This document shows, one piece after another, positions 1 to 64,000 of a stretch of DNA of 64,000 nt. This DNA comes from Hexactinellida sp. DTS-2022 (Eukaryota; Porifera; Hexactinellida), in contig JAPNXP010000002.1 of the NCBI GenBank assembly GCA_028753945.1, positions 8,866,001 to 8,930,000 of the forward strand. Direction: 5' to 3'. The notes beneath the pieces are model-generated. The model was not told the origin of the DNA and searched no databases. It saw only the letters and a program-made list of their open reading frames with translations. Every line of letters begins with the position of its first letter. The first letter of the stretch is position 1. Both the position numbers and the translations under genes were made by a program.

Positions 1-1082
1 TCCTATTAGCTAGGGAAATACGTCATCTGTTTCATCCAATACATGATATATTGTTACTACATTGTCGCATCACAACTCTGTATATGCCACCTTGTCTAGT
101 AGTAGTAATCAGGTGTTTATTTTTAGGTGCCAGCCAGGCAGGCATCGGTTGAGGTGAAAAAGTGCCTAGCTGCACTTGATTTCGTGCCAAGTGTCTGTCC
201 AGATATCGTGGATAAATCCCTGTTTGAGTTCCGTACAAATTTTAGATCCTCCATATAATGCCGCATCATCGAAATATACCGAATATGTATTATGGCTGAT
301 AACTTTAGGGTGCCGTAGAATTTTTACCTTCCATGATAAAGTGGCGGCCAATAAAATGCTGGATAAACCTCTGGTTGGAACCCACCGAACATTACATTTT
401 CTCTTCATTTCTCTTTACATATATTATTTCAATTCGATTACACACAAATATACAATACAGCTCAATACTCTGAAGCTGTTTATCTGTCTGAATGCGTGTT
501 ATTTTTGTTATTATACGCTATACATATTTATATTTGCTTTGACTAGACATTAAGCTTTACAATAGAAAGTTGCTACGCATATTTCTTTGATTGGGACGCA
601 AAGGGCTAACTGTAACGGGCAGTTGGTTATGTTGGGATACGCTGAGCTACTCGTCCTGAGTTCATCTGCAGCAAGAGTTAGAGTACACTAATTTCATAAC
701 CACAGCCATGTTTCAGATGCTCAATTCAGTATTGGTTGATGACTAACGCTTTATATATTGTCAAATAAAAGTTTTACCTGTGTCTTGAGTTGTTACGACT
801 GATGTACTTCTGCTCATCCGAAGCTATCCAGAATGATTCTTGCAATGTACTGACTGCTCTTGAAAGTTGAAAAGGTTACTATTATCTGCGAATCGCATGT
901 AAGTGTGTAAAAATATGTAATCAATTTCCATATACTTAGGATTGAAATCTATACGGCGTTACCATTTAGCACTTACAATACATTATATAGAAATTATCCA
1001 AATTCGTTTGGTTAGTAATAACTATCTTCCACTAATTGTGTTTGTTTTTCGTAAACGTAACACATTTTGAAGTTTCCCTTCC

Positions 1083-1121
1083 TATCCTATCATATCCTAT
1101 CCTATCCTATCCTATCCTATC
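1083..1121. repeat. TATCC pentanucleotide microsatellite, left arm
   Basis: This is a short run of TATCC-type pentamers with one irregular unit. Its counterpart in the other arm has a different number and pattern of units, so the two arms have changed independently here. Confidence 0.85.
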
Positions 1122-2667
1122 CGACTCGTCCTGTTAGTGATAACTTATTAATTCACTTATCACCCTGCTATATGACTAATCTAGCTATTGAATACCGCGT
1201 CAATATACTAGGAATTGTGTGTGAATAGCGTGGCAATTCCAATTAAGATCTACGTATCCAACCATGGTCTGTTTGATCATTTGATGAATTTCATTAGTTA
1301 GCAAAATTGTTTTGGCATATTTCCTTGAGCTGATAATTCTTCGTATTAATTGCTTGTTACAAGCTATAATGAAACTCAAAAGCTCTAATGGCCAGCAAAC
1401 TCTCTTTGTGTCAAGCATAGTTTCGAAATTATCAAATTTCAACACATTGACAAATTAGTAATTCAATTGGTTTATCGTCTTCGTTTCACTTAGAAGTGTT
1501 TTTACTTGTTTTTGTATTTAGATAGACTGTTAGGAGTTTTCATTGGGAGAGAGTCTCTACTTCATTGACCCTCTACCCACTACTGAGTACTCCTTCTCTT
1601 ACTTTACGTTCCAGAATGACCAAGCTACCTAGCAACGGACAGTGTTTATACACATAATATATGTCATTGTTTTGTAAATATCTGCTGAATTATTCTATTA
1701 TATCAATTGCAATCAATTGTTATTTCGAACAATACAATATCCTATGTTGCTGGGAACCTAGATGCAAGCTGTGGTGTGCCTCTAAGCGTGTGTCGCGCGT
1801 TTCTAGATAAACCATTGATCCCGTAATGGGGCCATTTATCTGTTGTAGAAATTGCTTATATCAATCAAGAATTGGCAGACAATGAAATGAAGTCAGCCGG
1901 ATACTTGTGTGAGAATCATGACATCATAGATCTAAGATTCACGCAGTGACTCCACTGGAAAAGGTTTCAGCCAACAATAGGCTGATGAAGTATATCATAT
2001 ATTAATGAATGCTATAGACATCTTGTTGTACTTATTGCATTATTGGATTGGATTATTATCTTGTGACTTGTATTTCATTATTTTTGATTCATATTGAAAA
2101 TACTCTTCATTAAAATACATTCTGTGAAATACATTACAATTACAATAGTTACACATCTAGCCAGGTATTTCATGTTTGAACGTAACTGAGGCTAATATGT
2201 ATGGAGAGCCTTTTATGGCCCGGATCAAGTGGCTTTTTGAAAGTTATGTTTACTAATATATAAATGGAACGAATGCAGCATACATAAACTTTTGTGTGGT
2301 TGCGAATGCTACCAAATGGCTATTATTATCCCAAATTATTTACTCTCTGTCTCCATTTCTAATCGATCTACTATATGTGTTTGGAATCAGCTACTGAGTG
2401 TATAGCAGTCTCCCTATAATTTCCGGGGAGCTTACTTCCCAACTCGGACTCTACCTCATATTCTGGAAATGAACATTTTCAAACGCATATGCTCGGAAGT
2501 TTAGGTAAATGAGGCTTTTCTGTGGACACCGCCGAAACCCTCATAGGAAATACTGTAAAACTGTATGCAAATTATCTGGCCATATTATAAATTCATGTCA
2601 TATGTAATAATAGACAGCACAATGAATTGGTACATGTTACATTCCTCTATCGAAATACATTGTATTA

Positions 2668-2895
2668 CTAATATTCAATAAGATTGATTGGCCTGTCTGC
2701 AGGTAAATACACAGATATTTCGTGGGTGTTTCGTGCTCGAAGTTCGTCTCTCTCTTTGAAGGTGAGCTTCTTGTGGCCCCATCGGTAATTCCTTCCGTAT
2801 AGCTTCACATAATGCTTGTAGGCCTTATATTCCTCCATGCCAAACTCCTCCACCAGGTATTGGTATGTAGATTGGTGGAACAGCTCCAGATATTC
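2668..2895 (-). CDS. Small unidentified reading frame, left arm copy
   Basis: This is the left-arm duplicate of the frame at 11128-11355, differing by at least one residue near the C-terminus. It is rich in charged and aromatic residues and looks protein-like, but I do not recognise a family. It has no independent support because it exists in two copies only through the arm duplication. It could be a leftover exon or a chance open frame. Confidence 0.2.
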   Translation of the reverse strand, partial: EYLELFHQSTYQYLVEEFGMEEYKAYKHYVKLYGRNYRWGHKKLTFKERDELRARNTHEISVYLPADRPINLIEY

Positions 2896-3245
2896 TTAAT
2901 ACTTCACAGATGGTTGGATATTTCGCACAAGCCAAACCCCACAACCCCTTTAGAAATACAATAATACTATCAAAACATAGTATACAGTTACCGTATACAT
3001 CATGTAATAATTTTGTACATTATTATAAAGTTGTCATTCAATAATTTCATCCTGGCAAACATTGTAATTTTCATATCATATATTTCAATACAACCTACAA
3101 GTAGTTACACACGAGTCAAGTATAATATACACAACGAGTACGTACAAGTAGAATCCACACACAAGTATATATCAACACACGAGTACAAGTATAATTAACA
3201 CACACACATGTATATTTCATCTGGTCAGGTAGGGAGCCCTAGATA

Positions 3246-5493
3246 CTAGTAGAAATCATAACTTGTTGGATCCGGTTCACTATCACTCTCTGACACTATG
3301 TCTGGTAGGGGATTCGCCTCGGATTCAGGACCGATGAGTAGATTTTCTTCTCCTCCAGACGTCTTATCTGTGTCATGCAGCAGTAAGAGACGATGCCGGT
3401 GTTGTCTGCCGCACTCGTAGCAATATATTTGTTTGCATGCCATACAAGCAGTGCGTTGTGAAGTTTTACAAGTGCAATATCTTCCTTTATCGAAATTAAA
3501 CTCTGGTTTCAGATTTTTAATTGGTAGTATTATGTGCTGAGTGATCATTACCAGAGACTACATCGGCAGTACAGCATTGCTCCTGGGACGGATGGTGTCT
3601 TTACTCGAGACGTATAACTGCCGCAAAGTGATAGAATGACAGATTCCTAGAACCAGGCGAGTGTATAGCTTTTTTCTGCCTGGTTCCACTCACCCCTAGC
3701 ATCGATGGCTGCTTTGAAGAGGATCCATGCATTTACAAGGGCAGAATCAAGCACATGAAAGAATTCTTTGAGGTGGCCGCGTTTTGATGCTAGTGAAATG
3801 GCATGGTGGCCTACAAGGCGGTCGTGTTTGTCGACTCCTTCCATACGGTGGTTATGCGCTTTGAGAATAGGCGGGCTGGCTATAAGTCTCCTGGTGTATT
3901 GCTTGTTAGCGTCTCGAATGTTCTTCATACGACATTGGTTGTGTGGTGAATTTGGGATAGCTGGTAGGCAGTTGGTAATGAAGACGACTTTTTTATCTTC
4001 GGTTCGATACTTCTTATCCATCCAGATGAGTAGACATACAGGTTCTTCCGCATGCAGATATTCATCAGGGCCTTGTCCTTCTCTGGGATGGAAGGTAATG
4101 TTAGCCTTGCAGTTGAACCACTTATATGCCCATGTGAGTGGATGCATATTACTGACGAGATAATCCAGATCATGGGGTAGTGTAGTGAGCGATGAGGTTC
4201 CAACCATGCCAGTTTGTCGAGATCTCAGATAGGCTGCTAAATCGAGGTGAGAGAAGAATTTGTCACAATATACGACATGACCTTTATTGAGGTAAGGCTG
4301 TGTCAGCTGTAGCACAACATTCCGTCCCCCTACCGATTCAACTGTGCTGCCTAGGTAGATGTTCTGTGTGAGGGAGTATCCACAACAGGCGCAGCAGATG
4401 TCCCAGAGTTTGATGCCATACTTGTGTGGCTTAGCTTTAATGTACTGGTGAAGGACACTCCTACCATAAAACTTCACCATCATCTCGTCAATGGAGAGTG
4501 CTCTAGCCGGTATTAGTAGGGATGCTGAGGTTTTATTCACAGCTGTGAGTAGATTACCGAGTTTGGCCTCAAAGCGTTGTACTGTTTTGAGTGTCTGTGG
4601 TATTTGATCGTTGTTGGCAAAGTGTAACATAGTAAAGAGCTCTTGGAAACGATCACGGGTAGTATGGGCTCTGAAATGTGGGAGGTAGAATATCTTCGAA
4701 TCAGTAAATAAGTTCGGCGATTGGGCATTTTCACTAGCGAAGTCCACATGAGGAGCCCGATAAAACAACGAATTTCTTGGTAGGTAGGTTTGTTCCAAGT
4801 AAGTTTCTTCAGTTGTTGCCTGTATACTAGCGTTTGTTGGAGAATGTTATTGAATAAGTATGGACGGAATAGTGCATCAAAAAAGTCGATTGGTTCAAAA
4901 CACTGGAGGAGATGACTAGCCTGTGGTGATAATGAATGCTGCTGCGGCGGTGCATTAGTGTGAAGTGGCTCGATTGGCTCTGGAATAGCCTGCGGCACTT
5001 TCTGGAACTTATCCACTGGAATCCTGTCGACACGTAATGCATTCTCATAGGATTCCTTATAGAAGGGCAATGATTCAAGTTGTTGTAGGGATTTTACAGG
5101 GTTGCCAGTGTGAAGAGCATGCTGCGAGTCCCATATTCGCGGGTAGAATCGTTCAATGGGTGTCTGGATCTTGACCAGAGCTCTTCGATAACTAAGCTTT
5201 GCTTGTTGTGACTGTGTTTGACCATTCGCATCTATTGCATAAACATATTGATCGGTGCGTACCAACCCAGATTGTGATGTATAGTTCAGATCGGGAGTAA
5301 AGATGTTCCGTTTCTCCCATTCTTTTGATAATGATTTATTTCCAAAGTAATTAGGAAGCTGTTCTCTTGGGTCCAGTTTAGGCCGGTAAAGGTCGGGTGG
5401 TGGTGTTGGTGGTAGGATGGTAGGATCACTGTTTGCATCACCGATGTAAGTGATATATGTAAAGGGTTGCGTTTGTTTGAAAATGTGCGTCAT
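3246..5493 (-). pseudogene. piggyBac transposase pseudogene, left arm copy
   Basis: This is a DDE_Tnp_1_7-type (piggyBac) transposase read on the minus strand. Catalytic Asp motifs are visible: SIDEMMVKFYGRS near 4490, VYCDKFFSHLDLAAYL near 4270 and MEGVDKHDRLVG near 3840, matching the three Asp positions of the family. A C-terminal cysteine-rich domain (CTCKTSQRTACMACKQ, then CYECGRQHRH) lies at 3246-3548. The N-terminus is lost at the arm edge (5486). One base is missing near 4709, compared with the other arm, and shifts the frame. A TAG after the AWF motif (near 3647) separates the core from the cysteine-rich tail and is shared with the right arm, so it predates the duplication. Function is transposition at TTAA sites when intact; this copy is broken. 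Confidence 0.92.
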
Positions 5494-7113
5494 GGTTTCT
5501 GAGGCTCCCCTGTCCCCCCTGTCCCCTTATTACGGTTGTTTTTCAGATAGGCCCATAATTTGTCCAGTAGTTTTTCGCTGTATTGCGCTCTTCTCATATG
5601 AACTGGCATTGAGAGACTCAGGCAGCAAAACCAAGTGTGGCTATGAAATACATTAGGCACGGGGCTGTACTTAACCGACAATTGGTGACTATCCTTTTGT
5701 AGCTTGTCGTGGTTCATTTATCTGAATTAAACTTGTATATATGTTCGGTTGAGATGGTCTTTTCTTTGTCTAATGTATCGACTTATTATATCCAGGCATC
5801 CTTTATGTATAAAGCATATAGCGGTAGATTGACTACAGCAGAAAAAGCTGATTTCTTCGATTAGTAGTTTCTCAATATAGGTGTGTATTTTTGGTTTGGT
5901 TGAGTTAGTGTCCTAATGGAATGTGTATCTCTAGAATTCGTGTCACTTGACGTCCACTTGGAAGATTCTTCCTCATCCTTCTAATTTTAGAAGCAACTGT
6001 ATAACCATATATAGAGCTAATTAGTGTGTGTCTAAGTATAGACTTATCAGATGTTTTCCGGGTAACTTGAGCTAATTTGTGTCATATTACAGGTCACACG
6101 TGTTTTAGTTCGAGGATTATGATATTTGCATTCCTTTAGTCTTGATTCGTTACTAACTTGCCACTGGTGGCCTCTTAGTTCCGCTTCCGTTGTTGTAAAC
6201 GTGGTGTATAAGCAAACATTGTGGGCGTCTATCCTCAAATTATCGACGCGTGCGCGAGAATTTCTTCTGACGTTTACAATCAACTGTCACCCATTAGTAC
6301 ATTTTGAATTCATGTCTATTTATAAATCAACACATTCGATTTGTTCTGGAGTTAGCTTAATTTACGTTGACAGCTGCATTATCCACAATTTCCGGATAAC
6401 TTAAATACATGCAAACTCTGCAAAGTGTTGCAATTTGTCTAAGAAAATTGCTTTAGCTAATTATTTGACCTGTAGAACCCTCCTTTTCAACTTCGTCTAA
6501 ATAAATTACTTAGATATATCATTTCCATTAGAAACGTGCTGGAGACTCCTGCACTCAATTTACCCATGTACAATGTGTACCATGACAACTACATGAAGTC
6601 TCGAGATACGCTTGGCCATCACCTGTAGACTTGTAGCACCGCATCCCTCAAAAACTTATCTAACTACTATGTCCCACTATAATATTATTGTCCTAGAGTA
6701 ATATCATTTTTAATTAGTAGTGTAATTAGATCACAGTCTGATTACGCTGATAACGTAACACCTATAGATGCAGTAGTATCCTATGTTATTTTTCTCATCA
6801 ACGAACGACAATGACGGCCATTGTTCAGATTAGAATGTTCCAGAATTCTTGTATTCCTGATTATGTTGCTGTTAGAGTTCTGTATGTGTTGTATTGGGGG
6901 AATTGGTCTAAATTTGCTGAGTTTCACTATAATTATCGTTGTATTATATTATTTTGTAATTCGTTTAACCTTTACCGCATCTAGTTGGAGTAAACTGTTA
7001 TCAGGGTTATATTTATGAACACGCCATACGCATCGAGGCGTATATAACTGACTGTCGAGGGAAGATTATTAAGTGATAATTATGTAACTTACTCATACTT
7101 GAATACAATTTAA

Positions 7114-7822
7114 GGCTCGACCCACACCTCAAACAGGGTGTTTCCGGGAAACTGATTAAGTGTATATTATTGCTTATTTCGAGAGGTCTATATGTTGTGT
7201 ATATACCCTGAAAATTTACCCAGAAATATTAAATACTTTAGGAGATATGGAACTGGAACTAAAGAATCGTAATACAAATGTACAAATTTAAGAAATTATT
7301 TCGAGTCGCAAAGACTCTCCAACATGTACACGTCTCCAGAAAAATTATAATGAGTTTTTGATGATCTGAGAAAAATGCATTATTTAGATAGTATTGTTAC
7401 TCAACCTTCACCTAAAAACAAGGCTTAAATACTTCAATAGAAGTGTTATAAGAATTTGAATCAAAAAAATGCAAAATAATCATGAATCATTGCCTTGGTT
7501 TCACTTTACTGACTACAAACTTTCTCGTAAGCATGAAATTGCTGAATATTAAAGGTGAAGGTATTACACTAGTATATGTATTGAATAAATAAAGCTTAAT
7601 CAAGGCTTGAACTAGTGTGGTTACTTTGTGAGAGTGATCATATATTTCCAGTCAGGTATATGAATTTAATATTACGTAATATGGAACTATACTCAATCAT
7701 TCGAGCGAATACTATTAGAAATCAATTTAGACGGTGGATTTGTAAGCAGTATAGAGTAGGCTTTCACTGATATAATTAGGAATAAGTAATATAACATTGT
7801 TGATTGAGGTGTGGGTCGATCC
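7114..7822. mobile_element. TTAA-flanked MITE in the spacer
   Basis: Terminal inverted repeats GGCTCGACCCACACCTCAA (left) and GGATCGACCCACACCTCAA (right, complemented) differ at one position. TTAA lies directly outside both ends (7110-7113 and 7823-7826). It is 709 bp with no coding capacity seen. TTAA target duplication is the mark of piggyBac-type transposition. Confidence 0.85.
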
Positions 7823-7996
7823 TTAATTCATCTTGCTCTGTAAAGTTTAAACAATTCTCGAAAGGTTAATAAAAATCTGTGCACAACGAATTGAAAACGT
7901 CTTGTGAACTAATTTTAAGAAAAGGTCAAACCACTAGTGCACAGTTTGTACTAATTTGAGCACAATGTTACATGTGACACCTTTTCTTTCAGTTAG

Positions 7997-8008
7997 TATA
8001 TAATATAA
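7997..8008 (+). promoter_or_regulatory. Candidate TATA box of the right piggyBac copy
   Basis: TATATAATATAA lies about 100 bases upstream of the first ATG (8104) of the right-hand piggyBac copy. The third copy has a comparable TATATATAG about 95 bases before its ATG, which supports a promoter role. The left arm lacks this region. Confidence 0.5.
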
Positions 8009-8103
8009 GGGCACTGGTGAAGCAGCTCATATAACTATTCCAACGCCAACTCAAGCTAGATATTTACTTGAAAAGTTTATTCCCTCGCAAATTGAAGCAA
8101 TTC

Positions 8104-10777
8104 ATGGAAAATAGATCAGAACAGTCAACACATTCAATTGGGAGCTGGAAGCTGAGGAAGCGATCAGGGATGATGTCCCACTTCTATCCATCTCTCACAT
8201 ACAGGATACCAATCAAATTACGAATTCCTCTCTGAAGATGAGGAAGATACTGATTTGTATGGCATTCTCACAACACCCCTCACGCCTAGCACACACGACA
8301 TATCTACAACGGACATACCCCTTCCCAGTCTTGCGACGCAATTAGCAGATGTCTTCCTGCCGGAATTGCAGATACAGTCTCCAGCAACACCATCTACAGA
8401 GCCAGATACAGGCAACTTTCCCCAAAGGTTTATCTTTCCTCCACCACTAGAGGTCTCTACCCAGCATGCTAAGGGAAAGCGATAATCTACTCCACCCACA
8501 TCGAGAGAAGTAAAACGGGTTCCCGGAACTACAACCCATTTTCCAAACAAACGCAACCCTTTACATATATCACTTACATCGGTGATGCAAACAGTGATCC
8601 TACCATCCTACCACCAACACCAACACCCGACCTTTACCGGCCTAAACTGGACCCAAGAGAACAGCTTCCTAATTACTTTGGAAATAAATCATTATCAAAA
8701 GAATGGGAGAAACGGAACATCTTTACTCCCGATCTGAACTATACATCACAATCTGGGTTGGTACGCACCGATCAATGTGTTTATGCAATAGATGCGAATG
8801 GTCAAACACAGTCACAACAAGCAAAGCTTAGTTATCGAAGAGCTCTGAACATGATCCAGACACCCATTGAACGATTCTACCCGCGAATATGGGACTCGCA
8901 GCATGCTCTTCACACTGGCAACCCTGTAAAATCCCTACAACAACTTGAATCATTGCCCTTCTATAAGGAATCCTATGAGAATGCATTACGTGTCGACAGG
9001 ATTCCAGTGGATAAGTTCCAGAAAGTGCCGCAGGCTATTCCAGAGCCAATCGAGCCACTTCACACTAATGCACCGCCGCAGCAGCATTCATTATCACCAC
9101 AGGCTAGTCATCTCCTCCAGTGTTTTGAACCAATCGACTTTTTTGATGCACTATTCCGTCCATACTTATTCAATAACATTCTCCAACAAACGCTAGTATA
9201 CAGGCAACAACTGAAGAAACTTACTTGGAACAAACCTACCTACCAAGAAATTCGTTGTTTTATCGGGCTCCTCATGTGGACTTCGCTAGTGAAAATGCCC
9301 AATCGCCGAACTTATTTCACTGATTCAAAGATATTCTACCTCCCACATTTCAGAGCCGATACTACCCGTGATCGTTTCCAAGAGCTCTTTACTACGTTAC
9401 ACTTTGCCAACAACGATCAAATACCACAGACACTCAAAACAGTATAACGCTTTGAGGCCAAACTCGGTAATCTACTCACAGCTGTGAATAAAACCTCAGC
9501 ATCCCTACTAATACCGGCTAGAGCACTCTCCATTGACGAGATGATGGTGAAGTTTTATGGTAGGAGTGTCCTTCGCCAGTACATTAAAGCTAAGCCACAC
9601 AAGTATGGCATCAAACTCTGGGACATCTGCTGCGCCTGTTGTGGATACTCCCTCACACAGAACATCTACCTAGGCAGCACAGTTGAATCGGTAGGGGGCG
9701 GAATGTTGTGCTACAGCTGACACAGCCTTACATCAATAAAGGTCATGTCGTATATTGTGACAAATTCTTCTCTCACCTCGATTTAGCAGCCTATCTGAGC
9801 TCTCGACAAACTGGCATGGTTGGAACCTCATCGCTCACTACACTACCCCATGATCTGGATTATCTCGTCAGTAATATGCATCCACTCACATGGGCATATA
9901 AGTGGTTCAACTGCAAGGCTAACATTACCTTCCATCCCAGAGAAGGACAAGGCCCTGATGAATATCTGCATGCGGAAGAACCTGTATGTCTACTCATCTG
10001 GATGGATAAGAAGTATCGAACCGAAGATAAAAAAGTCGTCTTCATTACCACTTGCTTACCAGCTATCCCAAATTCACCACACAACCAATGTCGTATGAAG
10101 AACATTCGAGACGCTAACAAGCAATACACCAGGAGACTTATAGCCAGCCCGCCTATTCTCAAAGCGCATAACCACCGTATGGAAGGAGTCGACAAACACG
10201 ACCGCCTTGTAGGCCACCATGCCATTTCACTAGCATCAAAACGCGGCCACCTCAAAGAATTCTTTCATGTGCTTGATTCTGCCCTTGTAAATGCATGGAT
10301 CCTCTTCAAAGCAGCCATCGATGCTAGGGGTGAGTGGAACCAGGCAGAAAAAAGCTATACACTCGCCTGGTTCTAGGAATCTGTCATTCTATAACTTTGC
10401 GGCAGTTATACGTCTCGAGTAAAGACACCATCCGTCCCAGGAGCAATGCTGTACTGCCGATGTAGTCTCTGGTAATGATCACTCAGCACATAATACTACC
10501 AATTAAAAATCTGAAACCAGAGTTTAATTTCGATAAAGGAAGATATTGCACTTGTAAAACTTCACAACGCACTGCTTGTATGGCATGCAAACAAATATAT
10601 TGCTACGAGTGCGGCAGACAACACCGGCATCGTCTCTTACTGCTGCATGACACAGATAAGACGTCTGGAGGAGAAGAAAATCTACTCATCGGTCCTGAAT
10701 CCGAGGCGAATCCCCTACCAGACATAGTGTCAGAGAGTGATAGTGAACCGGATCCAACAAGTTATGATTTCTACTAG
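8104..10777 (+). pseudogene. piggyBac transposase pseudogene, right arm copy
   Basis: This is the same transposase as the left-arm copy but with more N-terminus. An ATG at 8104 is followed, after frame breaks, by an acidic SEDEEDTDLYG segment (near 8230) like those at piggyBac N-termini. A stop at 8483-8485 and a frame change nearby interrupt it. The core is open from about 8488 to 9447, where a CAA codon has become TAA; the left arm keeps CAA. A missing A in a G-run near 9700 shifts the frame again; the left arm is intact there. The catalytic Asp motifs and the C-terminal cysteine-rich domain (10475-10777) are preserved. The TAG after AWF (near 10375) is shared with the left arm, and an extra TAA follows shortly after. 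The gene is dead, but lesions private to each arm are few. Confidence 0.92.
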
Positions 10778-11127
10778 TATCTAGGGCTCCCTACCTGACC
10801 AGATGAAATATACATGTGTGTGTGTTAATTATACTTGTACTCGTGTGTTGATATATACTTGTGTGTGGATTCTACTTGTACGTACTCGTTGTGTATATTA
10901 TACTTGACTCGTGTGTAACTACTTGTAGGTTGTATTGAAATATATGATATGAAAATTACAATGTTTGCCAGGATGAAATTATTGAATGACAACTTTATAA
11001 TAATGTACAAAATTATTACATGATGTATACGGTAACTGTATACTATGTTTTGATAGTATTATTGTATTTCTAAAGGGGTTGTGGGGTTTGGCTTGTGCGA
11101 AATATCCAACCATCTGTGAAGTATTAA

Positions 11128-11355
11128 GAATATCTGGAGCTGTTCCACCAATCTACATACCAATACCTGGTGGAGGAGTTTGGCATGGAGGAATATAAGG
11201 CCTACAAGCATTATGTGAAGCTATACGGAAGGAATTACCGATGGGGCCACAAGAAGCTCACCTTCAAAGAGAGAGACGAACTTCGAGCACGAAACACCCA
11301 CGAAATATCTGTGTATTTACCAGCAGACAGGCCAATCAATCTTACTGAATATTAG
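11128..11355 (+). CDS. Small unidentified reading frame, right arm copy
   Basis: About 75 codons are open after a TAA, with the first ATG at 11185 and a terminal TAG. The product contains KHYVKLYGRNYRWGHKKL and ends after PADRPINL. Its composition (aromatic and charged residues, little low-complexity) is more protein-like than the surrounding frames. It lies about 350 bases downstream of the piggyBac cysteine-rich domain in the same orientation. I do not recognise it. It may be an exon or fragment of another element, or chance. Confidence 0.25.
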   Translation, partial: EYLELFHQSTYQYLVEEFGMEEYKAYKHYVKLYGRNYRWGHKKLTFKERDELRARNTHEISVYLPADRPINLTEY

Positions 11356-12330
11356 TAATACAATGTATTTCGATAGAGGAATGTAACATGTACCAATTCA
11401 TTGTGCTGTCTATTATTACATATGACATGAATTTATAATATGGCCAGATAATTTGCATACAGTTTTACAGTATTTCCTATGAGGGTTTCGGCGGTGTCCA
11501 CAGAAAAGCCTCATTTACCTAAACTTCCGAGTATATGCGTTTGAAAATGTTCATTTCCAGAATATGAGGTAGAGTCCGAGTTGGGAAGTAAGCTCCCCGG
11601 AAATTATAGGGAGACTGCTATACACTCAGTAGCTGATTCCAAACACATATAGTAGATCGATTAGAAATGGAGACAGAGAGTAAATAATTTGGGATAATAA
11701 TAGCCATTTGGTAGCATTCGCAACCACACAAAAGTTTATGTATGCTGCATTCGTTCCATTTATATATTAGCAAACATAACTTTCAAAAAGCCACTTGATC
11801 CGGGCCATAAAAGGCTCTCCATACATATTAGCCTCAGTTACGTTCAAACATGAAATACCTGGCTAGATGTGTAACTATTGTAATTGTAATGTATTTCACA
11901 GAATGTATTTTAATGAAGAGTATTTTCAATATGAATCAAAAATACTGATTAACAAGTCACAAGATAATAATCCAATCCAATAATGCAATAAGTACTACAA
12001 GATGTCTATAGCATTCATTAAGGATGCTTGCTTCGAAAAGTGTATTAGGTGTATGGGTAGTTTCACCAATAATGTGAAAAGTGAAGTGTCAGAGGTGAAA
12101 CATAAATTGTAATTCACCTACTAAGATTATAAGCAAACTTCAATAACTTGCTTAGATCTATTTTTGGCATGCTATTGAATAACTTGAACTTTGGCTTCCT
12201 ATGTCAGTAACACTGTATCATCAGAATTGACTGAATTCTTTCTACTTGAAATATGATAGGTGTAACTCCCAGAATTACAGTGATTAATCATTACTACAAG
12301 TATTAAATTATGCAAGCACTTCAGACTTAA

Positions 12331-14497
12331 GGTCCAGGTATGCTCTAGAAAAATGGAAAATTTCGCAAAAAACCCCAAAAAGGTCTTTTTCGTTTTTATT
12401 GTATTTTTGGATTGTATTGATATCCATGTGTACTCCCAAGAAATTTCTAAGAAAAACTCCATATATCTTTCAAGTTTGACACATTTTCGTGACCTCGTCT
12501 GGGATAAATAAAAAAATAAAAAAATAAAAAAATTAAAAATTAATAAAATATTAATTTAAAGGGAAATTGCTGTTGGCACAGGTGTAATTTTTGATTTTAG
12601 TTAGTTCAATATAGGATTTATTTTAGAATAATTGCAAATACAAATAAAATTGCTTTTGGTACAGGTGTAATTTTTGATTTTAGGTAGTTCAATATAGGAT
12701 TTATATAGGAATAATTGCAAATACAAATATAATTGCTTTTGGTACAGGTGTAATTTTTGATTTAGGTAGTTCAATATAGGATTGATATTAGAATAATTGC
12801 AAATAAAATAAAATTGCTTTGGTACAGGTGTAATTTTTGATTTTAGGTAGTTCAATATAGGATTTATATTGGAATAATTGCAAATATTTAGGAAATTGAT
12901 GTCGGCACAGGTGTAATCTTTGATTTTGGTTAGTTAAATATAGGATTTATATTAGAATAATTGCAAATACAAATAAAATTGCTTTGGTACAGGTGTAATT
13001 TTTGATTTTAGGTAGTTCAATATAGGATTCATATTGGAATAATTGCAAATATTTAGGAAATTGATGTCGGCACAGGTGTAATTTTTGATTTTGGTTAGTT
13101 CAATATAGGATTTATATTAGAATAATTGCGAATACAAATAAAATTGCTTTTGGTACAGGTGTAATTTTTGATTTTAGGTAGTTCAATACAGGATTTATAT
13201 AGGAATAATTGCAAATACAAATATAATTGCTTTTGGTACAGGTGTAATTTTTGATTTTAGGTAGTTCAATATAGGATTTATATAGGAATAATTGCATATA
13301 CAAATATAATTGCTTTTGGTACATGTGTAATTTTTGATTTGAGGTAGTTGAATATAGTATTTATATTGAAATATTTGCAAATATAAGGGAAATTGATGTC
13401 GGCACAGGTGTAATTTTTGATTTTTGGTAGTTCAATATAGGTTTATATTGGAATAATTGCAAATATAAAGGATTTTAATGTCGGCACAGGTGTAATTTTG
13501 GTTTGGTAGGTAAATATAGGGATTCATATACGAATAATCAAAATACAAAGGGAATTACTGTCTGCACAGGTGTAATTTTAGACTTTTGGTAGTTCTATTT
13601 GGAAATTTTATGGAAATAATTGCAATTACTACGAAAATGCTCTCGGCACAGGTGTAATTTAGTATTTTGTGTTCAATATAGGGATAATTGAAGAATAATT
13701 TCAAATTTAAATTGAAATGAACACTATTGAATGCGCAGGGCCGTGGTTATTGGGTGGAGAATTAGATTGGGATCCCAATAGTGCTCCTAACAATTGTGGG
13801 GTCACGTCAACTTGGTGTTGGGTGAAGAGATAAATACCAAACTGGGAGGGAGAACGGAAGTGGCTTTGGAGGTGCAAGTGGTTGTGGCGGCGGCTAATTC
13901 ACTTCAATACACATAGTGAGTTAGAATTTGAATGAACAACGTGAATTTACTAGTTTACCTCCTCTATACTTTATCTAAAATTTTATATTCATATTTCAAA
14001 AGCCTATATCTCAAAACTAACATTTTCAGTTTTGTGTAATAGGTCATTTTGTCAATTTTGGTCGTGGAATCAAAAGCTCAACGGTTTCGGATAGATCTCG
14101 TGAAGATACAACTAATGAGTGCAGCGATTTATTCTATTATGGATAGTTCATGTGCTTTTTGGATTTTGGATCAGGAAAATCTTCATTTGAAAGTCGACAT
14201 CACATAAAAGTATTTGAAATCCAGAAAAATCCAGATATTCACAATTCCTGCACTCATTAGATTTATTACATCCAGCTAAACACAATCATTCAATAATATT
14301 ATTGGTCTTGTTCATCTTTGCTGATTGATCTTCTACCCAATAGTGGTAAAATTAAAAAATATATTTTTCCTCTCTTAGTATATATGCCAATATTATTGTA
14401 TTTTTGGCATCCTGAAGAAGAAGTATATACGCTGTAAAAAATTGAGTTAAATTGGGTAAATACTTTTGGTAGAAGTGCTCTAGAGTATACCTGGACC
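12331..14497. mobile_element. Nested TTAA MITE carrying a satellite array
   Basis: The ends are GGTCCAGGTATGCTCTAG (left) and GGTCCAGGTATACTCTAG (right, complemented), flanked by TTAA at 12327-12330 and 14498-14501. The outer parts (12331-12480 and about 13990-14497) match the shorter family members at 47300-48500, 50726-51424 and 51906-52780. The 2.17 kb length results from the array at 12579-13690, which those members lack. Confidence 0.88.
12579..13690. repeat. Tandem array, 82-83 bp unit, about 14 copies
   Basis: The motif CAGGTGTAATTTTTGATTTT starts at 12579, 12662, 12745, 12825, 12908, 12990, 13073, 13156, 13239, 13322, 13405, 13487, 13567 and 13649 with minor variants. Spacing is 80-83 bases throughout. 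Units alternate between GGTACAGG and CGGCACAGG subtypes. Open reading frames across it are by-products of the periodicity. Confidence 0.95.
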
Positions 14498-15087
14498 TTA
14501 AAAAATGTTTAGAACATATTCTTTTATTTGATGCAACAGAAATTGTCAAAAAAAGGTCAAAAATTGACATTTTTGACCTTCTTCCCCATGTAGCACATAC
14601 ACCAATTGTTCATTATGTCCAAAGTGCTTGCAAAATAAAGTTTACACCATATATATATATGCCTGGAATTTTCAATGTTTGCTTCAGTACTTCAACATTA
14701 AACAATCCATCGTTTGTCAATAAATCCCGTTTTGAGTAAATTAAGGTTAAAGATTATCGGAAATATTCTAGCTAATATGCACGAATCAAATGTGTATTAT
14801 GTAATAGTATCCTTAGTATAGACTAATATAATACTCGACGATAGTTTTTAACATTGTATTTTGAATAATATGTAGTTTTTGGCATGAATTGGAAGAGTTT
14901 ATAGCAGTCCACGTTCTTTTGGGACACATTTTAAAGCAAAATGTAATAAAATAATTATCTGAAATTGTTATTGTTGTCATTATACATGTCTGTTTACCTT
15001 TGGTTATATATACTTAGTCCATAGTGTATAAGATTATATGAATAAAGCTTATGGGTTTATCATATTATAGTTAATTGACAAAAAGAT

Positions 15088-15162
15088 ATGCCAGGTTTGG
15101 GCATCGAACCCAGGAACACTTGCATACTGTTCCGATATGCTACTAACTGAACTACTGGTACT
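15088..15162 (-). ncRNA. tRNA-like segment (possible SINE or tRNA relic)
   Basis: On the minus strand a B-box-like GGGTTCGATGCC (near 15099-15111) lies about 30 bases after an A-box-like TAGTTCAGTTAGTAGC (near 15140-15155). A partial acceptor stem (CCAG with CTGG) brackets them. The anticodon arm does not fold into a normal 7-base loop, so a functional tRNA is unlikely. A tRNA-derived SINE head or a tRNA pseudogene fits better. It lies between the end of the nested MITE and the end of the 12022-15444 element. Confidence 0.4.
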
Positions 15163-16004
15163 TCTAAATATTATAAATTGTATTATATTCCATATAAATG
15201 GGATATAGAATATATAACACGTAAATAAATGTCAATAAATGTGAATAAATGTATATATATATTCATTTAATTGCCAAAACATCAATAATTACGTCACTAA
15301 AATGCCCCCTGTAGGGAATGGAGTACTGATTTTTGAAAATTTTCAATTCCAGGATAATTCCATGATATAGTTGTAATATATTTCACACTAATCTCGAAAT
15401 TTCACTTTGTTGATAAATTCCCCAGAATTCCGAAGCAAGCATCCTTAATATATGATATACTTCATCAGCCTATGGTTGGCTGAAACCTTATCCAGTGGAG
15501 TCACTGCGTGAATCTTAGATCTATGATGTCATGATTCTCACACAAGTATCCGGCTGACTTCATTTCATTGTCTGCCAATTCTTGATTGATATAAGCAATT
15601 TCTACAACAGATAAATGGCCCCATTACGGGATCAATGGTTTATCTAGAAGCGCGCGACACACGCTTAGAGGCACACCACAGCTTGCATCTAGGTACACAG
15701 CAACATAGGATATTGTGTTGTTCGAAATAACAATTGTTTGCAATTGATATAATAGAATAATTCAGCAGATATTTACAAAACAATGACATATATTATGTGT
15801 ATAAACACTGTCCGTTGCTAGGTAGCTTGGTCATTCTGGAACGTAAAGTAAGAGAAGGAGTACTCAGTAGTGGGTAGAGGGTCAATGAAGTAGAGACTCT
15901 CTCCCAATGAAAACTCCTAACAGTCTATCTAAATACAAAAACAAGTAAAAACACTTCTAAGTGAAACGAAGACGATAAACCAATTGAATTACTAATTTGT
16001 CAAT

Positions 16005-16250
16005 GTGTTGAAATTAGATAATTTCGAAACTATGCTTGACACAAAGAGAGTTTGCTGGCCATTAGAGCTTTTGAGTTTCATTATAGCTTGTAACAAGCAA
16101 TTAATACGAAGAATTATCAGCTCAAGGAAATATGCCAAAACAATTTTGCTAACTAATGAAATTCATCAAATGATCAAACAGACCATGGTTGGATACGTAG
16201 ATCCTAATTGGAATTGCCACGCTATTCACACACAATTCCTAGTATATTGA
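16005..16250 (+). CDS. Unidentified 81-codon frame
   Basis: This frame starts MLKLDNFETMLDTKRVCWP. Its counterpart on the minus strand of the left arm (1200-1445) is also open with two substitutions. Conservation between the arms reflects recent duplication rather than selection. No family is recognised. Confidence 0.15.
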   Translation: MLKLDNFETMLDTKRVCWPLELLSFIIACNKQLIRRIISSRKYAKTILLTNEIHQMIKQTMVGYVDPNWNCHAIHTQFLVY

Positions 16251-16328
16251 CGCGGTATTCAATAGCTAGATTAGTCATATAGCAGGGTGATAAGTGAATT
16301 AATAAGTTATCACTAACAGGACGAGTCG

Positions 16329-16373
16329 GATAGGATAGGATAGGATAGGATAGAATAGGATAGGATAGGATAG
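16329..16373. repeat. GGATA pentanucleotide microsatellite, right arm
   Basis: This is the reverse-complement counterpart of 1083-1121, with about nine GGATA units and one GAATA variant. Confidence 0.85.
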
Positions 16374-17034
16374 GAAGGGAAACTTCAAAATGTGTTACGT
16401 TTACGAAAAACAAACACAATTAGTGGAAGATAGTTATTACTAACCAAACGAATTTGGATAATTTCTATATAATGTATTGTGAGTGCTAAATGGTAACGCC
16501 GTATAGATTTCAATCCTAAGTATATGGAAATTGATTACATATTTTTACACACTTACATGCGATTCGCAGATAATAGTAACCTTTTCAACTTTCAAGAGCA
16601 GTCAGTACATTGCAAGAATCATTCTGGATATCTTCGGATGAGCAGAAGTACATCAGTCGTAACAACTCAAGACACAGGTAAAACTTTTATTTGACAATAT
16701 ATAAAGCGTTAGTCATCAACCAATACTGAATTGAGCATCTGAAACATGGCTGTGGTTATGAAATTAGTGTACTCTAACTCTTGCTGCAGATGAACTCAGG
16801 ACGAGTAGCTCAGCGTATCCCAACATAACCAACTGCCCGTTACAGTTAGCCCTTTGCGTCCCAATCAAAGAAATATGCGTAGCAACTTTCTATTGTAAAG
16901 CTTAATGTCTAGTCAAAGCAAATATAAATATGTATAGCGTATAATAACAAAAATAACACGCATTCAGACAGATAAACAGCTTCAGAGTATTGAGCTGTAT
17001 TGTATATTTGTGTGTAATCGAATTGAAATAATAT

Positions 17035-17310
17035 ATGTATAGAGAAATGAAGAGAAAATGTAATGTTCGGTGGGTTCCAACCAGAGGTTTATCCAGCATT
17101 TTATTGGCCGCCACTTTATCATGGAAGGTAAAAATTCTACGACACCCTAAAGTTATCAGCCATAATACATATTCGGTATATTTCGATGATGCGGCATTAT
17201 ATGGAGGATCTAAAATTTGTACGGAACTCAAACAGGGATTTATCCACGATGTCTGGGCCAGAAAATCTGGACAGACACCTGAAGCAACATTTGCTGTAGA
17301 GCACGATTAG
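17035..17310 (+). CDS. Unidentified 91-codon frame crossing the arm edge
   Basis: This frame starts MYREMKRKCNVRWVPTRG and runs past the end of the inverted duplication (17284), so its last codons are absent from the left-arm counterpart (166-408, minus strand). A 14-base insertion near 17256-17269 also changes the reading relative to the left arm. No family is recognised. Confidence 0.15.
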   Translation: MYREMKRKCNVRWVPTRGLSSILLAATLSWKVKILRHPKVISHNTYSVYFDDAALYGGSKICTELKQGFIHDVWARKSGQTPEATFAVEHD

Positions 17311-17884
17311 CGGATGTTGCCTTGTGGCACCTCCTAACGGCAATTGCTAAGACATAAATTCATTTACCAAACAGCAAGCATTCATATATCACATGGAAAA
17401 TAATAGTTTGGGAATCGCACTGCATAGTATAATCGTGTTCGTTTATATTTTTGAAAACAACAAAATCTATTTGAAAATAATATGTGTTTCTCTCACAAAA
17501 ACAAATTCAATGAACTTGATAACAAGCAATGATTGGATATTTCGTCTGTATTGATACAGGAACTGATATGGTGCATTGGGATTAGGGATCGACGGGAAAC
17601 CCGGCCCCGGCCACGGTTCCGGCAAAAAGCTGCTACTTCTACTTCCACCCTGGCCCCTGCCAAAAGCACTTAAACTAGCCGGGGACTATTTGTGTCGAAA
17701 AACATATGCTAAAACTTGTTTACAAAGTAAACCACGACTAGACGGGATTTTTGGACTTGGTAGAAAAATGATATAATCAATTGAAAAAATAGAAGAGAAA
17801 TTAAATGAATGAAAAAATGAATGAAGAAAATAATAAGAAATAGTAAGGAAAACCAGAAATATGTAAGAGACAGGATATACTAAG
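17300..17884. other. Unassigned flank with a GC-rich patch
   Basis: No gene is seen. A GC-rich patch near 17585-17635 (CCCGGCCCCGGCC) resembles, in inverted orientation, another near 19345-19415. They might be terminal parts of one element enclosing the minisatellite, but I could not define clean ends or a target duplication. Confidence 0.3.
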
Positions 17885-17894
17885 TTCAAACATA

Positions 17895-18712
17895 CAGCTC
17901 AGGTCCAAATATCCCGCTCAGGTCCAAATATCCCGTTCAGGTCCAAATATCCCGTTCAGGTCCAAATATCCCGTTCAGGTGCAAATATCCCGCTCAGGTC
18001 CAAATATCCCGTTCAGGTCCAAATATCCCGTTTTGTTCTATCTGTCCAGTATTGATTATGTTATTCTCTTAGACCCGTTTGTCTTATACACCTTTGAGGT
18101 CCCAATATCCCGTCAGGTCCATATATCCCGGCCAGGTCCCAATATCCCGTCAGGTCCAAATATCCCGTTTTGTTCTATCTGTCCAGTATTGATTATGTTA
18201 TTCTCTTAGACCCGATTGTCTTATATTCCGTTCAGGTCCAGATATCCCGGCCAAGTCCATATATCCCGATCAGGTCCAAATATCCCGGCCAGGTCCAAAT
18301 ATCTCGTAAGGTCCATATATCCCACTAGGTCCAAATATTCCATTTTGTTCTATCTGTCCAGTATTGATTATGTTATTCTCTTAGACCCGATTGTCTTATA
18401 CACCGTTCAGGTCCAGATATCCCGTCAGGTCCATATATCCCGACTAGGTCCAGATATCCCGTCAGGTCCATATATTCCGACCAGGTCTAGATATCCCACT
18501 AGGTCCAAATATCCCGCTAGGTCCATTCGTCTCGCTAGGTCAAATATCCCGTTCAGGTCCATGTACCTTGTTCAAGCATTTACTCCCGTTTATGTTCATT
18601 AATCCTACTGGGTCCAAATATCCGGCCAGGTCCAAATATCCCACTAGGTCCAAATATCCCACTAGGTCCAAATATCCCGTTCAGGTCCAAATATCCCGTT
18701 CTATTCTAGATG
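17895..18712. repeat. Minisatellite (about 19 bp unit) with higher-order insert
   Basis: Many tandem copies of CAGGTCCAAATATCCCG joined by two or three variable bases. The run is interrupted by a longer block starting TTTTGTTCTATCTGTCCAGT at 18031, 18168 and 18343, with a degenerate copy near 18689. This makes a two-level array. Open frames across it come from the periodicity and are not genes. Confidence 0.95.
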
Positions 18713-18720
18713 TCCAGTAA

Positions 18721-20130
18721 GGTTTAAGATGTTCTCTTAGGCCCTATTTTCTTATTCGTTGTATATTGCCATTCTCAATTCATTAAATTCTCTCACTATT
18801 TGATTATGATTTTTTTCTAAAAAATAGTGTACAGTGCTTTTTCAATCAAGTCCAAAAATCCCGTCTAACCGATGTTTATAGTAGTAAACAAGTACTGCCT
18901 CAAAGACAACTAATATATTTCGATTTAGAGTGAATATCTAATACATTATAACTTTTTAACTAGAAATATACTACTCAATTGGTTAAGAAATTCCAACTCC
19001 TCCCGATCACTTTCTTGGTCATATACTACTTTAGCTTCGGAAGAGTTACTTCAGTTGGTGGTTGAGGTAATTTGAATGAGCCAAAACAGATAGCTCGGGG
19101 ATCATAAGTGAGGAATAACAGCTTGTCAATGTTTGGTCAGGAGCCAAACATTGAGAAGATATCCCCCTGCGAAACATACTCAGAACATCACCTCATAATC
19201 ATATTTGAAAATTACTTGTCAGCAGTCAACAGGGACTGTATAAAATTGGAAATGCGGAAAATTGACATATGTTCATACTTTGTAGTTTAGAAAGGCAACA
19301 ACTACTCCTCTCCTCCATAGGTGCAATTAATTAGTATCATGACTAACCCCGGCCCAGGACAAAATTATTCCACCCCGGCCCCGGCCCCGACCCGGGCAGA
19401 ATTCGGCCCTCGGTCGATTCATAATTGGGATGGCAACTGCAGTTTCCTTTATATCGCGGGTCCCTATAGATATTTCAAACAGGAAATATATCGGAGAGAC
19501 TAGACAGTGCGTGTTCTTGTTGTGGGTAAACAAATAATTCGGATATTACAGCACGACTAGGTATTCACAAGCAGCAATATAAGGTGTTCAGTTCAAAATT
19601 ACTAAAAAGAGAACAATTATTCTCTGATTTGCATACATGATATAATGTCATGAACGAAACTAATTAGTGATTGTTCTAAGCTTGGAGATTTGCGAACCAT
19701 CAGACAAAGAACTAACGATAGTTGGCCCGGTTGCCCAGCTGGATATCATCTAATGCATGCCACTACTTAGAAAAGCCTGTTTTGTTCAAATAATTTGTAG
19801 AGCCTGACGGGATAGCAACACCAAACCCTGTAATACATAGCTGTCTAAACCAATTCGATACAAAGAGCAATAGTCGCTTTTGCGCCCACCTAGAGTAGTT
19901 TCGCCCCTTTGAACTACGTTGTGTTTATCCAAAGTGTTCTGAAAATCGAAATTTGAACCATCTACAGTAGAACCTTCTAGGGCGCCGGCGGCACGGGTGC
20001 ACCGGGTGCACGGTGCACTAGTTGCTCCGGTCAATTTTTTTTCCCAAAAAAATATTACTCAAAATTAACTAACAAACTACCATAATAATCAATAGTTATC
20101 TCTAACACAACTCAAAAATCATAGATAACT
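18721..20130. other. Unassigned segment
   Basis: No supported gene. It holds a GC-rich patch at 19345-19415 and another at 19976-20025 (GGCGCCGGCGGCACGG), which resembles a hAT terminal region and lies just downstream, in minus orientation, of the hAT relic at 20142-20393. Confidence 0.4.
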
Positions 20131-20141
20131 GAATCAAAAAT

Positions 20142-20393
20142 CTACCGAAAATATAACTTAAAATCTACCGAACACCTTTCTCTACCAGGTTTTATATTTA
20201 TGATTTCATTGGCCACTTTTTCGAGCTCCAAACTATCCAGCTCATCTTTATGGATGGCACATACTGCCAACCATGTGAGACGGGCATCTGACATTGAACT
20301 CCGCAACACGTTTTGGTTTATCATTTCGCATTGATCGCATGACCCGTGTTGGTATTTACAGGAGTGATACGGTGATACCAATTCAATAGCCAT
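20142..20393 (-). pseudogene. hAT transposase C-terminal relic
   Basis: The frame contains VLRSSMSDARLTWLAVCAIH followed by an acidic, Leu-rich tail. This resembles the end of the C-terminal dimerisation domain of hAT transposases (the LRSTMSQERL-like stretch before the tail). The domain's preceding Trp/Phe and catalytic Glu segments are absent. The GC-rich terminal-like patch at 19976-20025 would be its 3' end. Only a fragment is present, so the assignment is tentative. Confidence 0.4.
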
Positions 20394-20571
20394 TGAAGGT
20401 ACCTGTTTTGGTGGAAATATTTGCCCGTCTTATCTGTAAATTCGCCGAACCGTGTTCATACCAACGAGGGTTTACTGTATTCAAAATAAGCCAATACAGA
20501 GTTTCGGAAACGAAATGGATAATCATAAATCCATAACCTCTTTGATTGATGGATAGAATAAGAACATTGAT

Positions 20572-20838
20572 AATTATTTGCAGATTACCTTAGTTGGACA
20601 TAATTATAAAAATTAAATTGGATTCCTACCACAATCATTGAATCTGAATTAACAAGGTGTAACCACTTGAATGGTGGCTCTACTGTTCAGTTGTATTACC
20701 ATATTTGGGCACAAATTTCCAAACTAATTTGCATATTACCTTATTTAGACAAAATTGTCAGAATGAAATTGGATTCCTACCACAATCATTGAATCTGAAT
20801 TAACAAGGTGTAACCACTTGAATGGTGGCTGTAGTGTG
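20572..20838. repeat. Direct repeat upstream of the third piggyBac copy
   Basis: A segment of about 110 bases starting near 20578 (GATTACCTTAGTTGGACA) recurs starting near 20730 (TATTACCTTATTTAGACA). Both units contain GGATTCCTACCACAATCATT and end AACCACTTGAATGGTGGCT. The repeat lies directly before the TATA motif, so it may be a duplicated promoter-proximal or subterminal block of the element. Confidence 0.85.
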
Positions 20839-20848
20839 TCCCAGCTCC

Positions 20849-20857
20849 TATATATAG
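20849..20857 (+). promoter_or_regulatory. Candidate TATA box of the third piggyBac copy
   Basis: TATATATAG lies 89-97 bases upstream of the ATG at 20946 and just after the duplicated block at 20572-20838. Position and form match the motif before the right-arm piggyBac copy. Confidence 0.5.
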
Positions 20858-20945
20858 AGGATCATTATTTGCAAACATTACCAATTACAGTCACTCAACA
20901 GTTCAACCTCAAGCAACATCTGCAACTACAACTCTAACCAATCAG

Positions 20946-23900
20946 ATGGCAAGTAAATCCAACCTTACCACACACTCAACATGGGACCAAGACGACGATC
21001 AGCTGGAAGCTGATGCCAATCTCAGCCTTGAACCGGGCACTGCCACGCAACCCGTTGATCAGAATGATTCCAACGATGAGTGACCTTTATCGGAGGATAG
21101 TGGGGACGACGATGAACTCTACGGTCTATTACAGGAGGCCCATCCAACTGACCCAACTCTCAGCTCAAATACTACGACGATGGCCTCGACAACTGACCCG
21201 AGACTTAGCCTATCATTCGCTAGCGAGGATGTGTCAGAGGAATTACTAACAGCCAGCAGCCCCCTGTTCAGTCCTGCTAGCCAATTAGCTGGTGTGACCT
21301 TGCCACAGTTACACATCAGCTCGACCCCTCAGACAGATGTGGGAACCACACAACACTTTACCTTTCCTCCTGCTCAAACAACTTTCGATACACGGGCCAT
21401 AGGAAAGCGGAGCTCAAGCCCATCCGCACTCAGCAGCAAAACAAAACGTAAAGATTTCCGCTACAATCGTAAATCCCAACCAGTCAAACCCGTTACAGCC
21501 GTCACTTACATCGCTGAACAGGTGCAACTGCAAACTAGCCCCCAGCCAAGTCCACAAATACAGTGTACTCCGCATAATTGGGACACCGGTTAATCGGGAC
21601 AGCCGCTTAATTGGGACAACTCACCAAGAACCGAATCCTTTCCATAGAAGCTAATACTAAAGATTTCGGTTAATCGGGACAAACTCAACAAATTGGGTAC
21701 AAAATTGTGCTCGCTTAATAGAAAATTAATATTGATCAAACAAATTTTAATAATCTTGGTCAATTCTCATCAAGACATAACAACATATCTAAATAGGACC
21801 AATTTTATTATTGAATTCCGTATATTCAAAATTAACCAGGGATTATGAACTTTGGTTCAGGTATAGTTTAAAACGGTCCACATAATATTAAGGGTCATTC
21901 TATGGGTTTGAGTAGAATCAAGTGTCCGCAGGCATTGGAGGAATCGTTGTAACATGTTTAAACTAAATTGTTGTAAATCGTAGGTAGATATCTACTCTAC
22001 AGAATATTTTCGGTTAATTGGGATCTCCTCTTAATTGGGACAAGAGGCCTGGAACAGACGTGTCCCAATTATGCGGAGTAGACTGTATTCACAATGCGAA
22101 CCTACAATCCTGATGATGATGATGATAATTATGATAATTATAGAATGCCCGCCTACTATCCGGAAAAATCAAAAATCTGGGAACACCGGCCCATCTTCAA
22201 GCTCGATACCAATCTAAAATCACCCACAGGACTACCACGTGTAGATCTCTATGTATACGCTATTGATGCTAACACGGAAACAAAGTCACAATGTGAAAAG
22301 AAAAAGTATCGCAGACTATTGACCCTAAGAAACACCCCAATTGAACGATTCTATCCTGAGATCTGGGACGCAGAGCACAAACAGCTCATAGGGAGTTCGA
22401 TCAAATCCACAGAATATCTCCAAGCACTGGCTTTCTTCCAGGAGCCATATGAAGATGCTCTATTAGTGGACAGAAACTCACTGGGTAATATCCCCAAGGT
22501 AGCACCAGCCATTCCTGAGCCACTCAATCAGCTACACCCTGATCCACCCTCCCAGCAGCACAAACTGTCTCAACAAGGACAGTACCAACTCAAATGTAAA
22601 GAACCGGTGGAATTTTTCGATGCCATCGATACGCCACACCAAATCGAGACCATTCTCCAGCAGACCATACTATACGGCAACCAAAAGGGGCTACACAATT
22701 GGCGAGTGCCCACCTACAACGAGATGCGCTGCTTCATAGGACTCCTCCTTTGGACATCGCTGGCAAAGTTCCCAAATCGTCGAGCCTATTTCCATCAATC
22801 AGAAATCTACAATCTGCCACATTTCCAAGCACACACATCGCGGAATCGTTTCGAGCAGCTGATAACCATGTTTGCACTTCACCGACAATCAAACACTATC
22901 TCAAGACCTCAGCACAGCGAAACGTTTTGAGGCAAAACTCGCCGACCAGCTCACCGATGTCAATCGTAACTCCGCTAAACTTATTACCCCTGCAAGAGCA
23001 CTCTCCATTGACGAAATGATGGTAAAGTTCTACGGAAGGAGTGTGCTGCGTCAATACATGCCCGCTAAGCCGCATAAATACGGAATAAAGTTATGGGCAG
23101 TTGCCTGTGCATGCTGCGGCTATTCCCTCACCCAGAACATCTACCTCGGAAGCAGTGTACTGTCAGTGGGAGGGCGAGATGTGGTGCTACAACTAGCCGA
23201 ACCCTACTTCGAAAAGGGTCATGTCATCTACTGCGATAGGTTCTTCTCCCATCTCGACGGGGGGGGGGCTCGAGATGGCGGCATATCTTCGCTCACGACA
23301 AACCGGCATGGTGGGAACAGCAGATCTAACCTCACTCGAGCAGGATCTGAAATACCTGGTCACCAATATGCACCCTCTAACCTGGGCATACAAATGGTAC
23401 AATTATAAGGCAAACATCACTCATCGTACAAGGCAAGGTGAAGAACGAAAACTTCAGGCTGAAGAGCCGGTGTGCTTACTCGTGTGGTATGACAAGAAGT
23501 ATCGCACCACCGACAAAAAGGTGGTTTTCATCACTAACTGCTTACCCGCTATTCCAACTGATCCGGAACTTCAATGCCACCGAAAGAACATCCGGACAGA
23601 AGACGGAAATTACACCCGAAAGCTGATAGCGAGTCCACCTATTGTCAAAGCATACAATTATAGAATGGGAGGGGTCGACAGGCATGACAGACTCGTGGGA
23701 CAACATGCAATTCCTCTAACATCCAAACGCGGATATATCAAGATATTCTTCCACATACTAGACTCAGCGATGGTCAACGCCTGGATCCTATTCAAAACAG
23801 CTAAGAAGGCACAAGGTATGTGGAATACAGCTGCAGAACGTAGACACAATTGGCATGGTTCAAAGAGTGTGTCATTCTATCTCTCTGTGGTAATTTACAT

Positions 23901-24270
23901 CTCGTAAAGTGACATCAACCGTCCAGTTGTCAAAGCCACTCTTACCCATTGATTCGTTGGGCAACATAGTACAGCATCAGATACAACCGACCAAAAATAT
24001 ACCCGGGTTCGAAGACAAACAAGTCGGGAGGTGTCTCATTTGCAGAAAATTACAGCGTACAGCTTGCATCAAGTGTCAACAATTTTACTGTTACGAATGC
24101 GGTTGACAGCATCTCGTGGATCTTTTAGAGCAACACACAAAGGAGGCGACTGAAACCGGATCCCAGGAACAAGTCATAGTGCCGCCGCCAAACGAACCCT
24201 TCACTAAACCCGAGGGTCTGAGCTCCAGCGAAAATGATCCTGATTCACCCGAGGATGACTTCGAATATTA
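20946..24270 (+). pseudogene. Third piggyBac transposase pseudogene (divergent copy)
   Basis: This is a full-length but broken piggyBac transposase related to, and clearly diverged from, the two arm copies. The ATG at 20946 opens an acidic N-terminus with an in-frame TGA at 21081-21083. A TA-flanked MITE interrupts it at 21561-22085; removing the MITE and one TA leaves the frame continuous. The core carries SIDEMMVKFYGRS, VIYCDRFFSHLD and GGVDRHDRLVG, so the catalytic Asp residues are kept. Frameshifts occur near 22865, at a G-run near 23258-23267 and near 23845. The C-terminal cysteine-rich domain (CLICRKLQRTACIKCQQ, CYECG) is cut by TGA at 24104-24106, and the remaining frame ends near 24270. 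It is non-functional. Confidence 0.92.
21561..22085. mobile_element. TA-flanked MITE (pogo/Tc1-like) inside piggyBac
   Basis: The ends are CAGTGTACTCCGCATAATTG (left) and CAGTCTACTCCGCATAATTG (right, complemented), flanked by TA at 21559-21560 and 22086-22087. It is 525 bp. Internal AATTGGGAC motifs recur in both orientations near the ends. TA target and CAG start fit a pogo/Tc1-mariner MITE. Confidence 0.88.
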
Positions 24271-26317
24271 GCTGGTCACGCTCGCGAGAAGAACACTGAA
24301 TTCACGCGGGAACCAATGGACGATCGCAAGCTGACCCATTTAGAGATTGGATTCAGTCGTATCATAAATTATTACAGTAGTCTGTATAGTAGTATGATTT
24401 ATTACTACAGTATGCATTAACTCATTATACCTAAACGTACGTATATTGTAATTGTCTATCAGAATAATTTGAATAAATACACAAGCAAACTGTACCTTCA
24501 CTAAATGTTACGATAGGGGATAGAGGTAACAGGTATACATATAGCGAGCTCAGTTTTTCGAAATTCCCCAAAGAGACAAACAAGCCTGCCAGAAGTCTAT
24601 CATGAGATCATTATAAAAACTAACATATGCTCTAAGTGCCTCAATTTACACTCAGGACAAGGCCAACATTCGGAGGAGTGTGGTTCACATACGAATCGTA
24701 ACAATAATATATCATTAGCGAGAGCACAATCAAAATAATCATAACTCACCAACACACGTGCCCAGTTGGATGATAAACTGTCAGAGGTGTCACCTGCCAA
24801 GATTGATTGCTGAGGTACATGCTCCCACACGGTTGAGAGACATGAATGAGACACATTTGCAAACCACAGTCAATGTAATGACAGCAAATTAGACACAGCC
24901 AGGTTCTTTATCCCGTTAAGCGGCTACGCTTTGTCAAGCAGCTCTCGTCTAAGGTGGCACAACCTCCGATCAGGACTGGATCCGTCACCCAACATTCATC
25001 GCATATCTAATTGGCACCCATATACTCGGGGGAAATAGACACACAAAGTTATATGCATTCAAATACCAGACTGAAACTGTTACCAAATGGTAACATTCCT
25101 AGGGAGGATGGTACCGGATGTGTGCCTCTGTATAGTAGGCTGATGCAATGTAGTGACAGCAGAAATAGCATAAAGTGTGATACTAACCTAAACTTGTCAG
25201 GAATAGACTTACTCCCCAACTACTATAACCTGTTACGGCGCAAACAGGTCACCTGTGTCAATACTATAGGTGACAATAATAATTATTCGAATTGGGAGTA
25301 CAATTACACCACAAAAGAGATACTATCTCACAAGGCTCACAAGGTGCTCTACAAACAGAAATCTAACTCTCATATACACGGGCAAATACAAAATTTATAC
25401 TCATTTCGCCATTTTGGGATCAAAAACGAGCAAGAGTATTGATAACACGGTTGAGGCTTACCATATACAGATGTTCACATTAGCGCGTGCCAATAAACGT
25501 ATTTTTACGATCATCCATATGAATCTGAATTGTGAACGTGCAGAATTTTCGAACGAGCCATCTATAAGAGTGTTCCCTATTGAAATGGATGACTTCGCTT
25601 TAGCAATATAGCTGAAAAAAATGTATGTACATACTGTCAATTGACTGGTTCGCTATATTTCCAAACCCCCAAAGCAAAATGAGTTTTCTAATACCAATCA
25701 TTATAAATGTACAAGTATAACATAGCAAGATTACCAGGATAAAAACTTAGGGCTAACAATTGCACATTGCTAAAAGCACATAAAAGAGTATTATGAACAA
25801 ATATGTAAACATAGTAAATATTACATAACTGATAGTTTAGTTCCAGTCAATTAGAAGATCTTGCGTGGGGATTGAGATATCATATATACAAGTCCCGAAT
25901 AAGGATGACTAAAGTGGAATTTCACAATTACGATATTGAGATGAATTGTATGACAAAACGCTAGTAGAGATAATAGATTTGCTCATCGAAGCTCGTATCG
26001 AGGGTATATAGTGGGCAGAGAAGGCAGATGGATGGAGGGATGAGCGCCCTATCAGAGTTGCGAGAAATAAACTTGAGAGAGAAGGGTCTGGGTTGAGATT
26101 TATAAGCAGGGGGTAGAGCAAGACTAGGGCTAATGTGGTGGCCCATCAGTTTACATAATCAACAGTGGGAACACCCCGGCAGACAGGGCAATGTCCTCCA
26201 CTCAAGGATGAGTAGATTTATAAATCAAATAGAGTCGGGAAGCGATACAAAAGACACACATTTCGCCAATAGGGGCCAAAAACTATCTCTAGCTTTGAAC
26301 GCTGAGTGAATGGTTCT
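24271..26317. other. Unassigned segment
   Basis: I see no recognisable gene. Open frames at 25011-25442 and 25270-25611 overlap each other and have no motif I can name. A stretch near 24884-25010 also reads as plausible protein but is short. This could be an old retroelement, but no reverse transcriptase or nuclease motif is visible. Confidence 0.5.
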
Positions 26318-26576
26318 AAGAGGAGGTATAGTGTCAGTCAGGTTGGGTTATAAACTCTCGATAAAGCTCTTGTGTACAAGGACTTGGCCGGAAACCAGAC
26401 AGGGTGAGGTACACGAGCATCTAACATGAGTAATCAGTGTTTATAGAGGTATACTGTCAGTCAGGTAGGGTTAGAAGCACGCGATAAAGTCCCTATGCAA
26501 TAGCACTTGGCCGCAAAGCGAGACAGGAGTGATACACCAGCACCTAAAATTAGCAATAAATGCAACGTAGAGGTAG
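26318..26576. repeat. Two tandem units of about 130 bp
   Basis: Two adjacent copies share GAGGTATA-GTGTCAGTCAGG, then GATAAAG, CTTGGCCG and GAGACAGG/CAGACAGG motifs in the same order, starting near 26318 and 26447. They have diverged, so the duplication is old. Confidence 0.75.
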
Positions 26577-26758
26577 AGAAACAAAATTTGAGATGAGTTA
26601 AAAATCTTATAACACCAATGGCATTTCTACGTGAAAAAAATATTAACACCTGTGGCACTTATAGTTTTAGCTGGAGAGCCGTCACGAAGAAAGAACAAAT
26701 AAACAATATCTAACAAGGGCAGTGAGTTTAGAACTGTGCCACTAAATATAGTCGGCCC

Positions 26759-26972
26759 CAGGGGTGGATCTTGGGGGGGAAGGGTGCGGGGGGGTGCGCA
26801 CCCCCCCCCTAAATTTATACTATTCGAAATTTCATTCTTTTTTTGAATTGTAGTCCTATTTTGTTGGCCGAGAATATTTAATGAAAAATCTCATCCAAAA
26901 TTTGCACCCCCCCAAACTACACCCATCCAAAATTTGCAATCCCCCAAATTTTAGTGGCTAGATCCACCCCTG
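26759..26972. mobile_element. hAT-type MITE, 214 bp
   Basis: The ends are CAGGGGTGGATC on both sides in inverted orientation. The 8-base flanks are GTCGGCCC (26751-26758) and GTCGGCTC (26973-26980), a 7/8 target duplication typical of hAT. The interior is rich in C and G runs. Confidence 0.88.
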
Positions 26973-27316
26973 GTCGGCTCAGTGAAAACCCATTGTTACC
27001 AAGGAATGTTATCAGAACCTCAGAGCAAGGAGTAATTGTCAATAAGAGTCATAGGATCAACAAATTTGAAATGAGAAATGTTTCTGAACAATGAGTTGAA
27101 TAAGATAGCAATGCTTGACAGAGATAGAAGGAAGTAAAGTCCCAACCAGATATATAAAAACTAATTATGGCCTAGAATAGAAAATATGTAAGTAGTAACA
27201 TAGATATAAAACATTCAGAAAAAGTGTTTATCGTGCTCAATGGAATATTATTATGATAAAATAGAATGGTGATGGAATTTGAACTCCTTACTCGTTTATA
27301 ATAATTATCAAATCAC

Positions 27317-27751
27317 GTGTTATCACGTGTTGAGACTCACATTGACAAGTATTCGGCAATATATATAATCAAGCCGACTAGAAAATTCCTAAACACTATG
27401 CAAGCGCATATAATTGATCTGCAGCGACTAGTCAGGCTGACTAAGAATTCAGACACACTAAGGGTGCTCCATGATGCCATCACTGCGGCTAAAGCTCAAG
27501 CCCGCGTTGAGGCCCGACAGAGAAGAGCCATCCGAGAACAGGCCCGTAAAATACGGCGTCAGAATACTTCGCGGCTCCAGAATAAGCATAGTCGTGTGGT
27601 CTGGCGAAATATCAACGACATGCGGGTAGAATCCCAGAACTCCATCCATCTCTTGCCTGGAATCGGCACCCAGGACACCAGGGAAGGGTACCTGGACGCC
27701 CACTGGAAGGCGCAGCGCCAACATCCGGACGTGAGTTCAACTGTTGTATAG
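27317..27751 (+). CDS. Unidentified 144-codon frame upstream of the ribozyme
   Basis: This frame has a strongly basic, Ala/Arg/Gln-rich central helix-like stretch (KAQARVEARQRRAIREQARK) preceded by LQRLVRLTK. Its end lies 90 bases before a hammerhead ribozyme motif on the same strand. I do not recognise a domain. It could be part of a retroelement, for example the edge of a Penelope-like or retrozyme-type unit, but no catalytic motif is visible, so function is unknown. Confidence 0.35.
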   Translation: MLSRVETHIDKYSAIYIIKPTRKFLNTMQAHIIDLQRLVRLTKNSDTLRVLHDAITAAKAQARVEARQRRAIREQARKIRRQNTSRLQNKHSRVVWRNINDMRVESQNSIHLLPGIGTQDTREGYLDAHWKAQRQHPDVSSTVV

Positions 27752-27772
27752 TATATGTGTTAGTTACTTGTG

Positions 27773-27822
27773 GTGTAGTATTCACTATGACGGATTTCGA
27801 TCTCGACCTCAGAATACTACAC
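27773..27822. repeat. Perfect 11-bp inverted repeat
   Basis: GTGTAGTATTC (27773-27783) pairs with GAATACTACAC (27812-27822) around a 28-base loop. It lies 18 bases before the hammerhead motif and may be a structural part of the same RNA. Confidence 0.85.
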
Positions 27823-27840
27823 AATGTTTGTGTTGTAAAG

Positions 27841-27896
27841 TGCTGTCCAGTGTTGTTACTACACTGCTGATGAGACCTAGAAAGGTCGAAACAGCA
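27841..27896 (+). ncRNA. Hammerhead ribozyme motif
   Basis: All elements of the hammerhead consensus are present in order. Stem III pairs TGCTGT (27841-27846) with ACAGCA (27891-27896). The cleavage triplet GTC ends at 27847. Stem I pairs CAGTGT (27848-27853) with ACACTG (27861-27866) around a 7-base loop. The core CTGATGA lies at 27867-27873. Stem II pairs GACCT (27874-27878) with AGGTC (27883-27887) with an AGAA loop, and GAA follows at 27888-27890. All three stems are fully Watson-Crick paired and both core strings are invariant matches. With stems I and II closed by loops it is a type III arrangement. Hammerheads of this kind are known in Penelope-like retroelements, retrozymes and tandem repeats of animals. 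Predicted self-cleavage is after 27847. Confidence 0.9.
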
Positions 27897-28092
27897 AATA
27901 TTTGTTATTAGAGATAATGTAATCAGATTGAGTATAGCGTCCATGCAATTTATTTTGGTGCAACCATCAAGCTTGATGATGTGCAAAGTCGCTATATAAA
28001 TTTTTTAGTGTGTCCGGGAAAACTTGTATCTGACCGAAAAATATAATCAAAATTTTGAACGGCTAACTCAATAAATATTATGATTTACTGGA

Positions 28093-28385
28093 GGGGGGGG
28101 GGGGCGTGGGGGTACCTGATCGAATAAACACAATACTATTCGAATAGGTACCCGTAAGTAATGTATTGAGGGTTTTGCTGATCGTATAAATGTTATAATA
28201 TTATTATGCCAGGTAACCGGTATACGTATGTATATTATATATATATATATATATACATATAGGGATTAGCTGATCGTGTAAATGTTAGAATATTAATATT
28301 CTGCCAGGTTACCCGTAATTATATAGAGGGTTTGGCTGATCGCATAAATATTATAATATTATTCGACCAGGTAACCGGTGAAATA
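28093..28385. repeat. Tandem repeat with palindromic TATAATATTAT core
   Basis: Three to four units of about 90-110 bases share GCTGATCG, TAAATGTTA, an AT palindrome (TATAATATTAT or GAATATTAATATTC) and CCAGGTAACCGG-type ends. A TA dinucleotide run at about 28229-28253 lies inside. The array starts about 200 bases after the hammerhead motif. Confidence 0.75.
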
Positions 28386-28678
28386 GCAATATATAACATT
28401 GTGTTAGCTAACCGTGAAATCATGGACAAAATACAAGTAGTTAACCAACAATGAATGTCGTCTCACAAGTTAGCTAAACGTGTATAGAGTGAAATACCTT
28501 AGTTACCATGAAAATTCGTCATCCAAAATAAGGAGAAATTCCTTGATTAGAAGCCAAAAATATCATCGCCAATTCAAACAAGAATAATCAGAATAAAAGT
28601 AGTTATAAATATCACAAAATATTTTAGAAACCATTATCAGAATGAATGAAAGGATATATAGGTATATATAATCTAGAG

Positions 28679-28796
28679 CAGTGGTCTTCAAACTTTTTTC
28701 TCAGCGTACCCCCTGGCAATTTTTTAACATTACGCGTGCCCCCATGAGAAGCCTCGCGTACCCTAGGGTACGCATACCCCAGTTTGAAGACCACTG
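28679..28796. mobile_element. hAT MITE, 118 bp
   Basis: The ends are CAGTGGTCTTCAAACT and its inverted partner AGTTTGAAGACCACTG. An exact 8-base target duplication ATCTAGAG lies at 28671-28678 and 28797-28804. The termini are of the kind seen in Charlie/MER-like hAT MITEs. Confidence 0.93.
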
Positions 28797-28804
28797 ATCT
28801 AGAG

Positions 28805-29392
28805 TAAATTATTCAGAATTATCATACTAAATCCAAATAAGGTGGACATGAAAGGCCTTTGAGCCAAGTGAATTTTATAGAAATAGAAACAAAAATTGTA
28901 TTTTCTTACAGATCAGAACACGTACAATAAGAATGCAACTTATATAAAATTTTATAACTAAATTTTTTCGAGGGCACTAGCGAAAATTTAAACCATGGAT
29001 GATATAAAAGGGGGGTTATGAACCAAGGATCACAATGGAGAGATTCAAAAATCAAAATAATACGTTCAGACTTTTCCTATTATTGGGAAATATATATATC
29101 TGAATTGCATGATATAATCACCAAACAAACATTGAACGACGTTCTATATATTCATTCAAAAAGATATTATAAAAGTGAATTATTCACTGAATTAAGGGGG
29201 TTTTCGTTTTCACAAGTTTTGCCTTATAATTGGATTAGTTTGTTGATAAAAATATTCAGACGGGTGAAAATCCAAATAGAAGATAATATAAATATATGTG
29301 CCAATCAACTAAACCCAATTATTTATAACATAAAAGTTAGAGTGAATTTAATATTCCACATATTACTCAAAAATATGGCGGGCCGTGTACGG
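28805..29392. other. Unassigned segment
   Basis: There is an open frame from 29018 into the adjacent TTAA element (to 29482), rich in Ile, Tyr and Asn. Because it crosses an element boundary and has no motif, I treat it as chance. Confidence 0.5.
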
Positions 29393-30613
29393 TTAACTGT
29401 TGACTGCCTAACTGATACACGTTGTGTCAGGAGGGAAACATGTCGATCGCATCAATCAAATTTCGACAAAATTCGGATTTAGACATGGTTTTGTATTCTC
29501 AATCAATTTCAATCAAAAAATCAAAATTTTCAGAATTTGTTGTGATGACGTAGCATAAAAGTGAACTGCTCCACTTGCCACCCTCTTACTTTTGTAGATT
29601 AGAAATGTGAAAATCCCTACCGTGGGAATACCCATAAGAAGATATTAGACTAATCTTATCTGTTTTAGGATATTTGGGTAGACTAATATAGAGTTGTGAC
29701 AGATATCACACAAATATATGTATATTTTCGTATTCCATGGTTCATGAAATACAGATTTATAAATTTTTTTAAAATGACTTTACTTTTGTTTCCTGATGCA
29801 GAATTGTTCAAATTTTGAGATCTGATAACTAATAAGATAGTCGTATTTGTACCTGTTTAGAAACAAAGGATTACTTATACACTAACCGGCCAAAAGTATT
29901 TGAACAGAAATAATTTGCATTTAGACATTTGAGGTTATACAAGCATAATAACATTAGTAGATGCTACAAAATGGCTATTTACATGAAACGATATCTAAAG
30001 TAATATAAAACAGCAAAAATTTCCAAATTTACATTTTTATGGCGGCGCATAGACTACTATATAATACAGATGGGAAAGCAGCCGACCAACGAATTAAAAA
30101 GAGAGGCCAGTTTATGATTTTCACTCTAATACAATCTATGCTTATAGAACTTGTGAATTTGACTTAATATAGGGTAATAGAGTATGGTAAATCCATTAGT
30201 AGTATTTATAAGATTCTTAGAACTGCGGTTTAGGCGCCATTTAATGATGACGTCAGCGACAACTAATTTTATATTAAATTGACATGTATGTATCTAAATG
30301 TATTAAAATGTACTTGTACACCAATCGTATTATTTATTTATTTTGCACTTATGAATGTTCAACAAATAATATGCAATATAATATATATATAGTCATATAA
30401 GATATTAAAATAGCAAATTGGCTTCTACCGGAAAAACTATAAGATTATTTTTAACACGACCATATGCTTAGAAAATATATAATATACAAGGAACAAACTA
30501 GTCAACATTTATATTAATTAAGTTTAATTGTGCACTTATTTTATTTAAACTCCGCCCCTTGTTCAAAACCTCGACTACTTTATCTTCCATAGGTTGTTAA
30601 TACGTATATGTTA

Positions 30614-30674
30614 CCGTCGAAATTGAGGATCACGAAGTTGAGATTTCGAATATAAGAAATCTCAATTTCGACGG
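30614..30674. repeat. Hairpin inverted repeat
   Basis: CCGTCGAAATTGAG pairs with CTCAATTTCGACGG, and an inner AGATTTC pairs with GAAATCT. It may be a tiny MITE or a regulatory hairpin in the P-element 5' leader. Confidence 0.75.
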
Positions 30675-30712
30675 TTTAAATACATGTATATAATATCCGT
30701 ACTATAGGAATA

Positions 30713-30896
30713 CAGGTAAACCTCCCAAAGCGGCACCCATCGGGAGAATGATTTTGTGCCGCTACTCGGAGGTTGCCGCTTTGGGAGGTTGCTCGTAAGG
30801 TAAAACTCCCAAAGCGGCACCCATCGGGAGAATGATTTTGTGCCGCTTCTCGGAGGTTGCCGCTACTCGGAGGTGCCGCTTTGGGAGGTTTACCTG
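30713..30896. mobile_element. TA-flanked MITE in the P-element leader
   Basis: The inverted ends CAGGTAAACCTCCCAAAGCG are flanked by TA at 30711-30712 and 30897-30898. It contains an internal duplication of about 85 bases (AAAGCGGCACCCATCGGGAG occurs twice). It ends 64 bases before the THAP start codon and adds an artificial N-terminal extension to the open frame. Confidence 0.85.
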
Positions 30897-30960
30897 TATG
30901 TGTATTTCTGACTTACTGTATAAAACTTTTCCTAAATCAATCCTTAGATCTCATTATCTT

Positions 30961-33520
30961 ATGCCATTCAAATGCTCTGTCGTACATTGTCATTCGGGAT
31001 ATTCCAATGGACCTAGTAAAGTTATGTTTGCCTTTCCAAAGCAAGATGAGCTTCGACAGAAATGGGTGAAGTTTTTGAATCGAGAAGCTTTCACAATTAC
31101 TCAGTCTTCACGAATATGCATCCAACATTTTGAAGAAAAATATATAATTCCCCATCCATTAAAGACGAGGCTAAATTTGAAACTCAGCCCTATCCCAACA
31201 ATATACCCTTCTTCTATCCCTAAAAGCCAGCAGGCTATTATCTCTCCACCTATTCGAAAAAAACCTATTGTGCGGATTTTTCAGAAAGATGAATTACCCA
31301 TTTTTCAATCTCGATCAAAATGCGAAAGTTTACAAGATATCTTAAGCCACATAAAATCAGCGATCGAGTATCGAGACTTTTTTCATTCTTCTACTGAAAC
31401 AGATCTTACTATTTATCGGGTTGAAATACAATCAGGTGTAGCTACAGTTATGGAGTGTATAAATATCAGTTCTGATTTACATGTGAAGCTTAGTTTTGAA
31501 GGATTCCCTATTCCTCTTCCAGATTATATATCGAATTCTAAAGGTTCTAAAATTCGTAACTTGGATATGTTGACAAATTTACCCATCTATTGTCGAAACA
31601 TCACTCACAATTATGATATTGAACCTCTTAAAGATCTGTTGCGACTCGTATACTATTGCCCTAAAGGAAAGTGTAAATACTCTACCAGTACTCTTCGATT
31701 TGCCCTTCAATTGCGCTATACTTCAAATGCAGCTTATAATCTATTACGTCAATACATGCCGCTACCTAGCCAGAGATTATTACGTTGTTTAAAATCCGAC
31801 TCCATTGATAGTATAAAAGCTTTATCTAAATTTCGTGAAGATGGTTTTTTTGGAAATGATGTCGTAATTCTTCTTGATGAAATGCATCTACAGCAACAAG
31901 TACAATTTGACGGACAAACTATTATTGGTTGTAATGAAGATCTCCAAATGTACAAGAGCATACTTTGTTTTATGGCGATGTCTCTCACTAATACTATCCC
32001 CTTTATCATTAAAGCTATTCCATTATTCACTATATCGTCCAAAATTGTAAGTAATGGTATCCTTAATTGTCTGGAAAATTTAACCTATGAAAAGTTTCAC
32101 TCGTGCTGTTATTTCTGATAATCACCGAACCAATATTTCTTCGTTCAACTATTTGATGAATACTTATCCAGTTCCTGAAAAGAAATACTGTATGATCAAT
32201 CCAAATAATTCTCTAATTGTTTACTTGCTTTTTGATACAGTTCACCTAATCAAAAACATTCGGAATAATCTTATTGGTGCTCGGTTCTTTCAAATTCCAC
32301 AGCTGCAATTAAAACTTCAAGAATTAACTCTTATAGTTCCAGCAGGGAATGTATTTTGGCGTAGTCTTCACAAAGTTCATGACGCAGACCACTCTCTCAA
32401 TTTCCTTCTTCGAAAAGCTCCATCTTTAAACTACCAAGCACTTCACCCAGGAAATAACAAACAATCGGTTCCACTAGCTCTTGCTATTTTTGATAGTAAA
32501 ACCTCAGCTGCAATGCGTGAATATCTCAGGGATGAAGATATAGTAACTCCAGCATTCTTAGAGCTGGTAAACATGTGGTGGTTGCTTGTTAATTCCAAAG
32601 AACGTTTTCATCCGCATCACTTTGGAAATGCTATTAGTCCAAATACGCTTAAAGATAAACGTACCTTTCTACTGGAAATGAACAATTGGTTATCAACTTG
32701 GAAACTTTCGAAAAAACTTGGTCTCACTAAACAAACCTTTGAAGCATTAATGAATACAAATGCCGCTATTGCTGATCTATCATATGATTTAATCACAGAT
32801 GGCTTTCATTACGTATTAACCGGAAGATTACAGACCGATCCATTAGAAAGGAGATTTTCTCAATATAGACAAATGAGTGGCGGTCGTTTTCTAGTGAGTT
32901 TAACTGAGATACTGCGTTCTGAAAAGATAATAACTTACCAGCACCTTCTCAAACGCGATATCGACTTTAGTGGCTTAATAGTGTCTTCAACTGATGAAAT
33001 AAATAAGCTAATTTCTGATTTTTTAATCACATTACCGACTGATTCTATTGACCTACTTTCTTTATCAGATAACTCTAAACATATTGTTGCTTATGTAGCA
33101 GGGTACATCTCTCATTCGCTCATACAACGTTCCAACTGTGATGTTTGTTTTTAACTACTTCAGAAAGATCAGATGAATAATTCTTATATTGAGATTCTTA
33201 ATAGAGGGGGGCTCCACTTACCAACAGTAATCCTTTACCAGTATGTAGAAACTGCATTTTGTATACTCGAATCGTTTGAATCGAAGATATTGGCAACTAA
33301 ACTTCCAACTAAACATGTAATGCTCCACCTACTTGCACAGGTATCAGTTGAATGGGATTCTGGTTTTGTTTGCGATCTACATGCTACTGATGGTTGTAAG
33401 AGAGTTCATTCGATTGTAACTAATCTTTATCTTAAAGGACTTTCCAATGAAGTTAGTGAAACTGCTAGAAAGTCTCAAGTTGATTCATTTAAGGCCAAGA
33501 AACGTAGACTACCAGACTGA
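30961..33520 (+). pseudogene. P-element transposase with THAP domain, two lesions
   Basis: The likely native start is the ATG at 30961, which begins a THAP zinc-binding domain (MPFKCSVVHCHSGY, then FPKQDELRQKWVKFLNR and RICIQHFEEKY). An upstream in-frame ATG at 30832 lies within an inserted MITE. The P transposase core follows: ILLDEMHL (near 31870), DTVHLIKNIRNN (near 32235) and DPLERRFSQYRQMSGG (near 32836), which carry acidic catalytic residues and the conserved His/Asn motif. A +1 frame change occurs near 32087-32118, and one in-frame TAA lies at 33152-33154, after which the same frame continues to 33520. About 850 codons overall compare well with P/THAP9-type proteins. With only two lesions it was probably active recently. 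Confidence 0.93.
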
Positions 33521-34359
33521 TTGTTTGTCTTTATTATCATTATAATAAATTATGCTCCATTGAATTCTTTTATGTGTATACTGTATACATGTGTATTAGC
33601 TGTCGCTGACGTCATCATTAAATGGCGCCTAAACCGCAGTTCTGAGAATCTTATAAATACTACTAATGGATTTACCATACTCTACTACCCTATATTAAGT
33701 CAAATTCACAAGTTCTATAAGCATAGATTGTATTAGAGTGAAAATCATAAACTGGCCTCTCTTTTTTATTCGTTGGTCGGCTGCTTTCCCATCTGTATTA
33801 TATAGTAGTCTATGGGCGGCGTTAAACTCATTAAATATTTAATTAGCTAATTAAATAATTAATTTGTTATCATTAAGATGCAATGTTAATATATTTATTC
33901 TGATAGCCGATTTGAATTCCACATGGTTTGATTACTCTAAGTTGCAACCTTTCAAATCAATCCGAATATTTCCACTGTGATTCAGCCACATTTCAATTTG
34001 TACCACTTATGCCACAAGTGGCACGTGGCAGAAACACTTATGCCACTTCGTGGTTATTTTCAAAATTGAATTGAAATAACTATATTTTGTAATGTATATC
34101 TATAGTAAGATATTTATAGCATTTCAGAGTAGTTTAGATAGCCGTTAATAAGTTGCCAGACGAGTATTGTGTGTGCATCAAAATCCCAATTGTTCAAATA
34201 CTTTTGGCCGGTTAGTGTATATTAACGGCGTTATATAGATTTAAAGAAAAAGTATGTGTCATCACTTTTTGTCTAAATCCTAGAATAAATCTTTTCAAAA
34301 ATTTCGTAATATTAATATATTATTATGCTCTTGTTGGATTTCAAATTTATAGGTTCTAC

Positions 34360-36544
34360 CATGAACTACTATAGATAAGGACTGAAAACGACAATAAAAA
34401 ATTGGACCATGGACAAACTAGAAGTGCATTCTATATTTTTGCCTATTACAATAGGTTATGAACTTTACACATGAATTATGTTGTTTTTACCTGGATTCGA
34501 CACTAAAAATGGACTGGAAATGCATTTTAAGTGTCTAGATTTAAGGTATTATTAATGACCCATAAACATTGAAACTATATTTGAGTATATATATATTTGT
34601 TTTTGTATTATGTGTATGAATGTAAATTTTGTACGGGTTTTTGTAAGCGATAATTGTTAGCCAATTCTTTTATGCATTTACTCCTTATTTCTTTACTTTT
34701 TCTATATTAACTAGTTTATATGAGTCAAACGCGTTGTTGTGCTTAGCACACGTTCTGTATTTGGAAGACAAATTACAGAGGTTACCTTAGTACCACTGTT
34801 TTCAGATTGCCTATGTTTCACGTGATATCAAAGCCAAATGGTGTAGAGCTCTCATGGACTGATATCTCCAAGAATACAAGATATTATTTGTATCCACAAC
34901 CTTAGAGCGGAAGAATACATTACTTCCTCAAGTTCCACACCCAACTTGTCCAGAGAGAGCTCTATATATTGTTTCATTGGACACAATAAAGTTGATAAGA
35001 AACAATTGGCTAAACTTGGACATTGAATCATTGGTGTTACGCTACTCTATCCTTCACTCATTTGACTACTAAACTGAATGAAGCTAAGTTTAATGATATT
35101 CGAATATTGTACAAAGAAGAACGACTTTCTACTATAAAGTAAGCTCACTACCTCAGTAATGTATGTTGGTCCACAAGTTTAGTTCTGAAATTTATCTAGC
35201 ACTTGGCGTATTCAACGATAAATACCCCTCTTGAACATGTGTGATTGAATGAAGAGTATTCTATACATCATAGCGTTTGGGTTTCTTGATTTAGTTTGTA
35301 AATTGCTTGAGGGATGGAGTTCAACAATTGGAAAGGATGATAAACTTAGCTCACAAAATTTCAAAAGTTATAGTTTTTCCCAATCTTGTATTGCTCTGAC
35401 ATTAACCATTTCACAGCTCACTCTAATTGTGGTTATGATAATGTTCTTAACTATAACTCCAGAATACCCAACATGGGCGGCGAAACACTCCAACGCTAGG
35501 GGGGGTGACACCCTCCCTGACCACCTCCCCCCATTCCTATCGGCTCCTATGATACCCAATAGAGCACCTATTTGGGATTTATATTGAATGATGAGCGATG
35601 CTTAATATCACATGACCTAATCTATAGTATTAAAGAGTCAACTTGGCCTAAACCAGTTATGGATTTGACAAATCCATCTACTCCACAGTTCTGCTTAAAC
35701 CTATATTTTTTCTTAATCAATTTATCCACTTTTTTCCAACAACAGATGGAAATAATTCATTTTCTTGTGACCAGGATACTGAAGTTATTCATGATCTAAG
35801 CTAGATCGACCTTAACATTCATGTTCTCCAATCTGTTGTGGTTGCTCTTATTATCTTGAAACCACTAACTGCCATCATTGTATTCAACGATCAACTACTT
35901 ACTGAAACAAGGATATTGAGATTACAGAGGCTACGAAATATGACCTTGTAAGATATGTATGTATATATTGATCGTGGTTCTATTAAATGGCCTTCAGATA
36001 TTGAAACTGAATCAATTGTGGTATTGTGGGAGATATCAATCAGGTTGATTAAAATCAAGCTTTAAAAAACAATAATATCCCCCCCCCGCCTTCTTGAAAA
36101 GTGTTAATTCGACTAGCTCAAAACGTATTCGTTGATAAATCTTGCTTATAGGAATATCTCTCATAGTTGTAGAGTTCGGAGGATATTTATTACTAATATC
36201 CACTAAATGCACATTACCTAAAGATATTCGGAAGAAAATTGAAATCAATTATTTATTAACAAATACTGTGCATAGTAATTCTGTTTTCATTTCACATTTT
36301 GTTATTTGAGTACTTACAATATTGCTTGTATGTTAATGGATAACTTATTTCTACAATGAATGGATGTCAAATATATGACAATATTACATACTTAGTTTAC
36401 AGAGTCAAATCCAGGTAAAAACAACATAATTCATGTGTAAAGTTCATAACCAATTGTAATAGGCAAACATATCCAATGCACTTCTAGTTCATCCATGATC
36501 CATTTTTTATTGTCGTTTCCAGTCCTTATCTATAGTAGTTCATG
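34360..36544 (+). mobile_element. Second, decayed P-like element
   Basis: The inverted ends start CATGAACTACTATAGATAAG and are flanked by GTTCTAC at 34353-34359 and 36545-36551 (an 8th base is ambiguous). The paralogous sequence at 56605-56635 shows the site with a single GTTCTAC. CAT-starting ends and a 7-8 base duplication match the P element next door. Confidence 0.85.
34930..35230 (+). pseudogene. P transposase relic
   Basis: The plus strand reads LDTIKLIRNNWLN near 34975-35015. Further on, with stops in between, it reads KFNDIRILYKEERLSTIK near 35085-35135. The first string matches the Asp-x-x-x-x-x-I-R-N-N motif of P transposases, as in the intact-looking copy at 32235. The element end sequences support the assignment. 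Everything else is too decayed to read. The open frame at 35249-35587 has no recognisable motif. Confidence 0.6.
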
Positions 36545-36706
36545 GTTCTACATATTATATACAAAGATCTACAGGTTGAGTTATTTTCCTGAAAATCACA
36601 CCGGCAGTCTACGGTTAAGGTTGATCAATTTACAAAAGTTTAATAATTGAACTAATTGAACTTCCCTTGCAATTTATGATTGATCTGAAAATATAATGAA
36701 CTAAAT

Positions 36707-37511
36707 CAAGGGTGCTCAAACCGTGGCCCGCGGATAATTCGCTTCTTTTCAATTATATATACTCTACAAATGCATCAATGTTCCTAGTTTGAATACAGTA
36801 TTTTGTAACTATAGTTTGCATTTACGAATTCCATCAATTATTAGATATTATTAGAAAACGTAGGAGGCAGAACCTAAATTGAAATGGCGAGTTCTAACAG
36901 AAAAAGAGATTACAGTTCAAAAAATATCTCGCTCGCTCGCCCCCAAAAATATCTCGCTCGCTCGTCCAGGGATTTATTATACACTTGAATAAATATAGAA
37001 ACAAAGTTGTGCCTTATGTAGTCAATGCAGAATGCATGGCAGAATTTACTATCACATCTGTAGACATTATAGGCAATATTTACACATAATTAGTAATTAA
37101 AAATCCCTGTACGCCTGTACAGAATGGCCAAAATGTTTAAAATTCTTTTACAGGACAGGGATCCCTGTACGATTGGCAGGTATGATGAATTTTATCAAAA
37201 ATATGTCAAGATCAGCATTGACAGATGAGTACATTTCTCAGCTTATGTGTATTGCTACTTCAGCAAGAGAACCAATTTTGATAAGCTAATAAAAACGCAG
37301 GATTAACAGCACAACTCCCACTAGTTATTTATACTTCCTAATATGTGATTAGATTAGTTTATACTTCCTCAGTATCATCGTATATTTCTCCATTAATGCT
37401 ACTTGAAATAAAATAAAAAATGTGTTAAATAATAAATGTTCACTCTCAGGCCCGCAACACTATGACATTTATCCATTTTGGCCCGCGGCCTAAAAGGTTT
37501 GCCCACCCCGA
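36707..37511. mobile_element. hAT MITE, about 0.8 kb
   Basis: The left end CAAGGGTGCTCAAACC and the right end GGTTTGCCCACCCC are inverted and imperfect. An exact 8-base duplication AACTAAAT lies at 36699-36706 and 37512-37519. The GGCCCGCGG subterminal motif occurs at both ends. Inside is a short tandem TATCTCGCTCGCTCG pair (36927-36967). Confidence 0.85.
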
Positions 37512-37528
37512 AACTAAATACTCATTAA

Positions 37529-38951
37529 CGCTACCTACGAGTACTATTTTGCCAATGGCTAGAAAATCACAAAAAATATATATTTCGTCTATAGACGCTT
37601 GATTAAGCCCCGAAGGATATGCAAAGGTCAAACGTACAATATCTCGACTAATTTGCCCTCTATACGAACGATATTTGGGATGCTGAGTGTACTTTTTCAG
37701 TGGTTCAGCACTTTCAGATGGATAGTTTGCTGTAACTGACATGATTTTTGGTGATTTTCCTTGAATATACATGGCCCATTAGATAGTCTTTTGTAAAAAC
37801 ACCAAAATTGATAAAAAAATCATATAGAAAGAGAAAATTCGCAAAGTTAGTGCACATTATCTATCCTTGGGATCCAATTTCTAACACACCCCCTCTGAAT
37901 ACATTTTTCAGACTCCCGTTCTCCTAGAAGTAAAATGAACTACTAGTGAAAAAGGATCGCAATACACGACTTCCTATGCGTCCCTAATACATTTTGTGAC
38001 GCTCAGACGCCCCTTTTTTCAAATGACCATATATGGGCATGGATATGTGCCACATTTTGATGATTCAGCAATTATGTATATCATATACTAGAGAAAGCAG
38101 AGCTTAGCTTTAATCGATTATTCACATCAATATATCATGCATATTTCATTGGAATAACAAATAGGACTATTTTCCAAATAGTTACCATTCTAAGAAGTCC
38201 ATGCCCATATATGGAGGTGTCATGTGACCATCACAAACCATCGATCATGAAAATCAGAGTCGTGCAAGAGCTTAGCTCTAACTTGCTAACACTATCAGTA
38301 ATCGTTTTCGAGGAATATTAACTGCTTCAATTATCTTCAAACCATTATCTGTCAGAAGTATTGAAGGTTTGAGCCACTATTGTGTCCTTCTATACCCTCT
38401 TCTCCACATAAATATTTTCTAATACCGTCTGTGGAAAAAGCTAGAGAGTTTCGTCATTATTTATCGTATCAACTTGAAATTTCGGGAGATGTAATTTATA
38501 TATATCTATCTAAATAACGTTCAGAGCGTTTCCATACTTTTTTCTTATTTCGCAAAGTTGTATGGCCACATTTCTCAAAAATAGGGTAATTCCATCGAAA
38601 AATTGACCTAAATTTTTGAATTCCTAATAAATAATATAAATTTAGATAATATTGGTGATGTACTCGTATACGCAATTTGAATGCATATTTATTTGACGAG
38701 TTATGAAGTAAATACAAAGTGTTTCAAGTTATCATGTTTTTCTACTAGATATATCTATGGCTTATATTACATAGCAACGCTATATATGTTTTCATTGAAT
38801 ATAGGCAAGTTTAATAATTAAATCAATGATGTTAGTTATTTTTCATATACTATACAGTAAGGTAAAGGAACTGATATACTAATTGAATTCACATCGTAAA
38901 AGGTATTGATTTTACCCATTACGTCACAGTCATGCGAAGTCGTAGGTAGCG
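37529..38951. mobile_element. TTAA element, family B, copy 1
   Basis: The ends CGCTACCTACGA are inverted with TTAA at 37525-37528 and 38952-38955. It is 1423 bp with no coding capacity. It contains two CCATATATGG palindromes (38027, 38205). A second copy is split at 54312-54891 and 56807-58007. Confidence 0.88.
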
Positions 38952-38955
38952 TTAA

Positions 38956-40370
38956 ATGATCTGTGACCGTTCTCTGGAACTTATAATAGTACTGATTAAT
39001 AACGGTTTGGGCGGACGAAAATTTATCGATTATGTACTGGAGAAAATAACATCCCGATTTTGTTTCCTTTTGCCAAACAGTAGTGACGGACAATTTATAT
39101 TGTTTGCACAAAGTTTTGACTCTTTTCCAGAGTTATTTTCAGAGATATTATATATTTGTCTACCGGTCGTTTGGATTTCACCGTTTCCGATCAAATTTTC
39201 GTGGTTCATTCTCGAATATTCGAAAGTCTGGAATCAAAATAACTTTTTCCATGTTTTGTCAGACAAAAATAATCCAACTTTGATCAAAAGAAATAGTCAA
39301 AAGGTGAAAATTTGGGAATTTAGAGCCTAGAATCCCAATCGAGTACGTTTTCTTTCCATTTTTTTTCTCAAACACCCGAGGTGCTAGAATATAAGAAACA
39401 CGTCTAAAATTACTCGCAATACCCGGATTCCTATCCGTTAATAATACATACGTGACCCTAACACTAACCGTTTTCAAAATGTCCCATATATGGGCATGTA
39501 ATGCGCCCATTTTTATATCGCAGCAAATTTCCTCTCAAGTAAAGTATAGACGCTAGAACTTAGATCTAACCATCTAATCACATCAATATCCCATTATAAA
39601 CTCATTGGAAGAACAAATGAGACCATTATCCAAATGGCTACAAATCTATAAATTCACCATATATGGTGGTGTCATTTCAGTCATGTGTCCATAAGTTTGA
39701 AATTAAAAAATAGCTAAAGCCTAGCTCTAACTTTCCAGTCATATCAATGATCCATTTTAACCAATACCCTAAACTAATAGGGATAATCGGAATTTAAAAT
39801 TTTGGTCGGAATTTCAAATTTTACACCCGGCAGTGCATGTTTAAAGTTAGATTAGAGTATAACTCCATGGTATTTAGGGAAATTTGGTAAATCAAAGAAA
39901 AAACCCAGGCAGATATCTGAGTAATTAGTGAGCAATCTAACAAACTTCGCCTGACTCAAAACTAGTTGCATGGGCATTACTGAAGTTAGTAAAATAAATT
40001 GATTATGAATCAATACTGATTGAGACAATGTTACCCCCTAAGTAGCTCAAAAACGTAATTCTAAAAATATCTCAATACTCTAAGGGGGGCACAGTTAATC
40101 AAAAGTTAACTTCGTTAATCGTTAATCCGTTAACGAAAAAGTTAACTTCGTTGACAGTTAATCCGTAAATACGCTAAAAATGTAAAGTAAGTTAACGTTA
40201 ATCCGTTACAGTTAGTTTATATTATACAAACAACAACAAAATCAGTTTTTTTGCTATAATAAATCTCAAAAAGTGCTCTAACTATAAAATGTTCTTTTGT
40301 TTGGTGATTCAAGCTAAGATATATGCTAGCTCAACCTTTATATTGGCGAATAATAAGGGAAATAAGTTGT
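38956..40370. other. Repeat-derived segment without a gene
   Basis: It contains a CCATATATGG pair (39484, 39657) in a module also found in family B and at 61790-62100. A TTAACG-rich patch (40086-40212) follows. The open frame at 38956-39330 has no motif and is not supported. Confidence 0.6.
40086..40212. repeat. GTTAATCCGTTAACG-type short repeats
   Basis: Several copies of GTTAACTTCGTT, GTTAATCCGTTA and AAGTTAAC in both orientations form a short self-complementary cluster, like subterminal repeats of some hAT elements. No defined ends were found. Confidence 0.7.
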
Positions 40371-40374
40371 TTAA

Positions 40375-41805
40375 CCGTAGACTGCCTAATCGCCACACAG
40401 TGTGGCAGTGTCAAAAAACGTAGTAAATAACTTCCAATTTCAAAAGATTTCCGATTTAAGCATGTTTCTATATACTCTATCGATTTCGATCATAAAAAAG
40501 TTTTTTTGAAATTTCATGATGATGACATAGCATAAAAGTGTCATCTGCCACTTGAATGCCACCCCAATTAGAAATAATAAAATATAAACTTTGGCTGTGC
40601 AAAACATTTTCGCTATGGAATTCAATGTACAGGTATCCCTCTTTTTACGCGGTAGATGCGTTCCTTGAAAAACCCACGTAAAACGAAATCGCGTGAAAAA
40701 ACGGTATATTCTCATAGTAACACATATTAAACCAATAGATGCGTTTCCAAAATTTATCAACATCGAATAAAATTTTAAACACCTAGTGTTTAAACACTCA
40801 AACCTCCAACATCCGGACCTCTCAGATAGCCAAGGTTTACGTGTGTATGTTAATCCCATGGAAATTCCCATGGGATTTCCATATGGGATTTGAATGGAAA
40901 TATTTTAACCTATGGGAATCCTGAAAGAAACCAACTTGTGAGAATATTTGGGAATTCCCACAGAAAGGGAATTGTGTTGTGAAGGGAATTAAAATTCCCT
41001 TCACACCGCAACCCTACACCTTCGGGTACCTCCCACAACCGGGTATATTTAGTGTGTATAGTGAAGCAAATATGTATTCATTTGCCCAATAATATATTTG
41101 GATGAACTTACTATATGACAAATACATATCGCTAACTATCTACTATCCCTAAATAATTATTTTTTGTTTTTTTGGAAATGTAGAATCGCTTTGTTTCGAC
41201 TAAATATTAAAAATTATCTAAAATCTCCATAAAAAAGAGAATTAATTGTATGAAAATCATAGATAAACCGCGTAAAACGAGTTGAGGATCGCGTAAAAAA
41301 AGTTTTGGTTATAAAAAATTGTTCCGCGTAAAACGAAAACGCGTAAAAAAAAACCGCGTAAAACGAGGTATTACTGTATAGACCCTTTTTTGAATGTTTA
41401 CTCGTATATTTATAGAGTTGTGGGACATAACGGAATTTTCTAACATTTTTTCGTCATCCATGGTTCAAAAAAACAAACTTTAGTCGTTTTAATATATTGA
41501 TGTAGATTTAGTAGCATGCGTCCGAATCGTTTGAAATATGTTATCCAAAATGGAATATTTATGGCTCCACATGTTGTAGTTTTCAAAGTAAGACTAACTT
41601 CCCTTACTCTCAGGCTATTTCGTTTCAAAGAAAAAATTTTGACACCATTTTTTGGACAAAATATTGAACAAAATGTTGCAAAAAAATTCAAATGTTGGCA
41701 AAATATGAATGTCCTGATGACTTTTGAATATATAAGTTCATTCTTTTGATTCAAAAGAATTGTAGTGAATTAGAAATTCATGAAAAAGCTTTCGGCAGTA
41801 TTCAG
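40375..41805. mobile_element. TTAA element, family C, diverged copy with insert
   Basis: The left end CCGTAGACTGCC has TTAA at 40371-40374. The right end GGCAGTATTCAG is followed by TTAA at 41806-41809. The left 200 bases match 29397 and 56002 at lower identity. A TA-flanked MITE (40630-41376) is inserted. Confidence 0.8.
40630..41376. mobile_element. pogo/Tigger-like MITE
   Basis: The left end CAGGTATCCCTC and the right end CAGTAATACCTCG (complemented) lead into repeated ACGCGGT and GCGTAAAACGA motifs in inverted orientation, flanked by TA at 40628-40629 and 41377-41378. CAG-ATACCTCG termini resemble Tigger/pogo elements. The middle (about 40790-41040) has palindromic CCCATGGAAATTCCCATGGG-type stretches. 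Confidence 0.8.
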
Positions 41806-41976
41806 TTAAGGGCCAAACTTAGTGAATTTCGTTGCAAAAGGAAGAAATATTTTAATAGACTATATACTGTATAAATATATCACAAAACGAATCCGAAAAA
41901 AAATTCAAAAAATTTCACCAGTGAGGTCACTTTTGGTGAAAAAAATTAAAAATACAGTTAAACCGGAGATTTTTAA

Positions 41977-44459
41977 GGTTAAATTACGGCAGATTCATGC
42001 AAAAAAAAACATAGATTTCGTTTTGAAGTTAGGTGTTTGATTCTCACATATATGATAGAAGACACTATAGCTATATCGAAACAGAAAACGAAATCTGATT
42101 ATATTTTATAAATTTTAATTTATCGCTAGTGCACTCGATTTTTTTTTTTTGGTGTCGGAATATAAATTTTGTATCGAATTTTTTCAAATCATAATCTACG
42201 GACTGAGGATGGATCATATGTAACCCCCTGAGAAATTTTTGTCACTTTCTGATACTTATTCTTTGTGTTATAAGCATTCTAAGGCAGCGGCCTACGAATT
42301 TCCCCGGATTTCAGAATTAAATGTGGCGATAAAATTCTTCACTGTCATATATTGAGTGCCAAAATCGAGAAATTCGGACTCTACAGGTCAAAATATTTAG
42401 GTTTACGTCAAAAAATTTAGTAATATGTCAAAGATTAGGAAATTAGGGGCATAAAAGTAGATGAAGGCTATGGCAGTACCTGGTGATCATATATTACTGT
42501 GGGACATTGGACTACAGAATAATTCTGTTATTCTTGATATTAATGTGTAAGCTTCTTATCTATATGTAGCATTTGGTTTCAACACTTTTCCACTAATATA
42601 TCATGAGTTATGACCAATTTATGACTATGGTTTTGTCGTTTTTGTCATATTTTCACACCTCAAGGCCCTCAAATATACAATAGTGTATTATATAACTTCA
42701 GATTTGTTGATACAAAGATGGAAATAGCATTTTCGCACAAAATGAGACGTTTTATGGCCCGATCCAATTAATATTCGTTAGGTTATAGACTTTTGAACAT
42801 CAGAAGGGGGCAAAAAATCTCACATTTCACACCTGTTGATATTTCAGAAACCCTTTGAGATAAAATGATTATAGCCATCAGAAAATACTGTAAATACCTG
42901 ACTTTATATACGTTTATAATACATTTTGGGACCCTAGGTGTCTAAAAAATTTCACATGACCATATATGGTAATTTGATGTGACCAATTTTGATGACGAAG
43001 CAAATTTTCTAACTCTTGATCTGTAGACAGCAGACACTAGCTCTAAAATTCTAATCACATCATTATACAAATTCTTACTCATTGGATAACCTTTTGGGAA
43101 TATATGTTGATTCGAATGATGTATTTTGATTTCAAATTCCCATATATGGTGGTGGCAGAGTGGCAATATCAAATATGTGACAAAAAATCCAACTTCTGAA
43201 CCAAATGAGATAGAGCTTAGCTCTAAATTATTAAAAATGATCTAATTCCATTTCAAATGACATTATCTATTTTATGCAGCTTTGGAACTCCTATAAGTCT
43301 TACTTTCACATTCTGGACTCAGCCACTTCGACACAAAAAAAAACAGGAGAATGTGAAAAGTGGCTCAGGGATAAAAATTTTCATTCAAAAACTAGCTAAT
43401 TAATTTGTTAAAAAATTTAATAGAGTGTTGAGAACAAGTAAAAGGAACTTTATGTAGTTTTGATTTTTGATTGACTGTTTTTTGACAAATTTGGGACGCT
43501 TTTGTCACCTAATAAATCAAAAAACCACTGAATTCTCGTCGTTTTCTGATTATATTGCCATAAAACTATTTTTCAAAATGTAAGAGCTAAAAATGAACAC
43601 TCCGTTTCTCAAGGAGATCATTTAGGTTGTTTTAAGGTGCAATTCGGTATAATCCAAAATCGTTATGACACCTAGAAAAATTGTTTTCGTAGAAAAGATT
43701 GGATTATAGGATAATTTTAGATTTTCAAAAAAAAAATTCATAGAAGTATCGTTGGAGGAAATTTGAAATTGCTAATATGCTCGACATGTACACTCAGAAT
43801 TATTTAGGGAATTACAGCTTAATTGCGTTTTTAATCTTGGCTCTATAATACACGCTTTCCATCAAAATCGAGTGCACTAGCGTTATGGGGAATGCAGTTT
43901 TATTGTAATACAAAAGTCCCATAGGGGGATTTGTTCAGACTCAACCAGATAACTGTGGGGATTGCAAGATCAATATTACCTAAAGACATATTTTGTGTGA
44001 TCTAACATAGAGATCATCGTTATGGGCGGTTGGTGAGTGGTTTAGAATTTTGATAAAATGTATATAAAAAATATTGCGACCTTTTGAAACCAAAAAATGG
44101 ATAAAAAGGTCATCATTTTATGAGAAATTTGAGAAAATGTTTGAAAAAAATAATTCCAAGTCATAATTCAAAAATGTAAACCGTCTACCAACTCCGCACG
44201 CTTATAATCTTTAAATATTGATTCTAATAACAAACATTGATGGCCGCATTGCCAAATTACCCCATAATATCGACCAACACTTTTGGAATTCGCCCTATGG
44301 GAGATTTGTATTAGCCAAATTTTGAAACTGACAAAAAATACAAAGTATAATAGATAGGGACATTTTCTTTTTGTTTTATTGCTTTGTATCGTATAGGTAT
44401 TTATTTCTCTCAATTACAGATTAATACAAGAACTTTCATTAGCGTGGGGTAAATTAATC
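41977..44459. mobile_element. TTAA element, family E, copy 1 (interrupted)
   Basis: The left end GGTTAAATTACGGCAG has TTAA at 41973-41976 and the right end has TTAA at 44460-44463. The outer 150 and 570 bases match the uninterrupted copy at 49801-50520. The difference is the insertion at 42124-43882. Confidence 0.88.
42124..43882. mobile_element. Insertion of unassigned type with TTAT duplication
   Basis: The inverted ends CGCTAGTGCACTCGAT are flanked by TTAT at 42120-42123 and 43883-43886. The paralogue near 49938-49950 has a single TTTAT. It is 1759 bp, non-coding, and contains the CCATATATGG pair at 42960 and 43140. A 4-base TTAT target is not typical of a family I can name from this alone. 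Confidence 0.75.
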
Positions 44460-44463
44460 TTAA

Positions 44464-44704
44464 GGTCGCTCTGTACTGATTTTTCGACACCCGACGACCC
44501 AATCTTTTTAGTGCGTTTTTGGATAGTACTAAGTATTCTAAGATATCCCTGAAAATATTAGAGTTCTACTATGTATATATCCCTAGTTATGAACTAGACA
44601 ATGTCAATAAAGGCCTAATCCATACTAGCCAAGAAATTACAAAAAATATTATGTTAGTTTTTAGCGCGAAACATGTCAATTATAAATTATACCTGAGTCA
44701 ATAC
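44464..44704. mobile_element. TTAA element, family D, 5' part, cut by hAT
   Basis: This starts directly after the TTAA that ends the preceding element and matches 53366-53590 (CGACACCCGACGACC, then TTTTTGGATAGTACTAAGTA). It stops where a hAT terminus begins at 44705. The rest of this copy is not seen downstream. Confidence 0.8.
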
Positions 44705-47295
44705 CAGGGCCGTGCGAGCCTATTGATACCTGCCCAGGTCAAACCTATCTAGAGTAAGCATCATTGCTACCCATGGTCAATAAATTCTTCTATTATTAAC
44801 GCACAGTAATTTTGATAAATGATCTGAAATATATATTTCCCACCAAATAAATATTAAATAGCTATTATAAACTAACAAAGCGATATTATATATTATAATC
44901 AATTTAATTACATGTATTTAGTAAATAGACCTAATATCTAGATTATAGATGGAGTCCACTTTTTTCAGTGATTATACGTATGTATATTATTTATTTAATT
45001 AATACTCATAACAATATAATTTGATTTGATCTAGCATGACTTCGCAAAGTACACTTAGCTACGCTGCTGAAGTGAAACGAATAAAACTTGATACGCAACA
45101 GAGAAGGCATAGATGTAGCTTTCAAGAATCATGGAAGAAAGACTTTGTGTGGGTTGAATATGATAATGAGAAAGATGATTGTCATTGCACTATCTGTGTT
45201 GAATCTGTTGCAAAGGGCATGCATTACACTCCATCAGTAAATATGCCTTGGATTAGGAAACATTCAACTGACACGAATCACGGATTTCAATCTTGGAATG
45301 ATGCAAAAAAGCTATGTCAGTCCACGCAGAGAGCAAAATGCACAAAAGTGCTATTATCTACTTGGATCAGTTGTTTGGCAAAGGTTTGTATGACAACGTA
45401 ATGGAACTGCTCAATCCAAATAACTCGACAACTCCGGAACTAAGCTTTGATGGTTTTGTGGAGGTTGTTCGATGTGCTAAATACCTTGCTAATCAAGGCA
45501 TCGCATACCGTGACACAATTGTCAAGAAAGATGAAAACACATTTGACTCAGAACCCCGTGGAAACCTTACGACCTTACTGAAACATCCTGCTATATATCA
45601 TTCAAACTTACGTGCGCTACTGGTTCGTGACCAATACACATCTCCAAAAGTCCAAAATGAGATAATCTCTATGTTTAGCCAAGAACTCTACTCTAGACTC
45701 CTCGGAGGTCACAAGAATGAATTCTATGCCTTCATACTAGATGAGACCACTGACATAAATAACAATAGTCAACTGTCTGCGGCAGCAAGAATTGTTAGTA
45801 ATTCTTTGGAGATTGAAGAATTATGTCTGGGCGTATTCAAATCTCGTGGGGGAAAGGCAGGGGATTTATTTAATGACATGGTCGTAATCCTAAGCCTAGT
45901 AGGATTGCACAAAGATAATTTAAGGGCACAAGGGTACGATGGTTGCAATACAATGGCAGGTCAGCATACTGGCCTTGCTGCTCGGGTACGGAGTGAATAT
46001 GGTGACCATATCTTGTTCTTAAGATGTCAAGCTCATAACGTGGCTCTTATGGTTAAAGACGTTATTAAGTCTGGTATTCCATCAACAGAGATCCTAACTG
46101 AGTTGCTATGGTACTTAAAAGGATCTGCATCACGAAATAGGACTATATTGGACTGTGCTGGTGATCCATTAGAGGAGGAATTGAAGCATATATTCGAAGA
46201 AGCAGATCTCGTTTGTCCTGAGCCTCTGGTAAACTACATGTTGTCATTGGGCACACTTTCAGCTACTCGTTGGACCACGAGGGCAGATTGTGTTGGTAAA
46301 TTTCTCACTGCTTATGGTCAAGTTGTGAGAGCCTGTCTTGCAATGAGCGAGAAAAAAGATCTCGCTGGAGCCAAAGCTAGGGGGTATGCAGACAAGTTAA
46401 TGCGTTTTGAGACCTACTTCGACTTCAATCTTCTTTACAAAATCCTTCGTCAGTTCGATATCACAAACACTTCTTTACAGAAAGTTGAAATCACAGTTGT
46501 AGAAGGGGGTGAACACATTGCTAAACTAAAATCAGCAATTATGTCACAGAGTCACAAGTTGGACATGTTTTATACAGCTGTTAGACAAGGAGCAAATTTG
46601 TCTGGAATTGATGAACCACAGCTCCATACCAGGCTACTCCGAGCTAGATCAGTACCTTGTATTAACGAATACTTCCAGGGAAAGTTTGATGAAGTCTACA
46701 ATTCGATTTTAACATCTATGGAGAAACGCGTTGAGAATCAACTCCTACATGATATCAGCATAATTTTGAATAAGCAACTCATCTCCACAGATGGTGAAGA
46801 TGCAGATGATATGGGTGTATTAGTCGAAGCTAACAAGAGACAACTCAAATGTAAAGTTAGTGCAGTTATCGAGAAAATTTTCCGAAAGGACATAGACATC
46901 CATTTGCTCACTTATGAAATAAATGACTATGTGCGACGTAATGGAGAGTGCACACTTATGGAACTCATAACTATGTTTCGTACATCTGCGGTAATTAGGC
47001 GCGATATGCCAACAACGATGCTGTTATGTCGTTTGATTATGCTTATTCCGTTTACTACCAGTACAGTGGAAAGGCAGTTCAGCGGAATGAGACGTATCCG
47101 CAACTACCTACGTGCTTCACAGACACATCATCGTATGAATGACTTGATTGCCTTGACTTTAAATTATGATATCACTTTGCAAATCTCCCCAGAATTTATT
47201 GCTGCAAAATTCTGCGTCGAGAATCAAGTAAGAAGGAACATATTTGGATGTAAGCGAATGCAGATGGCACTAAAGTAGAAATAGTTCTTAAACTC
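44705..47295 (+). mobile_element. hAT element, left end plus coding region
   Basis: The left terminus CAGGGCCGTGCGAGCC is preceded by GTCAATAC (candidate 8-base target). I find no matching right terminus before the next insertion at 47300, so the 3' end is lost or displaced. Confidence 0.7.
45036..47278 (+). pseudogene. hAT transposase (ZMYM/DUF4371-like), one frameshift
   Basis: The ATG at 45036 begins a zinc-finger N-terminus (FVWVEYDNEKDDCHCTIC, later HSTDTNH) of the TTF/BED type. The frame changes between about 45310 and 45400 into a 654-codon open frame ending at 47278. That frame contains FILDETTD (first catalytic Asp, near 45735), LRCQAHNVAL (conserved Cys/His segment near 46020) and the C-terminal dimerisation region TSTVERQFSGMRRIRNYLR (catalytic Glu, near 47060). 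About 745 codons in total is a normal length for this hAT branch. Apart from one frame change the gene is intact. An intron at the frame change is possible but no clear splice pair was confirmed. Confidence 0.9.
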
Positions 47296-47299
47296 TTAA

Positions 47300-48500
47300 G
47301 GTTCAGGTATACTCTACAAATTTCGAATATTTAGATAAAATCCAAATCATTGTCTATTTCTCTTTTATTGCATTTGGGATTGTATTGATACCAATGAGCA
47401 GACCTGGGGCTGATTACTAGTAAGTGATTACGATTACGATTACGATTACATCCTTCAGAAAAAGCTTTATTATGATTACGATTACGATTACAGGAAATGT
47501 TGTAATCGATTACAATCGATTACAATTCATTTCTTTACGATGCAATTACGATTGTTTCGATTAAGCCCCGGAGTTTCATGCGCACGAAAAATAATGCCCG
47601 TATGCATGACAGCATGGGGGTAGCCACCAAGAATTATTTGTAGGGGCCGAATATATATTTGGAGGTGCAATGAGATCAGCGAACCCTCAAACTATATCCT
47701 TATTTAAAGTTATTGTGGAAAATTTGGGGGGGGGGCGGCCTGGTGCCATACCTGGGGATGATTTGGGTGATTACGATTACGATTACGATTACATCCTTCA
47801 AGAAAAGCTTGATTATGATAACGGTTACGATTACAGGAAAAGTTGTAATCGATTACAATCGATTACGATTGTAATCGTAATCAGCCCCAAGCCTGCCAAT
47901 GAGTACTCTCAAGAGATTTCTAAGAAAGATTCCTATTATTTTTCCAGTTTGACACACTTAGGTCACCTCAATTTCGGAATAATTGCTGTAATTTTTTTTT
48001 CCAAAAGCCGCTATCTCAAAACTAAGATTTTCAGAATTGCGGAAGAAGTCTTTTTGTCAATTTTGGTCGTAAAATCAAAAACTCAATGGTTTCGGAGAGA
48101 TCTCGTAAAGATACAACTTTTCAGTGCTGCGATTTACCCTAATATGAATAGTTCATCTGTTTTTTGGATTTTGGATATGGAAAATCTTCATTTGAAAATC
48201 GACATCACATAAAAGTATTTGAAATCCAGAAAAATGTAGATATTCACAATTCCTGTACTCAAAAGTTATATTACATCCAGCTAAACACATTTTATCAATA
48301 ATATTCTTGTATTGTTTATCTTTTCTGATTGATCTATCCCGCAAAAATGGTAAATTAAAAAAAATCTTTTTCCTCTATTAGTCTATTTGCCAATATTATT
48401 GTATTTTTGGCATCCTGAGGATGAAGTAAATCCGCTGTAAAAAAATTAATTCATTCGGGTAAATACTTATGGTAGAAGTACTCTAGAGGATACCTGAACC
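47300..48500. mobile_element. TTAA MITE (GGTTCAGGTATAC family), interrupted
   Basis: The left end GGTTCAGGTATACTCTAC and the right end GGTTCAGGTATCCTCTAG (complemented) have TTAA at 47296-47299 and 48501-48504. Subtracting the hAT MITE at 47399-47895 and its 8-base duplication leaves 696 bp, against 699 bp for the copy at 50726-51424. Confidence 0.9.
47399..47895. mobile_element. hAT MITE with GATTAC repeats
   Basis: The ends CAGACCTGGGGCTGATTAC and CAGGCTTGGGGCTGATTAC (complemented) are flanked by an exact CCAATGAG duplication at 47391-47398 and 47896-47903. The copy at 50726-51424 shows the empty site. Inside, a block of about 105 bases of TGATTACGATTAC and GTAATCGATTACAATCG motifs occurs twice (47421-47525 and 47766-47870). 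Confidence 0.93.
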
Positions 48501-48714
48501 TTAAATACTTTCCAAATGTACTTGAAATTTAACAAACTTTTCAAGTACTTTTTCTAGTACTTTTTAGAACTTCTATTCTTAACTGGAATGATTTTTAGCT
48601 TTGTTGCCAATTTATTGATCAACACTATAGTTTCTATTGTTGATCATTGCAGTGCAAGTTCACTATACTACTTGATGTGTGATAGATTTATTAAGTGAAG
48701 CAGTACAATCTTTG

Positions 48715-49627
48715 CTAAAAGTAACAAACAATGGTAGGAATCAATCGTAAACATGTACGCAAGTCAACTGTTGCCACAAATGTACTGATTGGTGAGAATA
48801 GATTACAGTCAAGCGTCCCTACTCGTTGGAACTCACAACTAACAATGATTAAGTCAATCCTTAAAGTTGATCAAGATAAATTAAACGCCCTTGACACTGC
48901 CAAGTTAGCAGCATATGATTGAAACACACTCAGAGATTTTGTGGAAATCCTATCCCCTTTTGAGGAAGCGACCGATATTGCCAAATTGAGAACAAAGTAT
49001 CTTCAAGCTTAGTCATCCCATGTATAAGAGGTTTAAGGGGTCAACTGTCAACACTTCGCATGAAATATTCGAACGCCTTAGTAAAAGAACTTGCAGAATC
49101 AGTTGAGCGTCGACTTACCATTTATGAATCCGAAGATACATATACGTCAGCTAGTATATTAGATCCTCGTTTTATACTGAAGTGGTGCAAAGATGGCAAT
49201 GAAAGAGATCATCACAAAAGTGAACTATTGTCCAAGATGTACAAAATTGAAAACAAAAAATCAAACCGCCCAGTTGTAGTAGAGTGTGAAAGTGAACAAC
49301 CAAAATCAAAAAGGACAATTGTTTTCGTTTATGGATTAGGATGAAGAAGACAGAGAAAACATATACACGAATGAATCAGAGCTTAGAGAATATTTACTCA
49401 AACCAACTATTCCAGGAAACTCTAATCCACTTGCGTTCTGGAAAGATCATGCTGATACATACCCAAAACTCGCCGAATTAGCCATGAAACATCTAGCAGT
49501 TCCAGCGTCATCTGCTCCTGTTGAACGCCTTTTCAGTATCGCTGGATAGGTTTTTCGTCCAGATAGATGCAATCTTTCTGACAAAACCTTTGAAACACTG
49601 ATGTTTCTTAGGTCTAATATGGATTGA
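48715..49627 (+). pseudogene. hAT transposase relic (ZBED-like)
   Basis: Frames with several stops and shifts read VPTRWNSQLTMIKSIL (near 48800), DFVEILSPFEEATD (near 48945), then ASILDPRFILKW (near 49150), PLAFWKDH (near 49430) and MKHLAVPASSAPVERLFSIAG (dimerisation region with catalytic Glu, near 49490-49550). This order matches the C-terminal half of ZBED-type hAT transposases. The N-terminal half is missing. Flanking AAGTACTT-type motifs (48505-48580 and 49705-49730) suggest it is the coding member of the AAGTAC hAT family whose ends occur at 54311 and 56806. Confidence 0.85.
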
Positions 49628-49800
49628 TCTTGAATATGTTCATTTATATTTGTTGTGTTTGAACGTAGAGAACTAATTATCGTCTATCAGCAATATTAAT
49701 TTCCATTAAAATTCAAAAGTACTTAAGGCTAATCAATATCAGAAACCAAAATAAATATTTATGATCCAAAATACACTCATTTTCGAGTTTATTGCATTAA

Positions 49801-50520
49801 GGTTAAATTACGGCAGATTCATGTAAAAAAACACATAAATTTCGTTTTGAAGTAAGATGTTTAATTTTCACATATATAATAGAAGACATTATAGCTATAT
49901 CGAAACTGAAAACGAAATCGAATTATTTTGAATAAATTCGATTTTATGGGGCGTGCAGTTTTATGGTAATACAAAAGTCCCATAGGGGGATTTCTTCAGA
50001 CTCCACCTGATAAGTGTGTCGATCTCAAGATCATTATTAGCTAAAGACATATTATGTGCGATATATCACATAGATCATCGTTATATGCTGTAGGTGACTG
50101 GTTTAGAATTTTGATTTGACCTAAATAAAAAAAGTTGCGACCTTTTGAACTAAAGAAATCATTAAAAAGGTCATGTTTTTTATGAGATATTTGATAAAAT
50201 GTTTGAAAAATAATTTCAGAGTCATAATTCAAAAATGTAAACCGACTACCAACTCCGTACGCTTATAATCTTTCAATATTGATTCTGATAACAAACATTG
50301 ATGGCCGCATTGCCAAATTACACTATAATATCGACCACCACTTTTTGAAATCGCCCTATGGGAGATTTGTATTAGCCAAATATTGAAACCGACAAAAAAT
50401 AAAAAGTATAATATATTGAGACATTTTCTTTTTTGTTTATTGCTTTGTATCGTACCTTGATCTATTTCTAACAATTACAGATTAATACAAGAGATTTCAT
50501 TCCCGTGGGGTAATTTAACC
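49801..50520. mobile_element. TTAA element, family E, copy 2 (uninterrupted)
   Basis: The ends GGTTAAATTACGG and GGTTAAATTACCCC (complemented) have TTAA at 49797-49800 and 50521-50524. It is 720 bp and serves as the empty site for the insertion in copy 1. Confidence 0.88.
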
Positions 50521-50725
50521 TTAAACACTACTTCTATATATGTAGAATATAGATCCAGAAAAAAAAATTACTAAAATCGGTCTAGAACTAAATTTTTTGG
50601 TATTTTTGCTTTTTTTTTAAATATTAACCCCTATTATGACGAAATTTTTTAAAAAATGACCAAAAGGACAAAGTGAGTTTGCGCCAACATTCGCCCAGAG
50701 GTTTATATTCCAGACATCATGTTAA

Positions 50726-51424
50726 GGTTCAGGTATCCTCAAGAGTACTTCTACCATAAGTATTTACCCGAATTAATTAATTTTTTTACAGCGGAATGAC
50801 TTGATCCTCAGGATGCCAAAAATACAATAATATTGGCAAATAAACTAATAGAGGAAAAAACTTTTTTTAAATTTTACCATTTTTGCGGAATAGATCAATC
50901 AGAAAAGATAAACAATACCAAGAATATTATTGATAAAATGTGTTTAGCTGGATGTAATATAACTTTTGAGTACAGGAATTGTGAATATCTACATTTTTCT
51001 GGATTTCAAATACTATTATGTGATGTCGATCTTCAAATGAAGATTTTCCTTATCCAAAATCCAAAAAACAGATGAACTATTCATATTAGGGTAAATCGCA
51101 GCACTGAAAAGTTGTATCTTTACGAGATCTCTCCGAAACCGTTGAGTTTTTGATTCTACGACCAAAATTGACAAAATGACTTCTTCCGCAATTCTGAAAA
51201 TGTTAGTTTTGAGATAGCGGCTTTTGAAAAAAAGATTTACAGCAATTATTACTAAATTTAGGTGACCGAAGTGTGTCAAACTGGAAAAATAATAGGAATA
51301 TTTCTTAGAAATCTCTTGAGAGTACTCATTGGTATCAATACAATCCCAAAATGCAATAAAAGAGAAATAGACAATGATTTGGATTTTATCTAAATATTCG
51401 AAATTTGTAGAGTATACCTGAACC
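50726..51424. mobile_element. TTAA MITE (GGTTCAGGTATAC family), complete
   Basis: TTAA at 50722-50725 and 51425-51428. It is 699 bp and the near-identical reverse-complement partner of 47300-48500. Confidence 0.9.
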
Positions 51425-51434
51425 TTAAATCCTC

Positions 51435-51662
51435 TTCTCTCGTATAGTTTATGAGTAGATCTGTGATTTGTCGGGTTGTATAAGCTTTTCGATGCATTCT
51501 TCACATTTTATGACCTAATCGTGACGAAATTCCTTGAAAAGCCAAAAAAAGAGGGGGTTTTTGACCGATTTTTTTTTTAAACATTAAAATAAATACTTCT
51601 AAATTTGATAGAGCTTATACAACCCGAAAAATCACAGATCTACTCATGAACTATACGATAGA
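51435..51662. repeat. Inverted repeat, arms of about 55 bases
   Basis: The segment at 51435-51490 (GTAGATCTGTGATTTGTCGG) pairs with 51608-51662. Further out, TTTGCGCCAACATTC near 50690 is inverted near 51705, so an older inverted structure probably surrounds the MITE at 50726-51424. Confidence 0.75.
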
Positions 51663-51905
51663 ACAACATACAACTTGATATCTTGTATATACACTTCTGT
51701 GGGAATGTTGGCGCAAACCCTCTTTGGTATAGGAATTTAACATTACGAAATCTAAAAAATCAATTTTCAAAAAATTTATTTGTAAAATGGAAATTTCAAT
51801 GGTTGTTTCATTATATACTATGTATAAGTGTTCTACAGTAAAACAATGGATAATCTGAGACCATAATTTTTTGCTGATATTGATTAGCCTTAAAATTGTA
51901 CTTAA

Positions 51906-52780
51906 GGTTCAGGTATACTCTACAAAATCCCAAAATTTCGATAAACCCCATACCATGGTAAATCTCGTTTTTATTGCATTTTCGGATTGTGTGGATACCC
52001 ATGTGGACTTTGACGAAATTTCAAAGAAAAATTCCAATTATTTCTCCAGTTTGACTCACTTCGAGTTTTGAAAGAAATATTGGGGTTCTGGTGTTGGTTG
52101 CCGGTTGCAGTATACCATGGAAACTTGATAATTTCGGGACATTGCCACATATAGGTTTTATCTTATATTTGGATAGAACAGCATATATCGCATCTTAATT
52201 TCAAATATATTGGAAGAATATTGAAAACTCTCAATGATACAGACTTTTTAGTGTCCTCTACCTAAGCCACTGCCATAGGGGACACTTTTTTTCATACCTC
52301 GCTATCTCCAAACACAATTATTGCCATTGCGGAAGTCATATTATGACTCATATACCACCTAGAAACAAAATCTCAACGGTTTTGGACAGATCTCAATTAG
52401 TTCTATCATATGAGTGCAGCGATTTCATTTGTAACTTTTATTTTTATTTTTATTTAATATATTGATGATGAAATAAGTGATGTCCACATTTATTGATGAA
52501 AAATTTGACTCATAAGTGATTAAAAGAATTCTTGCACTCATATGATAGTTTAGGAGTTTCTTAATGCAAAGCAACAACAATCTACTCCTAATCATTAGCA
52601 GGAAAAAACCTATCCGTTCCGCAAATTACGATTTTATAGAATAAAATTTTTTAACTGAGTTACCTAGATCGAATATTATTGCATTTTTGCTGGTTAGAAG
52701 ATGAAGTAAATCCGCTGTAAAAAATTTAATTAATTCGGGTAAATAGTTTTGGTAGAAGTGCTCTAGAGTATACCTGAACC
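51906..52780. mobile_element. TTAA MITE (GGTTCAGGTATAC family), variant
   Basis: TTAA at 51902-51905 and 52781-52784, with ends GGTTCAGGTATACTCTA. It is 875 bp. An inner stretch from 52104 (GGTTGCAGTATACC) matches the element starting at 63550, so this copy is a chimera or contains a fragment of another TTAA family. Confidence 0.85.
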
Positions 52781-52817
52781 TTAAGTACTTCAGAAAGTAC
52801 TTGTAATTGTACTTAAG

Positions 52818-54202
52818 TCGACGGAACTTCTGGAATAGGCTACTGAACACCTAAATTTTTATATTAGAATCCATTAGCTTATTCTATTAGCTATATATTC
52901 ACAACAAAGTTTGTATCTCTAGCTCATATAGTTTCCAAGTTACAGCAAGGTATGTGAATATGGAACTAAATGACGAATCATTGTATTTAACATCATTTGA
53001 GAATTTTCTATTCACTTTCATTTCCAGGAAAATTGAGTAGTTATCAATGCGATGTTAGTGCCAATATAGTTAGTACTAACTAGCTAGCTATACGTAATAG
53101 AGCGTTTTAATTGATATCTTGTTTACTTTCAATACTACACCAATGACTTTCTGGAATTTTTTCAAAGGTGAAAAATTCCAACTTATCATTCTGACAGTGT
53201 TGAAAGTAAACACGATTTCAATTAAAACGCTCTATTACGTATAGCTAGCTAGTTAGTACTAACTATATTGGCACTAACATCGCATTGATAACTACTCAAT
53301 TTTCCTGGAAATGAAAGTGAATAGAAAATTCTCAAATGATGTTAAGGTGTTTGACCCTTGATATTTCGACACCCGACGACCTAATGTTTTTATTGCGTTT
53401 TTGGATGGTACTAAGTATTCTAAGATATCCCTGAAAATATTAGAGTTCTACTATCTATTAATCCATAGTTATGAACTAGGTAAGTTTCAATACAGTACTA
53501 ATCCATACTAGCCAAGAATTGAATTTTGAACATTTTTTTTATTTTTGAGCCCGAAACATGTCAATTATAAATTATACCTGAGTCGATTCTCGAGGGTTTC
53601 AATCGTATCAGAATTTAATAATTCCACCGTCTTCACCAACTTATTGTCATTTTTGTGAAATTGGTCCAAAAAATTGCCATAAATCTCACTAAAAGTGTCC
53701 TAATTGAATATTTTTGTATTACAAGGCCAAAACTGCCGCGATTGAAACCCTGCATCTACATTTCCTGATCATTTTAAAAAAAAGTTTGACTTTCTATGAT
53801 AAATATTCTGGATTTTACATTTTTTTCCCCAAATACACTTTTTTTTTTATTTAAAAAATTTTTAAAAGTAAATATTACGTAATTTATTTTATTTTTTCTT
53901 AAATATTTTCGATATTTTCTAACTAAAAAAAAAAAAATATTATGGGTGACAATCAGTATATCATACAGAGTATTCCTGGTAAGAAATTTTTTCTCAATTA
54001 TTATCCCTGAAAATCAAGGGTCTAACACCTTAAATACAATGATTCGTCATTTAGTTCCATATTCACATACCTTGCTGTAACTTGGAAACTATATGAGCTA
54101 GAGATACAAACTTTGTTGTGAATATATAGCTAATAGAATAAGCTAGTGGATTCTAATATAAAAATTTAGGGGTTCAGTAGCCTTTTCCAGAAGGTCCGAG
54201 GC
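52818..54202. repeat. Palindrome with arms of about 330-350 bases
   Basis: 52818 to about 53145 pairs with about 53180-53341 plus 54034-54202 (the right arm is interrupted by the TTAA element at 53346-54029). The arms include ACGTAATAGAGCGTTTTAAT, CTAGCTAGTTAGTACTAACT and TGACGAATCATTG in inverted order. AAGTACTT-rich flanks lie on both sides. Confidence 0.88.
53346..54029. mobile_element. TTAA element, family D, inside a palindrome arm
   Basis: The ends GGTGTTTGACCCTTGAT and GGTGTTAGACCCTTGAT (complemented) have TTAA at 53342-53345 and 54030-54033. The opposite palindrome arm (around 52993-53003) has a single TTAA, so the empty site is present next door. It is 684 bp. Confidence 0.9.
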
Positions 54203-54311
54203 CTTAAGTACTTTCATTTCGATTGTAATTGACTTGTAATTGTACTTGAAAATGTTTGGAGTACTTGTACATGTACTTAAGTACTTTCAAAGTACTTGAA
54301 CCCAATCCTGT
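54203..54311. mobile_element. hAT terminal fragment (AAGTAC family)
   Basis: AAGTACTT-type subterminal repeats end in GAACCCAATCCTG at 54311, where family B sequence begins. A related end (AACCCAACCCTG) stops at 56806. Confidence 0.65.
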
Positions 54312-54891
54312 TGCTCTATTGTTTCCTTCTAAACCCTCTTCTCCACATAAATATTTTCTAACACCGACTGTGGAAAAAGCTAGAGAACTCCGTGATTATT
54401 TATCATATCAACTTGAAATTTCTGGGAGATGTAGTTTATATATATATCTAAATATCGTTCAGAGCGTTTCCATACTTTTTTCTATTTTCGCAAAGTTGTA
54501 TGGCCACATTTCTCAAAAATAGGGAAATTCCATCGAAAAATTGACCAAAGTTTTTGAATTGCTAGTAAATAATATAAATTTAGATAATATTGGTGATTTT
54601 CTCGTACACGCAAGTTGTATGCATATTGATTTGACTAGTAATGAAGTAAAACAAAGTGTTTCAACTTATCTTGATTTTCAACTTGAAATATCTATGGCTT
54701 ATATTACATAGCAACGCTATATATGTTTTCATTGAATAAATATAGGCAAGTTTAAGAATGAAATCAATGATGTTAGTTATTTTTCTAATACTCTATAGTA
54801 AGGTAAAGGAACTGATATACTAATTGAATAGACATCGTTAATAGTTTTGATTTACCCATTACGTCACAGTCCTGACTAGTCGTAGGTAGCG
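54312..54891. mobile_element. Family B element, copy 2, right part
   Basis: It matches 38374-38951 in the same orientation and ends CGTAGGTAGCG with TTAA at 54892-54895. The left part of a B copy lies inverted at 56807-58007. Confidence 0.85.
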
Positions 54892-54895
54892 TTAA

Positions 54896-55997
54896 CTACA
54901 TGTCCTCAACGATCGGAAAGAAAAGCAGAATATTAGAAGAAGAATCACCTGATGGGAAAAGTTTGGACCCAAGAAGTTCAGAATCAAGTGATGATGAGTC
55001 TACACTCAGATGTCACGTGTAACTACAGAAACTTAGGGGGAATCTTTCTCTTTTACACGAGGACCATGCACATGCAGGATTTTGCCAGAGCTGTCTGATA
55101 CTTTGCGCCAAGACATTCATGAATGCCCAATTTGCCGCTGTGTAATCGTTGGTGTAATGAGAGTTTTCCAATAAGAAAACTCTCCCCATTATATTACTTA
55201 AATGCATTTAATTAACATCATATTTAATCCCAACACACACTTCCTTCCAACAAGAAAAATTCTACACAATATTACATACATGCATTTAATTAACATCACA
55301 TCTATTCTCAACACACACTTCCTTCCAACTAGAAAAATCTCTACGCTATTTACTTACATATGCATTTAACCGTCTACGGCCTAGCGGTTTTTGAGGAATT
55401 TTCAGAAGTCTACAGTATAGTTGGTATCCATGCCAGGGGCTGTATCTTTCACAACCAAATCTATTATAATAATATGTTAACATTCAAAAAATTATACAAA
55501 TTTTGGTCTAGAATTTTGAAATGAAGTAATGACAAATCATTTCTCTAAAATTGGAAATATAGTCTGAAATAATGTACAAATATATGCACTTTAACTCTAC
55601 TCTATTATTCGAAGTTTTCCCCCCACACAGTATTGTCGATTTCGATTTTAATATTTTTATCTATAGATTTTCAAATAATCACTCGATTTTATCAGAAATT
55701 TGGCATTATATAATTATTAACTCTATAACTTTGTATTAAGAACTTCCCTTTCTGATTCACTGAATTTGGTATTAAATAGAATAAATCAATTTCGTATTTC
55801 ATCAACTATTGCACACTTGGACAACATTTCTCTTAAAAAAGTGAATCTTGTGTTTGGTAGACCATGATTGACCAAATTTGACAATCGGAAGAACAAATCG
55901 TCATTTTCACAATCGATCGGCGACCTCATCCCTGGTCCAAATTTCAATTGTTACTGTGAGGCCTTATGTATAGTAGGCTATGGAACTATGAATGATA
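54896..55997. other. Unassigned segment with a tandem repeat
   Basis: No gene is supported. At about 55165-55370 a unit of about 83 bases recurs two to three times (TGCATTTAATTAACATCA, then CAACACACACTTCCTTCCAA). A stretch near 55600-55740 resembles one at 62950-63030. Confidence 0.6.
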
Positions 55998-56001
55998 TTC
56001 A

Positions 56002-56686
56002 CTGTAGACTGCCTAACTGATACACGTTGTGTCAGGAGGGAAACATGTCGATCTAATCATTCAAATGTCGAGAAAATTCGGATTTAGACATGGTTTTGTA
56101 TTCTCAATCGATTTCAATCAAAAAATCAAAATTTTCAGAATTTGTTATGATGACGTAGCATAAAAGTGAACTGCTCCACTTGCCACCCTCTTACTTTTGT
56201 ATATAAGAAATGTGAAAATCTCACCGTGGGAATACCCATAAGAAGATATTGGACTAATCGTACCTATTTTAGGATATTTGGGTGGATTAATATAGAGTTG
56301 TGACAGATATTACTCAAATATATGTATATTTTCGTTATCCATGGTTCATCAAACACAGAATTATCATTTTTATGAAAATGACGTAACTTTAGTTTCCTGA
56401 TGCAGAATTGTTCAAATTTTGAGATCTGATAACTAATAAGATAGTAGTATTTGTTCCTGTTTTTAAACAAAGGATTACTTATATAATAACTGCGTTATAT
56501 CGATTTAAAGAGAAAGTATTTGTCATCACTTTTTGTCTAAATCCTCGAATAAATCTTTTCAAAAATTTAGTAATATTAATATATTATTGTGCTCTTGTTG
56601 GATTTCAAATTTATAGGTTCTACATATTATGTACAAAGAATTACAGGTTAAGTTATTTTCCTGAAAATCACACCGGCAGTATACGG
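56002..56686. mobile_element. TTAA element, family C, uninterrupted copy
   Basis: The ends are CTGTAGACTGCC and GGCAGTATACGG. TTAA is intact on the right (56687-56690) and changed to TTCA on the left (55998-56001). It is 685 bp and is the empty-site reference for the nest at 29397-36613. Confidence 0.88.
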
Positions 56687-56690
56687 TTAA

Positions 56691-56806
56691 GTACAAGTAC
56701 AAGTACATTGCATTAAACAAAAAGTACTTAAGTACAAGTACAAGTACTCAAAAATGTGTACCTAAGTACAGAAGTACTTGAGTAAATTGAACTTGAACCC
56801 AACCCT
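56691..56806. mobile_element. hAT terminal fragment (AAGTAC family), inverted partner
   Basis: Dense AAGTACAAGTAC repeats end in AACCCAACCCTG at 56806, followed by AGTGGCAC, which is family B sequence in reverse orientation. Confidence 0.7.
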
Positions 56807-58007
56807 GAGTGGCACAAACCTTCAATACTTCTGACAGAAAATGGTTTGAAGATAATTGAAGCAGTTCATATTCCTCGAAAACGATTACTGTTAGTGTTAG
56901 CAAGTTAGAGCTAAGCTCTTGCACAACTCTGATTTTCATGATCGATGGTTTGTGAGGGTCACATGACACCTCCATATATGGGCATGGGCTCCTTAGCATG
57001 GTAACTATTTGGAAAATAGTCCAATTTGTTATTCCAATGATATATATGTTATGTCGATTTTGTCAAATAGTCGATTTTACAAAATCAACTAATTAAAAAA
57101 TGTCGATTTTACAAAATCAAAAAATAAAAATGTTGATTTTATAAAATAGACATATTTTTATTCGTTGATTTTGCAAAATTTCCCTTGACTATTTTTTGAT
57201 TCTAGTAAAAAAAATTCTTCATACAAGTCGGTATATACTTGGATGAAGCGAATTCTGAACAAAATGCAATAAAACCTTTGCTTATCCGAGTTATACAGCC
57301 AAAGTCGAACACTTGTTTTAGTTCCGTTGAATCAAGTTGATTTTGTAAAATCGACATGTCGATTTTGTAAAATCAACATTTGACAAAATCGACATAACAT
57401 ATGCATGATTTATTGATGTGAATAATCCATTAGAGCTAAGCTCTGCTTTCTCTAGTTTATGAGATACAAAATTGCTGAATCATCAAAATGTGGCACATAT
57501 CCATGCCCATATATGGTCATTTGAAAAAAGGGGCGTCTGAGGGTCACAAAATGTATTAGGGACGCATAGGAAGTCGTGTATTGCGAGCCTTTTTGACTAG
57601 TAAATTTTAATTCTAGGTGCACGGGAGTCTGAGAAATGTATTCAGAGGGGGTTTGTTATAAATAGGACCCCAAGGATAGATAATGTGCCCTTACTTTGCG
57701 AATTTTCTCTTTCTATATGATTTTTTAATCAATTTTGGTGTTTTTACCCAGACTATCAAATGGGCCAGGTATATTCAAGGAAAATCACCAAATATCATGT
57801 CAGTTACAGCAAACAATCCATCTGAAAGTGCTGAACCGCTGAAAAAGTGCACTCAGCACCCCAAATATCGACTTATAGAGGTCAAATTAGTCGATATATT
57901 GTACGTTTGATCTTTGCATATTTTGGGGGTTTAATCAAGCGTCTATAGACGAAATAATTTTTTTTGAGATTTTGTAGCCATTGGCAAAATAGTACTCGTA
58001 GCTAGCG
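56807..58007 (-). mobile_element. Family B element, copy 2, left part, inverted
   Basis: This is the reverse complement of 37529-38370, ending CTAGCG with TTAA at 58008-58011. It carries CCATATATGG at 56972 and 57507, with a separate insertion between them. Confidence 0.85.
57048..57398. mobile_element. Palindromic MITE with ATAT duplication
   Basis: The inverted ends GTTATGTCGATTTTGTCAAA are flanked by ATAT at 57044-57047 and 57399-57402. Copy 1 of family B lacks it (near 38140-38150). TCGATTTTACAAAATCAAC motifs recur in both orientations. It is 351 bp. Confidence 0.8.
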
Positions 58008-58284
58008 TTAACCTTAACAACGAAGAAAACTTCCAAAATATGATATACTATGCACAAGGCGTGAAAGAATAGGTAACACGATTAGGGAATTTCGTAACTT
58101 TGCGAGTAGTCCTGCATACGAATCAGAAGAGAACAGCACACTGGAAGTGAGAAACTTAAATAGCTGGATTAGTAAATAAAGCGTGAGAGAGAAAGGATTC
58201 AACTATACTGAACACTCGTGAGCAACTTTGTAAAAGAAGGGTCGAGGAGAGCAGTCAGTTGAGAAAGGCCTCAACGCAACTCAA

Positions 58285-59110
58285 TTTGCAGGGTGACACC
58301 CTTTACTTGAATAACCGTATCGTTTTTACACAATGTCTTAGACGAGAAGCGTTATAAAATGTGCACAGCGAATGTCAATTCGGTGAAGCCAGAACATTAG
58401 AACTAGTCAAAGGATCATATTTTTGGTAATAGATGACTCGAAATGTACGATATTTTGTAAAGGATGTCTGGTATGTCAAAAAACGAAGTCAATTTAGGAC
58501 AGAAGCAACCGTTACAACGATTTGTCCGCGACTAATCCCAAACGGGCGCCTGGGTTTCCATGGATAGAGGTACGCTCCCGTTGGAGTGACGGATTGTTCA
58601 GGTCCTTCGCTCTGATAGTTGATCTCTTAAGTCGGTGTGTAATGATAATACCCCTCCAAGATCAGACTGCCGAGTTAATTACATAATCATATGTAAATTG
58701 GGATCGGTGTTTCGTGCCCAAGGCATCCCAGAGGTCCTTCTCACAGACCAAGGAAAGAATGTAGAGGGACATGAAGTTAGAGAAATGTGTAAAAGTTAGG
58801 AATACACAAGCGCCACTCATTACCGTACCATCCCCATGGAGACGGGATGTTTTAACGAAATATAGGTACAGCAAAAAAGCTCATCTCTAGCTTACTGATG
58901 GAGAGAAAGATGGTAAAGGTAGCTTCGGTATCACTTTTACCCTTTGTAAGCTTTCTCATGAATAATGTAAGAAACAATACTACCAAAGTATCGTAAGATA
59001 TGATGAACTTCGGGAGACAACCTAGAGCGCCCACCGATTTGACTTCTACGAATGCAAACACCATCGAAGGCTCAACACAAGAGTACTGGGAATCGCTGTA
59101 GGCGTGCAAA
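58285..59110 (+). pseudogene. Ty3/gypsy-type integrase relic
   Basis: Fragments in shifting frames follow the integrase order. LYLNNRIVF lies near 58305, and a degraded HHCC zinc-binding segment ends in CKGCLVCQKTK near 58460. Core pieces LSRCVMIIPLQDQTAEL near 58630-58680 and GIPEVLLTDQGKNVEGHE near 58720-58775 (second Asp region) follow. The YHPHGDGM segment before the usual Glu region lies near 58825, and FGRQPRAPTDL near 59005. Several stops and frameshifts are present. No LTRs, protease or reverse transcriptase are seen. It is a dead retrotransposon fragment. Confidence 0.82.
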
Positions 59111-59277
59111 GGGAGTAGGGGACACTTATGAATTTTCAACATTCGAATTAGAGAAAGTTGAAATAGCCACTAATTTGTTCTATGACAAACTAGTAAATAT
59201 CAATAATATTAAAAGTTTCGAATTCATATTTCCTCGGTTATAGCTTAATCAAATTTCTGAACGATACCGATCCATAC

Positions 59278-60320
59278 TAGAGCTGTACCGGATTAGAGAT
59301 TCTCTACTCCGGCCGGATCCGGATATCCTGTGCTCAATTATCCGGTTATCCGGCCGGATATCTGGCTAAATATGTATTTAACAAATGATACAATAATATC
59401 ACATCAAGAACAAGTTCTGCATATTCGTAAATAATTTGTACATACAGTTGAAACCGGATATTTATAACACCGGATATTTTTAACAATCTGATATTTTTAA
59501 CACATTTTCTTGTAATAATTAATTATTGTTGTTGTTATAAAATCGGGTATTTTTAACAATAGGATATTTTTAACAAATTTTCGTGTAAAGAATGTGTTAA
59601 AAATATCCGGTTTCAACTGTATACTAAGCTTGTGTTTTTTAGGGAGGCTTCTAAAATATTTTATGTGATTCCACTATTGATACAGTATATGAATATATTT
59701 TCAATCGCATTCACCTTTGGTAAATAAGATCTTTTCAATAACATATTATTTTCGATTCCTATATATTATAGCTTGAAAGGTTGCATTTTTTATCAATCCC
59801 AGCATGAGTGAAATTTGGCATTTTTCTCACAATCTAAGAACGATTCTTTCAGAGCACTCTTTAATGTATGTGATGCCAATACATATATCACGTGGTAAAA
59901 ATCCTAAAATATATAGCACGTCACCATAGTGGAACCAGATAAAACATTCACATCCAGAAATTTACAAAAAAAACAATAAATGAAAACCCTCTTGTAGAAA
60001 TTCACAAATAGGTGATCATAGTATTTTTCAATCAACTAGTTCTGCTATTACACACTATCTAAATTCTACTCCAAGAATATCTGTACAAGAAAACCTGTAC
60101 CAGACATTAGAACGACAGAAAAAATGGACAGTTAATGACCCTAGAGCTATGGAAATTCACTTGATATTCGGAGAGATAGTTATTCTTTAATTCATACACA
60201 AATGCAATTGGGACCGTTATCCGGCCGGATAGTTGTTCATATCCGGTTCGGGCCGGATATCCGGTAATTGGCCGGACACACCGGATACCGGATTAGAACC
60301 GGATATCCGGTACAGCCCTA
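59278..60320. mobile_element. hAT element, about 1.04 kb, CCGG-rich ends
   Basis: The ends TAGAGCTGTACCGGAT and TAGGGCTGTACCGGAT (complemented) have flanks ATCCATAC (59270-59277) and ATTCATAC (60321-60328), a 7/8 target match. Many CCGGATATCCGG-type motifs lie near both ends. It is interrupted by a TA-flanked MITE. Confidence 0.88.
59445..59619. mobile_element. TA-flanked MITE, 175 bp
   Basis: The ends CAGTTGAAACCGGATATTT are inverted and flanked by TA at 59443-59444 and 59620-59621. Internal GGATATTTTTAACA repeats are present. It is a pogo/Tc1-like MITE. Confidence 0.9.
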
Positions 60321-60360
60321 ATTCATACTAGCTATATAATCGACAATTGACTACCTAGAA

Positions 60361-60981
60361 TAGGGGTCTTCAACATTTTCCTATGAGAGCCTAATGTTAG
60401 TACCCTATTAAATTGGCGGCCGCATTGAGAGGCTAGGAACAAGTATTCTATATCTTAATATTGCACTGTATTATAGTGAATGATTTATAATATTACTTAT
60501 ATAATAAACATTAGTGAAAAGGCTGATACATGATTTGTTGAATAAAGTTACCATCTATATTAGGTTTCATATCAGTTGATGAATTTACGAAGAACCTCTT
60601 GGAGGTGTTCATCAGTAAATAAGTTCAATATTTGTTCTTGATATATTTCAATTGAGAGAAGAATGCCTCGAAAGTATAAGTGTATCCAAATAAACTAGCT
60701 ATCCTTCCATCGTGTTTTAAAATAGCAGGATATATTTCTGAAGGAAGTGTTTTATAGAAACTAAATACGCCAACATCGTTGAAGTCTGCCATGAGATCTA
60801 TGCTAGATATACTGCAGGTCAACGACTTTAATTTGAAGCTGCTGTGTAGCATTAGGCGCATCAAAACTGAAAGGCAGTGCAATAATCTCGAAACTTTGGT
60901 GTGGATGTCTAAAATCTCCATATTTAGATCACAATTTTGTTGTAGATATGAGATAATTCTAGCATACACTGACCGGCCCAA
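60361..60981 (-). pseudogene. hAT transposase C-terminal relic (GTF2IRD2-like branch)
   Basis: The minus strand reads an open frame (60625-60981) ending with GYTYTFEAFFSQLKYIKNKY. It continues in the next stretch as LFTDEHLQEVLRKFIN (to about 60575). This order (catalytic-Glu region, Ser-x-x-Lys, then TDEHLQ) is that of hAT transposases related to GTF2IRD2 and SPIN-like proteins. The GGGGTCTTCAACATTTT at 60366-60382 looks like its 3' terminus. The upstream part is cut by the Tc1-like end at 60966. Confidence 0.75.
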
Positions 60982-61110
60982 AGTATTTGAACAACAATAA
61001 TTTCTATTTATTTATTCAAGCTTCTAGCAGCATAATAGCATTGACGGATTAATCAACACTGCTATATACATAATACGATATTTATGTCCCAACTATACTG
61101 CAAATGGGAA
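60966..61110. mobile_element. Tc1-like MITE end
   Basis: CACTGACCGGCCCAAAGTAT after TA matches the ends of the element at 29880-34217, and similarity continues for over 100 bases. The opposite end is not identified. Confidence 0.6.
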
Positions 61111-61276
61111 AATGAGTTAAATTCGTTTTCCTGTTTGTTTCACACTGGTAGATAATCTGGCAAATTTTTTTTAAATTCTGAGTAGATTTGAAGTCAGTAG
61201 GGCTCTGTGACCCAGGAATTATCTGCTATATAGCAAATTCCGGACGAAAGTTTAAATTACGGCCCCGCAATGCTCG

Positions 61277-62630
61277 TCAGATAAATTGAGATTCGATTGT
61301 TTTTGGATAGTACCCTGTAAAGTATACCTACATTTCAAATTTCAGGTGAATCTGACCGATAGTTTTGGTGTAGCGACCTTTATAATATCCTGGAATGTGA
61401 TGGACATCATGGAAGGTGACTTTTTCAAATGGGTTAAAAAGTTTGTAGGCTCGCACTGCCATAATTTACTATCAATTTCGTTGTTATTCATCCAATAGTA
61501 TCCTTGCAAATATACTTAGGATCTAAACCAAAATTTTCAACATTCTAATCAAAAAATTCTGAGTTATAGTCATTTAAAGTCAGATTTGGATTGTCAATGT
61601 GCCAAGTCAGACTTCAAAGGGCTGGAACTCTGAAAGTTAGCATTGTAGAGTTTAGATCAAGGGTCATTCCCAAATTGAATATATATTCATTAGTTTACAC
61701 TTGGTTTCAAACAATTAGGATAAAAACTGTGAACGCTCAAGCAATTACAACATTCTGACCTTTCAGCTCATTGGGTGGTCCTTTCACTTGTCTATTTTGA
61801 ATCTCAGAAACCCGTAGACCAATTTACGAAAATTTGAGTGCAAATTGCTCCCAATACCCGGTTTACTATACCACAGTAATACATTTTGTGACCCTAACTC
61901 GCACATATTTTCCAAATGACCATATATGGGCATAAAATGTGCCCATTTTTGATGATTTAGCAAATATTTTTCTCGAAAACTATAAACGCTAGAGCTTAGC
62001 ACTAATTTTGTAATCACATCTATGTACTATTACAAACTCATATGAAAAACGGGAGAAAGCATTTGCAAAATAGTTACAAACATATAAATTCACTTGATTT
62101 GAGTCAAAATGGTGGTGTATGTAAAAACCTACCATTATAACTTTTGGTCTAGATTCCACAAATTTGGTTCAATATGTTTGAAACCAAGTTTGAATGAACG
62201 AATACATATGTTCCTTTATAGAAATACGTTTTTTAACACTTCCGACAAAAACTTTCAGACTAACAGCCCATTGAAGTCAGTCTTTGACTGCCAAACATCG
62301 AAATGTTATAGGTTGGCGGTAGAAATCTGACTTCAAAGTGCTGTAACTCTGAAAGTTTCGATCCAAAATATTAAATATTCGTGTTTCTAAAAAGGCACAT
62401 ATGTATTCATTCATTTATACTTGGTTTCAAACATGTTGAACCAAATTTGTGAAATCTAGACCAAAAGTTATGATCGTCCATTTTAAAACTGACCTTTTGA
62501 TGATGATGGACACATTCCTAAGCTCTAAAAAGGGTGCAACGTCAAAAGTATGAGTCAGATTCGGCTGAAATTTTTAATGCTAGTTTACTTTATGGGTTAC
62601 TATCCAAAAACAACCTAATCTCAAATGTCA
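61277..62630. repeat. Long foldback (inverted repeat)
   Basis: The outer arms share TTGTTTTTGGATAGTA (61297) and its inverted partner near 62590. The inner arms at 62140-62230 and 62385-62475 pair over about 90 bases (ACTTTTGGTCTAGATTCCAC, then inverted). One CCATATATGG lies at 61920. No coding sequence is supported. Confidence 0.78.
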
Positions 62631-62654
62631 TTCTTGAGTATAGTTGGGCCTTAA

Positions 62655-63523
62655 GGAGATAGAGGCTCAAATTTTAGACACCCGATAACCCCCAATTATT
62701 ATTGCGATTTTGGACAGTACAAGTTATTTTAAGAAGGACGTAGATACTCAGAATTTCAAAAATCGAAAAATTTGAATTAGATATTGATAGTCAAAGTTTA
62801 GCCTAATAGTGAATCCATACTAGATAATGTAAGAGCTATGAATTTACTCTATTAGTCGCAAGTTCTGTAATAGTGCTAATTTAACTATTTACTATTAGTT
62901 ACATCAGATCCGCCACGTACATTTGTCAGAATTAATTCAATTATTTTTTTCTATAGATTTTCAAATAATTGCTCAATTTAACCAATATTTGGCTCTGATT
63001 AATTATTAACTCTATAACTTTGTATTACAGTTGAAAATCGACGAGGCGGATCTGGTAGCTCTACTAATAAGGATCATTTTTGAGGTATATTTTTTTTCTC
63101 TCCGACTTATACTTTTTGAGGTATCACCTACATAATCAAGGTTACTCCCCGAAAATTCTTACGGAATGTATTTGTACAAAATGGCGGTGATTTTGACATT
63201 TAGTGACGTCAAAAAGGTCAAAAGAATGTCCGAATCAAAATTTTCTTTCTGAATTGGGTAGATGGCATGTAAATGTATAACTAGGAGTGGCAAAACTAAA
63301 TTAATCCATTTTTCATTAAATTACAATAATTGACTATTCTATGGCCATATAATTCTATAAGACGATGATTTGGACCTTTGGTGGGGTCAAAAATGTAAAA
63401 AAATGTCCGAATCGAATTTTTCTTCCGGAAGTGGATAGATAGTGTATCAAAGTATAGTTGGAATGCTTCAACAAGAATTTTTGCATTATCTAATAATAGA
63501 TATCAATTTGAGCCTCTATCTCC
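62655..63523. mobile_element. TTAA element with 19-bp perfect inverted ends
   Basis: GGAGATAGAGGCTCAAATT at both ends in inverted orientation, with TTAA at 62651-62654 and 63524-63527. It is 869 bp. Inner sequence (GACACCCGATAACCC and following) is a distant relative of family D. Confidence 0.9.
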
Positions 63524-63549
63524 TTAAATGATGCAAAATACTTGTTTAA

Positions 63550-64000
63550 GGTTGCAGTATACCTTTAAATTTACCAATTTCGGGTATTTTGCCACTTATA
63601 GGTTTTATTTCATTTCTGGATAGAACAGCCTATGCCGCATCTCTATTCCAAACTTTGTAGAAAAATATAGAAAACTTTTAATAATACCGACTTTTTTGTG
63701 ACCTCCACCTAAGCCACTCCTGTAGGGGCTCATTTTTTTCTGACACCGCCATCTCCAGCCGCAACTTTTGTCAATTTGGGAAACACATTTTGCCTTCATA
63801 TACAACCTAGAAACAAAATCTCAACGGTTTTGGACAGCTCTCAATTAGTTCTATCTTGTCTATGTAGCGAATTTCATTTGTGACTTTTATTTCTAATTAT
63901 ATTATATTTCCTAATGATAAAAAAAGTGATGTCGACTGTTATTGATGAAAAATTGGACTCATAAGTAATCAAAAAGAAGTTGTACATTCACATGATATAT
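63550..64000. mobile_element. TTAA element, 5' part, cut by window edge
   Basis: It starts GGTTGCAGTATACC after TTAA (63546-63549) and resembles 52104-52560 throughout (TTTCGGG, CCACTTATAGGTTTTAT, AACGGTTTTGGACAG). The other end lies outside the window. Confidence 0.75.

Follow-up and report, generated by a model that had tools for sequence, protein, structure and literature searches.

A candidate type III hammerhead ribozyme behind a small open reading frame in a low-copy repeat of a hexactinellid sponge genome

The locus

The window, by which we mean the whole 64,000-nucleotide stretch of DNA analysed here, lies on contig C11 of a genome of which 112.4 Mb in 18 contigs were searched. Among conserved genes looked for in this genome, mir-10, for which PMC11521371 reports two copies in Xenoturbella bocki, gave one match below cutoff (E 0.27, 22.9 bits; two bacterial controls gave signals, both likewise below cutoff), and Wnt gave no candidate in a search with no control signal; a Casc1_N exon on C3 points to a ciliated eukaryote. 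The features with which this report is concerned are as follows, in window coordinates.

22082..24106, plus strand: piggyBac-type transposase, frame-broken, with a Cys-rich end and a stop at 24104-24106
26757..26972, no strand assigned: short insertion at the unit's left edge, with TCGGC on either side (from copy comparison)
27398..27751, plus strand: 117-codon open reading frame (ORF) for a basic protein with no family named, ATG at 27398
27661..27896, plus strand: stretch of about 236 bp that is best kept between diverged copies, comprising the ORF end, hairpin segment and ribozyme (from copy comparison)
27773..27822, plus strand: hairpin between ORF and ribozyme, with an 11-bp stem (27773-27783/27812-27822)
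27841..27896, plus strand: type III hammerhead ribozyme with predicted cleavage after 27847 (from motif, fold, descriptor scan, Rfam and aligned copies)
27841-27846/27891-27896, plus strand: stem III, 6 bp, the open stem of the type III form
27847, plus strand: last base of the cleavage triplet GTC
27848-27853/27861-27866, plus strand: stem I, 6 bp with a 7-nt loop
27867-27873, plus strand: core CTGATGA
27874-27878/27883-27887, plus strand: stem II, 5 bp with a 4-nt loop
27888-27890, plus strand: core GAA, with the pairing A next (GAAA)
29373..29396, minus strand: right terminus of the large repeat, TTAA followed by CCGTACACGG when read inward

A complete type III hammerhead motif

The initial annotation had described a canonical hammerhead ribozyme at 27841-27896, and a complete type III hammerhead with an intact core can indeed be read from the plus strand there: the core CUGANGA / GAA-A / NUH and three stems are present, and stem III is the open one. 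As the core and the GTC triplet are intact, cleavage is predicted after 27847. The stem and loop sizes match those given for type III hammerheads in the part of PMC7936874 drawn on here, and the word canonical holds for the core, the stems and the loop sizes. The minimum free energy structure of the bare motif was exactly the hammerhead (z -2.7 for 63 nt and -2.1 for 56 nt). A descriptor scan of both strands for type I and type III forms, run again for type III, found this to be the single hammerhead in the 64-kb window. In 300 dinucleotide shuffles of the window a relaxed type III descriptor gave 2 matches in total and stems of at least 6/5/6 gave 0, which bears out, for the strict form, the earlier claim that such a match is essentially never expected by chance.

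Comparison of the window with 4227 Rfam families gave one match at E ≤ 1, to RF00008 at 27845-27892 (31.7 bits, E 0.0079), and no family reached its gathering score in the window, that of RF00008 being 48.5 bits, which is a curated threshold and not a structural feature. The proposed check of an Rfam match above threshold was thus not passed, though the sole match was in the right place and of the right family. At the level of sequence we regard the hammerhead observation as confirmed despite the sub-gathering Rfam score, because eight places in the genome keep the motif, and its identity is borne out by motif, fold, Rfam family and kept copies alike. If functional, the ribozyme of the window would work as a hammerhead.

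Copies of the ribozyme in the genome

A 65-base stretch containing the ribozyme was found at eight places in the genome at 97-100% identity, five of them on C11 and the others singly on C1, C6 and C12. Two other copies of the unit (L027 and L028) retain only the part before or after the ribozyme, the remainder having been cut off by other DNA, and the copy at C11:4.64 Mb is without the ribozyme. Across the eight aligned copies 99.5% of 202 pair cells were standard pairs. An A/G variant at 27849 in stem I keeps its pair, the C6 copy has a C/T variant at the cleavage base 27847, which presumably still leaves a permitted NUH site, and the C12 copy shows the one break in stem II. No pair had changed on both sides in the eight aligned copies (0/28 and 0/59), and there is therefore no covariation evidence from this alignment. 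RNAalifold run on the eight copies predicted stems I and II, with stem III replaced by a competing pairing of its 3' strand.

The open reading frame and the hairpin

The ORF ends 89 nt before the ribozyme and is open from ATG to stop in two of the ten loci inspected (the window and L019), the remaining ones being frameshifted, stopped, cut or without a start. Differences from the window ORF were most frequent at third codon positions in L024 (47/87, versus 29/87 and 30/88) and in L027 (42/83, versus 26/83 and 26/84); L021 showed a slight third-position excess (7/87, versus 4/87 and 2/87) and L025 none (10/74, versus 8/74 and 11/75). Taken together, these counts make past coding of the ORF likely, though not proven. 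The predicted protein matched no Pfam family at cutoff, with four weak and unrelated matches below it (TOP_N, and PEHE, DUF1400 and TetR_C_12, the last three in one protein each); it had no relative in the PDB (best E 0.09, to a ribosomal protein), and 183 pattern matches in viral contigs yielded 0 that were confirmed. The ribozyme is whole even in copies with a broken ORF, suggesting that it may not serve that ORF.

Between the two, the hairpin is fully paired in all six rows that hold both arms (of eight aligned), with one change from a U-A to a U-G pair. At the left edge of the unit, the insertion at 26757-26972 is missing in the copies on C6 and C12 and in that at C11:7.43 Mb. A tRNA scan gave 0 genes.

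The host repeat

By sequence comparison, the host unit is a low-copy repeat made up of the 117-codon ORF, the hairpin and the ribozyme, and it appears to lie in the right arm of a large transposon-bearing repeat. The piggyBac-type transposase of the latter is on the same strand as the ribozyme and is split over several frames, its part at 22082-22927 matching the Pfam family DDE_Tnp_1_7 (E 1.1e-14). The right terminus has four exact copies in the genome, each with different outside DNA, and three further copies that have 2 mismatches lie on C1. A left end of the large repeat was looked for and not found, and TTAA was seen at the right end only. Positions 23640-29396 are common to L019, L020 and the window at 97-98% identity. 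Both loci also match window stretches leftward to 3419-3663, where the fetched DNA ends, and both are without approximately 18755-23640, including the 5' part of the transposase.

Homology to the unit of the window begins near 26747 in both L024 and L027, neither of which has a BLAST match to the transposase part of the window, and this suggests that the unit may predate the large repeat or be distinct from it. No reverse transcriptase was found by Pfam in the ten window ORFs scanned, which are part of its reading frames. The unit seems to fit no named family among those tested.

Uneven conservation along the unit

Conservation was followed in a longer alignment of seven of the eight copies, the C12 copy being left out. 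L024 (C11:12.82 Mb) and L025 (C1:10.04 Mb) were counted over their homologous part only, as L025 has no BLAST homology before 27123 or after 27943. Their ribozymes are identical (0/56 differences), in significant contrast to the ORF body at 27398-27660 (71/224, Fisher P = 2e-8), the stretch at 27240-27397 (24/143, P = 4e-4) and the adjoining 3' part at 27897-27943 (6/46, P = 0.007). The contrast with the ribozyme was not significant for the ORF end at 27661-27751 (3/66, P = 0.25) or for the hairpin segment at 27752-27840 (5/88, P = 0.16).

Between L024 and the window the ribozyme differs at 1/56 positions and is again better kept than the ORF body (107/263, P = 2e-10) and 27897-27943 (6/47, P = 0.045); the counts were 21/154 for 27240-27397, 16/91 for the ORF end and 5/88 for the hairpin segment. 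The closer copies at C11:7.43 Mb and on C6 gave no significant contrast between ribozyme and ORF (P = 0.3 and 0.7). As the stretch directly before the ribozyme is also well kept, the conserved block is wider than the ribozyme itself, and selection on an RNA would be the simplest reading of the kept block 27661-27896.

Other type III hammerheads in the genome

At least 64 further type III hammerheads scored above the Rfam cutoff and more strongly than that of the window (64 of the 68 candidates scored, from 12,319 flagged in a first pass; the hammerhead of the window was not among the 68). Many of them lie in other short dispersed elements in which the hammerhead is near-invariant (L001-L008, L049-L055). 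The first eight of these loci, L001-L008, were compared with the block of the window and showed no BLAST similarity to it. One family is a discrete 325-bp unit (24-348 of L048, from a 346-base query) with at least 51 matches, 40 of 393 candidates having been scored; 16 of the 51 matches listed are at 97-100% identity, and they fall on at least 15 of the 18 contigs. The ends of the unit are TG...CA. Inspection by eye pointed to a possible 4-bp duplication at L003, and several other loci showed no clear one. The units are mostly single, with tail-to-tail arrangements in L004, L048 and L049 and a tandem arrangement 486 bp apart in L048.

Plant retrozymes have an LTR of about 330 bp and a 4-bp duplication, according to the part of PMC4918200 used here, and the 325-bp units resemble the solo LTRs of such elements. 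The dispersed elements may represent a type III retrozyme of a new kind. With its many type III hammerheads in short elements, which are partly young, the genome is well suited to studying how these ribozymes spread and are reused.

A proposed role for the ribozyme and alternatives to it

On balance we favour the reading that the motif is a genuine type III hammerhead, located downstream of a small ORF for a basic protein in a low-copy unit of a piggyBac-type (TTAA) repeat, and that it cuts plus-strand transcripts. If the plus strand were transcribed, the RNA would cut itself after 27847, 96 nt past the ORF stop. One product, upstream of the cut, would be a coding RNA with a 2',3'-cyclic phosphate at its 3' end, past the 11-bp hairpin; the other, downstream, would have a 5'-OH and contain the body of the ribozyme. 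Cleavage would in this way define where the ORF transcript ends, where a downstream RNA begins, or both.

Folding predictions for the motif in context bear on how such cleavage might proceed. With at least 11 upstream nt included, an inactive fold is predicted to lie 2.4-5.5 kcal/mol below the best active fold (2.4 for 27830-27900, 2.6 for 27770-27900 and 5.5 kcal/mol for 27661-27990), in an energy model that omits tertiary contacts. The inactive fold pairs 27867 with 27894. For 27770-27900 the hairpin upstream is formed in the best active fold, and in the inactive fold of the same segment the 5' strand of the hairpin (27773-27783) pairs with the stem I side of the ribozyme. Exchange of this strand between its hairpin partner and the ribozyme could, on these models, act as a switch. 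A bolder proposal, which we hold to be distinctly unlikely, is that a lineage of DNA transposons uses the hammerhead as a working part: self-cleavage downstream of a protective hairpin would yield mRNAs that are not polyadenylated and encode a new basic accessory protein, with 27773-27783 as the switch.

Retroelements and RNA agents are the main known sources of genomic hammerheads, and a hammerhead kept behind an ORF in a repeat of DNA-transposon type would extend the roles of natural self-cleaving RNA. We found no report of a hammerhead ribozyme in piggyBac or another DNA transposon in the literature searched, subscription papers being outside its scope. According to PMC7229834 and PMC7936874, type III hammerheads are described mostly from plants and from circular RNA agents, and those of animals are mostly type I, termites and flies being exceptions that have type III. 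The initial annotation had left the host as a Penelope-like element, a retrozyme or something else, and it is the last of these that appears to fit, as a small-ORF unit in a piggyBac-type repeat. Penelope-like elements and Terminons, the latter very large, also carry a hammerhead on a mobile element, but in the excerpts of PMC7229834 and PMC6431247 used here these are minimal type I ribozymes in retroelements, whereas that of the window is type III and stands beside a piggyBac-type transposase. A Penelope-like host is unlikely because those elements carry the minimal type I form (PMC7229834, in part). The type I family RF00163 had 0 matches genome-wide in a search that gave no control signal.

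Retrozymes call for closer comparison, as a relic of a circular-RNA retroelement with a type III hammerhead, perhaps like a solo LTR, might have been inserted here and be carried passively by the large repeat. In PMC4918200, plant LTR retrozymes are non-autonomous elements that have a PBS, a PPT and LTRs, of about 330 bp in Jatropha, in which the type III hammerheads are found, and they are like the window in having a type III hammerhead in a repeated, apparently mobile unit; they differ in that the window has one hammerhead, no LTR pair that could be seen and an ORF upstream. Metazoan non-LTR retrozymes, as described in PMC7229834, likewise place a hammerhead in a repeated genomic unit, but theirs are type I, in short tandem repeats with RNAs of about 170-400 nt, and that of the window is type III and non-tandem. 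The presence in the same genome of at least 64 type III hammerheads above cutoff, many in short dispersed elements, suggests that circular-RNA elements may exist there and so lends such a relic some credit. Against it, the window holds neither a second copy of the block nor a second hammerhead, so that a retrozyme in tandem or paired-LTR form is not supported (a comparison that a solo LTR would also fail), the block has no BLAST similarity to the L001-L008 elements at E ≤ 1e-5, and a passive piece should drift like its surroundings, yet the ribozyme is identical where the ORF body differs at 71/224 positions. We consider a passive relic unlikely. Much the same chance is given to gene conversion or exchange among copies having kept the block 27661-27896 alike with no present function. 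That five of the eight ribozyme places are on C11, and that the ORF end and hairpin segment are kept too (3/66 and 5/88 against 0/56 in the ribozyme), is what would be expected of it, but the same ribozyme is also present on C1, C6 and C12, and it has changed less than the adjoining 3' part whether L024 is compared with L025 or with the window (P = 0.007 and 0.045).

A small ORF for a basic protein with a type III hammerhead after it is also the arrangement in the HDV-like agents of toad and termite (PMC7936874), and the unit could on that account descend, as an endogenous copy, from a circular RNA agent, deltavirus-like or other. The toad and termite agents, according to the same source, have an atypically long helix I, ribozymes on both strands and a rod-like circular RNA, none of which was seen in the unit of the window: the minus strand of the window is without a hammerhead, and 26973-28081, with 60% of it paired (z -2.3 against 25 shuffles), does not stand out for self-pairing in the manner of a rod-like RNA. 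HDV_ag had 0 matches in the genome, in a search with no positive control signal and for antigens that are very divergent, and none at E ≤ 10 in three copies of the ORF, the protein of which lacks both a Pfam family at cutoff and a PDB relative. We judge an origin from such an agent to be highly improbable, and the reading of a hammerhead that cuts transcripts of the ORF unit remains the one that we prefer.

Other repeats in the window

Several other repeats were noted in the window. Positions 199-5485 and 8537-17256 form a large inverted repeat that is 99% identical, each arm of which carries a piggyBac-type transposase gene (3647-5526 on the minus strand and 8473-10376 on the plus strand). 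The copies at C11:5.0 and 10.8 Mb hold parts of both arms and skip 12021-15438; a satellite-like tandem array with offsets of about 83 and 165 bp occupies 12562-13712. A degenerate repeat array of ATATCCCG-like words is found at 17900-18755, and in the C11:5.0 and 10.8 Mb copies an array matching it stands immediately before the breakpoint at 23640. To the right of the large repeat, 30799-33520 encodes a P-element-like transposase with a THAP domain, flanked by a 232-bp inverted repeat (30036-30267/33595-33826, 97%), and 45302-47278 is a hAT-like transposase ORF of 658 aa that matches DUF4371 and, weakly and below cutoff, Dimer_Tnp_hAT.
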